Source: Telopea speciosissima
Lineage: Eukaryota > Streptophyta > Magnoliopsida > Proteales > Proteaceae
Reading direction: 5' to 3'
NCBI RefSeq assembly: GCF_018873765.1
Contig: NC_057925.1
Location: forward strand, 5,715,568 to 5,779,567
DNA: 64,000 bases
Under the pieces are notes generated by a model that was not told where the DNA came from, did no database searches, and was given only the letters and a program-made list of their open reading frames with translations. Of this stretch, positions 1-64,000 are shown in pieces. A program made the position numbers and the translations under genes. Position 1 is the stretch's first letter. Every line of letters starts with the position of its first letter.

Positions 1-312
1 CAAACACACACATCTATGGTATTTTGTGGAGAAACAGAACAGTTTTCCCATCCATTTTTGCCTATCCCACTTTTATCCGACAAACAAATGGATCCTATTG
101 AAAAATAATTTCTTTTAATTTCCCTATTTTATAAGTAACCCAAAATTTCACGTGACTATTCAAATAGGGGGCAGTGAGGGACATGTGAGTTGCATTTTAT
201 CGAGTTGCACACGTACCACTTTTTACAGCTTTTAGGAAACAAAGATGTTTTCCCATATACTCTACTCAACTCAGCTTAGTTAGGGATCAGCTTCTAGCTC
301 AGTGGCAAGCAG

Positions 313-506
313 TATCTAACTCCTCTCAGGTTCCCTGCCCGGTCAAATTCGTAGGTTCCTCTCATAGGGGGCTGGAAATGATAACTTCACCCCCTACCCA
401 AACACACTGCCCGGGTGGGGTGAGGTCGTCATTTTCACCCTCCCTATGAGAGGAACCTATGAACCTGACCGGACAGGGAACCTAAGAGGAGAAAAATTCC
501 TAGATA
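313..506. mobile_element. Hairpin MITE, GC-rich, related to the element at 5721-5872
   Basis: Seen: two long inverted arms. The left arm carries TCAGGTTCCCTGCCCGG and, about 130 bases on, the right arm carries its complement CCGGACAGGGAACCTAAGA. The arms extend outward to TATCTA at both ends. The centre is GC-rich, with blocks of the type GAAATGA...CCCCCTACCC. There is no coding capacity. No clear target duplication was found. Inference: a non-autonomous TIR element of the same broad group as the 9-bp-TSD elements listed below. Confidence 0.65.
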
Positions 507-689
507 GTTGGGTTTGGATGTTTGACCTAAATTTAGGGAAGGACCAGAGTGGAACTCTCTTCCCCCCTCCTCACTCTTTTTAAAATAGTAGTAGTAATAT
601 AGTGGTGTAGTGGCTTAATGGACTCCCTAGCTGACCACTTGTGGGCCCCTCTCTAGCCCAAAATGGGTCATTGTCTAACTTCGACATCT

Positions 690-1065
690 TTCCTTATAAT
701 TTCTCTTAAAATCATTTTAGGTCTACCTCGACTCTTTTAACTCCTTCAATTTAAATAAAATCACCCCTCCATACTAGAGCATTCAAGGGTCTCCATTGCA
801 CATATATATGCATTCAACTCAAATGAATTTTTCATTTTACCAAAAAAAAAAAAAAAAATCATGTAACTTATCATGTATTTGTGATACTCTTAAATTAGCT
901 CTAATTTGTTTATTCTTTATCTTATCTTTTATAATTTTATTACTCATTCATCTCAACATCTTCATAACAATTGCACCAAGTTTATCTATATGTTGGTTCT
1001 TCACTATTCAATATTCAGCTCCATACATCAAGTTATATAATTGTCGTATAAGATTTTTCCTGAGT
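690..1065 (-). mobile_element. LINE 3' fragment, RTE-like, old copy
   Basis: Seen: the segment matches, block for block, the LINE fragment at 58199-58650. Examples are the block around GACTCTTTTAACTCCTTCAA, then CTCCATACTAGAGCAT, then CATCTCAACATCTTCATAAC, then CAGCTCCATACATCA. It has more substitutions and an A-rich interruption near 840-858. Read on the minus strand this corresponds to the C-terminal tail after the reverse transcriptase. It is heavily decayed and has no usable reading frame. Confidence 0.55.
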
Positions 1066-1469
1066 TATAAAGAAATACATCGATCACACAACATTTCAGA
1101 TACACCCCTCCATGTCAGCCATCCTATTTTTATCCGAAAGGTCTTCTTTTGACAAAAAAAAAAAAAAACAAATTATTTGATCTTTCTCATGAGGAGAGGA
1201 GGGGGTTCTAGCTGCCGGAGCAAATGTCTCGCTTTTTTTTTTTCGTTTTTTTGGTTGAAAAATGTCTCGCTTTGAATTTTGAGCATTTTGAAAATGACAT
1301 AACAGTTAGTACTTATTGTAAAAACCTTTTTTCTATCCCAACCTAACGACTTTTAATAGTAAGAAGTAAGGTAAATTAATACTAACACTATCCTTAATCA
1401 ACCTCCTTTAAGCATGACTAAAGACATCAAATTGGTTATCCTCAACCAATACTATAGTTATGTTTCGGG

Positions 1470-1700
1470 TTGCTGACTCGACCATCACGGTTTTAGAAGT
1501 CGATATCGGATCGCTCCTAATGACCAGTTTGTATTGGTATCGACCGTAATCAATACCGATTCTAATACCTGACCAATACGAATCGGGTTATTAATATGAT
1601 TTTTTTTATTTGAGCGATACGAACTGAAACGAAATGGGTATCCGTATCGGCGGGGTTCTGAATCCATATCGGTACCTACCCAAAATGGATAAGAACATAT
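1470..1700. repeat. Dispersed TATCGG/CGATAC-rich repeat
   Basis: Seen: dense imperfect repetition of short words such as TATCGGTA, CGATAC and ACCGATTC on both strands. The same vocabulary returns near 8420-8530, 21210-21560 and 54950-55290. There is no coding potential or clear terminal structure. It is probably a decayed dispersed repeat family of unknown class. Confidence 0.4.
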
Positions 1701-1953
1701 TTTCTCAACTGCATAGACCAATTATAAAGTTCCATCTCTTTCAAGGGTATTTTAGTCAGAGAAGCAAAGATCACGTCGAATCAATCTATTCGCTCCCATG
1801 TTATGGCATTTTCGTAATATTTGGAAATTGAAAGATCATTTCAGTAAGCTCTTTCAATAAATATTTCAGAGATAGTGAGAGAAGATGGCGGCCTTCCTGC
1901 TAGATACAGTAGAGTGGTGCTTCTTCATTTCCTGCACTTACTGAGAAAAGCTT

Positions 1954-1958
<5 letters not shown>

Positions 1959-1987
<29 letters not shown>
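1959..1987 (+). repeat. (CT)n microsatellite upstream of the bHLH gene
   Basis: A pure run of CT dinucleotides lies about 0.8 kb before the bHLH start codon, with further CT-rich stretches near 2150-2160. Pyrimidine-rich tracts of this kind are common in plant core promoters and 5' leaders. The transcript start is not visible from sequence, so whether this is promoter or leader is open. The stretch 1861-2796 has no other gene and is most likely promoter plus 5' UTR. Confidence 0.7.
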
Positions 1988-1992
<5 letters not shown>

Positions 1993-2796
1993 TCAATCGA
2001 GCTTGCTGCCATTAATAGTAGCAGCGAGCTTTCTGTGGATGCTAAAAGCTTTAAAACCCTTCCTTGATTTCGGTGCTTTGGAGTTATATAAAAAGAAGAA
2101 AAGAAAGCGATTGGTTTCTCTTCTGCTTTTGCCTTTCTTTACTCTTTTCTCTCTCTCTCTGTCTATTCTACTTTCTGCTTTGAAATTTACTTCTTTAACT
2201 CTCTAGTTCCTCACAGTGATTTGGAGTTCGGGAATAGAAAGCTGTGGACTGTTCAGATCCAAGATTTGTGCTCAGTTCCTGTGTACACGTTTTAGATTTT
2301 GTTGTTCTCAGTGGCGGTGAACGTAGGGTAGCTTTTGCCAGTTTAAGCGATTCAGCTTTTTCTGGATTATTATTGGGAGCTCAGGAGGAGGTTATGTAGC
2401 GTTCAGAACGGGCGGTTGCTAGTGACTTTGCCGTTCTATTTGTGATTTAATGGGAAAGAGGTGGAAATGGAGAGGATTCATGTTTTCTGTTGTTTACTAT
2501 GAGTTGCTTTTTTAGCTTTCGATCTGTCTGAAGTAGTTTGATGCTTGAAGGTCTCGATTTTTCGGGGCATTCGAGAAATTCGTTGTTGATGGAGATTTGC
2601 TATAAGAGAGCAGAATTTGCCATTACTGCTGTCTGCTGAGTTATATTACTTGTTATTATTGGTTACGATCTAGGGTTTTTTTGCTGGTTTTTTCATTTCC
2701 CGATCTATTTATAACATATCATTAGCTACTTAGTTTCCCGAGGCAGAGGAGGGGGAGAAATTCCTGGAGTTGGAGTTTAGAATTTAGGTCATCAAG

Positions 2797-2909
2797 ATGT
2801 ATGCGTCTATAGCATCCTCAAAAGACATGAATCCTCTGTTCCCTGCAACTTTCAAGCATTCGGAAGGAGAATTGCATCAGAAGAACAGAGAAACCATGGC
2901 TTCCGATCT

Positions 2910-2941
<32 letters not shown>

Positions 2942-4776
2942 AGCAGGAGGTGAGTTCCGGCCTGATGCGATTTCGCTCTGCCCCGAGCTCCCTGCTTGCA
3001 AATTACATGGACGGTAGCAGCGAAGACGGGGAAGAAGGATGTGAGGATTTCCTACATCCTCGTTCTTCAAGTCCCGAGGCGGAGAGCATGTTTGCGAGGT
3101 TCATGTCTTGTGGTGGTGACGGCACTGGATCTCCTTCACTTGATCTTCGCGAGATCGGCGACAAGTCTCCAGTAATATCGGCTACGCCCACCGGAGCAGT
3201 TAGTCAGAGGAATTCTCAGTTCATAGCATCCATGAAGCACGAAGCAGCCGAGGTTGTTCCTCAGCAGAATGGATACTCTGCCACTGCTTCCCAGATGCTT
3301 TATCAAGCTCCGCCGCCGGTGCCTCTGCCTAGTCAGAGCTCAGCTTCCATGGATAACTCTTATGGGATGGTGAATTCGATAGTCATGGGTCACAGTCCTC
3401 CTCAAGTCAAGACTGCTAGCGCCAATTGCTCTAATCTTATCCGGCATAGCAGCTCTCCTGCCGGGCTTTTCTCTCACCTAAACGTTGAAAACGGTACAGC
3501 TCTTTCACTTCTTCGAAACTTATCCCTTTTATGTTTCCATAATTTCGAACAGTTCTCGGAAAAAAAATTTCATTTTAGCGAAGGATCGAGTTTTTAGTGT
3601 TTAATATTAGCTCCGAATATTTCAGTTATCGTTAATGAGCTAAGAACGAATTACTGAGACTTGGTAATTAACAGGCTACGCGTCACTGAGGAGAGTGAGG
3701 AATTTCAGAGCCGGGAATGGTACTAATGGAGAAGCAGCTCCAGGGGCAAGCAGGTTGAAGGGTCAGATCAGTTTCTCATCTGGGCCTTCTTCTTCTTCGG
3801 GGTTAATGTCTCAGATTTCTGAAATTGGGAACGAAAGCATTGGAGCTAATAGCCCAGATGACGGAAGCTTGGGAGACAGCAACGGTGACAATGGATGTTA
3901 CATGCCGGAGTTTCCGATTGGCGCTTGGGATTCTGCACTTGTCTCGGAGAATTTCTCTGGCCTCAAAAGAGCTAGAGTTATCGATGGAAAAATGCTTTCT
4001 GGTTTAAATCCATCGGAGACTCAGGTAGAATTATTGATGGTTTTCGTTTAATCATGAATTAAAGATCGAATTCGAGTCTCTCTTTTTTCTTTTTCTAATT
4101 GTGTTATTTCTCAGAATGGAGTAGGGACCCATCCTCCTGGTTTGACCCATCATTTTAGTTTGCCAAAGACCTCCACCGAGATTGCTGATAAGTTTTTACA
4201 GTTTCAAGAATCTGTTCCTTGTAAGATCCGAGCCAAGCGAGGTTGTGCCACTCACCCTCGAAGCATTGCAGAGAGGGTAAAACTTAAAAGCTTTTCTGAC
4301 GACTCCCATCTTCGTTTTCTCATTGCAGAAGAATATATTTATCTGGTTAAACTAATTTTCAGGTTAGAAGAACTCGGATTAGTGAACGAATGAGAAAATT
4401 ACAAGAGCTTGTCCCCAACATGGACAAGGTAAACCTTTTCAGACATCACTTCTCTAAGAACAATTTTATTCAATTTTATGTTTTAATTGGAAGGTCACAC
4501 ATTTTTTATGTTTCTTCTTCGCAGCAAACCAACACAGCCGACATGTTAGACTTGGCAGTGGAGTACATTAAAGACCTTGAGAAACAGGTCAAGGTATGGG
4601 GACAAGAAATCAGAAGTCAGAACCTGCAAAAGTCCTTCAAATTAAGCAACCCTTTTTTTTAATCTTTCCTTGACAATTTCCATTTTTTCTTGCAGAATTT
4701 CAAGGATAGTCAGGCTAACTGTACCTGTTCGAGCAAGCAGAAACCATGCTCAAGTCCTGTGCTACGGGGTGACTAG
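2797..4776 (+). CDS. bHLH transcription factor, bHLH122/bHLH130 (FBH/AKS) group
   Basis: Six exons: 2797-3493, 3675-4024, 4115-4276, 4363-4428, 4525-4593, 4696-4776. Joined they give about 474 aa with uninterrupted frame and GT-AG introns. The DNA-binding region is near residues 387-448: basic part with HPRSIAERVRRTRISERMR, helix 1 KLQELVPNMDK, loop QTNTAD, helix 2 MLDLAVEYIKDLEKQVK. The HxxxxxxR(I/V)R spacing and the RAKRGCATHPRS lead-in are typical of the FBH1-4/AKS group. In Arabidopsis these activate CONSTANS or are ABA-responsive kinase targets in guard cells; the role here is inferred from that group. The N-terminal half is low-complexity, with six His then six Gln (CAT x6, CAG x6) near residues 39-50, then RFRSAPSSLLANYMD, a motif usual in this group. 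The first ATG of the frame was chosen as start. The protein is nuclear by family. Confidence 0.93.
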
Positions 4777-5360
4777 CTAGCTTCTGTAAAGATATAAAAG
4801 AAGAAAATATGGCAGAGGAGATAGTGTGCAAAACTTTCTCTTTGTAGGACAACAGAGGAGGAAGAAGAAGAGGGAGACAGGGAGTAAAGAGTCTCCAATT
4901 GCAAAGACGGAGGATGGATCCTTATCCCGACAAAAGCTACCGATGACGCCATAGAAGAGATGGAAAAAAACTGTATAGCATATGTTCCACAAATTAGCTT
5001 TGTAATGCACTTTACTGGTTCAGTTTATTAGTAGAACCAATTTATCTGAAGTCTTTCAAAGGGGGAGCATATAGAACTGCAATTTGGACAGCAAAATGTG
5101 CTCATTTCAACGGTCAAAAAGGGGTTTCCACCTGGGGGGATCAAGTGTGTGTACCACTGAACCTTACCTTCTGTTGCTGTGTTTGTCTTGGACCTGCTGT
5201 TGATCTGTTTTTTGTGCTGACCATACCAGGTTGGTTCTCTACTTCTCTTCCCTGATAACAATGATCTTCATTTTGTAGGGAGGAGTTTGATCAATGAAAG
5301 GTACAATTTTGTAACTGGGCAATTTTGATTGGTGGATTGGACAAGTGCCTACTGGTACCA
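4777..5360 (+). other. 3' flank of the bHLH gene
   Basis: The region follows the TAG stop and is AT-rich, with no reading frame that resembles a protein. It probably contains the 3' UTR and polyadenylation site (AATGAAAG and TTTGTAAC words near 5295-5315), but no single signal is decisive. Confidence 0.4.
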
Positions 5361-5365
5361 GATTA

Positions 5366-5581
5366 AAATCCTCTTCAATTTCTTGATCGCGGAGTGTGGT
5401 GCAGGTTGGGATTGAGAGGTTGACACTTCACAAGTGCGACATCCAACGGTCTAAGTTTGATTGAGTCAGTTCTATTTCTCTTTCTTCTCGAACTCGACCC
5501 CATTGTATGTTGCCTGTCAGATGTTGAGCTCTCAGCTCCGAATTGCACCGCATTGCACTTTTAGGGAGTTTGAGAGGATTT
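5366..5581 (-). mobile_element. TIR element, reverse copy of the family at 13334-13543
   Basis: Seen: reverse-complemented, this stretch aligns with 13334-13543 over its whole length. Shared words are AATCCTCTC at the ends, GTGCAATGCGG, GTCGAG.TCGAGAAGAAAGA, and CGTTGGATGTC. Ends are inverted (AATCCTCTTCAATTT on the left, GAGTTTGAGAGGATT on the right). It is non-coding and looks like a roughly 210-bp MITE. Confidence 0.6.
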
Positions 5582-5720
5582 TTTTTCGTCTGGTATCTCA
5601 CACCATATTCAATATACTCAGTGACTGAAGGCATCATCCGATGTCTAGGTCCAAAAAATAGATTCATAAGCTCCCAAACTTAATAGTTTCTAATCGAGGT
5701 TAAAAACCCTAATTGGATCT

Positions 5721-5872
5721 TTATCTCCCTCACCCCTCTAGTTCCCTGCCCGGCCCAATTCTCCAGTCTCCTTAACGAGGGGGTGTAATGAACACCCTAC
5801 CTCTGCCCAAATACTCTGTCCGGGTGGGATCCACCCCCCTTATTAGAGGGACTGGGTAACTGGAGGAGATAA
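5721..5872. mobile_element. Hairpin MITE related to 313-506
   Basis: Seen: TTATCTCC at the left end is mirrored by GGAGATAA at the right end. The CTAGTTCCCTGCCCGG and GTCCGGGTGGG blocks match the element at 313-506. The centre reads AATGAACACCCTACC, a variant of the core shared by many hairpin elements in this window. It is non-coding. Confidence 0.55.
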
Positions 5873-6622
5873 TTTTCCCACATGGAAAGATAATGTGAGG
5901 GGTGGAGAAAGTTTCTCAAGTATATGAAGGGTGCACTGATTTGAACAAATCAAATCTTCTGTATTTTCTAGTTTCAAATACGTTCTGGACCAAAAATTTA
6001 TTCCAAAGATCCATACCAAACAAAAACTATAGAATTGAGTCAAACACACACTCATTTTTTCTATCGACCAATTATGGGAGGAAGAAATACTTTGTTATCT
6101 ACTTGATCTCTTTGCTTCCCAGTTTAGCAGTGTGATCTCCTTTGTCTCATTTCCCCCAATGAGATCTGCTCCGTGCTGGGTTCATTTTAGGGATTACAAA
6201 CAACTACCTGGGTCTGCATCTCATTAAATGCATCAATGTTCAAAATCCATCCCTATGTATCATCAACAATAGTAACACAACCTACAACCCCCCTCCCCCC
6301 CCCTCTCCTAATCCACTCGACTTTGAACTTAAAAGGGAAATCTTGTTGTAATCCTCCTCTATACGAGGGCCATCTTTACGACGTTTGTCAAAAAAATGCT
6401 GGTTAAATAAGGGTAAAAGAACTCTACCTGGTTTCATTGCTCCCCGTGACATAGGAGTACACAAAAGTCCCACCCTGTCATGTGTTCTCTCATTGACCCT
6501 ATGCTGGTGTAGGTGCTACATGAATAGAGAGTGGTTTTTTGCCCATTAATTAATTAGAGCGATGGTGAAATGTTTCCTTGGAAATCCATTGTGCTTGTCC
6601 CTTGTCAAGGTTAATATGGTAA

Positions 6623-7050
6623 TTATAATCATTGGATATTTTAGGAAAGACATGACAGTAATTGTCAATGTAAAATGTTTCTAATTTGGCGGCGTTTGCT
6701 AAGCCTCTCTTATAATCATTGGATATTTTAGGAAAGACATGACAGTAATTGTCAATATAAAATGTTTCTAGTTTGGTGGTGTAGGCCAAGCCTCTCTTAT
6801 AATCGTTAGATATTTTAAGAAAGACATGATAGTTCTTGTCAATGTAAAATGTTTCTACTTTGGTGGTGTATGCTAAGCCTCTCTTATAATCATTGGATAT
6901 TTTAGGAAAGACATGACAGTAATTGTCAATGTAAAATGTTTCTAATTTGGTGGTGTAGGCTAAGCCTCTCTTATAATCATTGGATATTTTAGAAAAGACA
7001 TGACAGTTTTTGTCAATGTAAAATGTCTCTAATTTGGCGGTGTATGCTAA
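6623..7050 (+). repeat. 87-bp minisatellite, about five units
   Basis: Seen: units begin with TTATAATCATTGGATATTTT at 6623, 6710, 6797, 6884 and 6971, an exact 87-base spacing. The units differ by only a few substitutions. The period is a multiple of three, so one minus-strand frame stays open across about two units (repeat words FYIDNYCHVFPKISNDY), but there is no sign that it is a gene. The array ends in a short CT run at 7052-7066. Confidence 0.9.
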
Positions 7051-7066
7051 TCCTCTCTCTCTCTCT

Positions 7067-9592
7067 CATTAATGAATTATCTCCCACCCACGCCAAGTCC
7101 GTGAACACTCCCTAAATTTTTTTAGGGTAAGGGTTACTCATGCCACTCGCTAGGGGGAGGAGGGGAATCTCTCACACCTCACCAATCATGAAATGGAAAA
7201 TAGTTTTGTCAATGAGGGACTCATAGGGCTAGTAAGTTAATATGCTTAAAATGTGAAAAGACGTGAAAAAGCATTCCCATACATCTTGCATAGGTGTCTT
7301 TTTCCTATATTTTTTTAGGGAAAGAGTTTCTGTCGAGAATCATGGCCTACGTCAATGCCCCTACGTCTATCTCTCTCTTCCTTCGAAGAGGAATAGAGAT
7401 TTCATTTCATCAAGGGAAGCAGAGAGATAGACACAGGGGGGGAATGTCTACAAAAGCTAGCATGCATCCTTGTATCTTTTTAACCATTAGTATAATTCCC
7501 ATGCACCCTCTTGCATTTCTTAAATTTTCATTACTTTATTTTATCACGTGGAGAACTTTATTTACTGAAACTTAGCATAATTCAGGATATTGAGTTCTAC
7601 TTCCATAAAATTTGACTCCATCTAAGAGCCTCCCAATGCACAAGGCACTCGCTACTATAAGATCTGTGAGAAATAAATATACGTAGTCTTACCCCCGTTT
7701 TATGAAAAAATTATTTCCATGTTTCGAACCCCCAATCTGATAATTACAATAATACAACTTAACCGTTGTGCCAAGATTCACCCGTATAACATTTTGACTC
7801 CATCTGATCTACAAAAAACTTATGTCATCATGATAAGGTTATATTTTCACAGAAAATAGGATAATGTTGTTATCTTATTTGAAAACTAGGGTCCACTTTA
7901 AATCTATTTGAATGTGACTGATGTGTAAAACACATCCATAAGATGATACCAATCCATTCTTAATGAGGTAATGTTTTGTCTTATGAGTGTGGTGAGCTTC
8001 ATTGTCTTTAATGGAAGGGAGGCAGTTGGGTCCCTCAAGAGTTAATGAAACCTTGGCTTTATCATATGCTTCCTATGTTTGCTTTGTTTCTACTTTCTAT
8101 ATATAGACATCAGAATTATATGACTTTTCCTACTTTTGCTAAAATTGTTTAAACATGTTTCTTATAGAAGGGGAGCTGTCTTCACAAACTTATCAGGATA
8201 ACCCTTCTTCAACCCTTATAATAGAACAAAAAATTTTATCAAATCGAATTTTTTGGTAACCTTTTTTTTTTTTTTTTTAAACTTATTTGAAAATTAAGAT
8301 CAATTAAAATCTATTTGAATGTGACTATAGATGAAACACATCTATGAGATGGCTCCAATAAATTTTTAATGAGATAAAGTTGTGTAATATGATGTTGATC
8401 TACTATTGTACTATTTCAAGTTTCAACTAAGGTTTCAAAGATTGAGATTGGATCGATCTGGTACAATTGTTCGATCCGAATCAAGATTGGTGCTCGTATA
8501 CCTAATCAATATTGACAGATACCAATCGATACTGGGCTTAAAATAAAATCCTTAATTTCAATAAAAATATTTTCATAAGAAAATAAATTACTATTGATTA
8601 AAAATGATTTATATTTTACATTAATTGTCTTTTTAAGGATTGTACATAACAAGGAAGTATTTGGTCATGGTTAAGTGAGGAATAGCTATATGTTTTTGAG
8701 AAAATGACATCTTAGAATTTAAATGAGAAAATTACATTTTGAAATTTCCAATAAAATTTGTTCATATTTTTGTATTGCATCTCAGTGAAATATTTTTTAA
8801 AGAAATTTTTGTCACAAATCCTAAGAAATTTTTTTTAAAGTCAAATAGAGAAAATAAATATCTTTTTTATTTAAAAAATATGGGGTAAAATTGAAGTATG
8901 AAAATGAAATATCCTATCTTATAATCTAATTGTCTTTCAAATTTTGTGGATACACAGCCCATGTCATTTCTTAGGTATTTATTGGCAAAATTCAGACTGT
9001 ACACCCTAAGGATGATGCACAATTGTGGCAAATTAAACTTGAAAGAAATGGTTAAAAAGTCAATAATTTGAAAAAATAGAAAGTTGAACTATCTAATATA
9101 ATGAGAAAAGTCCAAAATTTAGGTAATGCAATCAAATAAGACCACCAAAATTTAACTTGTAATCTATATGTTCATCCATAATTAATGGGAAAAGGTTCTA
9201 TGAGCCGTCACAAGAGCGTACGTTAGCATTCTCTCTCTCTCGTGAAATGACCTCATTGTCCTCATGTAACCAACATATACTTCTTTTTAATCTATGAAGG
9301 TTTCTAGGGTACGAGAGGAGGCGGATGTCATTGTTCAAATTGATACTTCAATGGTTCAACCAGAGTGCGAGTCCCCTCGCTGATTCAAACACAAGCCTTC
9401 ACTCTTGGTACACTGGCCATGGGTTGAACTCACTTAAGTTGTTAAGTAGTGATTAATTCCATACATCCAATGATTGGCACTACTAGATCAACCCTCTACA
9501 AAGATAAAAAAGTAGATTAAATTCTATTAAATAAAGTGAGAAAACCCACGAAGTACCAACTGGAATAAATAAAAACAGCAGCATTATCCATA
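7067..9592. other. Intergenic, AT-rich, with a diverged direct repeat
   Basis: No gene is supported. The clearest structure is a direct repeat: 7858-7985 and 8265-8395 share AAATCTATTTGAATGTGACT, AAACACATC and TAATGAG in the same order, about 400 bases apart. The part near 8420-8530 is the TATCGG-type repeat. The rest is AT-rich without recognisable content. Confidence 0.45.
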
Positions 9593-9602
9593 TATAAATT
9601 AT

Positions 9603-9774
9603 GGAAAGATGTTCTCTGCATTGCGGGCACAGGATACCCCCTGACACATGGGAGTGGGTGCAATGACTAATTTGCGCCCCTGAATGACTGAAATGACTGC
9701 CCCATCCCATTCCATCCCATGTGTCTTGACACAACTTGCGCCCCCGTGCACTTCCAGACAGAGAACATGACCCC
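9603..9774. mobile_element. MULE-type hairpin MITE, TSD ATAAATTAT
   Basis: Seen: a 172-bp element between exact 9-bp direct repeats ATAAATTAT (9594-9602 and 9775-9783). The ends are inverted: GGAAAGATGTTCTCTG at the left and CAGAGAACATGACCCC at the right. The centre is GC-rich with CAATGACTAATTTGCGCCCC and GAAATGACTGCCCC. A 9-bp duplication is the hallmark of Mutator-like transposition. It has no coding capacity, so it is non-autonomous. Confidence 0.85.
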
Positions 9775-10180
9775 ATAAATTATATATAAAAAAGAGGGAA
9801 AGGGAATCCATGAAGTTTCAACTTTCTTTAGTTCTTTAGGTAGACTTCTTGTTTTGATCATATATTAGATTTTGGTTCTTAGCGACTAAAGAGTAAAAGG
9901 AGTGGTTGGGAAGGTTTGGACAGAAGGATTTTTTTTTTAAATTTCCCCCAATTTTGGGATCCAAAAGTGAACACAGTTGAGTGGGCTTAAGAGAACCAAA
10001 CCTCAGAGAAGCATCTATCACACTCATTACTCAAATTGGAAAAAGCATAGGGACATGCATGGAATTAAAGTTCAAATACTTTCCTGAATTGTCATGGAGA
10101 AGTGGAAACAGTGAGAGAAAAGAGGGGGGGGGGTGGCATAGTAGTTGGATCCAACTAATGGGTCACTAATAGGTCGAGAG

Positions 10181-10615
10181 TAAGCCTGTAAACGGATCGG
10201 ATTCGGCTCGGATACGGATCGGATGTAATCGAATTCGGATATTTCCTGGTCGAATACGGATACCTCTAAACGGATTCGGATGGATTCGGATGCGGATCGA
10301 ATTCAAATTTTCGACCATTCGTTTACACCTCTGCCTTGTGTAACCCGAACCTTCCTCCCCTTAGTGGATATAATTCACTCTCAATCCATAGTTTTAGATC
10401 ATGATTCTCTTTTCCTCATATTCTAGAACCTGTTGAATCTTCAAAAATCCTCAAGATCATTATTCACTTAAATTTTTATAATTAAGTATTCAGATTCGGA
10501 TTTTTATCGGAGTATTTGGATTTTTTTCCGGATATCTCTAATCGAATACGAATGCCCCTTAACAGATACCGATGCGGATCGAATTCAAATTTTCGGTTAT
10601 CCATTTACAGCCTTA
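10181..10615 (+). mobile_element. hAT-like non-autonomous element, TSD GTCGAGAG
   Basis: Seen: 435 bp between exact 8-bp direct repeats GTCGAGAG (10173-10180 and 10616-10623). The termini are inverted: TAAGCCTGTAAACGGAT at the left, ATCCATTTACAGCCTTA at the right. Inside the ends are runs of CGGATTCGGAT words. A reverse-oriented relative lies at 49118-49528. An 8-bp duplication fits hAT elements. No transposase is present. Confidence 0.85.
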
Positions 10616-10939
10616 GTCGAGAGCCACACAGATCACAATAGCATGGAAGTGAGTGCCACATCATTGATGATGTCACATCCCCAAAGGCTAAAATGCTTTT
10701 TGACACTGAGAGAGATAGGGAAGGGATGGATAGACGTGGCCCAGTAAGTGACCAAGGATTGGGCCGCATCTTTGAAGCTTTGTGTTTGGGTTTTTTTTTT
10801 TTTTGGTAAAAATTGTGTTTGGTTAAGAGCATCACAATTTACAACAAAAAAAGGCTAATGGTGATGTATGTGAGAGAGAGAGAGAATAATGTGGACTATC
10901 TGTGGAGAGTCCATGGACTTTATTTATCCATATCGGTAT

Positions 10940-11545
10940 CCAGTAGGGGTCCAAGTTTGGCCCTCTACGTCTTGAACTATTCTGTGTTCGAATAGGGTTT
11001 GGGCTGGATTTTTCAACCTTGAGGATAGGTTAGAGTTCAATTTTTCAGGCCCGAGGTCAGGTTTGAAGTCTAGGGCTGAACCCAGCCCGACCTCGACCCT
11101 GAATTTATCTGTTATTACGTATTATATTTTCATATTTTACCATTAATTCATTTACATACTTTACAATTATTATATTTACCTTCTAGGTTTTTTTTTTCTC
11201 GTAGTTCTGAAAGGGGCTTCCCTTGTTTGTTTTCAACTTTCTCTTGAGATGTATGCATAGAATCATTGGTTTAGTAGATGAATTATAAGCCGGAGGGTTT
11301 GGTTTGGAGGTGGAAGAACTTCCAATATAAATGCCTCCTTGAATGTCAAAACAGGGTCAAGGTCAGGGTTAACCTGGTCCAATCAGGGTGGTCTTGGGAT
11401 GGGCTGAACCTGACAAGGCTGGGTCGGGGTTGAGTTTTTAGGCCTTGAGTCAAGACGGGCCTAAACTTAGCTAAGGGGATTCAAGGTTGAGCTGGGGTTT
11501 TAAAAAGCCCCACCCAACCCGGCCCTGTAGCAACCCTCGACCGCA
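10940..11545. repeat. GGTC/GGCC-word dispersed repeat
   Basis: Seen: low-complexity repetition of words such as GGTCAAGGTCAGGGTT, GGGCTGAACC and GGCCTGAG on both flanks of an AT-rich middle, with GGGGTCCAAGTTTGGCC near the start and CCCGGCCCTGTAGCAACCC near the end. The piece 39236-39440 uses a similar vocabulary. The class is unknown and it is non-coding. Confidence 0.4.
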
Positions 11546-11737
11546 TTGAAAAAATTCCGATAATTTTTTTCTACCATCTTACCCTTTCTTTGTTCCAATA
11601 CCACCGCTATGGTGTCGGTCATAGACAATATACTAATACGAATTAACCAAAACAAAAAACTTTATGCTTTAATTTAATTTTTAAATCAAAAGGGGATTTG
11701 GTTGCAAAGTAAATTTTAATAACTATGTTTGAAATAT

Positions 11738-11912
11738 GTGAAAAAATAACTCTGTGGGAGAGTGGGGCGACTGCACCCAAATACAAAGGGGGTGAAATGA
11801 CCACCTCGCCCCATGAATAGCAGCAATGCCGTCAATGGTGCTTTTGTGTGTGTTCTCATTGGCTTCCGTGCACAAGGAGGGGCCACACTCCCCCCACAAG
11901 AAACACTTCCCC
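11738..11912. mobile_element. MULE-type hairpin MITE, TSD TTGAAATAT
   Basis: Seen: a 175-bp element between exact 9-bp repeats TTGAAATAT (11729-11737 and 11913-11921). The ends are inverted (GTGAAAAAATAACTCTGTGG and CCACAAGAAACACTTCCCC). The centre holds GGTGAAATGACCACCTCGCC and a GTGTGTGTTCTCATTGGC block shared in reverse with the elements at 53275 and 63072. Confidence 0.85.
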
Positions 11913-11949
11913 TTGAAATATTAGGGGGATCACTTTTTAATGAGGTCAA

Positions 11950-13330
11950 ATATGGATCAGATTTATTAGACAGCCCATATGAGAGAAAGTAGAGCCATAC
12001 ACCATTTCAAGACCTAAAAATGCTCAAAAAACACATAAACACATAAAACTGTGTTAGACTCAAAATCAGTTTTTTTATAATGGAAACGTTATTATACAGA
12101 GCCCAACGAACCACGATCCTCACCAATATTCTACAAACCACAATCCTCATCAATATGCTACATTTGCACATTCAAGAAAAAGGGGGAGGGGAACATTCTT
12201 GAAATTTTGCAAAAGATTCAACAACCTCATACATTTACAATTATGGATCCCTAATGAGGTATTGAACATTAATTATTCAAAAATGAAAGACAAAAAAAGA
12301 TATTCATTAAATAGGATGGAAATTGTTTAATTTTCTTTCTTTAATTAAACCAAAAACTTGGAATTTGGAAGACAACAATATCCATTAAGAAACATACAAA
12401 ACTACCACTAAGGCACATTTGAGTAGTACATTCAATTTCATCACTAATTAACGACTTAATAAGACTTTTCCCATACCTAATTTTGAGTATTTAAACCTTG
12501 ATATAGACATCCTTTGAAAGAAAACAATAACTTTTATGGCTTTGTTTGGGTTTTTATTTATTTTTTTAATATTTTAAAATTTTCCCAAATTTTAATTTTT
12601 GTCTTTTTATGCATGAAAAATAGATATCTGATACGACTATGAATGGTAAAATGTGATTGCATTACCTTGATTGTAAGTTATCCTCAATGAGAAATATATA
12701 CAAAATAAATTACCCAATGTGGGTTATCTTACTATAGAATATACAATCAAAACGTGATTATCTAACTATAAATGTACGGTCAAATGGATTACAATCTAAA
12801 TGTACACCTATGAACACCGATGCATGAAGTGTCATGTTAACGATATCCTCTGATTCCTTCACTAAGCTATAGTGAAAATGCCTTAAACTAAATTTAGGAT
12901 AACCTCAAAAATTAGAAATGCTAACCTCAATTAGAAATGCTATAGTGAAATGTTGGGGCTTGAATTTTGATATGTGGCTCAAAAATTATGTGCGTCTCAT
13001 GAATTTTACAACCCAATCACATATAAGAAAATTTGTATATTCTTTGTTCCCTTATTTTAGGGTTGTCAATCGGCCGGACTGAATTTTTAGGCATATACTA
13101 GGCCAAGTTGAAGCTTATTCGTTAAGGTGAAGTCCGGTTTGCGATCTGATTCAATTCCGATTTTTCTATCTGTTTTTCTTAATGGGTTATTATCAATCCA
13201 CTATCTATTGATTTTGGTTTTCATTTCCGATTAGTTTGTCGGTTAAGTTTCAATTCAATTGTATTTATTTTTTTGATCATTCTGATTGGTTTGAGCTGGA
13301 ATCTAACACCCTATTCCTATTTTATAGGAT
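11950..13330. other. Intergenic, AT-rich
   Basis: No gene, RNA or complete element was recognised. A short imperfect repeat (CCACGATCCTCACCAATATTCTAC and CCACAATCCTCATCAATATGC, compared in short blocks) occurs near 12110-12165. From 13060 a TTGTCAATCGGCCGG word starts a piece related to the GTCAATCGG-type repeats at 37102-37730 and 47215-47490. Confidence 0.4.
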
Positions 13331-13333
13331 ATG

Positions 13334-13543
13334 ATCCTCTCCAATTCTCTAAAATGTGCAATGCGGCAATTCGGGGGTGGAGATGTCGACACCTGGCAGC
13401 TTAGATCCAATGGTGTCGAGCTCGAGAAGAAAGAAAAAAATACCGGAGTCAATGAGTTTGAATCGTTGGATGTCCTAGCTGCTAGGTGTCGACATCTCCA
13501 TCCCGAACTGTTGCACTGTACATTTTAGAGAATTGGAGAGGAT
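13334..13543 (+). mobile_element. TIR MITE, about 210 bp
   Basis: Seen: near-perfect inverted ends GATCCTCTCCAATTCTCTAAAA and TTTTAGAGAATTGGAGAGGAT, with a second inverted block GGAGATGTCGACACCT / AGGTGTCGACATCTCC just inside. A short open frame across it is a by-product of the palindrome. A reverse copy lies at 5366-5581. No unambiguous target duplication was found. Confidence 0.8.
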
Positions 13544-14004
13544 TAAAACCCGGTTCCCAATGTCAATAGATCATAATTAACTGATATCTTCTTTTTGGTA
13601 GAATATAAAAATTTGGTTAAATTTCACTCTTCACAAAAATCTCTTATTTGGTTTTTTTTTTTTGGTAAAATCTTATTTGGTGTAATAATTCATAATCCAT
13701 ACCATATAAAACATCTCTAATGGTAATGGTAAATCTTGCTTTGAATGGTCGGTAAAGATATGATTTGAGCTATTCCCAACGGCTAACAAAATGGTCTTCA
13801 AAGTTCAAACGTGACTGAGTAAACCCTTAATCAATTTCCCTCCCAAATCTGAAAATTTGAAACTCTCGAGTCTCGAACTTACAAAAATCCAATCAGAGTA
13901 CAGACAGAATCGGAGCCCCTCCCTCCCTCCGGAGTTTCCGAAGGAGTGATTCTAAGTTATATTCTCAGTGCTGAAATCACGCCCTCCTTGAAGATCTTGG
14001 GGCC

Positions 14005-17000
14005 ATGGAAGACGATCAAGAGCTCGACTTTGACGCCTTTCATGCTGCCCCAGCTCTTGTATCTCTCGCTGCCTTCTCGCCTTCCTTCACGCCTTCTTCT
14101 CGCCGTCTGTCGAGCCATTTCAGCCCTCTTGGTCGCCCGGTTCCCTCAGCTCGGCAGCTGGCTTGGGTTTCTCTCCAAGGTCGTCTCATTGGTGCGGAAG
14201 AAGCAAGCTCTGTTAAAACCATTGGAGGTTCCTTGAACCCATCAGAAGCCTTGGCGTGGGAGCTCTTTAGCCCCATTCATCGAATCCTCATCGTCGCCGT
14301 GGTCGCTGTAGCTACTGCCGAGTTGAAGAAATCTCAACAAATATGCCAACTTAAAAGATCCGTACTTCTCAGGGTTAGTAGTAATTGCAACTTCGTAAGC
14401 CTCTCTCTTTCTTTGCAGAAAACAAAAATTTATTAGCTTTATGTATTAATGAACTCTGAAAGGGAGGGATTCATTCAAGGATGATTACTTATTTTTTCCT
14501 TTGAACTGTTACTTCGGTTACATTTTTGAAATTAGGGTTTCGGCTGTTGGGGTCAATAGATTCAGGGGAGTGGTTTGAGCGCCCCCTACCAATTTTGAAT
14601 CTCTCACCTATGATATAAATTTCTTCATAACCATTTTAAAACTGTTGCTGAAGTTAACCCCAAATGCCATGACTCTTGCATCCCTCCAATGCTCAGCTTA
14701 CTCCAAGCCAAAGAAAACTTATTGTTGCTGATATTGGACAGAAAGAAAATCAATATAAAACACCACACAATGAAAGTTGTGATCGTGTGTGCTATACATT
14801 TTTAAACCCTCCTTGTAGATCAGAGTTTTTCTATTGGCTATATGTTTTGTTTCTCTACGATTTTCCCTTTACTTTACATGGTGGTTTGCCCCCAATAGAC
14901 TCTCTTTGCAAGTGTGGGGCAACCCATTATTTACCATCACTTGCTGGTCAAAGTTGACATTAACCCCATACCCTGATAATTGGCTCAAACAGAGTACTTG
15001 ATGTTACAGTTTGTTCAAAAAAAGTTGTGAATTGTGAAATACCTTAGGTCATGTGGGCTTGAGGAATTGGTACCATGGTTTAAAACCAGAATTTGGTGTG
15101 AACACCAAAGAGATAGCATAGATTGAAATGTAAGACAATTTCATAATAGTCAGTACAGATATATAAACCAAAGGATAATTCTGAGTTTTTGACAATTAAC
15201 ACAGAACAGCTACAAAGATGTTGTAAAAGTGATCCATGTAGAAGTAAAGGACGGGCTACCCCTGGGGGAGGGAGGGTGGGTGGAAGAATCCAAATCACTA
15301 CCCTAGATTTATTGTACTTTGTTGGCATTTTCTTCATATATTTTTATTTAATTTAGCTCTAGTTTTGCTCCTTTTTTTACTGTACACAGTTGAAGCATTT
15401 TATTTGTTAATCGTTAATTTTTTTTTAACACGGTTTTAAAGTTTCAATTTGACTGTCAGGATCAAGTTTTGTCAAGCATGCAACAGAAGCTTGACGATCT
15501 ATGCAACCAGGTGAACATCATGAAAGAACAGCCTGAAAATGAAGTTGATCTGTCATTCACAAATGACAAAAAAATCCTATCCAACAATGATATCAAACTT
15601 GATGAAACTACAATTTCTCCTTGTGGTTGTCAAGTTTGCTATGAGCATCGTGTTTTATCAAATGGTCCAATGGTAAGAACCCTAATTAATAAGTAGAAGT
15701 AATATTGTTCCATTGAAGTGAGGTAGGACTCTTCTTTTGTTGTTGTATTGGTTGTCATTGTCTTGTCTTATGGAGGCTGAAAATGTGAACCTTTATTTGC
15801 CAATTTTGATTCAGTGTGACTTTTTTGAGAACTCATGCTGCGGAGATGAGGTATTCAAGTTCAAGATACCTTCCTACAATGTAGCAGAGCAAGAAGAGCG
15901 CCGGATGTCCAACTTGTCTGACTGGGCTTCAAGTGTGAATTCTTTAATAGATATTCACTTAAGAGAATATGACCCAAAAGCCAAGTTCAAGATACCTTCC
16001 TCAAATGTAGCAGAGCAAGAAGAGCGCCGGATGTCCGACTTGTCTGACTGGTCTTCAAGTGTGAATTCTTTAATAGATATTCAGGTAAGAGAACATGACC
16101 CAAAAGCCAAGTTTAGGAGTTTGTTCTGATTTTACGCTTTAGTCCTGGGGAATACTAGACAATCATTAACTAGTGACACAATGTATTTGATAATTTGGGT
16201 ATTAATGGGTTCGACTATGGCTGCCTTACCAAGGAAAGGCTTATGAAACTTGGTTTGAGTTTTGAAGATTATTGTTTTGTTCTACATGCTTTTTTTTTTT
16301 TAAATTACTAAACTGATATTTAGCCAGGTTTTATTTTGTTCTGATACATCACAATGATCTAGCAACTAGAGATTAGTGTTTTGTTCCTTGCGTTGGAAAA
16401 ATCGTAGAACTTGTACAATTAACGTACACTCATACTCAGATTAAGTTTTGTTAGTATTTTAGAGACATGCCCCTCAAGGATGTCTGTCTTACAGCCTAGA
16501 CTTGGTTCATTCTGATACTATCTTGCTCATGGCTGGCCAACAAAATCCATAAAAGAAAGCCATTAGTCAGCAATCAGATTGTTGTTGGTTGTCCCTAAAT
16601 AATTCATAGATATCTTGAAAGGGTTCTATTGTTATTGTTTCCAAATTTTCATGCATCAAATTGTGAATCTGCTTAACATGATCATCGCTAAGGTGAATTA
16701 TCTGATTGGCAATTCTTAGCAACTGTTGGTGGTAATTATTGTGGTTATAAACTTGCTACCTAATGCAGATTAGAGTTCACTTGCTGCCAGGTTGTTCTTT
16801 TTTTTATTTTTTATAATGTGTTGATGTATTGCTTACAGCTCAACTCGGAGCAAGATATCTACAACCTCCAGCAGGAATGCGATGAAAAGGATGCCACCAT
16901 AAAAGAGCTGTCAGCTTCTCTTAACGCATCTGATGCTGCTAGTTCAAAGGTAATTGGCATTCTTTATGCTTTACTTATACTTTGTTAGAACTTTTGTTTC

Positions 17001-17728
17001 TAATGTATTATCTTTCTCTTCTTAATTACAGAGAATTGCAGAGTTAGAAGATGTTATTAGAAGGAAAAACATGATTATTACAAAACTAAAGAAAGATATG
17101 GCGGTTCTAGAACAAAAGGTCAGAACATGAATTTTAAGTTATATTTTTTCCGATAGTAGGAAATATTCACTAATCAATATCTTGAGCCAAAATCTAAGTA
17201 TTAAATATGGAAATCAAAATATAGGTGGTGCATCTAACAAGGCTTCGGAGACCCTCCTTCACTGCCTCAAACTCAAACATTAGTCAACCTCCGATCATGG
17301 CAGATAATCTCCTTTATGATATGGAGAGTAGCACTAGTCCATCGTCTTCTGACCCAGACTCTCCTATTAAAGCTCAATCGTATGAGGATGAAAAAAGACC
17401 TGCTCTTGAGGAGGGAACTAGTTTGAGTAGAGAACAGACGGTGGGTAAGGCAAAGGCTCCAATCTCCCTTCCAAGACTGGCAGACAGTTCTCAGAAGCAG
17501 CGGGCAAAGGCTCCAACCTCCCTTCCAAGACTAGCAGACAGTTCTCAGAAGCAGCTACCTATGAGCCCTCTAAACGAGAACTCTATGAATCACAGACTTG
17601 ATTCAACAATGAAGTTGAGGCAGAAACAATTGGTACCAACTGATACAACTAATAGAGATATGAAGAGGATTAGGAGACACACTCAGACAGTGTCAAAGGA
17701 CAAAGCTCAACCGAAGAGACGGGTATAG
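14005..17728 (+). CDS. Unrecognised plant coiled-coil protein with internal tandem duplications
   Basis: Six exons: 14005-14373, 15460-15672, 15815-16084, 16839-16949, 17032-17118, 17225-17728. All junctions are GT-AG and in phase 0, giving about 517 aa. The N-terminus is acidic (MEDDQELDFDAFHAA) and precedes a conserved-looking block LNPSEALAWELFSPIHRIL and a short hydrophobic run. Exon 2 begins a coiled coil (SSMQQKLDDLCNQVNIMKEQ) and ends with a CGCQVC cysteine cluster. Exons 4 and 5 (LNSEQDIYNLQQEC, RIAELEDVIRRKNMIITKLKK) are strongly coiled coil. The tail is basic and Ser/Pro-rich (SLPRLADSSQKQ twice), ending RRHTQTVSKDKAQPKRRV. Exon 3 contains a 42-codon duplication and exon 6 an 18-codon duplication (listed separately). 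I do not recognise the family. A cytoskeletal or scaffold role is only a guess from the coiled coil and basic tail. Confidence 0.8.
15857..16108 (+). repeat. 126-bp tandem duplication within exon 3, spanning the old splice donor
   Basis: Seen: unit 1 is 15857-15982 and unit 2 is 15983-16108, each starting AAGTTCAAGATACCTTCC. Unit 2 contains the working donor ATTCAG|GTAAGA at 16084/16085 plus about two dozen intron bases. The same place in unit 1 reads ATTCACTTAAGA, with no GT. The former intron bases of unit 1 are therefore read as coding sequence (LREYDPKA). The unit is 42 codons, so the frame is kept. Confidence 0.9.
17450..17557 (+). repeat. 54-bp tandem duplication in the last exon
   Basis: Seen: units 17450-17503 and 17504-17557 differ at only a few bases and encode AKAPISLPRLADSSQKQR then AKAPTSLPRLADSSQKQL. 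The length is 18 codons, so the frame is kept. It is independent of the exon 3 duplication. Confidence 0.92.
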
Positions 17729-20200
17729 TAAGTTCTTCTTAAATGTCAACTTATAATTGTTCACATGTAGTATGTTATACTTAAATGTCTACATAAACTC
17801 TCCCAGCCTTATCCAAGTCACATGTGGTTTTCTACATGAATCCTGTTCCACTATTCCACTTTATCCAGTGCCATATCAATGTCAATAGCATAAGGTCTGA
17901 ACAATAACTTTCAGGATTCATGTTCTATTAGGCTAAAGAATTTGTGCAATCTGAAAATGTCTCCACCTATATCCAGATGTATCACTGTGTTACACTATGG
18001 TGCTCAAATAGATATTCATTTCACATGGTCTTGGAATCAGTGATAATAAGTGCTCATGATGCTCACTACAAGTATCTGAAAGGCATTAAATCCATCACAT
18101 TTCCTTTCAATAATCAATATTACTCAAAACCACCATATTGTTTGAGGCTATGTTTCCTGGACACTTCAAATTATGAGCCATACCCATGTTGGACATCTTA
18201 AGTAAGCCCAAGAGAATGAAAAAAATGGGATCTTTGTAGCACTCAATTTAGATGATTTCCTGTGTCCAGGTAACAGAGATTCAAGTCTAATGCTTTGGTT
18301 CTTGGCAAGTGGAACATATTGCATAACATGCTGCAATTATTCAAAAAAAGAATAGATATTGATGTCTATTGAATATGTTGGAACAAACAAAGATTGAAAC
18401 TCGCAAAAACCAAAATTTGTGGGAAGATTTTCATGGAGGAAGTCTTCCCACTAAAATTATTTTCTTCTTTTCTACCTCCCCATAATTTCGTGAACTTCAA
18501 TATGAAAATCAGTATTCTTTGTGTAATTAACTTCAATAAGAGAATCAGTATTCTGGGTTTGTTTTCTAATATTTTTGTTTTTTTTTATTTATTAATAGGT
18601 CAAAGTGGAGATGTGATATTTGATGGATTCTATTTTGTATCAAGTATTGGGAGCATCAAGTTGGCACATGGCATACCCCTTTGCAGTTCCAAAATTACTG
18701 TGTCTGGCAATGGATATCCAGCATGCAACATTGCGAACATATATTATCATAGGGCACTATAATATTTATAGGTGTAAGAAAACTTTAGTAGTTCATATAT
18801 TTAATACTGAAATACTTGGAATATTAAATTAGCTAGTGAAATTATGTAATTATAGAATAAGGAAAAAGTCACTTGGATGCCTTGCTTTCGATAGCTTATG
18901 AAAGTGCCAATCTTTATTGTGCCATGTGGGATTATGATGTGGTAATTTTGACTGTTGGACAGATGGTACATGGTGAGGATTGGCCATGGGTCAAATTTCA
19001 GAGCCTAATTCAATCAGTACCCTTCTGTATTTTGGCATGCATCTTCGTGTATGTTAATGCATGCTTGTAGTACTCTGTTGTCGTGCAATATCCCATAGTT
19101 GTGAATTTCAAACCTCTATTTTGCTGCATGGAAAACTAAGTTTGGGTTGAAATTTTACATGTGAGTTGGGGAGGGGGATTTTGTGTTCCATCTACTCTAT
19201 CACGTGGCAGACATGGATCATCTTTATAATCTTATCAAGAAAGAAATGTTACTTAAAATTGCTTTAGAGAAATTGTTTTTCTTTTATTTTTTTTATTTAG
19301 TGCCTGATTAACTTCTTCACTTGTTATGGTTGAATATTTTCATCTTCCAGAAACAAACTTGTAAGTGTTCAGATTCCATTGGAGTTGAAATGTAGTATTT
19401 TTGAAGGATTAAGTTTTCCTTCACTTGTAGAGAAGGGAGAATCCCTTAAGCATTGGTGATCTGATCTTCTGACTTCTTGTCATCATAAACTCCCAATCCT
19501 AATGTATAGGATTATAAATACCCTTCCCCATGCAAATCAAAGGGTCAGATCTCCATGGTTGAGGACTGAGGAGATTTTGGGTGAAAGAGGCACTTGGTCC
19601 ATTTTATAATATATACTCTTCATTTATATTATAGAGAAACTGTACTTCCCTAGGCAAGGGGAAATTTTTAAATATAACTTGTTAAGTAGAAGAAAATTTC
19701 ATGCAGTAATAGGCAAGGGGAAATTTTTTCTAACTTGTAATTCTTGAAAGAAAAGTTACAGTAACAAATGTAAGCTGTTGTTTATCCAAGCTAGTTTCTG
19801 CTCTAACTATGGCTCTAAATGGGAGATCTGCTCTTTGTTAGATAGTGAAGTGTTCATGGATACCTGAAAAACAAGAATATTTTAGAATCCAACTATGCAA
19901 CCTCATACTCAGATTTGAGCTTCATATAGCGAGTTAGTTCTCCATAAGACTACCAAAACCTAATATGTATGAAGTGATCAGCCACTTTCTCCAACTAATA
20001 TTCTAACTGTTGACAATTTCATTTGATATTAATATGGCTTGTAATAATTGAGGACTTCTTGAACAGAAAAGTGCTTTATTATCAATAGGAAAAGATTATT
20101 AGCTTGTTACATGGAGTTGGGGCCACATCTTTTGGTCATTCCTGTCTTTTAAGTGTAATGAAAAGTTTAATAAAGCATCCATTGTTTCCTAACAGTTTAG
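17729..20200. other. Intergenic; 3' flank of the coiled-coil gene
   Basis: AT-rich, with only short, unconvincing open frames (for example 18394-18762). No known domain, TIR pair or RNA gene was seen. The word AGGCAAGGGGAAATTTTT occurs twice (near 19652 and 19711). Some of the first few hundred bases are probably 3' UTR. Confidence 0.4.
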
Positions 20201-20341
20201 AGTTGGGAATCTTTATAGGTACATGAACACATACACACACAGAGGATTGATACCGATATGGATCGATTGTATTAATAAAAAGGAATTTATTTTTGTATTT
20301 ATGTTCAATGCGAGTCTGATTCCTATTAGTATCAACCGAGA

Positions 20342-20868
20342 TCGATACGCCAAAGCTCCAGAGTTGATGGAGTGCATTAAATCAAGCCCTTTAACCTATC
20401 CCAAACTAAGTTGGTCCAATCTAATGCTCATACATAGCCGTTGTCTTCAGCAGATCTCACTCTAGGCAGTAGGTAGCCCTTTTCAAGTGCCTCACTCTGC
20501 TCTAGGGTTTTTGCTTGGCGGTTGGTAGCTCTTTCTTAATAACTTTCATTCTACTCCAGATAGTCGTTTTTGTGACTCAAACACGTGACGTGATGCCTGT
20601 GTATGATACCAAATGTTAGGTACATGATTGAGATGCCAAAAGCTTCAGAGTTGATGGAACGTGTTAAATCTAGTCTTTTAACCTATTTCATATCAGGCTG
20701 ACTCAATCTAGCACCCATACACTAGATCGAACCCCATTAGGCACATAATAGATACCGATTTTATTAAGTACTTGACTGATACGTCAAAAGCTCTAGAATT
20801 GTTGAAATACATTACATCAAACTCTTTAACCTATCTCATACTAGACTCCCAATCAAACACTTATGCAC
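20342..20868 (+). repeat. Three diverged copies of a roughly 92-bp unit
   Basis: Seen: 20342-20433, 20628-20722 and 20776-20868 share, in order, GCCAAAGCTCCAGAGTTGAT-like, AAATCAAG.CCTTTAACCTAT-like and CTCATACA-like blocks. The spacing is uneven, so this is probably a decayed repeat rather than a neat tandem array. It is non-coding. Confidence 0.5.
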
Positions 20869-21209
20869 TTTATTGGGACCATTAAATACATAACAGATTC
20901 TTATAGCCTTGCATGTGATGTAAACATTTAGTGGGCACAAAAAGTAAAGTCATGATATACATGATTCAATAATGATCTTGAAGTGCAAAAGGTGGTGAAG
21001 AGAAACTGATAAGGACCATTCTTTTTGTTGGATTGGCTTCGGAAAAGAACCAATAAAAATCGGTTAAAAATGTCTTTTTGGTTTGGACATTAAAGGCCAA
21101 AACCTTATCGGTCTGGTTTCGATTGACCTAATATATCTATAAAACCGAAAAATTAACTGAAACCGAGCGAACCAACGATATACATTAAAATAGAATCACT
21201 TTTTGAACC

Positions 21210-21570
21210 CCGTGATTATGGATATAGGTATCGGTATCGGTCACCCCTATAATATGAATCGGACCAAATCAACATGTATCAGATATAAATTAAACAAAAA
21301 ACACTTTTTAGCTGATACTTTTGATCCATATTAGTATTGGATGCCAACGATACTGATACGTATCGGTCTATGATATTGATACTTAGTGAAATGCCCCGAA
21401 AAACACAGCAGCATTTCTTATTTTTTTGGTAAATACAGCAGCTTTTCTTGATGGAGAAGGAAAAGGCACGCAGGGATTCAGATACCGTTATTGGTATCGG
21501 TCTTTGCTCATACCTGATCTAGGCCTCAACCGATACTGATACGATCCGTTACCGATACCTCAATTCAGGC
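21210..21570. repeat. TATCGG/CGATAC-rich dispersed repeat
   Basis: Seen: repeated words TAGGTATCGGTATCGGTCA, ACTGATACGTATCGGTC and CGATACTGATACGATCCG. Same vocabulary as 1470-1700 and 54950-55290. It ends about 90 bases before the likely RABA4 promoter and leader. Confidence 0.45.
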
Positions 21571-22030
21571 GCGTGAGAAAACCGTTAAAAGGGCCCGCAG
21601 AAGCCGTTTGTCTCTTCTGACGCGGCTCCTTCTCTCTTCACCAACTCCATTCTATTGGGGAAAGCCAGGGAGGCGGGCAGGAATCAGGAGATTCACGACA
21701 AGCTCTTCTTCCATGTTCTAACGACATTTCCATCTGAAAAATCATCTCTTTCGTCTTCATCTCTCCGTTTCTTCCTTCTTCTTCACTGTAATTCTAACCC
21801 TTTATTTTTTGGGTCTTCCCGATCTCTCTGTTTGTGTCTGAAGAAAACCTCATGACAATTCATTATGTCTCACGATCTACTCTCATATCCGATTTCGATT
21901 ACAATCGGAACTTCAGATCACGTTCAGTCTCCCCATTTGATCCTTCTCTAGCCTGATTTATCTAGGATTTTAGTCCCTTTCTTTTGTTTGATTTTAGAGA
22001 GAGGGGGGTCTCATTAGATTTGAGAGAGAG

Positions 22031-25000
22031 ATGTCGAATTTATATGGGGATTTCAACCAGAAGATTGATTATGTGTTCAAAGTAGTCTTGATTGGAGATT
22101 CGGCTGTCGGGAAATCCCAGCTTCTTGCACGGTTTGCTCGCAACGAATTTAGTTTGGATTCAAAAGCGACGATCGGAGTTGAATTCCAGACGAGGACTCT
22201 TGTTATAGATCACAAAACTGTCAAGGCACAGATATGGGATACGGCTGGGCAGGAAAGGTAAGCTTTTGCCCCCTCCCTTCCTTCTATATCTATTGGTTGG
22301 GGGCGTGGAATCGGTTGAACTGCTGTCATATATACATTGTTCATGTTTTTCCTATTGTAAGTCGTAAAATTCGTTTTTGATTTGTTTGTATGTTCAACAA
22401 ATTGACGATCATGAACTTATTCCAGAATAGTAGAATCTAAAACATAAAATATCAGTGTAGAGCGGGTCTTAAGAATTCCACCCTCAGCACCCTGAGATCA
22501 AAGGTTGAATTAGTTTAGTGAAGAAAATTGACTCTTGATTCCTTCTGTCTGTAGGCTAAACTGTCATCTGTGTTCTGTGGTTAGTAGGTAGTACAATTTG
22601 TTTGGGAACCTAATTTCACATTTCTTGCTTAAAATTCTTCTTGGCTTTCATTCTGTTTCTACTTGATTATCAGTAAGAGGAGAAAGAGTTCAATTATGTT
22701 TGAAGTATAATTTTACTTATGAATGAAGAGTTCAAGTAATGAAAGGCTTGCCAAATCCCTTTTTGTTCGACTTGTTTCACATCTTCTCACTGGAAAAGCA
22801 TAGTGCTATAACCTGGAAAAATGAAAATATCTTAAAATTCAGATCTTATAACTGGAATTGTTGGAGCATGGAAAAGTATTATCTCAAGAGAAGAAGAACA
22901 GCTAAGAGGAACAGTTCTTGATCAATGCTTGTTAGACTAATATGTTGATAACCACAATACAATCCCTAGCTAAAAGAAACCTAAATTATGAGTGATTTGT
23001 CTAAGGAATCATGTCTAGGAACAGTGAAGGGACTCTTTGATGCAGATTGGAGAGATGGATCTGCTGTTGGTGGGATTTCAGATTGCAAGTTTGAGAGAAG
23101 AGAGGAGGAATGAGTAAACAACCTCAATTCTAAAACAAACCAAATCTAATCCATTCATTCAATTTTGGTAGAGCTATATCTTCTTACATGTATTTATAAC
23201 TAGTGTTTACGACAAATAAATTTCTCCTCCTGTCCTCTTTGCACTTCATTCTCTCTCATTTTCTTTCCTGAGATTCTCCTTGGGATTCTTTCACCTTGCC
23301 AGGGGTAGTATTTTAAAAAATAGGCACACTGATGCCAGTGACAAAGAACAACGAGAAGGATCAGATGGCTAAGGAAGCAGAATTGGAGGAAGAGAAGATA
23401 GACAAGAATGAGTTGTTGCCCAATTGAAAGGGGTCTTGTTGGAGAGGGAGTGATGTAACAGAAGAACTTTGATTGCAATCTAGTTGGTCTTCTTCGTTTA
23501 ATAGGTCATAATTCATAATAAACTCTAGACTTATTTCTCAACAAACCTTATTGAAACAACTAACAGTCATCTATTCTACTTTCCACACTATTTTTTAGAG
23601 AAACTAACATCCTTCTACTGAAACCATGTATTTCTTTTTTTAGAGAAACTAACATCCTTCTAACAGTCATCTATTCTTTTTTAGAGAAACTAACATCCTT
23701 CTACTAAAACCATGTATTTCTTATTGCAAATAGTTCTCAAGTTTTAATCTTGTTCTGCTGTGAAATTTTTGTGCTGTTTATTCATTTTAATGGTATCCTA
23801 ATAGTCAACCCCCAATCTTGGGAACCCCTTCCTAGTTGCTTCCACGATGGAGGCAAAATCTCTCATAGAGATTATTGTGAATTCTCTATAATTTTTTGTG
23901 GTAGTTTTCCTTCATGATTGTAAGGTCAGGAGAGAAATCAAACTGAAAATGACAGGCAGCACATCTGATCTTGTTCTTTTCACCATATGGTTTCCCAAGC
24001 TCTTTTCTTTTTGAAGCTAAATGATCTTAAATTTTCTATAGCTCAATGATTAATAAAGTTTGTGAATGTTTAAAGGTTGCATTGTTATCCAATCAATCTA
24101 ACACAAGAAGCAAAGCAGTTGATTTTGTTTTACATCCCAGATACTCCTTTGGTCCTTGTATTTCAAGAATACATAAGAAGTTGGTGGTGGCTTCTCTTTA
24201 CATGTTGTAGGACTACATGTAAAGTTGCTGCCCAAAACTTTACATTCATTAGCCTATGTTATTTTATTCTTTATTCAGTCTTTACTCTCTCTCTTTTTTT
24301 AAATGAGTCTCTGGTTACTTATTCAAGCTTCCGTATGTTTTTAATAACCAATTGGATCTTTACCTTTCTATGTCTAATTGATGGCATTATTTAAGCACCA
24401 GGTTTTTTTTGCAAGAAACCATTTTCTCCCTTGAACTCTCTACCAGACCTCATGATATGCCCCAACTTGTTTTACCCTTGGCTTTTTATTGTTCATTTAT
24501 TTCATTCTTTAATTTTCTCTTTCTCATTACTCCCACGAAGCTCGTTGCCTTCATCCTATGTGAGATGGAGGAATTAAACCTTAGCAAGATTGGCAAGAGT
24601 TTTTTCACCTTTTTGAAAATACATTTCTAAAAGCATGCAAGGAATTGGCAAAGGAGATGGGCAGTTGCTGAAATTTTAATTTTTTTCATCTTGTCTAATT
24701 GTTTCTGTGAAAAACATGACTTGGAAGCATTTTTAAATTGTTCCAAGCACCATTTGTTCTACTTGTAGGCTTTCTGTCTCCTTTCTGTTCAACTGTTCTT
24801 ACAGAATTTAGAATTTATTAGCAAGTGCCTCAGGCTTGTTTATGTTGAAACCAAATCTCTCACTTAATCAAGAGCAGGTGCAACCATATGCTACTAATTA
24901 TACCCTTCAGGCTATTCAGCTTGCCCTGGCCACTTGTTTTGTGCAGGCTAAGCCTGGAATTGGGTTGGGCATTTGGGCGAAGAGGCATTAATGTCTGTGT

Positions 25001-26788
25001 ATACATGGTATCTGTGGGGCAAGTGTGCCTCGTATGTCAGAAGATGTGGCTTGGCAGTGAGGTGGAATGCCTTGGTTTTAGGGATTTTGGTATATGCTAC
25101 TTGAGCATTTCATGTGTTGGGTGCTCTGGTGGCATTTCTGTGGAGTATGTGTATTAGGTGGTGAGTTTTTACATCAATTAATGGGATTTATATTTTGGAA
25201 TCACTTCTCTGGAGTGATTTTGAGGGAATTGGTAAGGTTTAATTTATTATTGCAAGTTCAATGAGTCTATTTTAAGACGCTTAGGTCGATAAGGTTTGTT
25301 CATTGAATATTAGGTCTGAGTATTTTCTGAATTAGAAACTCTTTTTGCCCCTACCATGTTTTTCTTGTCTCCCAAGATTTTTCCCCTTGTTCTTGTGGAG
25401 GTGTTAGGTTGTTTTTCTAAATTCCACTTTTTAAACAGTCATCAGATGGATCCTTCCATTCCAACTCAATGGCTTTTTTCAGGTAGAATATAAGTGAATT
25501 TTTTGAAGAGTTGTAAGGAGCCTTCACAAGCATCACTCTTGGTGTCATTCACAAAGAACTTATATTTGCTTGTGGCACTATACATGGTTAATCAGGTCCT
25601 ACTTTGGATTACTCTACCTTGATTTACCTCACTTCAGTTCTTTGATCTCAATGTGTGTGCTGGATTCTGATTTTATTGCCTCAGTGAAAATTAAGGAGAC
25701 AAACTATGAAGTTTTTTGTGAATAAGAAGAAAAATTTTGTGGTGTAGGGGCAGATGGATGGCTTGAAGCGATTAAGATTATGGTCCAGCATAAAGGGTTA
25801 CTGGTTGAAATATTCTATTTTTGGTTCTCTGGTTTTCTGATATGTCATTTTAAGACAACCTATATGGAAGACTTTGAATTCCTTGTCGAAATTTCCAGAG
25901 GGAAGAGGGATCAGGAGTTTGGTTTGGTGGGATTGAGACAGGAGTTAGAAGGGCCAAGACTAATGTCTCTGTGTGATGCTGCCTCCCTGTCTTAAACAGC
26001 AAAAATTTCACGTGGGTTCAAATTATGGAAATGTCATGATCGTATCTTATTGAAACTTTTTGAATATCTTTTCCTTTGAAGAAACAAAGTTAAGAACCAG
26101 CTTTTCATCTTTATTTTTTTAGAAAACATGTCCCTGAAAATGCTTACTAGTTTTGCCAGAACCTACACATGCACAAACTGAAGGGTTTCAAGTTACTGGC
26201 AGTGTGTGCCCCGAGTCAAATGGATAAATTCTATTATGTTATTCTCTGTTATCTTCTGGTTTTATCAAATGATATGATTCTCTATTTATTCTTTATCACT
26301 ATTCATTTTCTTACACAGACCATGGGTAGTGGATCAGGTACCGTGCTGTGACAAGTGCATACTATCGAGGAGCGGTGGGGGCATTGCTTGTTTATGACAT
26401 GACCAAGCGTCAATCATTTGATCATGTGGCAAGATGGCTGGAGGAACTTAGAAGCCACGCTGATAAGAACATTGTCATTATGCTCATTGGCAACAAGTCT
26501 GACCTAGGAACCCTCAGAGCAGTTCCAACTGAGGATGCCAAAGAGTTTGCCCAAAGGGAGAATCTCTTCTTTATGGAGACATCAGCCCTTGAGGCTACAA
26601 ATGTCGAGACTGCTTTCCTAACTGCCCTTACAGATATATACCGGATCGTCAGTAAGAAGGCTCTCATTGCAAATGATGAATCAGAATATGGAGGGAAGTC
26701 GGCGCTTCTCAAGGGAACAAACATTGTTGTGCCTGGCCAGGATCCAGAATCCAATGGAAGAAAATTCTCATGTTGTGCCTCTTATTAA
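22031..26788 (+). CDS. RAB GTPase, RABA4 subgroup
   Basis: Two exons, 22031-22257 and 26338-26788, joined in phase 2 (GAAAG|GTAC), giving 225 aa. All G boxes are present: GDSAVGKS (residues 22-29), effector region [16 protein letters not shown] at the end of exon 1, GNKSD (the usual form is NKxD, so S is tolerated), and ETSALE. The C-terminus FSCCASY carries the CC pair for double geranylgeranylation. The N-terminal [21 protein letters not shown] and the [15 protein letters not shown] and [22 protein letters not shown] blocks match plant RABA4 (Rab11-like) proteins. In other plants these act at the trans-Golgi/recycling compartment in polarised secretion; that role is inferred by family. The intron is 4.1 kb, long for this family. 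Three AGs sit within 20 bases at its 3' end. Confidence 0.95.
22258..26337 (+). other. Large intron of the RABA4 gene
   Basis: A 4,080-base intron with GT donor (GTAAGC) and acceptor GGATCAG. Open frames inside it are short and AT-rich and show no known domain. A local scrambled repeat occurs at 23560-23725, where TTTTAGAGAAACTAACATCCTTCTA appears three times in short form and AACCATGTATTTCTT twice. No transposon ends were identified. Confidence 0.7.
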
Positions 26789-26944
26789 GTATACTGCCTA
26801 CACTTATCTTTTTAAAACTTCTTGTGCGAATCATTGTTGTGCCTGGCCAGGAGCCAGAATCCAATGGAAGAAAATGCTCATGTTCTGCCTCTTATCAAGT
26901 ATACTGCCTACACTCCTCTTTTTAAAAGTTCTTGTGAGAATCAT
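26723..26944 (+). repeat. 110-bp tandem duplication over the RABA4 stop codon and 3' UTR
   Basis: Seen: unit 1 (26723-26832) holds the last codons, TAA stop and start of the 3' UTR. Unit 2 (26833-26942) repeats it with about a dozen differences. Both start ATTGTTGTGCCTGGCCAGGA. Unit 2 lies beyond the stop, has TGTTCTGCC in place of TGTTGTGCC and TATCAA in place of TATTAA. The period is not a multiple of three, so it is now non-coding transcript or flank. Confidence 0.92.
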
Positions 26945-27276
26945 CCTTCACTCTCTTGAGCTTTCATACCTCATCTCCTCTCTTGTTTTTTTTTTTGGAA
27001 ATTTTTTTATATTTGGCTATATTTTTTCCCATTTCACGCTTATTTTAGTATGAGTTGGAAATTTGAAAGGCCAATCATTTTGTAGGAGACAAGGAGTCAT
27101 GCCATTTGGTATGTGAAATCATTTCTAATCTCTCTTTTTTGTAAGTTGAAAATCTTGTATAACACTGATAGTGTGATACTATAAGTCTATAACAGCTGAA
27201 AAATCATGTGATGTATATCTGACTCTAAGTTAATTCCCTTCTGTTTTGTGAACCATTATCTTAAATCATGAAAGGA

Positions 27277-27309
27277 GTGTGTGTGTGTGTGTGTGTGTGT
27301 TGTGTGTGC
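27277..27309 (+). repeat. (GT)n microsatellite
   Basis: A run of GT dinucleotides with one break, about 500 bases after the RABA4 stop. Likely a length-variable marker; no function is implied. Confidence 0.9.
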
Positions 27310-27919
27310 TTGTGTGTACCAAATCTCATAACATGATACCATAATAACCACTGTTTGTTCTATCAAAGTTGGGAGATGTTTTAATCAAAGGGGATCCTGT
27401 ATCCTGGTTGTCAAATGCATATAAGCACAAACACATTCACATGTCTGTTGTGGTTGAGCACCATGATTAGAGGAATCGGAATCAAATGGGTGAATCACCT
27501 GATTTCAATTGGAACCAGCCAACCCGATCCCGATTCCTGCAACCCTCTTTTGAATCGAACATTATTCATATTTGATCTTTTTTTTGGCCATTGTTTCCTT
27601 CTCTTAAAATAGCAGAAGATCAATAAAACTTACCTCTTGTAGCAATCTCCCCAAGTTTATTGAATCAAAAACTTCAAAAATATCAATATTTGGGAAAATA
27701 TTTCCCAATCCCAATTTATAGGAATCTGGCCAATTATGATCGATGGAGGCTGATACCAAAAAAACCTTGCTGAGCACTTGCTCGTGAATGGGGCTGGTTT
27801 GTTTATGAGGCTTTTAAGATCAAAAATAGCATGAGAGCATTAATCTCCATGGGATGCCAACCATTACGAAGTCAACTTAGGGTCTATAAGTCATAAGGTA
27901 CTGATTAGAGCAAGGCTCC

Positions 27920-28044
27920 ATAGTTATCAAGACGGCAAGGCGACAATGGCATCAGAGAGGTTCTTAAAGCAAGGCGACACCAACAAGGCTGCAAGGCGGC
28001 CGCCTAGGTGACCAAGGAGCCTGGACAGGCGCCTGGATAACTAT
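27920..28044. mobile_element. Small TIR element with GGCGCC-rich core
   Basis: Seen: ends ATAGTTATC and GATAACTAT are exact inverted repeats. The interior has GCAAGGCGGCCGCCTAGG and CAGGCGCCTGG. It is about 125 bp and non-coding. It resembles short MITE-like repeats; no clear target duplication was found. Confidence 0.5.
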
Positions 28045-28249
28045 TCAGCAGACAATCTTTTATCTGGCTTTCTAACATTGTCTCTAGTTGCCCTAAGCAA
28101 GAGGTAAACCTGAAAGTGAAAGTAGAATAGACAAAAAAATAAATAGAAATGAGGATACAGAGAAATTTAAAAAACCTCCTGTTTTCTGATATTGGTTGCA
28201 GTAAGAAGTGAGGAAATTACAGGGCAATTGAACAACTTTGTTTTATCTA

Positions 28250-28366
28250 TGTTGAGAAATTTGGGAGGTAAGTCCCACATCAGTTTGTTTTAGTCCTTAG
28301 TGCCTTCATGTATTTGAGGAGCTCTCTCTACCTAATGCCTTAAGGTTTTGGTTGAACCCTCCAACA
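28250..28366 (+). mobile_element. Probable solo LTR of a small TRIM-type element (fossil)
   Basis: Seen: a 117-bp block that begins TGTTGAG and ends CCAACA, with the GTAAGTCCCACATCAG and TTTTAGTCCTTAGTGCC words found in short plant LTRs. No internal region or second LTR follows. No clean 5-bp target duplication is visible. Inference: a solo LTR left by recombination, moderately old. Confidence 0.5.
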
Positions 28367-28427
28367 TCTTATTTGTCCAGAGAAATAATTAGTCATGTGT
28401 CATCTGAGCAAAGATAGCTTATATAGA

Positions 28428-28445
28428 TATATATATATATATATA
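28428..28445. repeat. (TA)n microsatellite
   Basis: A short run of alternating T and A, AT-rich flanks, nothing else. Confidence 0.8.
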
Positions 28446-28477
28446 CATATGTATTACTATGTATGTTAACTTCTTTA

Positions 28478-28738
28478 GGAAAAATGTTGTCGTAATTAAA
28501 GTTGTAACCTTACTATTACCCCCTTATATACCATGTTTCTTTTTTTCAATGAGGGTAAATTCTATCATTTCACGTGGATAATGACAACTCTTGAATATGA
28601 CATAATTTCAATTTTCAAATTATTTTAAAATTCATTTTTACCCTTGAATTAAATAACTTATGAAGATAAGACAAAGGGCAATCAAAATAAAGTTACAACT
28701 TCTCATTTTACCACCTTGGTCACAATAAGGTCCACCTC
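28478..28738 (-). mobile_element. GTCACCAAGGTGG-family TIR element, reverse orientation
   Basis: Seen: reverse-complemented it reads GACCTTATTGTGACCAAGGTGG, then GAGAAGTTGTAACTT, then TTATTTAATTCAAGGGTAAAAA, then TGTCATTATCCACGTGAAATGA. The same ordered blocks occur at 29200-29410, 38340-38780, 44930-45160 and 51580-52100. It is non-coding. The terminal blocks contain TTGTCAC-type inverted words, suggesting a non-autonomous DNA element. Confidence 0.5.
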
Positions 28739-29199
28739 TTTTTTCAACCTATATAATATATATACAATACAGGCCTAGAAGATGGCATTGAGAAAATTAG
28801 GCAACTCTGTAAGTGCCTAGGTTGCCTAGCCATATCAACCACAATAATCATATTCGTCTTCCATCATTAATGCCACAATAATCATATTCGTCTTCCTTAT
28901 TAACCATAATAATCATACAATATATTTTTTTCATTTTTTATATTAAATTTGTTGATATTATAGGATTGTTTCCCTTCGTATGTGTGTCATCATGATAGTG
29001 GAATAGACATATGAGGGGAGAGGAAGTTTCGACCTCGTCTAATGGGTTTGGGGAGGAGGGGGAGGAGAGAGTTATAATGATCGTAGATGGGTGGTTGAAT
29101 CCTTTTCTCCATAGGAGAAGGAAAACTTTCCCCATATTTATATGCCAACTTTTTGTACGAGATAGAAAAAACATGCCAACATGTTTATTTTAGTTTTAG

Positions 29200-29410
29200 T
29201 TTAGGGTGCACCTTCTTGTTCCTAAGGTGATGAAGTGAGAAGTTGTAAACTTCTTTTGATTACCCCTTGCCTTTTAAAAAAATTATTTAAGTCAAGGGTA
29301 AAAAAAGGATTTCCAAGATAATTTGCAAGTGATTTATCGTTGTGTCATTTTCAAGAATTATCATTGTCCATGTGAAATGACAAGAATTATCGTCATTAAA
29401 CAAAAAATGA
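29200..29410 (+). mobile_element. GTCACCAAGGTGG-family element, partial
   Basis: Seen: GGGTGCACCTTCTTGTTCCTAAGG, GAGAAGTTGTAAACTTC, TTATTTAAGTCAAGGGTAAAAA and TTGTCCATGTGAAATGACAAG (each read in short blocks) in the family order. The right end is not found. Confidence 0.5.
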
Positions 29411-30170
29411 AATGTTTTATCCTTTGTTTTCAACTCCAAATCCCAAATCCCGAAGCCCTTTAAGCTAGATTGTACTTCTTCCTCCTCTCTTTCTCTCTTT
29501 TTCCTCTCCCTTCCTTTAGAGCTCTTTCTGTTTAATTTTTCTTCTTTGAGAAATGAAGAAAAGAGCCCCAATTTCACTTAAAAGCCTAAGTTTAATGTCC
29601 ATCCGATCGACCACTTCGAGCATGCACTTGCTCTTAGAAAGTCTAGAATGTGGTCATTCGGACGACTGCCACCACTAACAGGTTGGCCAGATCCTATCCT
29701 TAGACCTCTATCTACTCAAACCTTCATATCTCCCTCGTTCGAATTTCGATTAACCCAATTCTTCTTTCGTTGGATAGCTAACTCAAATGATCTTCTTTCC
29801 TTATATTTGGGATTCTCTAAATTTTGACTAGAGGATATCTTAAAAATCCCATGAATTTCCTGCCTCAATACAAAACTGCCTAGCTACCAAATCTTTCAGT
29901 GTGTTGTGGACCCTATTGATGGTCCAAGCTAGTCCTAGGATTAATTTAATCCATTTTAAATCCTTAGAAATTATGTTGGTGCTCTAAATTATAGAGCACT
30001 GAATAATCTTATCAAACGTACTTATTCTAATGTTATACAAATATAGGTCATATTTACCTATAGATGTTAACACCCCTCAATTGGACCACAATAAATCAGA
30101 GTCCATTGGAAAAAACCCGTCAAGTACCTATCGACAATATAAAACTCTCAAATTAGTCCCTAATTGGGTG

Positions 30171-30336
30171 GGATCAGGATCGTCTCCAGGGAGCCCAATG
30201 CCCAGGGTGCTGCCTGGGGGCATCCAGTGGCTGAGCTGTGCCTTACACATCCTGGTGCATGCTTAGGGATGTGTGCGACACAGTTGGGCTGGCAGCACCC
30301 TGGGCATGCTGGGCTCCCTAGAGACGAGCTAAATTC
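30171..30336. mobile_element. MULE-type hairpin MITE, TSD AATTGGGTG
   Basis: Seen: a 166-bp element between exact 9-bp repeats AATTGGGTG (30162-30170 and 30337-30345). Inverted ends are GGATCAGGATCGTCTCC and GAGACGAGCTAAATTC, then nested arms GGGAGCCCAATGCCCAGGG / CCCTGGGCATGCTGGGCTCC. A sister copy is at 54282-54450. It is non-coding. Confidence 0.88.
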
Positions 30337-31667
30337 AATTGGGTGTGGGGTATAAGAAGCTTATTGGGTGACGATTCTCTGATCTACTTGGTCCAAGTGA
30401 CATGAAAAAGACCCCCCCAATGAGCCCATGATTGTAGAGATCCCTCCCCTACATTCGAGCACTACCCTCCCCCGCTGGTCAACCACTTGTTCATAGGGCC
30501 CCCTCCCCTGTGCTTGTGATGTCACCTTCACCATCGGTGATCTTAACTCCCTTATGACCATTGCAATTTCCCCTCACTTTCCCTCAAAATCCCTTCAAAT
30601 CTATGGGATTTTGAAGAGGGTGGGCTGGAGCCTGGAGGAGATGGGAAATTGATAGGAAATCTAATAATTTTCTCATATGCCATCCTAAGCATCCAAACGC
30701 ATTGCCTCATTTCCTATACTTTTGGGAAAGTATGACAACTTTCCTGAAGCATCCCCCCCACACAACTTTTTCGACAAACAAACTACCCTTAATTGCAAGT
30801 AAAGGGAATGAGAGGAAAGTGAAATTAATTTGAAAAGGGAATACGAAAACTTTTGTAATTATTATTTTTTTTGTAATTATGACAATGTAAATATGCAATC
30901 TTTCTGATTTTTTTTGCTGCCAAGAGGGCTCACCACTATGGTGGCCCAGAGAGGGAGTGGGTCCTAGTGAGTAGTGAGCCCCAGGGGTAGCCAGATAGTG
31001 TTGCATGGCAAGCAGCGGTGTACTTGTGAGTATTTGCTCAAATGACCAAACCTCGGGCATGCCTTCAACTAGGCAATGACAAATCGCTAGGCCAATGTCC
31101 AAGTGTGCTCATCTTAGTGATCATATGAGTCCAAATTTTGTGGACAAGTAGACCCCTAGTCCCTTGCTCACATGTCAAATTTCAGCCCTATTAAAGTTTT
31201 CCATGTGACGAAACATAGTTTTGAACATCCAAGGCCATAGGATTAGTGCACAGTAGTTGTTGAAGTACATGTAAAAACGTACATGAAAGGCATACCAATA
31301 CATAAAAAGTTATTTGATTGAATTAGACTCTAAATTTTGACTTGTGCCAAAACACAAGATCTCTAGATAAGGTGGGCTTTTATGCTACATATTACTATTG
31401 TTCTCATGTAACGTTTCCTTCATGTGGCAATTCATATGAGGCTGATTTTTTATGGACAAAGAGGGTGCATGGAAATACCACGGTTACTTTCCTCTATCTC
31501 TAGGGAAGCAAATGTTGTTGTTCGTTCCCTAGAACAGAAGGTTCTGTCTTTGGCTAGTAAGACAGTTTGACCTTTGTCCTCTCCTTAGTTATTGGATTTG
31601 TGTAATCCAGTACACTACTAGCCGTCCTTTGCAATAAAATTCATTTCTACCAAAAAAAAATAAAAAA

Positions 31668-31833
31668 GGAAAAAGAATGCCACTGGTCGTGTACTTACGC
31701 CCAGACACAATTGGGCAACTAAATGACCAGCACACCTATGCCTTTCAATGGGGGCAGGGTGGTCAGTTCGCACCCAGCTGTGTCTGGGCGTAGGTACACG
31801 CCCAGATGCACTACCGGATGGTGTTCCATTTCC
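31668..31833. mobile_element. Hairpin MITE, GC-rich core
   Basis: Seen: inverted ends GGAAAAAGAATGCC and GGTGTTCCATTTCC, long arms with ACTTACGCCCAGACACA / TGTGTCTGGGCGTAGGT, and core GGCAGGGTGGTCAGTTCGCACC. A-rich runs on both sides hide any target duplication. It groups with the 9-bp-TSD elements by its core. Confidence 0.7.
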
Positions 31834-32361
31834 AAAAAAAATAAAAAATAAATAAAATTCAGCCACGGTTACATCATTTAATCCCCATATGTCAAAAGTC
31901 ACCAACGGGTGACAAGAAGTTAAACTGTAAACCAAAGGTTGTCCAACGAAAATGCCATTTTACTTAACCATGATTAAGTTTAAGTAAAAGCTACTTCAAA
32001 TCAAATGCGAAATGCCACGTAGAGCAAATTCGAAGTTTCAGACATTGTGAAGGTTGGCCGCTCTTTTTTAAGTTTTTGAATTTCATCAATTCATCAGTCC
32101 TCCCTAGAGAGGCAATTTTGATTTTCCGCTTCTTCAAATGCGGAGAGCCTCTCTATATTTCTGATACGGTGAAGCCTTTCTCTCTTCCTGAGTTTTGATC
32201 TGAAAGGTACTACTTACTCCTTTCAATTTTCTCTTCTCTCAGTACTCAGTTCAGATGTTTACTACGGAAATCTGATTCTTGGGTTGCCGGAGAACCGATT
32301 GGTTTCTTGTTAATCTGTTCATATAATTAATTTCTCCCATTCTTTTCAGGCCACGAGAACA

Positions 32362-33496
32362 ATGCCGGAATCCAGAGACAGACTAGTAAGGCGGGACCCG
32401 ATCGAGCTTCTCTTCGTTCTTCGTCGAGGGGTTGCAGGTATTCCTCAAGATACCGGACCGCAGAGGAGTTTTTTTGTGTCGCCGTCAAGGCCTGAACCGC
32501 AGAGGGGTTTGTTCGCCTCACCTTCAAGGACTGTTAATGATAGTGGTGGTGGTGGGAGGAATTTGTTTGCGACGTCTCTGCAGCGAGGGTCGATGGCGAA
32601 CACGGTTCAACGATGGCGTACGGGAGGACCCGCTCGGCGAGGCCGCGGACGTGGTTCGACGAATAATAGCCCTATACCTTCTTGGTACCAGAGGAGGCCT
32701 CTTCGGGACGTCACTGACGTTGTGCGCGTAAGTGTTTTTGTACCAGTTTCTGTTTGGTCCCGAGTGGAAACCTAATTGGATTTCTCGTAATTCTTTGAAT
32801 GAATCGTGTTGTATTTGTCTTTACCTTCTGTTTCCTGGAAAATCTTCTCTTGGGTTCATCTGCATTTCTGAGTTATTTTTTTGGGGTTTCAGTTTCATTG
32901 TCTTCAATCTTGATCTGTTGCGTTAATATCTACATTTGATCCTCCGCTAATCTTGAGAAGAACTGCTTAATCTTTGTCTGCTAAATTCGTTGAATAGGAT
33001 TATTAAGTGTTATGTTGTGCAGAAAACTAGATGGGTATTTCAGTATTTAGCTAAAATGTAGCTTTGATTCAAATTTATTTATCCGTTCGTTCGTTCTTTT
33101 CTGCTGTTCCTTGAGGATTCAAAACACTGATGGTTTTTGGTGTTTCTTCAGGCCATTGAGAGGAGGAGGTCTCATCTTACAGATCCTGAAAATGCTCAAC
33201 TCCAAAGCCCTCTGCCTGCTCCACTCGAGCAGAATACATTTTTCAAAACTCCCAAACCAAGAACTGCGGTGAAGCCCTGCACACCTTCTACCAGTCGTTT
33301 ATCAAAAGTTCTGCAGGACTTTGATAAGAAAAATCCAACAGAGTTCGATTTCATTACCCCACAGAAGAAGCTTCTCAATTCCATCGAACAGGTTGAGAAG
33401 GTCGTGTTGGAGGAGTTCAGAAAAATTGAGAAGTCTCGCAGTGCCAAAAAGGTGCAAAGGGAAAAGAAGGTGCGTACATTAATGTCAATTAGATGA
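32362..33496 (+). CDS. UVI4: POLYCHOME/UVI4-type APC/C inhibitor
   Basis: Two exons, 32362-32727 and 33152-33496, phase 0, about 236 aa, close to the length of plant UVI4/GIG1 proteins. Family marks: the MPESRDRL start, the WYQRRPLRDVTDVVRAIERRR block, and a basic helical C-terminus ending RTLMSIR. A destruction-box pattern RxxLxxxxN is seen at RSHLTDPEN (residues 128-136), plus RDRL near the N-terminus. The IR tail matches the C-terminal APC/C-binding tail (MR in described Arabidopsis members, from memory). In Arabidopsis these proteins restrain the anaphase-promoting complex, affecting endoreduplication and meiosis; that is family knowledge. A 5' UTR intron is likely (GAAAG|GTACTA at 32206, acceptor TTTTCAG just before the start). 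Which of the two paralogue types it is cannot be told from sequence alone. Confidence 0.85.
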
Positions 33497-35700
33497 CTGG
33501 AGAGAGAATGGGCTGTGAAGGGAAGCTCGGGAGGTGAGAGAAGGGCTCTATGATCATCCTCTGATGATCTACTTTAAAATTTGAGGTTTATCGGGTAGAT
33601 AGATTAGTTCTCTTCTGTTTTGCTTTAGGCTATTAATGTCTTCTGCTGAAGGTCTGTTGTAGGATTTGTAGGCAGGTTTTGGTTCTTAAAATCATTGGCT
33701 GAGGGTCTTGACTTAGGACTAGTAGGCATCGATTTGTAACAATGTAAATAGGGATGTTTCCTCTTCATTACTTGAGAGAAACTCTTAGACCATGTTTGAT
33801 TTCTGATATCGTTCAATAAAAATTGGTGATCATTTGCAGCTATTTGTGGTTCAAATATGGTTTTTCCTTTACAGTGAGACTGTAGGAGTTTATGTGATAG
33901 TACAATTATATTGGCAGGGCTTTGTCTCATGATGTGATTTATGGAATCATGGTCCTATGTATCAGTCCAGTTTCTTTTATTTTCCTTTTTTCTTCTCTTT
34001 ATTTTTTGGTGTGCAAAATACCTTTCGAGTCTCAAGATTGTGGGTTGAGGCTTTTGCTGCTCAGCATGAAGACTAATAGGATTGATTTTTCTTCGGTAAT
34101 TTACACTCTTTTGAACAGATTGAATGTTGGCCTGACTTGAGTTAGGATGATTAGTAGAACTGAGATTTGGATAGAAATTACTCAAACATATTAATGGACT
34201 TTATAGTGAACTATTACGTAGCAACTAAACATATTTGTTTTGCAGCAAATGATATTTGACAGTTGATGTTTCTCACCTGAGATATACCTATTAAGAGAAA
34301 GTGAAAAACTGGCTAAATGTGAATAAATATTGTTATATCTATGAAAATTCTTGGAGATTCAATTTTATCTTACATATAGCAAAGTGATGATACAAATAAT
34401 TGTTCATTTATCACCAAATATTTCAATTGAATTCCTAAGGATCCCCATGCAATGGTGGTGCAAACTGTGAGTTCTCTCTGCACTCATGATGGGTCTTATG
34501 GGTTAATGTATAAATAGTGACCTCTATGAAGACACTCCTAGCTAGGAAATTTCAACTATGATGTGATTGATGAACAGGAATTGATAAATTATGATGATTT
34601 CATTTATCTGTCATACAACATTTTACTGGGGATGGCATGAATCAGATTTCAATGAGTTTGCTGAAGTTCATTTGTTTGCCAAAACGAGAAAGCATTTTGT
34701 GCAAGACAGAGGAGGCCCAGGGCTATTTACTTATATTCAGAGCCACTTTCTTGTCCTGTTCCAATTAAGTGGGAATATCTTCACTAGGAACTGCTTTTGA
34801 ATGGTATGCTGCTGGAATCAGGGCTTCAAGAATCTTTGGTTGGATTGGTTGAATCGGCCAATTTGGATTGGAATTGGCCGAGCTCAATCCTGATTTCAGT
34901 AAATCTGGAGTGGCCAATCTATGCTGGGATTCCGATTTCCGACAAATTTTGTCTGAATCAGCTGGAACTGATCTGGATCCTGATTCCAAATTTAATAACC
35001 TTGGTTGGACTATTATACATTATGTCTTCCTCACTATTGATGTTTTCAGGATCCATCAGCACTTGGAAAAAAATCTGTAATCAAGGATCCATGACATAGT
35101 CAATCATTTCAGAAATGTACTAAATTTTGCTGCTGTCCGGGTTATAGGAATGTTCCTACTACTTGGTTCACAGCCAAATAAACGGAACCTAGAAAGATAT
35201 TTTGGAAAATACTGAAACCTATGAGGGTATTTGTGAACCCAAATGGGAAGTGAATTATTCCATTCTTTGACTGCAAGCCCTGTAGCAGGAACATTCCTGC
35301 AACCTGATTAGCAGCCAAAATTTTTCTGTTTTCAAACTTACAATATGCATGCTTCTAGGTGAAGAGATTTGCTAATCTGAGTTTCAAAATTAAAGTAATT
35401 CCATAGGGTTAGGGGCAAAGATTTTCAACTTGGAATTGGGGTGTCGAATTGATCCTTGTCATGTCCAATCTAGATTGCAATCAGTTCCAAAAACCTTAAA
35501 GTTGGCCGTTCTGGAATGTCTAAAATTGGGGTTGGTCATGGCCAATTCCAATCTGAATTGGCTGATTCAAATTCTGATTTTTGAAACAGTGGTTACGGGT
35601 TTAGGTTGCAGGTTATGGGAGACATCCTGAGATTTGTGCCTTTCCCTGTGCTTGATGGTGGTGTCTTCTATGGCTCTGATCCCCTTTTAATGGAATGAAA
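33497..35700. other. Intergenic, no gene seen
   Basis: The first part is the 3' flank of the UVI4-type gene. Two diverged GAATTGGCC/CCAATTCC-rich pieces (34815-34990 and 35425-35600) look like one dispersed repeat, with kin near 27450-27760, 48120-48360 and 53520-53680. No protein, RNA or element ends could be supported. Confidence 0.4.
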
Positions 35701-35969
35701 CTTTTGAGGGGAAAGTCTCCTCAACAGCCATATTTCAAGGACCAAAAAGAGAAAGAAACCTCTTCAGGTGCAGAACATTTTAAGCAATTTATATGCTAAG
35801 ACAATGTTAAGCATGGAAGCACAAGCTTTAATACTGGAGTTCATCTTCTCAGTTGGAACTGTACAAGATATGAACAAAATAGAATATCCAAATGAAAACC
35901 CTCACAAGTTACAGAAGTATCATTTTATTGCATAATAAGTAAGAAAAGGAGAATGAATTGAATGTGAAG

Positions 35970-36769
35970 TTAACAAAATGAGATCAAATAGTTAGCTCCC
36001 TTGCATGTAAAAGTGCTTGTGGCATCATCATAGGCATAGCTATATGCAGTTGGGCAAGCAGCCTTGAATGCCTTAGAGTAATCAGTTGGCTTGCAAGTAT
36101 TTGGAGACCCAAAAGCCCCAGTACAGCAGTACTCGGGGCTATTGAAAGCCATACAAGCACTCTTACATGCAATCACCCTCCCCTTACTGTTTTTCACTTG
36201 CAGACTTGTTGGGCAAGTTCTGTTCAGGTCTGAGACACACTTTGTCGGCTTACAATCTCCGGTACCGCCGACGGGTACTATTGAGACAGAAAGGTCATAA
36301 CCATCAACAAGGCTAACATCATAGAAATCCATTGGACTATCAAGGGTGAATTCTGCAAGTGTTGTGGGTGGTGCTCCGCCTGCGCCGGCACATTCTAAGA
36401 CACCCCCACAATCACCTGTTAAACAGGTTCCCTTCCCGGTAGCATCGAAAGAACATGAACGACGACCCCAGAAACGACCTGACCATCCTGTTGGTGCATT
36501 GATATTCACAGATTCACCGGGTTTTAGCTTAAACCCGCCGTTGTTCAAGACGGGTTTACCGGAGCCCGCTTGGATACCGGGCCATATGGTGTTCCTACAA
36601 TTGTTCTTCAATGTGAAAATAGCTGCTTGGGCTCCTGCATCAGAAATCAGAATAGAAACTTTAAGACAATTTATCAAAATGAAATCCATGGAAATGTAAC
36701 TCATGACAAGAAGGTTTACATACCTGAGAAGGAGAGAAGAAGGAAGAGGTTAAAGTACCACAATGCCAT
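35970..36769 (-). CDS. Thaumatin-like protein (PR-5 family), copy A
   Basis: Minus strand, two exons: 36769-36724 (signal peptide) and 36634-35970, joined in phase 1, 236 aa. Residues 1 to about 20 (MALWYFNLFLLLSFSGAQA) form a signal peptide; the mature protein starts at AIFTLKNNC. All 16 cysteines expected for the family are present. Also seen: the GWSGRFWGRRSCSFD block, acidic-cleft residues in TLAEFTLD and DFYDVSLVDGYD, and the YSYAYDDATSTFTC end. Thaumatin-like proteins are secreted, eight-disulfide proteins, many with antifungal or glucan-binding activity; activity here is inferred. An in-frame ATG lies further downstream in the intron, but using it would lose the signal peptide, so the exon 1 start was chosen. 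It ends LISFC with no vacuolar tail. Confidence 0.94.
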
Positions 36770-36828
36770 TGTAGATGTGCAAGTAAGATAGAGAGGAAGT
36801 CTCTTAACAAGGAAGGATGGATGAGGGG

Positions 36829-36836
36829 TTTAAATA
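36829..36836 (-). promoter_or_regulatory. TATA-like box of thaumatin copy A
   Basis: TATTTAAA on the minus strand, 60 bases before the ATG, at the same place as in copy B (43895-43902). The position implies a very short 5' leader. Confidence 0.55.
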
Positions 36837-37101
36837 GAGGGAGTTACCAAGAAAGAATTTGCCATTTGCTTGAATCGATGAAACAACCCTTTGCTTGAAT
36901 GGTTTAATTGGTTGTAACAAGATAAAAGGATAGAAATCTAAGTCATTGTTGAAAACAAGAATCATGTATGACTGGTAGTCACTACTTTGTTCAACTAACT
37001 GCCCGAGTTTTTTGATAACAGAATAAACTTAAAAAGGCTATAAATCTTGGATGATTAGTACATGGGAAAGAGAAAGCCACCCGGTTGCGCATTGTATGTC
37101 A

Positions 37102-37730
37102 CAAGGTTGTCAAATCTAGGCCCGAACCGTTAAGATCCATTGAAACCGACCAAAAAAACCAGAGACCCAATCGAACCGATCCTTATTGGATTAGTTTTGG
37201 ATTGGGGTATAATGGGACTGGCTGAAAACTGGACCGCACCGGACCGGCGGATAACAAACCGAAAACCGAATGGAATGAAACTGATAAAAAAAATAATGAG
37301 TATAAGGTTATGATTAATTGAATTGATTTCAAGATTAGTGAGCAAATTTATGGTTGTAAGGGAAATTGTTACAAATCAATGAGTATGAGGTTATGAAAAT
37401 AGGGAATTGATTTGTAACAATGCTTGTTCCATTGATCTCCTTTTTAAGTGTGGGGCTAGTGAAATATTTTATGTAGTTGAAAAGAGAAAGAGAAGAAAAT
37501 AGGTACAAACCGAACCCAACTTGTTTAAAAAAACCCGGTACCGAACTGAATCCAAACTGCTATCAACCCGTTATCATAAACCGAAACCAACATGAAACCA
37601 AACCGCACCGAAACCAAAATCGGAACCGCAACCGAGACGAAATCGAAAAGTCCTTAATGGTTTGGTTTCGGTTTCCCTAAAAGCCACATTAAAACCAAAA
37701 AAACCTGACTGAACCGACCGATTGACACCC
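37102..37730. mobile_element. GTCAATCGG-type repeat inserted in copy A
   Basis: Seen: about 630 bases beginning GGTTGTCAAATC and ending CGATTGACACCCC, so the ends are loosely inverted. The interior is full of AACCGAACC/GGTTTCGGTT words. Copy B lacks it: copy A reads GCGCATTG...CATTGCC around it where copy B reads GCGCATGCC. Related pieces occur at 13060-13300 and 47215-47490. Class unknown; non-coding. Confidence 0.6.
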
Positions 37731-37872
37731 CATTGCCACCCCTGTGCCCTAGCATAGGGGAGCATGAAATGACCACTATACCCCCAGAACCCCAGAAATA
37801 ACCAGGGGTGCAACGGTCAATTTATGCCCCCTGTGTCAGGGCGCAAGGACACTAGGGCGGTGTGTCTGGCCT
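37731..37872. mobile_element. Hairpin MITE next to copy A (also in copy B)
   Basis: Seen: core GCATGAAATGACCACTATACCCCC and GGTGCAACGGTCAATTTATGCCCC (short blocks) with inverted arms around CCCTAG. The corresponding element in copy B is 44096-44232, so it was present before the block duplicated. Confidence 0.6.
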
Positions 37873-38339
37873 GACCGGACCCATAAACGGGTTTCTAGTG
37901 AAGCCCAGGCCCACTATTATTACCATTCAATTTTGGAGTTTAGAGCAAAATGAGCATTGAATAGTGACGTCAGGGCCCATACATTAGTTATTAGTGAAGC
38001 CCAGATCTTAGAGGCTTTCAAGCCATGTAGGGTGAAACAATTAAGGAGGAATTGCTGGTCTCTATCCTTTCTAGGATCCGGAACCATTCCAATTGGTTAA
38101 TTGGGACGGTTCTAGGATTAGATTTTGAAACTGATTGCTTATTGGGATGGATCGGTTTTGGTCCGGGAATCCCAGTAGTTCCAGAACTAAATAATCGGTA
38201 AGAATCGATTAAGAACCAGAACTGGCACAATCGTTTAAAATCCATAACTAATTCACATTTGGGATGTTTATTTAATGTTGGTGATTTGGATTTGGAAGTT
38301 TGACTTCTTTGTATGTTTAGGGATGAATATCTGATTATT

Positions 38340-38780
38340 GGGTGCATCTTACTGTCACCAAAATGGTGAAGGGAGAAGTTGTCTTCCTGTTTATTTTTGA
38401 TTATCTCTTGTTTAAATTTTATTCCCAAATAGTCATAGTCATGTGAAATGTTACCCTCAGGCTTTGTTTGTTTCGGCGTAAAATTTTACTTGAAAATGTT
38501 CACTTCAAAAAAATTTAGATGTAAGATTTTAAATGTTGAAAAGTGTTCTAATGTTTGATTTTTTTATGGAAACAAACATTCGACATTTTTTCAACATGTA
38601 AAAATTTACAATTATGAAAGTAAAATTTGCTGCATAAAATTTTCCAGGTAAAATTTTACTCCGAAACAAACGGAGCTTCAGGGAAAAAAATATTACAGTA
38701 AAAGGGCAAAAAAGTAAGATTATCGATTATTTATTCAGCCACCTTAGTTACAACAAGATTTTCCCTTGATTATTTGTATG
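38340..38780 (+). mobile_element. GTCACCAAAATGG-family element in copy A, itself interrupted
   Basis: Seen: CATCTTACTGTCACCAAAATGG, GGAGAAGTTGTC and, after the MITE at 38461-38677, AAAGGGCAAAAAAGTAAG and ACCTTAGTTACAACAAGATTTT. Family relatives are at 28478, 29200, 44930 and 51580. Copy B retains an uninterrupted version. Confidence 0.5.
38461..38677. mobile_element. 217-bp MITE with 30-bp TIRs, TSD TCA
   Basis: Seen: left end GGCTTTGTTTGTTTCGGCG..., right end ...CCGAAACAAACGGAGCT, inverted over about 30 bases including GTAAAATTTTAC. Flanked by TCA on both sides (38458-38460, 38678-38680). A 3-bp duplication fits a PIF/Harbinger-like element, though the TIR also resembles plant hAT-type MITEs. 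Absent from copy B, so it arrived after the duplication or was lost there. Confidence 0.75.
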
Positions 38781-39235
38781 CTTAGAAATGAATATCGAAT
38801 TATTTGTATGCAACGCATAAGTAAATTTGGAATTTTGAATATTCTCACTGTGTGCATTACGTGCACACCATGCACGCCATGCATGGGTTATCTACATTGG
38901 TGATGGGTATGGTTATTGTAGTATCCTGATTTTTGAGTAAATCAGGACACGCTGTAACGTGTAATGTTATAGAGTTTGCCCGACAGTTATTTGATATTTT
39001 ACCCAAAAAAAAAAAAAAAAGGATAGCTATTTGATATGATAGAAGTCATGGTAGTATTGTTTGTAATCAAGTTATGTAACAGCTATATAGCCCTATTTAC
39101 TAGTGATCGATCATGACGTAGAGAGGAAAGACTTGAAAATCCTAAAACTAATGCTCTAATGAGTAGAAGCGGCTACTTCCAAATTAGATCAAGGCGTTAT
39201 AACTTTGTCTGCAAAGCCAACTATCATACTTAGGG

Positions 39236-41276
39236 GTGTCAATTGGTCGGGTTTGATCGGGCTTTGCTGGGCCTCATCAATTGTTCAGGTTGCACCGCGT
39301 TCGACCCTTAAGTATTCAGGCAGGGCCTGGAGAGGCTCGGTCAGTGTCAGGCTTTAATAGAGTTCTAAAATATGGCCTTAATTGGGTTGTGAGCCTGTTT
39401 AACATTTAATCGGGCTTAACCTGGCCTTAACGTAATTAAATTCTTATCTGAAGAAATGAGAGAAAAAAAATGAGTTTACACCAAAACACATTTAAGACCC
39501 AAATCCAAGAACAATTTTTTAAACTGTAATCTCTATTAAGGGAAGAGAAAGGGATTGTTCTCTCATCCTCTGGGAAGGTCTAGAATTCCCAATTCCGAGT
39601 TTCCCAGTCACTTTTTTATGTACTTTTGGCTTAAGAGGCCAAACTCATAGCTTCTGAAGTAGCTTCTCTTTGGTCTCTTCTGGTTTATCTTTTTTGTTTT
39701 TTATTTTTAGGAAATGATTCCAAACGCTGCTACCAGTCAAAGGTTGGAGCTCCAAATACAAAGACTAGCATACAGAAGGTTACAAAAATTTGGAAGGGTG
39801 ATAGGTTCTCAATTGTATGAGATGGGACCCCACCTACCATAGAGAAGTGGCAGAGGAACCTTAACCATACAGTCTCCTTAAAATTGTCTTGAAAATTGCC
39901 CTCGATCACTTTTTCCTATCTGTTGGGCAAATATGCAAGTAATGGTTCTGAGTTTGTAAAAGTACTACAATACCAAGTAACCATAAGCAATTTGACATAA
40001 TAGTAAATAGTGCTACGAGTAAGTCTTATATTCTTACAAATACCTTAAGATTGTTAGAAAAATAATCAGATGGGTAGAAGTATAAGATTTATTTGTTTTA
40101 TATGGCAGTTTGTATTTCACTGAAATATCTTCGTAGAAAGTGGAGACGGGATTGATAGCACCAATATCATCTTTTGTATTTGTAGATACCGCGACCTCCG
40201 GATACGAGTTCCTCTGCCTGGTGGGTGGGATCCCTTGGATTCCTGTGGACCCTTGGCTACAAGGTTTATGGATAACATCATATCTCGATGTATCAACATA
40301 AGGGGTTGAGGTCATGCGTTATAAGTTAAAATAAATGGAGTCGTCACTTAGAATTCGGACCTAGGACTCAATGGGTGTAGCCCCATCCGGGGTGTGCGGA
40401 AAGGGCTACGTGATTCCATATGGTCTGGTCAAAGATTGTGGATAACTAGTCAGGTTACGAGCGTAAAAATGTATTAGCATCTTATCTCGCCTGGTTAAAC
40501 CGGTATTTCTATTAGATGCTAGATTTAGATTTAGAAGATTCTCCCATAATAGCACATCTTATACCAACATGCAAGGCTAGATTATGATGCATCAAACATA
40601 AGAAAGAAACAATACAAATAATTTACTATGTATACTAAAGTAAACTACTTTAATGATCTATATTGTGCTAGAAATAATAAGAAAGAAAGAGACAAATAAC
40701 TGTCAAAAAACAAAAGAAATAAAGGAAAATGTACCAAATACGAAATATACAATGTCCCAAGGCTAAATTAGAGATGGATGATCGACTTGCCTCTCTATTG
40801 TCGGACAGAATAATGGATATATAAAAAAGGGATTTTGTTACTCAGACTTTGGGCAGAATAATGACTGTATATGGGATTTCGCTACTTATACCTGGTTAGA
40901 GCAACGACTGTACATAGGGTAAATGTGTGTTAAGGATTGAAGGAAAACAGGACTTCGAACCAGAATAACTTTTAGGTAGGATAATCGAATGATCTACTGA
41001 CAGGAAAGGATGATTGAAGCTAGCAAAAAAGGGACTAAAAAGGATGTGAGAAGACTCAAAAGGAGCAAAAATGGGAGAAAATGGGTGTGGAACCTGTCAA
41101 ATGGTCTTTTTTGCTTAAAAAATGAGGGTGGCGATCGCCCCCTCTATGCGGCGTGGAGGTTTTTTCGCATCGCAAGGGGTTAAAACTTAAAACCCACGGC
41201 ACCATGGTGGAAGGTTGCCCCCAACCCTCAAAATGGGCTTTTCTGAGGTTTCATGGGTTTTAACCGGACGGACTCC
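39236..41276. mobile_element. 2.0-kb insertion in copy A; composite, probably LTR-derived in part (fossil)
   Basis: Seen: copy B runs straight from CCAACTATCATACTTA into the TCTTCCCATTTAATC block, while copy A has about 2.04 kb between them. The first 200 bases are GGTC/GGCC-word repeat. From about 40320 there is GAGTCGTCACTTAGAATTCGG, AAAGGGCTACGTGATTCC and GTCAGGTTACGAGCG, words I associate with untranslated parts of Gypsy-type plant elements. No reading frame of a retroelement protein was seen. The assignment is tentative; it looks incomplete and aged. Confidence 0.4.
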
Positions 41277-41757
41277 ATTTTCTCTTTTCCCATTTAATCT
41301 CCTAGTTTCTCTTTATTTTACTTACTTTATCAAGATAGCTAAGAGAAAATCTCCCGTGCATGCCTTAATCTGGAACTGGAATTGTTTCACCCATTAAAAA
41401 TTGATGTGTTTTCAAGTTTAGAATCAATTAGCTAATCATATCATTGCCTCAAAGGGTTTCTTTTATTCCGTCACTTGCATTAATGTTCTGATTTTTACCC
41501 CTCTTTTTTTCGAAGGCCAACATTGGACCCAGAGGGGGACCCATGGGGGGTCAATAAGAGAAACTAGGCCCACTTAATGATAGGTACCTACAACTACAAC
41601 TATTATAGTCAAGAAGGTACGTGGGGGGTGAGGAGCCGGGTGGGTGGTTAGGAGTCGATCACTCGATCCCTTGGACTTACACCATTCCCACTCGGAGGCT
41701 GCTACCGAGCTAAAGCTCATCCCCGGACTAACTTTTACCTATTTAAGATCAAGATCA

Positions 41758-42349
41758 TAGTTAGCAAAAATGGGAACGGTAATAAAATCGAGTTTTATGG
41801 TACGGATTTTAAACGGTAAAAAATTACAAATGGGCGGTCAAATAAAACGGTCAAAAGAATAGAGAATGGTAAAAAATGAAAAACGGACAGTACGGATTTT
41901 AAACGTTTATATTTCAAAAAAAAGGAACCAAAAAAACGTTACTATTCTCATATAAATTGAGGAATTCTTATTTGAAATACATGTTTCTATTTTTTTTTTT
42001 TTTTGGTAAGTAAATAAATGCTTCTATTTACGGTATCCATGCATTGACTTTGAGTTGAAGGTGATATCATGAAAAATGTAACCCTTCGAGTCATATTTAC
42101 GTCGGTGAAAGAACCAAGCCGATTAGAGTTTGGGAGAGAGAAATATGGTCAGTTAAGTCCAAGGTCTTAAAAAACGCCAAAAAAAGGCGAACGTGTTTTA
42201 TACGTGTTTTAAACGCGTTTAAAACAAGAATGCTTGCTGTTTGCCCTTTTTTACCGTATGTTTGAGAAGCATACGACAAAACGTGTTTAAAACGGTAAAA
42301 AACGAGAATGTGTTTAAAACGGAGTTTTTAAACGCATTTTGCTAACAGT
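41758..42349. mobile_element. 592-bp TIR element with 11-bp TSD GATCAAGATCA
   Basis: Seen: exact 11-bp direct repeats GATCAAGATCA at 41747-41757 and 42350-42360. Ends are inverted (TAGTTAGCAAAAATGGG and CGCATTTTGCTAACAGT). The interior is rich in AAACGGTAAAAA / TTTTACCGT words on both sides, giving a larger hairpin. A 9-11-bp duplication suggests a Mutator-like element. It has no transposase. Confidence 0.8.
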
Positions 42350-42529
42350 GATCAAGATCAATTCCGTCACTTGCATTATTAGTGGACTCATTGACATTTA
42401 TTATTATCCCAAGAGTCTAATTATAGGGTCATTTCACCTATGGAGAATGAATTCTCCCTTCTCTTATTTTCTTATGGGCTTTGAAAAATGTCTTTTTTTA
42501 ACCATGATTGTCAATGAGTCCTCCGCCAT

Positions 42530-42634
42530 TTGTGTTGTGTATATCCGTCATTCCACGATCCTAAACCTTTTGAGATTGGTGTGTGGTTTGTGTGATTACA
42601 CTTTCATCTATAAAAATAAAAAAAAAAAAAAAAG

Positions 42635-42669
<35 letters not shown>

Positions 42670-42709
42670 AAAGAAAAGAAAAAGAAAAAGAAAAAGAAGA
42701 AGAAGAAGA
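42530..42709 (+). mobile_element. Retroposed fragment with A-rich tail and 14-bp TSD
   Basis: Seen: exact 14-bp repeats GAGTCCTCCGCCAT at 42516-42529 and 42710-42723. Between them is a roughly 85-base body and then a tail of A, GAAA and GAAGAA repeats (42608-42709). This is the layout left by LINE-driven insertion. Copy A has a single similar site (GTCTCCTCAACAGCCAT near 35720). The source of the body was not identified; it could be a 5'-truncated LINE or a processed transcript. Confidence 0.75.
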
Positions 42710-43022
42710 GAGTCCTCCGCCATCTCATATTCAAAAAAGGAAAGAAACCTCTTCATCAGGTACAAAACATAGTCAAGCATGGAAACACAAGTTTTCATAA
42801 TGGAGTTTATCTTCTCAGTTGGAACTGTACAAGATATGGACAAAATACAGTTACATCTTCTTAGTTGTTACATTAAACCAAAAAAAAAAAAAAAAAAAAA
42901 TTCTCTCATGGGCTCATGTATGGTATTAGAATACCCAAATGAAATCCCTCACAAGTTACAGAATTATCTTTTTTATTGTATATAATAAGTAAAAAAAGAG
43001 AATGAATTGAATGTGAAATTAA

Positions 43023-43827
43023 CTAACAAAATGAGATCAAATAGTTAGCTCCCTTGCATGTAAAAGTGCTTGTGGCATCATCATAAGCATAGCTATATGC
43101 AGTTGGGCAAGCAGCCTTGAATGCCTTAGAGTAATCAGTTGGTTTGCAAGTATTTGGAGACCCAAAAGCCCCAGTACAGCAATACTCAGGGGTATTGAAA
43201 GTCATACAAGCACTCTTACATGCAATCACCCTCCCTTTACTGTTTTTCACTTGCAGACCTGTTGGGCAAGTCTTGTTCAGGTCTGAGACACACTTTGTCG
43301 GCTTACAATCTCCGGTACCGCCGACGGGTACTATTGAGACAGACAGGTCATAACCATCAACAAGGCTAACATCATAGAAATCCATTGGACTATCAAGGGT
43401 GAATTCTGCAAGTGTTGTGGGTGGTGCTCCGCCGGCGCCGGCACATTCTAAGACACCCCCACAATCACCTGTTAAACAGGTTCCCTTCCCGGTAGCATCG
43501 AAAGAACATGAACGACGACCCCAGAAACGACCTGACCACCCTGTTGGTGCATTAATATTCACAGATTCATTGGGTTTTAGCTTTAACCCGCCGTTGTTCA
43601 AGACGGGTTTACCGGAACCCGCTTGGATACCTGGCCATATAGTGTTTCTACAATTGTTCTTCAATGTGAAATTTGCTGCTTGGGCTCCTACATTAGAAAT
43701 CAAAATAGAAATTTTAAAACAATTTATCAAAATGAAATCCATGGAAGTGTTATCTTATGATAAGAATGTAAAACATACCTGAGAAGGAGAGAAGAAGGAA
43801 GAGGTTAATAAGGTACCACAATGCCAT
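43023..43827 (-). CDS. Thaumatin-like protein (PR-5 family), copy B
   Basis: Minus strand, two exons: 43827-43779 and 43687-43023, phase 1, 237 aa. The signal peptide MALWYLINLFLLLSFSGAQA is one residue longer than in copy A. The mature part differs from copy A at only a few positions (for example ANFTLKNNC for AIFTLKNNC, CMTFNTPEYCC for CMAFNSPEYCC), and all 16 cysteines and the acidic cleft are kept. Exon and intron positions match copy A. Both genes look intact, so neither is an obvious pseudogene. Role as for copy A: secreted, probably defence- or stress-related, by family. Confidence 0.94.
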
Positions 43828-43894
43828 TGTAGATGTGAAAGTAATTAAGATAGAGAGGAATCGAGTCTCTTAATGAGGAAGAATGGATGAGAGG

Positions 43895-43902
43895 TTTAAA
43901 TA
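43895..43902 (-). promoter_or_regulatory. TATA-like box of thaumatin copy B
   Basis: TATTTAAA on the minus strand, 68 bases before the ATG, conserved with copy A. Confidence 0.55.
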
Positions 43903-44095
43903 GAGAGAGTTACCAAGAAAGGATTTGCCATTTGCTTGAATGGATGAAACCAGTCTTTCTAATTGGTTGGTAGTTACCACTTTGTTCAACGAACTGCCCG
44001 AGTTTTTTGATAACAGAATAAACTGAAAAACACTATAAATATTGGATGATTTGTATATGGGAAAGCGAACCCCCTCCCCCACCCTGTTACGCAGC

Positions 44096-44232
44096 GCATG
44101 CCGCCCTTGTGTCCTGTCATAGGGGCATGTGAAATGACTACCACATCCACTGGAACCCCAAAAATGACTAGAGGTGTGACGAGTCATTTTGCACGCCCCT
44201 ATGTCAGAGCGAAAGGGCGGTGTGTCTGATGT
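44096..44232. mobile_element. Hairpin MITE next to copy B
   Basis: Paralogous to 37731-37872: GGGGCATGTGAAATGACTACC core and inverted arms around CGCCC and CACAC. Older than the duplication. Confidence 0.6.
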
Positions 44233-44427
44233 GTCTGGGTGGCGATCTTTCTCCCTATGTATATTCTGCGTAGTGAAGCCCAGGCCCATTTATATTACCA
44301 AGAAATTTTGGAGTTGAAGAAAATGAGCTTTGAATAGTGAAGTCAAGGCCCATACATTGGTTGCTAGTGAAAGCCCAGATCCTAGAGGCTTTCAAGCCAT
44401 GTAGGGTGAAATGAAACAATTAAGGAG

Positions 44428-44592
44428 GGTGGACCTTGGTACAACGGGTAAGGTTGCTCCATTGTGACCAAGTGGTCACGGGTTCAAATATGAAAACAGT
44501 CTCTTTGTGAAAACAAGGGTAAGGTTGCATACATTATGACCCTCCCCAGACCCCGTAGTGGCGGGAGCCTTGTGCACTGGGTACACCCTTCT
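44428..44592 (+). mobile_element. Au-type SINE
   Basis: Seen: tRNA-like head with box A (CTTGGTACAACGGGTAAGG) and box B (GGTCACGGGTTCAAATA), then AAACAGTCTCTTTGTGAAAAC, GGTAAGGTTGCATACATTATG, CCCTCCCCAGACCCCGTAG, GGGAGCCTTGTGCACTGGG and a T-rich end. This block order is that of the angiosperm Au SINE. Transcription would be by RNA polymerase III if active. Copy A has no SINE at the matching place (near 38045). Terminal duplications are not clear. Confidence 0.88.
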
Positions 44593-44929
44593 TTTATCCT
44601 TTCTAAGATCCGGAACCATTCCAATTGGTTTATTGGGATGGTTCTGGGTTTAGATTTTGAAACCGATTGCTTATTGGGATGGATTGGTTTTGGTCCAAGA
44701 ATCCCAATAGTTTTGGAACCAAATAACCGGCAAGAATCGATTAAGAACCAGAACCACCACAATCGTTTAAAAGCCACAAATAATTCACATTTGAGATGTT
44801 TATTTAATGTTGGTGATTTGGATTTGGAATTTTGATTTCCTTGTATGTTTAGGAATCTATTTTTTTTGTTGGAGTATTTGGTTCATTTTTTTATTTGTTT
44901 GTTTATGGATGAATATCTGAGTATTGGGT

Positions 44930-45160
44930 TCATCTTATTGTCACCAAAATGGTGAAGTGAGAAGTTTTACCTCCTTTTGATTATCCCTTGTTTTATTCTC
45001 AAAAGTTATTTAATATAGGAATAAAAAAGATTTTCAAAATAATTTAAAAATAATTACATCATTATTAAAAACTGCACGTTTATGTTAAAAGGACAAAAAA
45101 TGTAAGGTTATTGACTATTTATGTAGCAACCTTAGTTACAACAAGATTTTCCCTTGATTA
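44930..45160 (+). mobile_element. GTCACCAAAATGG-family element in copy B
   Basis: Seen: CATCTTATTGTCACCAAAATGG, AGTGAGAAGTTTTACC, TTAAAAGGACAAAAAATGTAAGG and CAACCTTAGTTACAACAAG blocks in family order. Counterpart of 38340-38780 without the inner MITE. Confidence 0.5.
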
Positions 45161-46041
45161 TTTGTATGTTTAGAAATAGGTATTTGATTATTTGTATGCT
45201 TAGGAATGAATATCTAATTATTTGTATGCAACACATAGGTAAAGACTTTGGAATTTTGAATATTGTAATTGTGTGTGTTACGTGCACACCATGCATGCAA
45301 TGCATGAGTTATCTACATTGGCGATGGGTATGGTTATTGTAGTGCCCTAACTCCTGAGTAAATCGATAGATGCTGTAACTTGTAACGTTATAGATTTAGT
45401 GTGAGTTATTTGGTATGGTAGAAGTCATGGTAGTAATGTTTGTGACCAAGTAAGTTATGTAATGGTTATATAGCCCAATTTACTAGTGAACATGAATGAA
45501 TTGAGGAAAGACTTCAAAATCGTAAAACTGAGATCGATTACTTCCAAATTAAACCAAGACGTCATAACTTTGTCTGTAAAGCCAACTATCATACTTATCT
45601 CTATCTTTCTTCCCATTTAATCACCTAGTTTTTCTATGTTACTCAATTTTTCAAGATTAGAATCAATTAGGGCTAATCATTGCCTCTAAGGATTTCTTGG
45701 ATTCAAAAAGAGGGAAAAAAAATTTTCCAATCCCCAAATTAAGGCAGGATTGATTGGAGAACATCGCATCAACAATTAATCAAGGTCTTTTCCTTGCACC
45801 CAAAAAAAAAAAAAAGGTCAAGGTCATTCCCAATTGAAAGAGCTCACACCTTTGACAATGAGCATATTTGATTGTGTAGGTTTACTGTTTGTTTGAATGG
45901 TGTCACAAAACTTGTCTAAGTGAATTGAATTCAAAAGTTTTGTAACAAGAATAGAAGATAAAGGAAAGGATCCTCTGTTACTACTAATAGTGGGTTTTCA
46001 CTTTTCTTTCTCCAATTACATTTTTAGAAGCGTCGGGGTAT

Positions 46042-46206
46042 TCTACTGCCGAGCTGCCCCTACTACTGTGTGCGCTCTAGACACAGCAAGGTTGGGAAAA
46101 GACCGCCTTATCCCTGTTCGAGCACCTTGCCCAATCGGGGATAAAGCGATCTTTTCCGCCTTGCTGTGTGTGAGGCGCATGGAAGTAGGGGCAGCTCGGC
46201 AGAAGA
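46042..46206. mobile_element. Hairpin MITE with perfect 19-bp arms
   Basis: Seen: CTGCCGAGCTGCCCCTACT at 46045-46063 is exactly complemented by AGTAGGGGCAGCTCGGCAG at 46184-46202, with further pairing inside (CACAGCAAGG / CCTTGCTGTG). Weak pairing may extend outward to GGATCC words near 45968 and 46207. No target duplication was recognised. Open frames across it on both strands come from the palindrome. Confidence 0.7.
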
Positions 46207-46485
46207 GGATCCAGATCCTTTTTAGAATGCCCGGAAGGGTATATATGGGGTAGAGTAATGCCCATGGATCCTTTTGGGGCTGATGTATAAGGGCGTCCGA
46301 CCTCATTCACCCACTCACCTTTTCGTTTTTATGAGCAAGAAAAGGGTTTTGCTGAGGTTAACAAAAGGTTAAGAAAAATTTGATGATAGAGGTAGATCAA
46401 TATTTCAATATAAACAAGTCTTTAGGCATCCCAAATTTTATTTAGGGGAAAGACAAATAAAAATTAGGGCAAAACAATATTGCTT

Positions 46486-46622
46486 GGTTGCGTGTATTCT
46501 ATGCTCAAACACAGGAGCACTGGAATTACCGTCCTGTCTCTCATAAAATGAAAAATCACATTCAAATAGATACCCCTACGTTTGCTCTCATTGGCCCCCA
46601 CGTTGGTGCAGGATTACACAAT
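46486..46622 (-). mobile_element. MITE-like element, reverse relative of 50228-50378
   Basis: Seen: ATTGCTTGGTTGCGTG at the left, CTCAAACACAGGAG and TTTGCTCTCATTGGCCCCCA inside. The 50228-50378 element shows the same words in reverse complement. It shares the TCTCATTGG block with the MULE-type elements. Confidence 0.5.
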
Positions 46623-47214
46623 TAAGCTCCAATTTCTTGCCCTAAAAATTATTTTTTTCCAACAAGTGATCAGCAAACAAGACATCTCTGCTCATCAAGT
46701 TTCGATGCAGTTACATTTTTATTAGGAAAAATATGTAGGGGAATTTCAATAATAAGGCAAAAAGATTCCTACACCAACATTATGGGGTATCCTTCCTATG
46801 AGAAATAATAAGGCAAAAAGATTCCTATGCCCCTTGGTATACATTAATATTCTCTCTCCTCCCTGACCAGACCCTCTTGTTGACTAAAATATTTTCCACA
46901 CCACGATTGGTGTGACATGGGAGATTCCTCCTAACACTAGTAGCTTGGGAAACTCTCCCCTCAGAAAATAATGCTCAGGATAAAAGTTATTTGTGCCTAC
47001 TACGGAGGGTACAATAGTAAATTTTTTGTCTTTATCTCTCTATTCTCGTTCTGTACCCCTCACGTATCCTTAGGTAATGACATGTCATTTTTTCTTTGAT
47101 AAAACCCCTCCATGCATTTGTTATAGCGACAAATGCGACAAATGTCGCATAAAATGACCTCTCTACCTCTAGTTAAGAAACCATTTCCTAGTCCCACGTA
47201 GCTGCGCTCCCTAA

Positions 47215-47490
47215 GACTGTCAATTTAAAATCGAAAACAAAAAACTGAAAAAAAACCGGTTTGATTTTGTTTTTGAAAAATGAAATTCAATTTGGATTGA
47301 TTTTAAAATTAAAACCGTCGGCTCAATTGAAGCGAACTGAGTAAAACAAAATTCTAACAAAAAAAAAACCATATAAGAACCAAATTAGACCAAATACATA
47401 AAAAGCAAATAAGAATCGAATTGGTTTTAGTGTTTTTTATACATATTGTTTCTTGAACTGGATCAAAACCGAAACTAAACCGATTAACAT
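47215..47490. repeat. GTCAATCGG-type repeat
   Basis: Seen: starts GACTGTCAATTTAAAATCG, ends AACCGATTAACATCC, AAACCGAA/GGTTTTAGTG-rich interior. Same vocabulary as 37102-37730. Non-coding. Confidence 0.45.
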
Positions 47491-47569
47491 CCTGAAGTTA
47501 CAAAGTTCCCCTATGCCGATTGCATAGAGAATGTTGATCAATTTGGGTATTTATAGTCACGATAACAAA

Positions 47570-47810
47570 GAACATACTAAAATCCTAGGAGGGGTTTGTG
47601 AACCTTAGGATGGTAGGTGAACCGTCCTCTATGGATGAAAGAAAACTTTATTCTAAATGGATCAAGATCCCTCCACCCACGGTGAATGAAATCTCATTTA
47701 CCGAAGTGCAAAAAAGAACGAGAATAGATTTCAAGAGCATATTTTGGACCATACAAAAACTAGAAAGGATTTGTGACCCCTAGGATAGTGGGTAAAGTTT
47801 CTTCTAAACC
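47570..47810 (-). repeat. CCATAGAGGACGG-family repeat, reverse
   Basis: Seen: TAGGAGGGGTTTGTGAACC, GAACCGTCCTCTATGGATG and CTCCACCCACGGTGAATG. Reverse-complemented these match blocks in 50930-51088 and 63616-63760. Non-coding. Confidence 0.5.
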
Positions 47811-48364
47811 AAATCATTAACATCTGCTACATCTCATTCCATTCTTTTTCAGAGATATCGACATCAGCCGTCTATACAGGAATTTGTCCGCATCAACCCA
47901 TGCAAGAACAGGGACCCATTAATTGGTGGGCCATGTTTAGTCATGAAATTCTATCGCAACCACGTCATAGTGTTTTAGCTTATCATTAATGGCATTAATG
48001 ACCAATCAAATAGCATTTGATTAAATATACTTTTTTTAAAAAAAAAATCTTCCCTTGTTCCATACGCACCATGTGTCCTTGAGATATAATACAAAAATGA
48101 GCCTTCAATTTCCTAATCTGATGATTCTGATCTCGATTCTTGATGATCTTGGTTGGCCAATCCTATACGAAAACTAGGGTTAGGACAATTTTATGACAAT
48201 CCTGACCTATTCCAAAACCGATTCTAATTAGATTTGGATCGGAAACGGTGGGGATCAGATTTTTGAATCTCCATAAACAAAAAATATATGTGAATCTATG
48301 TTTTTTATTCCATTTTATAGGGTTTTGATGGATTCTAATTTCCAACAAATTCTCAGCAATCTAA

Positions 48365-48489
48365 AGCTGTGTTTGGTATGTATTCTAGATCGATTTTGTA
48401 TTCTCGGATGATAAAAATTGTTGTTTTTATCATATGAGAATGTGAAATTGACCTAGAATATGTTTAAAAAATGCATATCAAACACAACT
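48365..48489. mobile_element. 125-bp Tourist-like MITE, TSD TAA
   Basis: Seen: inverted ends AGCTGTGTTTGGTATG and CATATCAAACACAACT flanked by TAA on each side (48362-48364, 48490-48492). A TAA duplication is canonical for PIF/Harbinger. A relative lies at 61119-61256. Confidence 0.75.
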
Positions 48490-49117
48490 TAAATCAGAAT
48501 TGACAAAGAATAATTCTATAACTGGTTTGAGTTTTTAAAACTTGAGTGGATTTCCTACAACGGAGAGGAGAAAGCTAAGCTAATCTTAAACTATTGTTAG
48601 TATCAGTCTTGTGGCAACTTATGTACGGATTGTTGCTGAAATTTTGTGGAGAAAGGGTTCTGATGTGGTATATGATATGTAAATTAATCATTATTGTCAT
48701 CATTACTTCTGTCCTATTGGATGAACTACCAATGCCGATCAGTCCATACTCGAGCAACACAAATCTACTAACACTTAAACTTAGCTTTGAAAGAAAAGAA
48801 AGGAGAGGGGAGGGTCAATAAGTCAACTGGGATCAGTCCCAATGTGGCAAATCCAATCTTGAACCTTAACAGTATCCTCCACGTTATAAACTTAGGCGAT
48901 AGTGTAGGAATGACTTCAATTATTAGATATATTAAAGGGAGTATCTGAATGACATCTCTATAAGTGTACTTAGATGTTTGGATACATAAAATGTGTATAT
49001 ATCTTAGTGGAGAAGTGATTTAATTAGAAAGAAATGTCGTCCTAACATCAACATATAAAAATAGAATTAAAACAATTCATGCATTGAGAGAGAGAGAGAG
49101 GAAGACAACCATGCATG

Positions 49118-49528
49118 TAGGGATGTAAATGGATAACCGAAATCCGAATCCGTTTAGGGACATCTGTATTTATTTAAAGATATCCGAAAAATAATCTGAA
49201 TACTTCGATTAAAATCCGTCCAAAAAAAAATCTAAATATTTAATAATAAAAAATTAAATAAATAATAGTTTTGAGGGTTTTTGAAGATTCAACAGGTTCT
49301 AGAATATGATGAAAAGATAATCATGATCTAAGAGATATGGATTGAGAGTGAATTGTATCTGCTAGGGGGAAGAAGGTCCGGGTTACACAAGGTAAAGATG
49401 TAAATGGATGGTCAAAAATCCAAATCTGATCCGCATCCAATTAAATCCGTTTAGAGGTATTCGTATTCGGCCAGGGAATATCTGGTTCCGATCACATCCG
49501 ATCCATACCCGATCTCTTTACATCCCTA
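49118..49528 (-). mobile_element. hAT-like non-autonomous element, TSD CATGCATG
   Basis: Seen: 411 bp between exact 8-bp repeats CATGCATG (49110-49117 and 49529-49536). Ends TAGGGATGTAAATGGAT and TTTACATCCCTA are inverted. Reverse-complemented, the body aligns with 10181-10615 (shared GATTCAACAGGTTCTAGAAT and GATTGAGAGTGAATT blocks). Confidence 0.85.
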
Positions 49529-50227
49529 CATGCATGCACTTCACCTACTATTGAAAGTTCAGAGAGCGAGAGAGAGAGAGAGAGAGAGATTTTAATTATA
49601 AAGAACATAGTAAGACATCCATGGACTTCACCTACTATTGAAAGTTCATCAATAACAAAATCTCTACTCCATGAGGTCAATTCGATCATTAAGTGGTCTC
49701 ATAGTTTTAGATTCAATTAATACAGTGATCGTGGGAACCACAAACTTGTAGCTAAGAGAAGACATGAAAATGAAAAAAGAAAGATTGAGAAAATGCAAAA
49801 GAACTAAATTACCTAACTACTCCTTTATTATGCTTAAAACCTACAAAACGTTTACCATTTGTTGGGGTCATGGAGAACTCATTACTTCATCTAAGTTGGA
49901 TGAAGTGAGGATGATTGGAGTTATATATGTAATCTCTATGATGTAATTCCTATATTGACTAATAAGAACTTAGATTTCTACCCAAAGGGTGTGGAGTTCA
50001 GAATCAATACAAGGCAAGAGAATTCCCTAAGGTAGTAGGAATTAATCCAATCTGATAGTCCAAGTTAAACAAAACATTGGCAACTGCTGGAATACTAGAG
50101 AGTCCCAAATACCTGATTTATGTTAGATGATGAGGATACAATGTGGTACTACAGGGTTTGGGAGTCCAAAAGTCAATAGCTTAATGATTTATATTAGGTA
50201 ATTTTATGTTATATTTGCATCATGGGT

Positions 50228-50378
50228 ATTGCATCCTCGTGTAGCCCCTGCAGTAGTGTCAGAGTCAATGAGAGCGCATAGGGCATCAGCACAGATGAGA
50301 TTTTTTATTTTTGGAAAGGCTGGGAGGTAATTCCATGCACTCCTGTGTTTGGACATAGGAGCCACACAACCAAGCAAT
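50228..50378 (+). mobile_element. MITE-like element, relative of 46486-46622
   Basis: Seen: left ATTGCATCCTCGTGTAGCC pairs with right GGCTCC-type GGAGCCACACAACCAAGCAAT. Interior GTCAATGAGAGCGCATAGGG. Non-coding. Confidence 0.5.
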
Positions 50379-50929
50379 GTTATTTTTTTATAATAATAAA
50401 GAAAAATAATAACAATAGTGATAATAATAATAATAAATAAATAAATAATTAATATGAAATTAGAGTTCCCTATGGCAATGGAAATCAATTATGATAGATT
50501 ATCTTAAACATCTTCTTAAATTGATAAAAGAGTAAGATTCACAATCAATGAGTTGGTGAAGACTAAAAGTTCAAGAATAACATTATTGAATTCTTTTTTT
50601 TAATACTTCAATGTATAATTTGGCAAAAAATTTCATGATCACTACTTTCTCTCTATTAACATAATAGACCCAACATCATAAAATACAACTTTAAGATGTC
50701 CTTTTCTCTTATGACCTAATGCCTATCTTCCACCCTTAATGCCTTCTACTTGCTTCCTCAGCTGCAACCATTATTTCATAATGGTAGCAATTGTTAGTAT
50801 TTCACTATTATTTCACAACAAATATTAGTATATCTCTTTCAAATATGATAATTAATCTTGAAGGGACCACTTATAATAATAATATGGTGACTCAATACTA
50901 GTTTTGTATGTGATATATTTTTTTGGACT

Positions 50930-51088
50930 AAGTTTCCTTTCACCCATAGAGGACGGTTCATCCATCATCTTAGGGTTCACAAAACCCTTCTAGGGTTTTT
51001 GTATGTTCTGAAATACCCTTCCGATACCCTTTTCCACCATCTCCTGCTCTGGGGTGAATAGGAACCCATTCACCATGGGTGGAAGGAA
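50930..51088 (+). mobile_element. CCATAGAGGACGG-family MITE
   Basis: Seen: inverted ends AAGTTTCCTTTCACCCAT and ATGGGTGGAAGGAAACTT, about 158 bp, interior CTAGGGTTTTTGTATGTTCT. Copies at 47570-47810 (reverse) and 63616-63760. Confidence 0.65.
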
Positions 51089-51579
51089 ACTTGGTCTTTT
51101 ATTTTTTTTTTTTCTCTCTCGTGATTTTTTATTTTTTAAAAAATAGATTTTTTTTTTTTTATTTCTTCCACAAGTTAATTTTTGTGGGTACCACATAAAA
51201 GGGAATCCACTTTTATCAATAAAAAAAAAAAAAACACATAAAGGGAACCCACCATGAGTCATGAGGAATATAGCTTCTTCCTCCTAATACAATAGAATGC
51301 AATTGCTTGGCATTAGTAGAAGTGGAAGCCCAATTACCTCCACCAATATTGTATTTGGTTAGATAGAGATAGTTATGTAGACTCTAGAGACTCAACCTCT
51401 CTGGTATCTCATTCATCATGAATTCAATTATTATATGTCAATAGAAAATTTTGGTTATAAGAACACTATTTTAAGGAACAATATTGCTAAATCTTGTCTT
51501 ATATAAGACTCAACAATGGATTATCTAATGTCCAAACTTGTCATGATCTGATTATAATCAATTACATTTATCTCATAAT

Positions 51580-52100
51580 CAGTGCACCTTGTTGTCACCA
51601 AGGTGGTGAGTGAGAATTTGTACTTTTGTTTTGATTTTTATTTAATTTATTTTTAAAATTTATTTAAGTTAAGGATAAAAAATACTTATTAAATAATTTG
51701 AAAATGATTATCATTATGTCAATTGTAAGACTTGTCATTGTCCATGTGAAATGATAAGATTTATCTTTATTTAAAAATAGAGAATGTTCTTTGTACTGCA
51801 ACGCAGACTGCGTCCAGGCACATGGGCCTGTCACTCAGGGGGCAGGGTGGTCATTGCACCCACCCCCATATGCCTGGGCGTAGCCTGCGCTACTGCACAG
51901 AAAACAACGACCCATTTAAAAAATAAGTATGTTATATTAAAAGGGCAAAAAAATAAAATTATAATTTCTTTTTCATCAATATTTTTCCATTAAAAATAGA
52001 GTAAAAACAAATAGAACCTTTATAATATGATGCATTAACACATAATATATAAAAAAGTAAATCTTGTTGTAACCAACCTTAGTGACAATAAGATTTTCCT
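51580..52100 (+). mobile_element. GTCACCAAGGTGG-family element, longest copy, with a nested MITE
   Basis: Seen: left GCACCTTGTTGTCACCAAGG, right CCTTAGTGACAATAAG, so the ends are inverted. Interior blocks follow the family order. A separate MULE-type MITE (51778-51913) sits inside with its own target duplication. Followed by an (AT)n run at 52101-52122. Confidence 0.6.
51778..51913. mobile_element. MULE-type hairpin MITE, TSD ATTTAAAAA, nested
   Basis: Seen: 136 bp between exact 9-bp repeats ATTTAAAAA (51769-51777 and 51914-51922). Ends TAGAGAATGTTCTTTGTAC and CAGAAAACAACGACCC are inverted. Core GGCAGGGTGGTCATTGCACCC. Same subfamily as 54652-54786 and 62459-62596. Confidence 0.88.
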
Positions 52101-52122
52101 ATATATATATATATATATATAT

Positions 52123-53265
52123 GGTTTAAACATTTTAAAATAAGTTTTGAAAAACTCTAAAATATGATGGGATAGAGTTTTGTTTCACCATGAAAATAGA
52201 ACCTCTTAATCCATTGGGCTCTGGTCCCTTGAATTGGACTGAGAAAAAGTATTATTTTGAATCTTGATGTCATTTTTTTTGGGTAATAAGTTAATGATGT
52301 TATTCATTATTCTAAAAATCCAATCACAATATCAAATCATCTTGGATGAGCTTGAGTAGCCCAAAACTCTCCAATATGATGCATAGATATGAAAAATCAA
52401 TTATTCATACCAACCTTTTATGCTTAGAATCTTTTAAGGCGGTGTTAAGGTATTTAGTTGATGAAAGGTTTATATATATAACACACTTTCTTATATAAAA
52501 CAGGTTTCAACTCTTTCAAACAAGCTTAAAAAAGCTTCAAAATATGATGCGTAAAATTAAAAAAAAAAAAATCATTTGATTGTCACAACTTTTAATGTTT
52601 ACAATGTTTTAGATGGTTTATTTAGGTGTATACGCGTTAGTTTTCGGTGTTAAATCCTTTGAGCATGGGAAAATGTACGCAACTAATTAGGAGCTCAACC
52701 TCATGTATAGGTCATGTACTCATGTAGCCCAAAAACGATTTCATAAAATATTCTAAATGATATTGACTAAAAAATTGTATTCTCATCTTATAGTAAAAAA
52801 TTATTTCTCATTGACATAATATACTCTAATATGAAAATTTTAAAATGAATGGCTTTGAAGCAGTCTATTCAACTATGAACTAAGAAAACTCTTTTTTACT
52901 AACATTAAATTAATAAATGATAATAAATTAATATTCTTTAATAATTTTTCTATTGAACAACTTATTTTTGTATTGCATAAGCTATAAATAACCTTCAATA
53001 CCTACTTACTAATCATTATTTTAAAATATTCATTTATATTACTAGTTGTTAGGATGTCTCTCTATTGAGAACATTATTGGACCAACACTTAGATACTTAT
53101 GCATCCTAATGCTATTATATCGATCTCAATGGATTTTTATTTTAAATAAGATATTATTATACTAAAATAAATACATTGTATACGATCTTTCTTTTGTATA
53201 ATACCCACATGAGTAAGTTGATGTTATAGAGAAAAATTCAGGAAAAAAATGAGAATGAGAGCAAA
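52123..53265. other. Intergenic, AT-rich
   Basis: No gene, RNA or element ends recognised. Very AT-rich with short A and T runs. Confidence 0.4.
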
Positions 53266-53274
53266 TTAACTAAA

Positions 53275-53451
53275 GGGACGTTGTTTTTTAGGTGGGACGC
53301 AAGGGCCACACTGTGCACGCCAACCAATGAGAACACACACGGTGGCATAAAAGGGGGCAGAATTTCCTCCAAACATGGGGGCATGGTGGTTATTCCGGCC
53401 CCTATTGTGTGTGAGCGTGGTCCTTGCGTCCCACGTAGAAAACATTCTCCC
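53275..53451. mobile_element. MULE-type hairpin MITE, TSD TTAACTAAA
   Basis: Seen: 177 bp between exact 9-bp repeats TTAACTAAA (53266-53274 and 53452-53460). Ends GGGACGTTGTTTTTTAGG and CTAGAAAACATTCTCCC-like CGTAGAAAACATTCTCCC are inverted, with GTGGGACGC / GCGTCCCAC arms next. Contains CCAATGAGAACACACACGG, shared with 11738 (reverse) and 63072. Confidence 0.88.
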
Positions 53452-54281
53452 TTAACTAAATTCTAAATCTACAAAGAAAGAGTGGTTACACTAAAGGATA
53501 TCAATCAAGTCAAGGGTTGAGAGACCAGAATCCACACCAGATCGATTGTTGTCGATTCTGATATGATTTCGATCCAAATCGCAAATTGTCTTAGAATCAA
53601 TCCACTAAAACCCAGAATTGGACAACCCCATTAATAATAAGGATGGTTTTGGGTTCTAGTTTTGGAATCCATCAAGGGTCATTCTAGGCGTCATTATTTC
53701 TAGTGAAATATAAAGCTTCACTATTTGCCACTTGGCAATACATGGTTAGTCAATGCGATAGAAGACCCCACATACATCTCAATGGCCAAATTTTAATCCA
53801 AAAAAAGCAAAGAAAGTTGCTCAAACTTTGAATTATATTAAAGTTTTAGTAAAATTACCAAAATTCCATCAAATAGAGATGAATAAAAAAATATAAAATC
53901 ACATCTTTGTAATTTTAACTAGTTCCTCTACTCATTTTAAGCTGAAACATGTGGCCAATGAGATGCTTGCCTAGTCTTCTATCACATGGACTAACCCATG
54001 TACCGTCATGTGGCAAATAGTGAAGCGACTTCACTTAGGCATAGCATCGGGGACGAAAACAATCAAATAATGATCAGGATGGATTGGTTTGGTTTCAGGA
54101 TGGGATTCCCAATGGTTCAAGAACTGAAAGACTGATCAGGAACCGATTGGGACCGGAACAACCAAAACCTTTCAAAAGGCTATAAGGTAACTTGTCTTCT
54201 CTATGTGGTGTATTAGGACCTCTCAGGCACATTCATTAATTATTGAGAAACAACTTCTAACCTCCAAATCCCCCCCCCCAT

Positions 54282-54450
54282 GAATTTAGCTCATCTCCAG
54301 GGAGCCCAGCAAGCCCAAGGTGCTATCAGCCGTTGGGCTGTGCCGCACACATCCCTAGGTGTGCATCGAGATGTATACGACACAGCTCAACCGCTAGATG
54401 CCCCCTGGCAGCACCTTGGGCGCTGGACTCCAAGGAGACGATCTGGATCC
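54282..54450. mobile_element. MULE-type hairpin MITE, sister of 30171-30336
   Basis: Seen: 169 bp, ends GAATTTAGCTCATCTCC and GGAGACGATCTGGATCC, nested arms with GGGAGCCCAGCAAGCCCAAGG / CCTTGGGCGCTGGACTCC. Flanks CCCCCCCAT and TCCGCCCAT are near-matching 9-mers, consistent with an aged 9-bp duplication. Confidence 0.8.
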
Positions 54451-54651
54451 TCCGCCCATAGCAAGAACTGAACCACCTCTAGATATTGACTCCAAAATTT
54501 GGTGAGAAACCATGGATCAAACCATAAATAAATTCTTTGACCAGTGCCGATCAAGTATTGACTAGAATAGGAATGGAGTAGCCCATGGTTTTTAAAATCA
54601 AATCAGAATTGACTGATTCGACTAAGAATCGATAGGGACTAATTATAATAA

Positions 54652-54786
54652 GGGGCGTTGTTCTCTGTGCCGCAACGCAGCTTGAGCCCAGGCACATGGG
54701 GTGGGCATAATGACCACCCTACCCCCTGCACAGGCTGTCCATGTGCCTGGGCGCAGGTTGCGCTGTGGGACAAAGAACATTGTCCC
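54652..54786. mobile_element. MULE-type hairpin MITE, TSD TTATAATAA
   Basis: Seen: 135 bp between exact 9-bp repeats TTATAATAA (54643-54651 and 54787-54795). Ends GGGGCGTTGTTCTCTGTGCC and GGGACAAAGAACATTGTCCC are inverted. Arms CCCAGGCACATGG / CCATGTGCCTGGGCGC. Core ATAATGACCACCCTACCCCC. Confidence 0.9.
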
Positions 54787-54949
54787 TTATAATAAAACCC
54801 GGTTCTATGCAATTTAAGTTTGACGTTGGGCCAAGTCAGATACCGAATCCTGAGTGATTCCATATCAGTGGATCAGTAAAGCCAATGGTAAAATTGTAGA
54901 ACTATCAAGTTTTTTGAAGAAAACTTGACCGATCCAAACTAATACAGTC

Positions 54950-55290
54950 CAATCTAGATCGGTATCAAATTCATATCAACAGAGACCGATACTGATTACT
55001 AAATGCACAGTATTTAATCCTTGGACTAGACTAAATAATGCATGTGATCATGGTTTGAGTGCACGGTATCGGGTTGAGCATCGATCATCTACAGAACCGA
55101 AACAATATTGATATGGTATTGGGTATTGGCATAGATCGGTTGCATCACACAAATTTGCCTTTGATTTAAAAAAAAAAAAAAAACAAAATTAGTTGTTTTG
55201 ACTGTTTTGCCTCTTGCCCGCCTGTTTCAACATGGTATCAGGATGGTGGCTAGCGAAACCGATACAAGTGATCCGATTCCGATACCTCAA
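54950..55290. repeat. TATCGG/CGATAC-type repeat
   Basis: Seen: GATCGGTATC, GAGACCGATACTGATTAC, ATTGATATGGTATTGGG and CCGATACAAGTGATCCGATT words. Same vocabulary as 1470-1700 and 21210-21570. Confidence 0.4.
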
Positions 55291-55299
55291 ACCATGATT

Positions 55300-56300
55300 T
55301 TTTAATATTAATTTAAAATTAATAATTAATTTTTAATATCTCAAACCAAGTTTTGATAGATGAGGGCGGCATTAAAACCTGATTTAAAACAAAAAAAAAA
55401 AAATATTAAGGGCAAAGTTGTCTGTCCATACCAATCCATATCAATATCGTATTAGTTTTGAAAGTGATCGATACCCAATCCGATATCAAAACCATGAATT
55501 TATTCTAGGCTCCTTCAATCCCTTCAGGCTTCGAGGCTTCCATGGCGGTTTGTCTTTGTTAGGCATTAGGCAATGCCTCCTTGGCTAGTGGGTCGTGCTT
55601 CCTCGTCTGTGGGGTCCTGGTTTTTGAGTTCAACCTTTTCTATAATCATAATTGACTCTTCTCTCATTGGACATCCATTTCAAATTCTCAACTCTCATTT
55701 GCCTCCCTTATATGGTTATCATCTCCAAGGAATTCTTCTTCTTCTTCTTCTCTCTCTCTCTGAAGTTTCAACGTCAACGTATAGCCATGGTAGCATCTAC
55801 AGATAAACTATAAAAAATGAAAATGGATTTTGAAATACTGTACAGATACGACCTTCCTTCCCCTTCCTCTTCCTCTTCTCATTCATTTTTTGAAGAATCG
55901 CAAGTCCAACCCTTACTTCTGTGCATGTGAGGCAGTGGTGGCGAAGCTTCTAGCAGTCTTATGGGACCCACACACGCTACAACCCCTTCTTTCTTTAATG
56001 GCTTAATTCATTCATTCATTCATTCATTCTTCTTCATACCCTCTTTCTCTCTGTTCTTATTTATGTGTGAAAGAGATATGTCGTAATCCTAGAGATTTCT
56101 TAATTCTGATTCTCTCTTCCTCTCTCTCACAAGGAATCTTTTAAAATCCCCAATTGCTGTTTCACTCAGAATCTCTCGTCTCACTGCCCAGAAAACTTTT
56201 CCTTCTTTTGCTTTTACCCCTTCTGGTTGGTGAAGGTTCGAATTCGCAGCGATTGAGACTTGGTGGGCTTCGAGTTATAATCCATGAGGAATCAGTGAAG
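55300..56300 (+). other. Upstream region of the PDZ-like gene
   Basis: Promoter and 5' leader are expected here. CT-rich runs (55737-55760, 56112-56130) and an ATTC repeat (56011-56030) are seen. The reading frame of exon 1 is open upstream to 56154, but without an ATG before 56301. Confidence 0.5.
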
Positions 56301-59300
56301 ATGACCATGGATCGAAGCTTGTCAGGAGGAGAAGTGCACGAGTTAAGTGGGAGAGGAGGAATAGTGTTGGCGATTGAATGCTTGAAAGGGAGCTCTAAAG
56401 CCGACGAATGGAATGGAAACATGCTTCAGACGGGCGATATCGTCGAGGAGCTCATGATCGGGAGCCTGTTGAACGTCCGATCGCCGTTCAAGAACGGAAG
56501 AAGTGGAGTTCAGAAGCTCCTGCACACGTCGTTCAAGAAGAAGGAGACATCGATTCAGGTCCGAGTTCGACGCGGCCGAGACGAGTTCGTTGAGTTGCAG
56601 GCCTGTATCGTTCCAAACGATGCCGCCGGGAAGAAACACTACATGCTTAGGTCCATCGATGATCCAAACTACGCCGTCGGATTCGTTGATCGGACGGAAG
56701 CAGATTGCCTTGCCTTGCAAAGTAACCTTTCCACTTTTCATTTTCGTTCTTAGTTTTGCACTTTTTGACTTCCCACGTGCCAGGCCCTCACACACGAAAT
56801 GTTTAGTTTTGACAAGTCAACATGATTTGGGCTCTTGTAGAACTTACTTTATTCAAACTTTTTCCCCCTTTTTGCTGGACATGAAAGGCTAGTCATTAAC
56901 TTTGTGTTTAAAGGAGTAAATTACTAGATAGTGTGGTGTATTAAGTTCACTTCTCTGGTAATTGACCTGTTTTCTTGACTGGACCACATAAGATTGCTCT
57001 GAACTCTCATTCTAAACGATTTAATAGGGGGGGGGGGGTTGACAATCTATCAAATGATTGTGCTACTAAATCCTTTGTAGATTTTTGTGCTACTGCACCT
57101 AAATCCTGAACTAGAAGTGGGTTAATGTCTTTAGCACTAGGTTGATGACCCATTAATGTTACACAGTGACCGACTTTTTATTGTTGGTTTGAAGAATTGG
57201 GCATATGGACTCTTAGCCTTCAGAACATCTATAACTTTAGATTGCCAAAGCTATGCTTTATAGACATTTTTCTGCAATATTTCTTAGCAAATTGTAAGAA
57301 AGCCTTGGATGAGATGTTCGCAGAAATTTGATCTGGTTGGTATTAATACTTTGGGGCACTCAGTAAGTTGGGTCAAGTGTTGTGTTGATTTCTTTGTTTG
57401 CGTGGTTGCTGGCTTGCAGCTATGAGGATGTAAGAGCATTCTTCCATGACCTTTTGGGTCGTTTGGTAGCATTGGTAGGTCTGTTCTAGAAGGGTTGTTA
57501 TATGGGTTCTTAAGTCTAATATGCATTTGTACCCTTACAAATTAACTGAGATAGATCATACGGATCTTTATTTAACTTCTACAGCAACTTAAAAGATAAT
57601 ATTTTGGATCTACAGATTCAAGAGGCTCTAGGGTGGTCGGGGCATTAAGCAGGGCACAGCTCCAAGATGGCTATGTGCCATACCCTTGGGAGAAGAAGAT
57701 TCAGTTGCTCAATGTTCCCAAATCTAGTTGCTTTCTTTCTTTACTATTACTTCCAAAGGCATCCGATCGAATTTCTTTTCGTTACAATGACGTCGAGGAC
57801 ACACTTGCTAGGGCAAATGCCTGGCTAAATGCTGCTCAGGCCTCAGGGGTCCCTGTAGTGTTCATGAATATCCAGACTGAGTCTCTTCTTACAAAGGTAA
57901 ATTTTGAAGTACACAGTCCTTTTAGTTTATATATTTATTTATTTTGCATGCCATATATATCCTCACTCCAAGTTTGGTCAACTTGGACCAAAATTTTGAA
58001 CTCTCCCTCATATGATGCAAGATGCCTTAGAACCACTATAACAAATCTTTTTTTCCCTTCACTGGTATACCTTTTAGCATTTTCCACATTGGAAATGTAG
58101 CATACCTCTTATGGACCTCTTGCAGTCACTGTGTTTGAGTAATGAAAGTGGCTGTGAAGTAGCATAAATAATCCAATGGGTCCAACCTTCAAACTTTACA
58201 ACAACAACAACTCAGCCTTATCTCAACTAAATGGGGTCGGCTACATGGATCCTTGCCCTCCAATCAGCTCTATTCGAGGTCATACTTGATACAAGGCCTA
58301 AGCTTTGCATGACTTTTCTCACCACTTCGCCCAAGGTCATTTTAGGTCTGCTCTTGACTCTTTTAGTTCCTTCAATCTGAATTAAATCACTCCTCCATAC
58401 TGGAGCATCCAAAGGCCTTCGTTGAACATGTCCCTGCCACCTCAAACGACTTTCTCTTAGCTTATCATATATTGGAGCTACTCCCAAACCAGCTCTAATA
58501 TGATTACTTTATCCTTCCTAGTTTTGCCACTCATCCATCTCAACATCTTCATCTCCGCTACATTGAGTTTATCTATATGATGCTTTTTAATTATCCAACA
58601 TTCCGCTCCATACATCATAGCCGGTCGTATGACTGTCCTATAAAATTATTGGTTTGATTGAAGGACTGTCAACTGTTGAGGATGTTCACTGTTCTGAACA
58701 ATTGAAAACAATATGAGAGGTTGTTCTGAAAGGAGCTTACAACTGAATAGGAAGAATATCCAGAAGGGATGATCCTTTGTGTAGCAGATCTCCAAGTTGG
58801 GACACAGCAGATGTTTATTGCAGATCCCAGAACATACATTTGTTGTTAATGTGTTGTATACTATGGTTTACAACATCATCTCTCAGATTTGAGATGCTTG
58901 TATGATCTAGGTTGTATCACTTTCTAGAATATTTGCAGCAGTGACTAAGGAAATTATTTATACATGTTTTTTTTCTGGTAACAGATCTCTGGGGAGACTG
59001 CTTCAGCGACTGTCAATGCTGGGTCATTTTCCGACCTATCAAATCTTGCAAATGTCAGCCTTTATGGGTTTGAAGATTACCATGGGGTTGATATTGGTGT
59101 GGTAAGAGCAGTTCGTCTGTGGTATGCACCTATTGGAGGAGAGGTTTCATTGGAGATTAATCTAAAGGAAGGTGACTCGAAGCTTGGGTTTGCAATTAGT
59201 CGTACAGATGAGGTTTGTTCTATATAAGAGATCTTTTCCCCCTTCAATTTGTTTTCTTAATGACAAGACAGGGTAGGAAATGCTCAAAATTGTTAGAAAG

Positions 59301-59921
59301 ATGTGTACTTATTTGTTTAGAATTTGCTTATGTTTCTCCTATGATGATGGACAGGGATTCGTTTATATCTCATCTGTTATTGATGATGAAAATAATGAAC
59401 TCGCATCAACACGATCAGGACTTAGGGATCTGTACAGAGAGGCAGAGAATGCATCTAAGCTACTGGTGATCTCAAGAGTATCAAACCAGAAAATCCTTCC
59501 TTGGATGGTTTCTTCAACAGGGGCAATCCGTTGCTTTGACACGGTGTCACTCAGCCAGAAGTTGTCATTACACCGCCATGCCTTGCGGCCAATTTCCATC
59601 CATGTGTTCATGTGGGACTGCATATTGGATTCCCAAAAGGGAGGCTGTAGCAAGTTTAAGGTGAGCACACCACCTGCAACAGAATACATATCTGAAGTCC
59701 AATTGCCATCGCATCCTTCAAATAACAGTGAATTCCAATTGCCACTGCGTCCTCCAAATGAAAGTCGAGTTCTGCCTCTACCTACTGAAGTTCAATTGCC
59801 ACAGCCTCGTATTGAACGTCATATCCTGGGGGATGGGCCTGACCTCACGGCAGATAGAGACACAGCAGGCGAACACTCATTTAGATTCACTAATTTTCAA
59901 ATCTCCAGCAACTGGGTATGA
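56301..59921 (+). CDS. Conserved plant protein with PDZ-like segment, function unknown
   Basis: Four exons: 56301-56721, 57616-57896, 58985-59212, 59355-59921, continuous frame, about 498 aa. The start ATG (MTMDRSLSGGEVHEL) is the first in the open frame; a second is two codons on. Residues 1-140 contain GRGGIVLAIECLKG and a basic QKLLHTSFKKKETSIQVRVRRG block. Exon 2 has RAQLQDGYVPYPWEKK. Exons 3-4 (about residues 270-385) read VRLWYAPIGGEVSLEINLKE, then KLGFAISR, then GFVYISSVIDD, a strand order with a GLGF-like loop that resembles a PDZ fold. The C-terminus is Pro/Gln-rich (EVQLP repeats) and ends FRFTNFQISSNWV. I cannot name the family. No signal peptide or membrane segment. The longest intron holds a LINE fragment. 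Confidence 0.8.
58199..58650 (-). mobile_element. RTE-type LINE 3' end, in an intron, antisense
   Basis: Seen on the minus strand: conceptual peptides MYGAECWIIKKHHIDKLNV, KMLRWMSGKTRKDKV, RLRWQGHVQRRPLDAPV and ADWRARIHVADPI, the usual tail after the reverse transcriptase domain of plant RTE-like LINEs. A (TTG)n-type tail (ACAACAACAACAA on the plus strand at 58199-58211) closes the 3' end. It is 5'-truncated to about 450 bases and sits antisense to the host gene. Confidence 0.85.
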
Positions 59922-60680
59922 TTCCATCTCCCCCCCCCCCCCCCTTCTTACCTTGCTGTTTGGTGTACATATGAGATGACTTGATCCCCCTCGAGTGATG
60001 TTAGTCTTTGTTACAAGTTTGAATATAAAATAAAGGCTACTGTTCATTGCCGGTACATTATTCCAAAATTCAAAGTTCATGGCCTTCATTTCTTGCAATA
60101 TTGGAATTGTTTGGTTGTACAATTTGCATGTGTACAGCCATATCTTTATTTACTGCTGAGGCTAGTGAATTAGTAAGAATATTGGCAGGTGGTATTGACT
60201 ATTACATCTCTTAGATTAGGATTACAAGGGCATTCTTTCTTGATAGATGTCTGTATATGCTCTGTGATAGCTCTGTTTATCAATCTCTGTACTCTTGTGC
60301 ATTAGTGTCAGCCCTGGAAAAAAGATTGAAAAAAGCTACAGTTCAACAGCTGAAAATATGAGGGGAAAAAGTTCAGTTCATGAAGCCTAAAGGGCATAAT
60401 GGGTTCCCTGACTACCAGTCCAGGAAAGATTTTTCAGATTTTCAGTAAGCTATGGAGCTGATAGATGCTTGTTGACTCCTGTTTCAATAGATTATGAAGA
60501 ATGTTAACCCTACCCAATAGGATGCCCACGTTAAATTCAAACAGATTGGGAATTGAGACCAATATGTGGCTCTGCATCACAACTGTAGACTTGGTTCTCT
60601 TACGTATGGGGATAAAAAAATTTGGTTGGTAGATCGATGATTGTACATGCTAATAGAAGGAGAATGGACTAGCCACAGTT
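59922..60680 (+). other. 3' flank of the PDZ-like gene
   Basis: Follows the TGA stop; begins with a run of C (59929-59943). AT-rich, no gene or element recognised. Confidence 0.4.
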
Positions 60681-60684
60681 CATG

Positions 60685-61115
60685 AAACAAAAGGTTGGTA
60701 TTACAACCATTTATCCCAAAAGCTCGAGCTGTTAAGTAAAGCGCTATACCAATGTATATTAACACACAACACCACCTCTCCACACGTGCAGGCCTACACA
60801 CACACACACACACAGAGAGACATACAGTCCGCACGTAACAACATCTCGTGGCACCAAGAGGCACAAAGAACACTTATCAAGGGTTTAACACCGAAAAGTT
60901 CAAGCTGTTAATTAAGGGGTTATAGCAATGTATATCAACACACAACACAACAGTTTGAAAACAAGAATCAAATTAATGACATGCCTCTGATACCATGTTA
61001 CAACCACTTATCCCAAAAACTCGAACTATTAAGTAAGGGCTATATAAATAAGTAAGGGCTATATAAATGTGTATCAGCACAATAACATTTTGACAATAAG
61101 AACCAAATTAATGAC
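60685..61115 (-). mobile_element. LTR-type remnant (fossil), minus orientation
   Basis: Seen: the block TTATCCCAAAAGCTCGAGCTG...GTATATCAACACACAAC occurs about three times in diverged form, and CTCTGATACCATGTTAC (60985-61001) is the complement of a common tRNA-Met-type primer-binding site. An (AC)n run lies at 60795-60813. No protein-coding part. Looks old and incomplete. Confidence 0.4.
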
Positions 61116-61118
61116 TTA

Positions 61119-61256
61119 GACTGTGTTTGGTATGCATTATCAAAATAGAATCTTGGCCTAGAATGCATTCTAAAATCTGATTCTTCTCTATTTTTTCGCT
61201 TCAAAATGCATTCTAGACCCTAATCTATTCCAATAATGCAAACTAACCACAACTTT
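61119..61256. mobile_element. Tourist-like MITE related to 48365-48489
   Basis: Seen: GACTGTGTTTGGTATGCATTA at the left, TAATGCAAACTAACCACAAC at the right, inverted with mismatches; GCATTCTAGACC inside. Non-coding. Confidence 0.55.
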
Positions 61257-61996
61257 AATGAGTTACTCAACTCATTCAACCTCAGAATAATTGTCTTGAG
61301 TAATTGGCAAGAAGACAAGATTGGAGGAGGGGGGAAGAAACAAAGTAAGCAGATGTGTGACTTCCACAACACTTTCCATAGTTGAACTTTTGTTATATTC
61401 TTCCCCCCTAAACTCCTTCTAATTGGTAGTTGGCTTGACTATGGAGGCAGGTGACGTATGGGCAGGGCCAGGAGAGGAGAATATGTATTATTAACTTGTT
61501 CTTTGTTGAACAATGGTTGTTCAAGATAACCTGTTAAGCTCTTCCATTTCTTGGTCATGGTGTGACTTTTTATTTAATTTCCCACCATATCATTGATTCG
61601 ATCCTTTGTCGGTTCAAGTCAGCTTGCCTTGAAGGATGTGCAAGGTAAGCTAGGTAAGCTAATGTCTAAGTTATGTAAGCAGCCTCAGCCATGTCCAGCT
61701 CATGGTTTTCCGTCATCATGTTCTCTCACATCATATGCTAATTGAAGTTCTGTTCTTGAAGAATTGACTTCAAGAAATTTGAGTTGACTTGGGGAACAAA
61801 GATTGTTTAACACCATTGCTATCCTATATCCCAAAATTAGATAGTATTGACTTCTATGATCACTAGGGATTGTAAGTTGTAACCTGTCTTGAAGGCTCAT
61901 CTGTGCAAATCTTACCTTGCCCTTTTAGGACAACACAGTTCTTCTAATGAAGGTAAATATTTTTTTATGTGAATAAGGTAAAGTTCCTTCTTTCAG

Positions 61997-62182
61997 CACA
62001 AGAAGGAGGAAAAGCCAGCAAAAGCAATGAGCTACCAAGATTATGAGAAACAAGTGAAAGACCCAGAGAAGGACAAGGCTCAGAAATACCCAGAGAATTC
62101 TCACAGCCACAAGATCAAAGAGGAGATTGCAGCAACTGTTGCAATGGGAGCTGTTGGATTTGCCTTACATGAGCACCATTAG
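61997..62182 (+). pseudogene. ASR (ABA/WDS domain) exon fragment with premature stop
   Basis: Seen: after a good acceptor (CTTCTTTCAG at 61987-61996) an open frame reads [19 protein letters not shown], then [20 protein letters not shown], then [22 protein letters not shown] and TAG at 62180-62182. ASR proteins continue HEHHEKKE; here the E codon is TAG, and the downstream frame still reads KKESKKEMWVHGKN to a TAA at 62225-62227. The LGELGAAAAGAFALHEKH core normally before the DPEH motif is missing. No ASR first exon (HHHLF-type) lies upstream. ASR proteins are small hydrophilic stress and zinc-binding proteins. A short functional variant is possible but a decayed copy is likelier. Confidence 0.75.
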
Positions 62183-62458
62183 AAGAAAGAGTCTAAGAAA
62201 GAAATGTGGGTTCATGGGAAGAATTAAACACCATTATGTGTTCTGAGAATCATTCCTCTAATTGTCTACCTCTTACCTTATTTGCTTTTCTGTTATTAGT
62301 GTCACTGAGGGTGAGGTGTGTCTTAATCACTTGAAAGTATGTATTTAAAGCAAATATGAAGGGTTAATCCCTTCAATTTTCTTGATGGTTCTCTTTGTGG
62401 CTTTCTAATAATATAATGAAGCTTTGTACCAAGAGTACTGGTGGCATAATTGATTTTA

Positions 62459-62596
62459 GGCCAAATGTTCTCTGTGCTGGGGGTGCAGGTTGCGCCCAGA
62501 CACATGGGGATGGGTGAAATGACCATCCTCCCCCCCTGAATGGTAGGCCCATGTGTCTGGGCGCAGGCTGCGTTGCGGCACAAAGAACATCAGCCC
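62459..62596. mobile_element. MULE-type hairpin MITE, TSD TTGATTTTA
   Basis: Seen: 138 bp between exact 9-bp repeats TTGATTTTA (62450-62458 and 62597-62605). Ends GGCCAAATGTTCTCTGTGC and GCACAAAGAACATCAGCCC are inverted. Core GGTGAAATGACCATCCTCCC. Arms CCCAGACACATGG / CCATGTGTCTGGG. Confidence 0.9.
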
Positions 62597-63071
62597 TTGA
62601 TTTTAAGTTGATTCTGTGACAGATAATAACCATTGAACATATAAATCATCTCTTAAATAATTGCCTTTTAATTTATAGTAGGAGGATCAAAATGACGACT
62701 CTACAAGTGTATTTAGAACTTGATACCTTCATTTAATTGCCCTTTGTTTTATTATCAGAAGTTTTTTAAGTTAATGATATAAAGGGGTTTTCAAAAATAA
62801 TTTAAAAATAACGTATAATTAAATTATAATAAAAAATGGTCATCTAATCATCTTTACATATTTTTTTGAGTAAACACGAATGTTCTATTCTTATAATGAT
62901 GCTTTTTTAAACAAAAAGAAGCACACGATGCCGGTGTGTAGATTCATGTGCAGTCATTCTCATATCCCATTTGTGGACTTTGCACTCTCTTTCCTCAATA
63001 AATGCCCCCTATTGGTGTAAAAGTACTGCATAGTGGTGTCATGAGGAATCTCTCTCCGCCCCTTTCATTTT

Positions 63072-63247
63072 GGCAAAGAATTCTTTATGGAAAGTGTGGT
63101 TCATGCACATGCACAAGGGCCAATGAGAGCACACACAGAAGTATCATGGGGTCGAGATTTCCACCTTTCATTGGGGACGGGGCAGACATTTTGGCCCCCC
63201 ACAGTCTAGGCATGGACGGTATACTCCCCCATAGGAAACTTTTCTCC
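63072..63247. mobile_element. MULE-type hairpin MITE, older
   Basis: Seen: left GGCAAAGAATTCTTTATGG and right CCATAGGAAACTTTTCTCC inverted with mismatches; GGCCAATGAGAGCACACACAG and GACGGGGCAGACATTTTGGCC inside, matching 53275-53451. The flanking 9-mers are only partly alike. Confidence 0.6.
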
Positions 63248-63615
63248 TTTTTTTTGAACTGAAAGGAATTCATACTGGAAGTGTGTGTGATTCTCCTTTG
63301 TTGGTGGCGCCAAAATTGTTTAGCTATTACCACTGTATCAACCAAGTGGAAGTTTGATTGCTTCTCAAAAATTTTACACATGTTGTCAATGTTACCCTTC
63401 CCTCGAATGTCCAAATTCAGTCCAATTAAACATTTGCATAAACAAAACTTTGATATAAACTTGTTTTAAATATAATTAGACTAATGAATATGAAATCCAA
63501 TATATGATAGATTATATGATTGAAATATATCAAGTAAAAAAACACTAACGAAAATCTTGCCTATAAAGTGGTGAAAACTATCTCATCCACCCAGTTGCTC
63601 GAGATTTGAAAATAA

Positions 63616-63760
63616 GAACAAAATTTTCCTCCAACCATAGAGGACGGTTCCCCATCATCCTAAGTTTACAAACCCCAATAGGGTTTTAGTATGTTCTCAG
63701 AAGATCCTCACCCCATGGTGACTGGGATCCCATTGAGCGTGGGTGGAGGAAATCTCGGTC
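63616..63760 (+). mobile_element. CCATAGAGGACGG-family MITE
   Basis: Seen: ATTTTCCTCCAACCATAGAG at the left, GTGGGTGGAGGAAATCTCGG at the right, and TAGGGTTTTAGTATGTTCTC inside. Matches 50930-51088 in the same orientation. Confidence 0.6.
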
Positions 63761-64000
63761 CAAGAAATAATATATACTAAAATATGGAATTCCTATATAC
63801 TAAGAGAGCTATTAAAGATAACATGCATTATTTTTTAAATAAATATAATAAAAAATAATTTAAAAATTAATCATGATTAAATACTATTGACTCACAAGCA
63901 ACAAGCCTCTTTGCCTCCTTACTTATCCATATATTATTTAACAGATAATGTTAAACAATTAGGGAAAAAGAACATTGTGTGGTCACGTGGCTCCTGTACC
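63761..64000. other. AT-rich end of the window
   Basis: AT-rich sequence, no feature recognised; it may continue outside the window. Confidence 0.4.

Follow-up and report, generated by a model that had tools for sequence, protein, structure and literature searches.

A tandem duplication across an exon-intron border and the probable turning of an intron start into coding sequence in Telopea speciosissima

Gene model at the locus

The window analyzed here is a stretch of 64,000 nucleotides from the genome of Telopea speciosissima (C10:5715568-5779567). On its plus strand we assembled by eye a model of six exons; once joined, these give a single open frame of 517 codons plus stop (Table 1). All five introns have GT-AG borders, and all five lie in phase 0. 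Among the 17 bases scored upstream of each acceptor, the number of pyrimidines is 9, 11, 10, 15 and 5 (exons 2 to 6 in order). The acceptor of exon 6 is weak (5/17), and the border of this exon is therefore the least sure of the model.

Searches with the protein gave it no name. Pfam returned three matches, all far below the cut-off, and a sequence search of the PDB at E-values up to 1 returned none. A scan of 13801-14100 for bacterial promoters and terminators, which is of a type unsuited to a plant gene, found nothing.

Table 1. Features of the gene model and of the duplicated segment (window coordinates).
Feature	Position	Strand	Remarks
Exon 1	14005..14373	+	123 codons from ATG; donor AGG|GTTAGT
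Exon 2	15460..15672	+	71 codons; donor ATG|GTAAGA
Exon 3, present form	15815..16084	+	270 nt, 90 codons, phase 0 on both sides; contains the whole of unit 1 and the exonic 102 nt of unit 2
CAAGTT, exonic copy at the start of unit 1	15856..15861	+	also at 15982-15987 (junction) and 16108-16113 (intron)
Unit 1	15857..15982	+	102 nt of old exon, then 24 nt that were probably intron and are now read through
Lost donor, unit 1	15956..15964	+	CACTTAAGA; CT where unit 2 has GG at -1/+1
Putative intron-derived codons, LREYDPKA	15959..15982	+	matches the start of intron 3 at 22 of 24 bases
Unit 2	15983..16108	+	exonic up to 16084 (102 nt), then 24 nt from the start of intron 3
Retained donor, unit 2	16082..16090	+	CAG|GTAAGA (CAGGTAAGA), 8/9 to consensus; intron begins at 16085
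Intron 3	16085..16838	+	GC 0.34 and T 0.38 along the whole intron
Exon 4	16839..16949	+	37 codons
Exon 5	17032..17118	+	29 codons
Exon 6, coding part	17225..17728	+	stop TAG at 17726-17728

Extent and boundaries of the duplication

Exon 3 and the start of its intron contain a tandem duplication of 126 bp, detected by Tandem Repeats Finder at 15856-16113 (period 126, 2.0 copies, 94% matches, score 467). The two units lie head to tail and are identical at 119 of 126 bases; the 7 differences correspond to a divergence of 5.6% (Jukes-Cantor 0.058). Such a repeat is far beyond chance. That it is in frame and open is less remarkable, as a length divisible by three is expected a priori in one case out of three, and eight random codons are free of stops about two times in three.

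Both the duplication and its boundaries can be read off the DNA. Positions matching at an offset of 126 form a tract of 132 (15856-15987 versus 15982-16113) with 7 mismatches inside it and one mismatch flanking it on each side. This tract equals one unit plus a microhomology of 6 bp, CAAGTT. The exonic copy of this motif sits just before CAAGATACC, and the intronic copy begins at the 24th base of intron 3. We compared this with the background in 13801-18800: among 630,000 pairs of break points 60-199 bp apart, a microhomology of 6 to 29 bp was present in 0.24%, a share that leaves out longer matches such as the repeats themselves. The low background share, together with CAAGTT at the break points, makes a microhomology-mediated event likely.

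Of the inferred original exon 3 (144 nt), the unit takes in 102 nt, and it extends over the first 24 nt of the intron that follows. It begins 42 nt inside the exon, and the acceptor was not copied, so that the event is not a tandem duplication of a whole exon.

The gene carries a second tandem duplication, also in frame, in exon 6 (17449-17555; 54 bp, two copies, 96% matches). It encodes AKAPxSLPRLADSSQKQ twice. Unlike the 126-bp duplication, this repeat has no evident microhomology at its ends.

Donor sites and read-through in unit 1

Candidate donors were scored against the consensus CAGGTAAGT. The donor of unit 2 is the sole strong one; other GTs scanned in 15815-16139 reach at most 5 of 9 matches. 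At the corresponding site of unit 1, the G at -1 and the G at +1 are both gone, which leaves no GT and no standard donor. The frame runs on through the 24 bases that follow. In the unit 2 state, the equivalent 24 bases would read VREHDPKA, likewise without a stop.

Exonization by exon extension is recognized, among other signs, by coding bases homologous to intron bases, by an old splice site that is lost or bypassed, and by a frame that stays open. The first of these is found at 15959-15982 (22 of 24 bases, an assignment that depends on the gene model). The second is found in the replacement of CAGGTAAGA by CACTTAAGA, and the third in 42 codons without a stop in the joined frame of 517 codons. 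Intron gain would imply a new intron between or within the copies, and the GTs of exon 3 ahead of the unit 2 donor, at 5/9 or less, point to none.

These data bear out most of the first-pass annotation of the DNA, which had described a unit made of most of exon 3, its donor and about two dozen intron bases, with the protein text AEQEERRMS-LSDW-SSVNSLIDI common to both copies. The donor of unit 2 is intact as that annotation had it, and the old intron start is read through in frame in unit 1. Its further statement that loss of the upstream donor would be needed to keep both copies in one exon goes too far. With both donors present, use of the unit 2 donor would already give the long exon, because the unit 2 state reads VREHDPKA without a stop; the long form did not strictly require that the upstream donor be lost. 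The effect of the loss would rather be to make the long form constitutive, instead of merely possible, and from the sequence no other form is now evident. Of two 5' splice sites equal in strength, the acceptor-proximal one is often preferred.

A different view of splicing is that the long exon is unused or only partly used, with alternative splicing dropping one unit, for example by joining exon 2 to a cryptic acceptor that lies within unit 2. The mature protein would then often keep a single copy. When sites with at least 10 pyrimidines were considered, some AG sites in both units had 10-12 of 17, against 9, 11, 10, 15 and 5 of 17 for the acceptors of the model itself. A junction of exon 2 to 16016 would also keep the frame (201 nt from 15815). 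The site at 16015 is however a copy of the unit 1 site at 15889, which a single-unit ancestor would also have had. Moreover, unit 1 is without a strong donor, and exon 3 has an acceptor of its own (TTCAG, 11/17 pyrimidines). We therefore regard it as unlikely that the long exon is unused or only partly used.

For exon 3 alone, a structure was also predicted with no alignment as input (mean pLDDT 65.6, pTM 0.27). Helices were predicted for residues 23-52 and 65-89. The putative intron-derived residues, 49-56, would thus run from the end of the first predicted helix into the region that separates it from the second. This prediction is too uncertain to build on.

Direction of the change

The two units alone are silent on which state of the donor is old, and the reading of unit 1 is open. 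The 24 bases could thus have been coding before the duplication, with unit 2 gaining its donor later (CT to GG) and its tail becoming intron. Base composition gives this reverse direction some support. The 24 bases in question do not have the composition of an intron, either in unit 2 (GC 0.46, T 0.08) or in unit 1 (GC 0.38, T 0.17). The exonic part of unit 2 has GC 0.42 and T 0.28, and intron-like values are reached in 16109-16208, after unit 2 (GC 0.33, T 0.38). The shift to intron composition therefore lies beyond unit 2 rather than at the donor, though 24 bases are few. The exon-like composition of these bases does not favour the model in which intron became coding.

Other evidence points the opposite way. 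Beyond unit 2 the composition is that of an intron and differs from that of the unit's exonic part. If the frame is continued from 16085, past the unit 2 donor, a stop is met at intron codon 15. The GTs ahead of this stop, at 16111, 16119 and 16123, have 4, 4 and 2 of 9 matches, so that no evident donor would have been available to an older and longer exon. The stop and the weak GTs make the tail of unit 2 better read as intron, and the matching bases of unit 1 would then be former intron. In addition, the reverse direction would need a donor of 8/9 to have arisen by two changes. On balance the change from intron to coding sequence is favoured, and we consider the reverse improbable.

The claim of the first-pass annotation that a donor and an intron start were turned into coding sequence thus stands as the best reading, in view of the stop at codon 15, the single 8/9 donor and the 6-bp microhomology. 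Its description of the locus as a readable case of protein made from an intron goes too far, as the intron origin is drawn from the gene model.

Differences between the units

The 7 differences fall in 6 codons, and the amino acid is altered in all 6; 2 of the 7 are transitions. The absence of silent changes (0/6) has a probability of about 0.24, given that 21% of single changes are silent, and 6 codons have no power in such a comparison. Adjacent pairs of differences number two (P = 0.035 for at least this many). The 3-base donor core holds 2 of the 7 differences, for which a hypergeometric test, applied post hoc, gives P = 0.008 if the differences are independent. If GG to CT was one double mutation, a hit on the donor is not rare, and the fairer figure is the probability that the core holds one or more of the 7 differences (P = 0.16). 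The donor of unit 1 is lost, and the differences demonstrate neither constraint nor positive selection, nor selection for the loss of the donor.

The number of differences also bears on the idea of an assembly or haplotype artefact, in which the second unit would be absent from the plant. At ordinary plant rates, a divergence of 5.6% corresponds to some millions of years, which speaks against such an artefact. A copy produced by such an error should be almost identical, whereas the difference between the units, 7 of 126 positions (5.6%), is far above the heterozygosity of 0.76% given for Telopea speciosissima in the relevant passage of PMC13080361. We hold an artefact to be very improbable indeed.

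A two-step model

Taken together, the observations are in our view quite probably explained by a microhomology-mediated tandem duplication across the exon-intron border, with the upstream donor lost afterwards. Replication slippage or end joining between the CAAGTT of exon 3 and that of intron 3 would have copied 126 bp in a single event. The product would have had two donors 126 bp apart. The upstream donor would then have been destroyed (CAGGTAAGA to CACTTAAGA), and exon 3 would since end at the downstream donor only. With a unit length of 42 codons and no in-frame stop within the 24 intron bases, the duplication would have added 42 residues to the protein; 34 of these would repeat old exon sequence, and 8 would come from the intron. 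The order of these events, an ancestor with a single unit and a GT donor, and splicing of the mRNA as modelled are what we infer from the gene model and the two units.

It is conceivable, if rather doubtful, that border-crossing duplications of exon ends are a two-step, low-cost route to new protein, with both steps readable in this gene. In the first step, the old upstream donor would still splice the extra copy out, and the change might drift nearly unseen. In the second, a later loss of the upstream donor would free the whole in-frame segment, including the intron-derived residues; here the release would have taken one double substitution, GG to CT. If this is true, such a duplication would be near-silent at first, and the new protein segment would be freed later by donor loss alone.

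Relation to known cases

We compared the locus with published systems, as described in the passages of the papers cited. The closest likeness is to a potato gene (PMC4974935), in which a short tandem duplication across an intron-exon border gave a new intron, with RNA-seq and related species as proof. In both plant genes a tandem duplication crosses a border and the copies differ in being treated as intron or as exon. In potato the copied segment consisted of the 3' side of an intron with the beginning of an exon, and an intron was gained, whereas here the end of an exon, its donor and the start of an intron were copied and intron probably became coding sequence. The potato case rests on RNA-seq and relatives, and the present one was read from sequence alone. 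The exon extension proposed here is the mirror image of that intron gain.

In plant MADS-box genes (PMC4852290), exonization is described in which 3 to 21 bp of former non-coding sequence became coding in frame beside an exon. Former non-coding bases adjoining an exon would likewise be coding in frame here. The border shifts of the MADS-box genes were inferred from relatives, whereas in the present gene the putative former intron lies between two copies of the exon, and its source may be read within one gene. Domain 2 of echinoderm Alx1 (PMC5758115) is a further case where exonization, by extension of an exon into an intron, has been proposed as a source of new protein sequence, as we propose here. 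Domain 2 is ancient, the trace of its source is gone and the function of the protein was tested; in the present case the source is visible and the gene is known by its sequence only. In Drosophila (PMC2891723), introns were gained by tandem duplication inside exons. There too a tandem duplication changes the number of possible splice sites, but introns are made from coding sequence, which is the reverse of the direction favoured here.

The process would thus be a known one, exon extension, brought about by a known kind of mutation, a border-crossing tandem duplication, and this reading is well supported. Among the matches listed from the open-access literature, no other published case of this exact direction was found; such cases may exist in print. 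Internal tandem duplications of FLT3 in leukaemia may cross exon-intron borders. This parallel was set aside, as the passages of PMC10486946 considered do not bear on border crossing.

Two aspects seem to us of wider interest. A single gene shows the probable origin of eight new residues and the base changes involved, for which a comparison of species is usually needed. Border-crossing tandem duplications may, moreover, lead either to intron gain, as described for potato (PMC4974935), or to the turning of intron into coding sequence, as here, according to which splice site survives.

Other copies and dispersed relatives

The genome (822.9 Mb in 1287 contigs) was searched for further copies. 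With 15857-16108 as a DNA query (E-value up to 0.001), no second copy was found besides the window, and a protein search with exon 3 (E-value up to 10) returned the window only. A second copy in the same genome, considered as a witness of the single-unit state, was rejected on these results.

The whole protein (E-value up to 10) gave 17 matching pieces, 13 of them below 1e-5. These 13 comprise 6 pieces from the exons in the window itself and 7 pieces elsewhere that resemble exon 1. The other 4 are two more exon-1-like pieces (contigs C7 and C11), a match to residues 39-130 on C207 (E-value 7.6) and a match to residues 260-361 on C6 (E-value 0.038), which contains stops. At the C6 place (L018), tblastn found just a 22-residue piece of exon 3 (E-value 0.92), and it found no better relative of exon 3 among 11 loci (L007 and L009 to L018).

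Elsewhere in the genome, at least 12 places hold fragments resembling exon 1, at 74-84% identity (region 13971-14315, in exon 1 and just ahead of it; at least 13 matches with the window included). Four of the eight 10-kb loci compared (L014-L017) have main pieces of about 0.9 to 2.5 kb in common, at 86-90%. This suggests that the exon-1-like pieces at these four loci belong to a repeat, perhaps a transposon, with a captured piece of exon 1. Upstream of the gene, 10187-10616 is 83% identical to a place on C11 (L012:8922-9352) over an alignment of 442 columns and is probably a dispersed repeat. Tandem repeats outside the gene are found at 6623-7058 (87 bp, 5 copies, 90%) and at 26722-26944 (110 bp, 2 copies, 92%).
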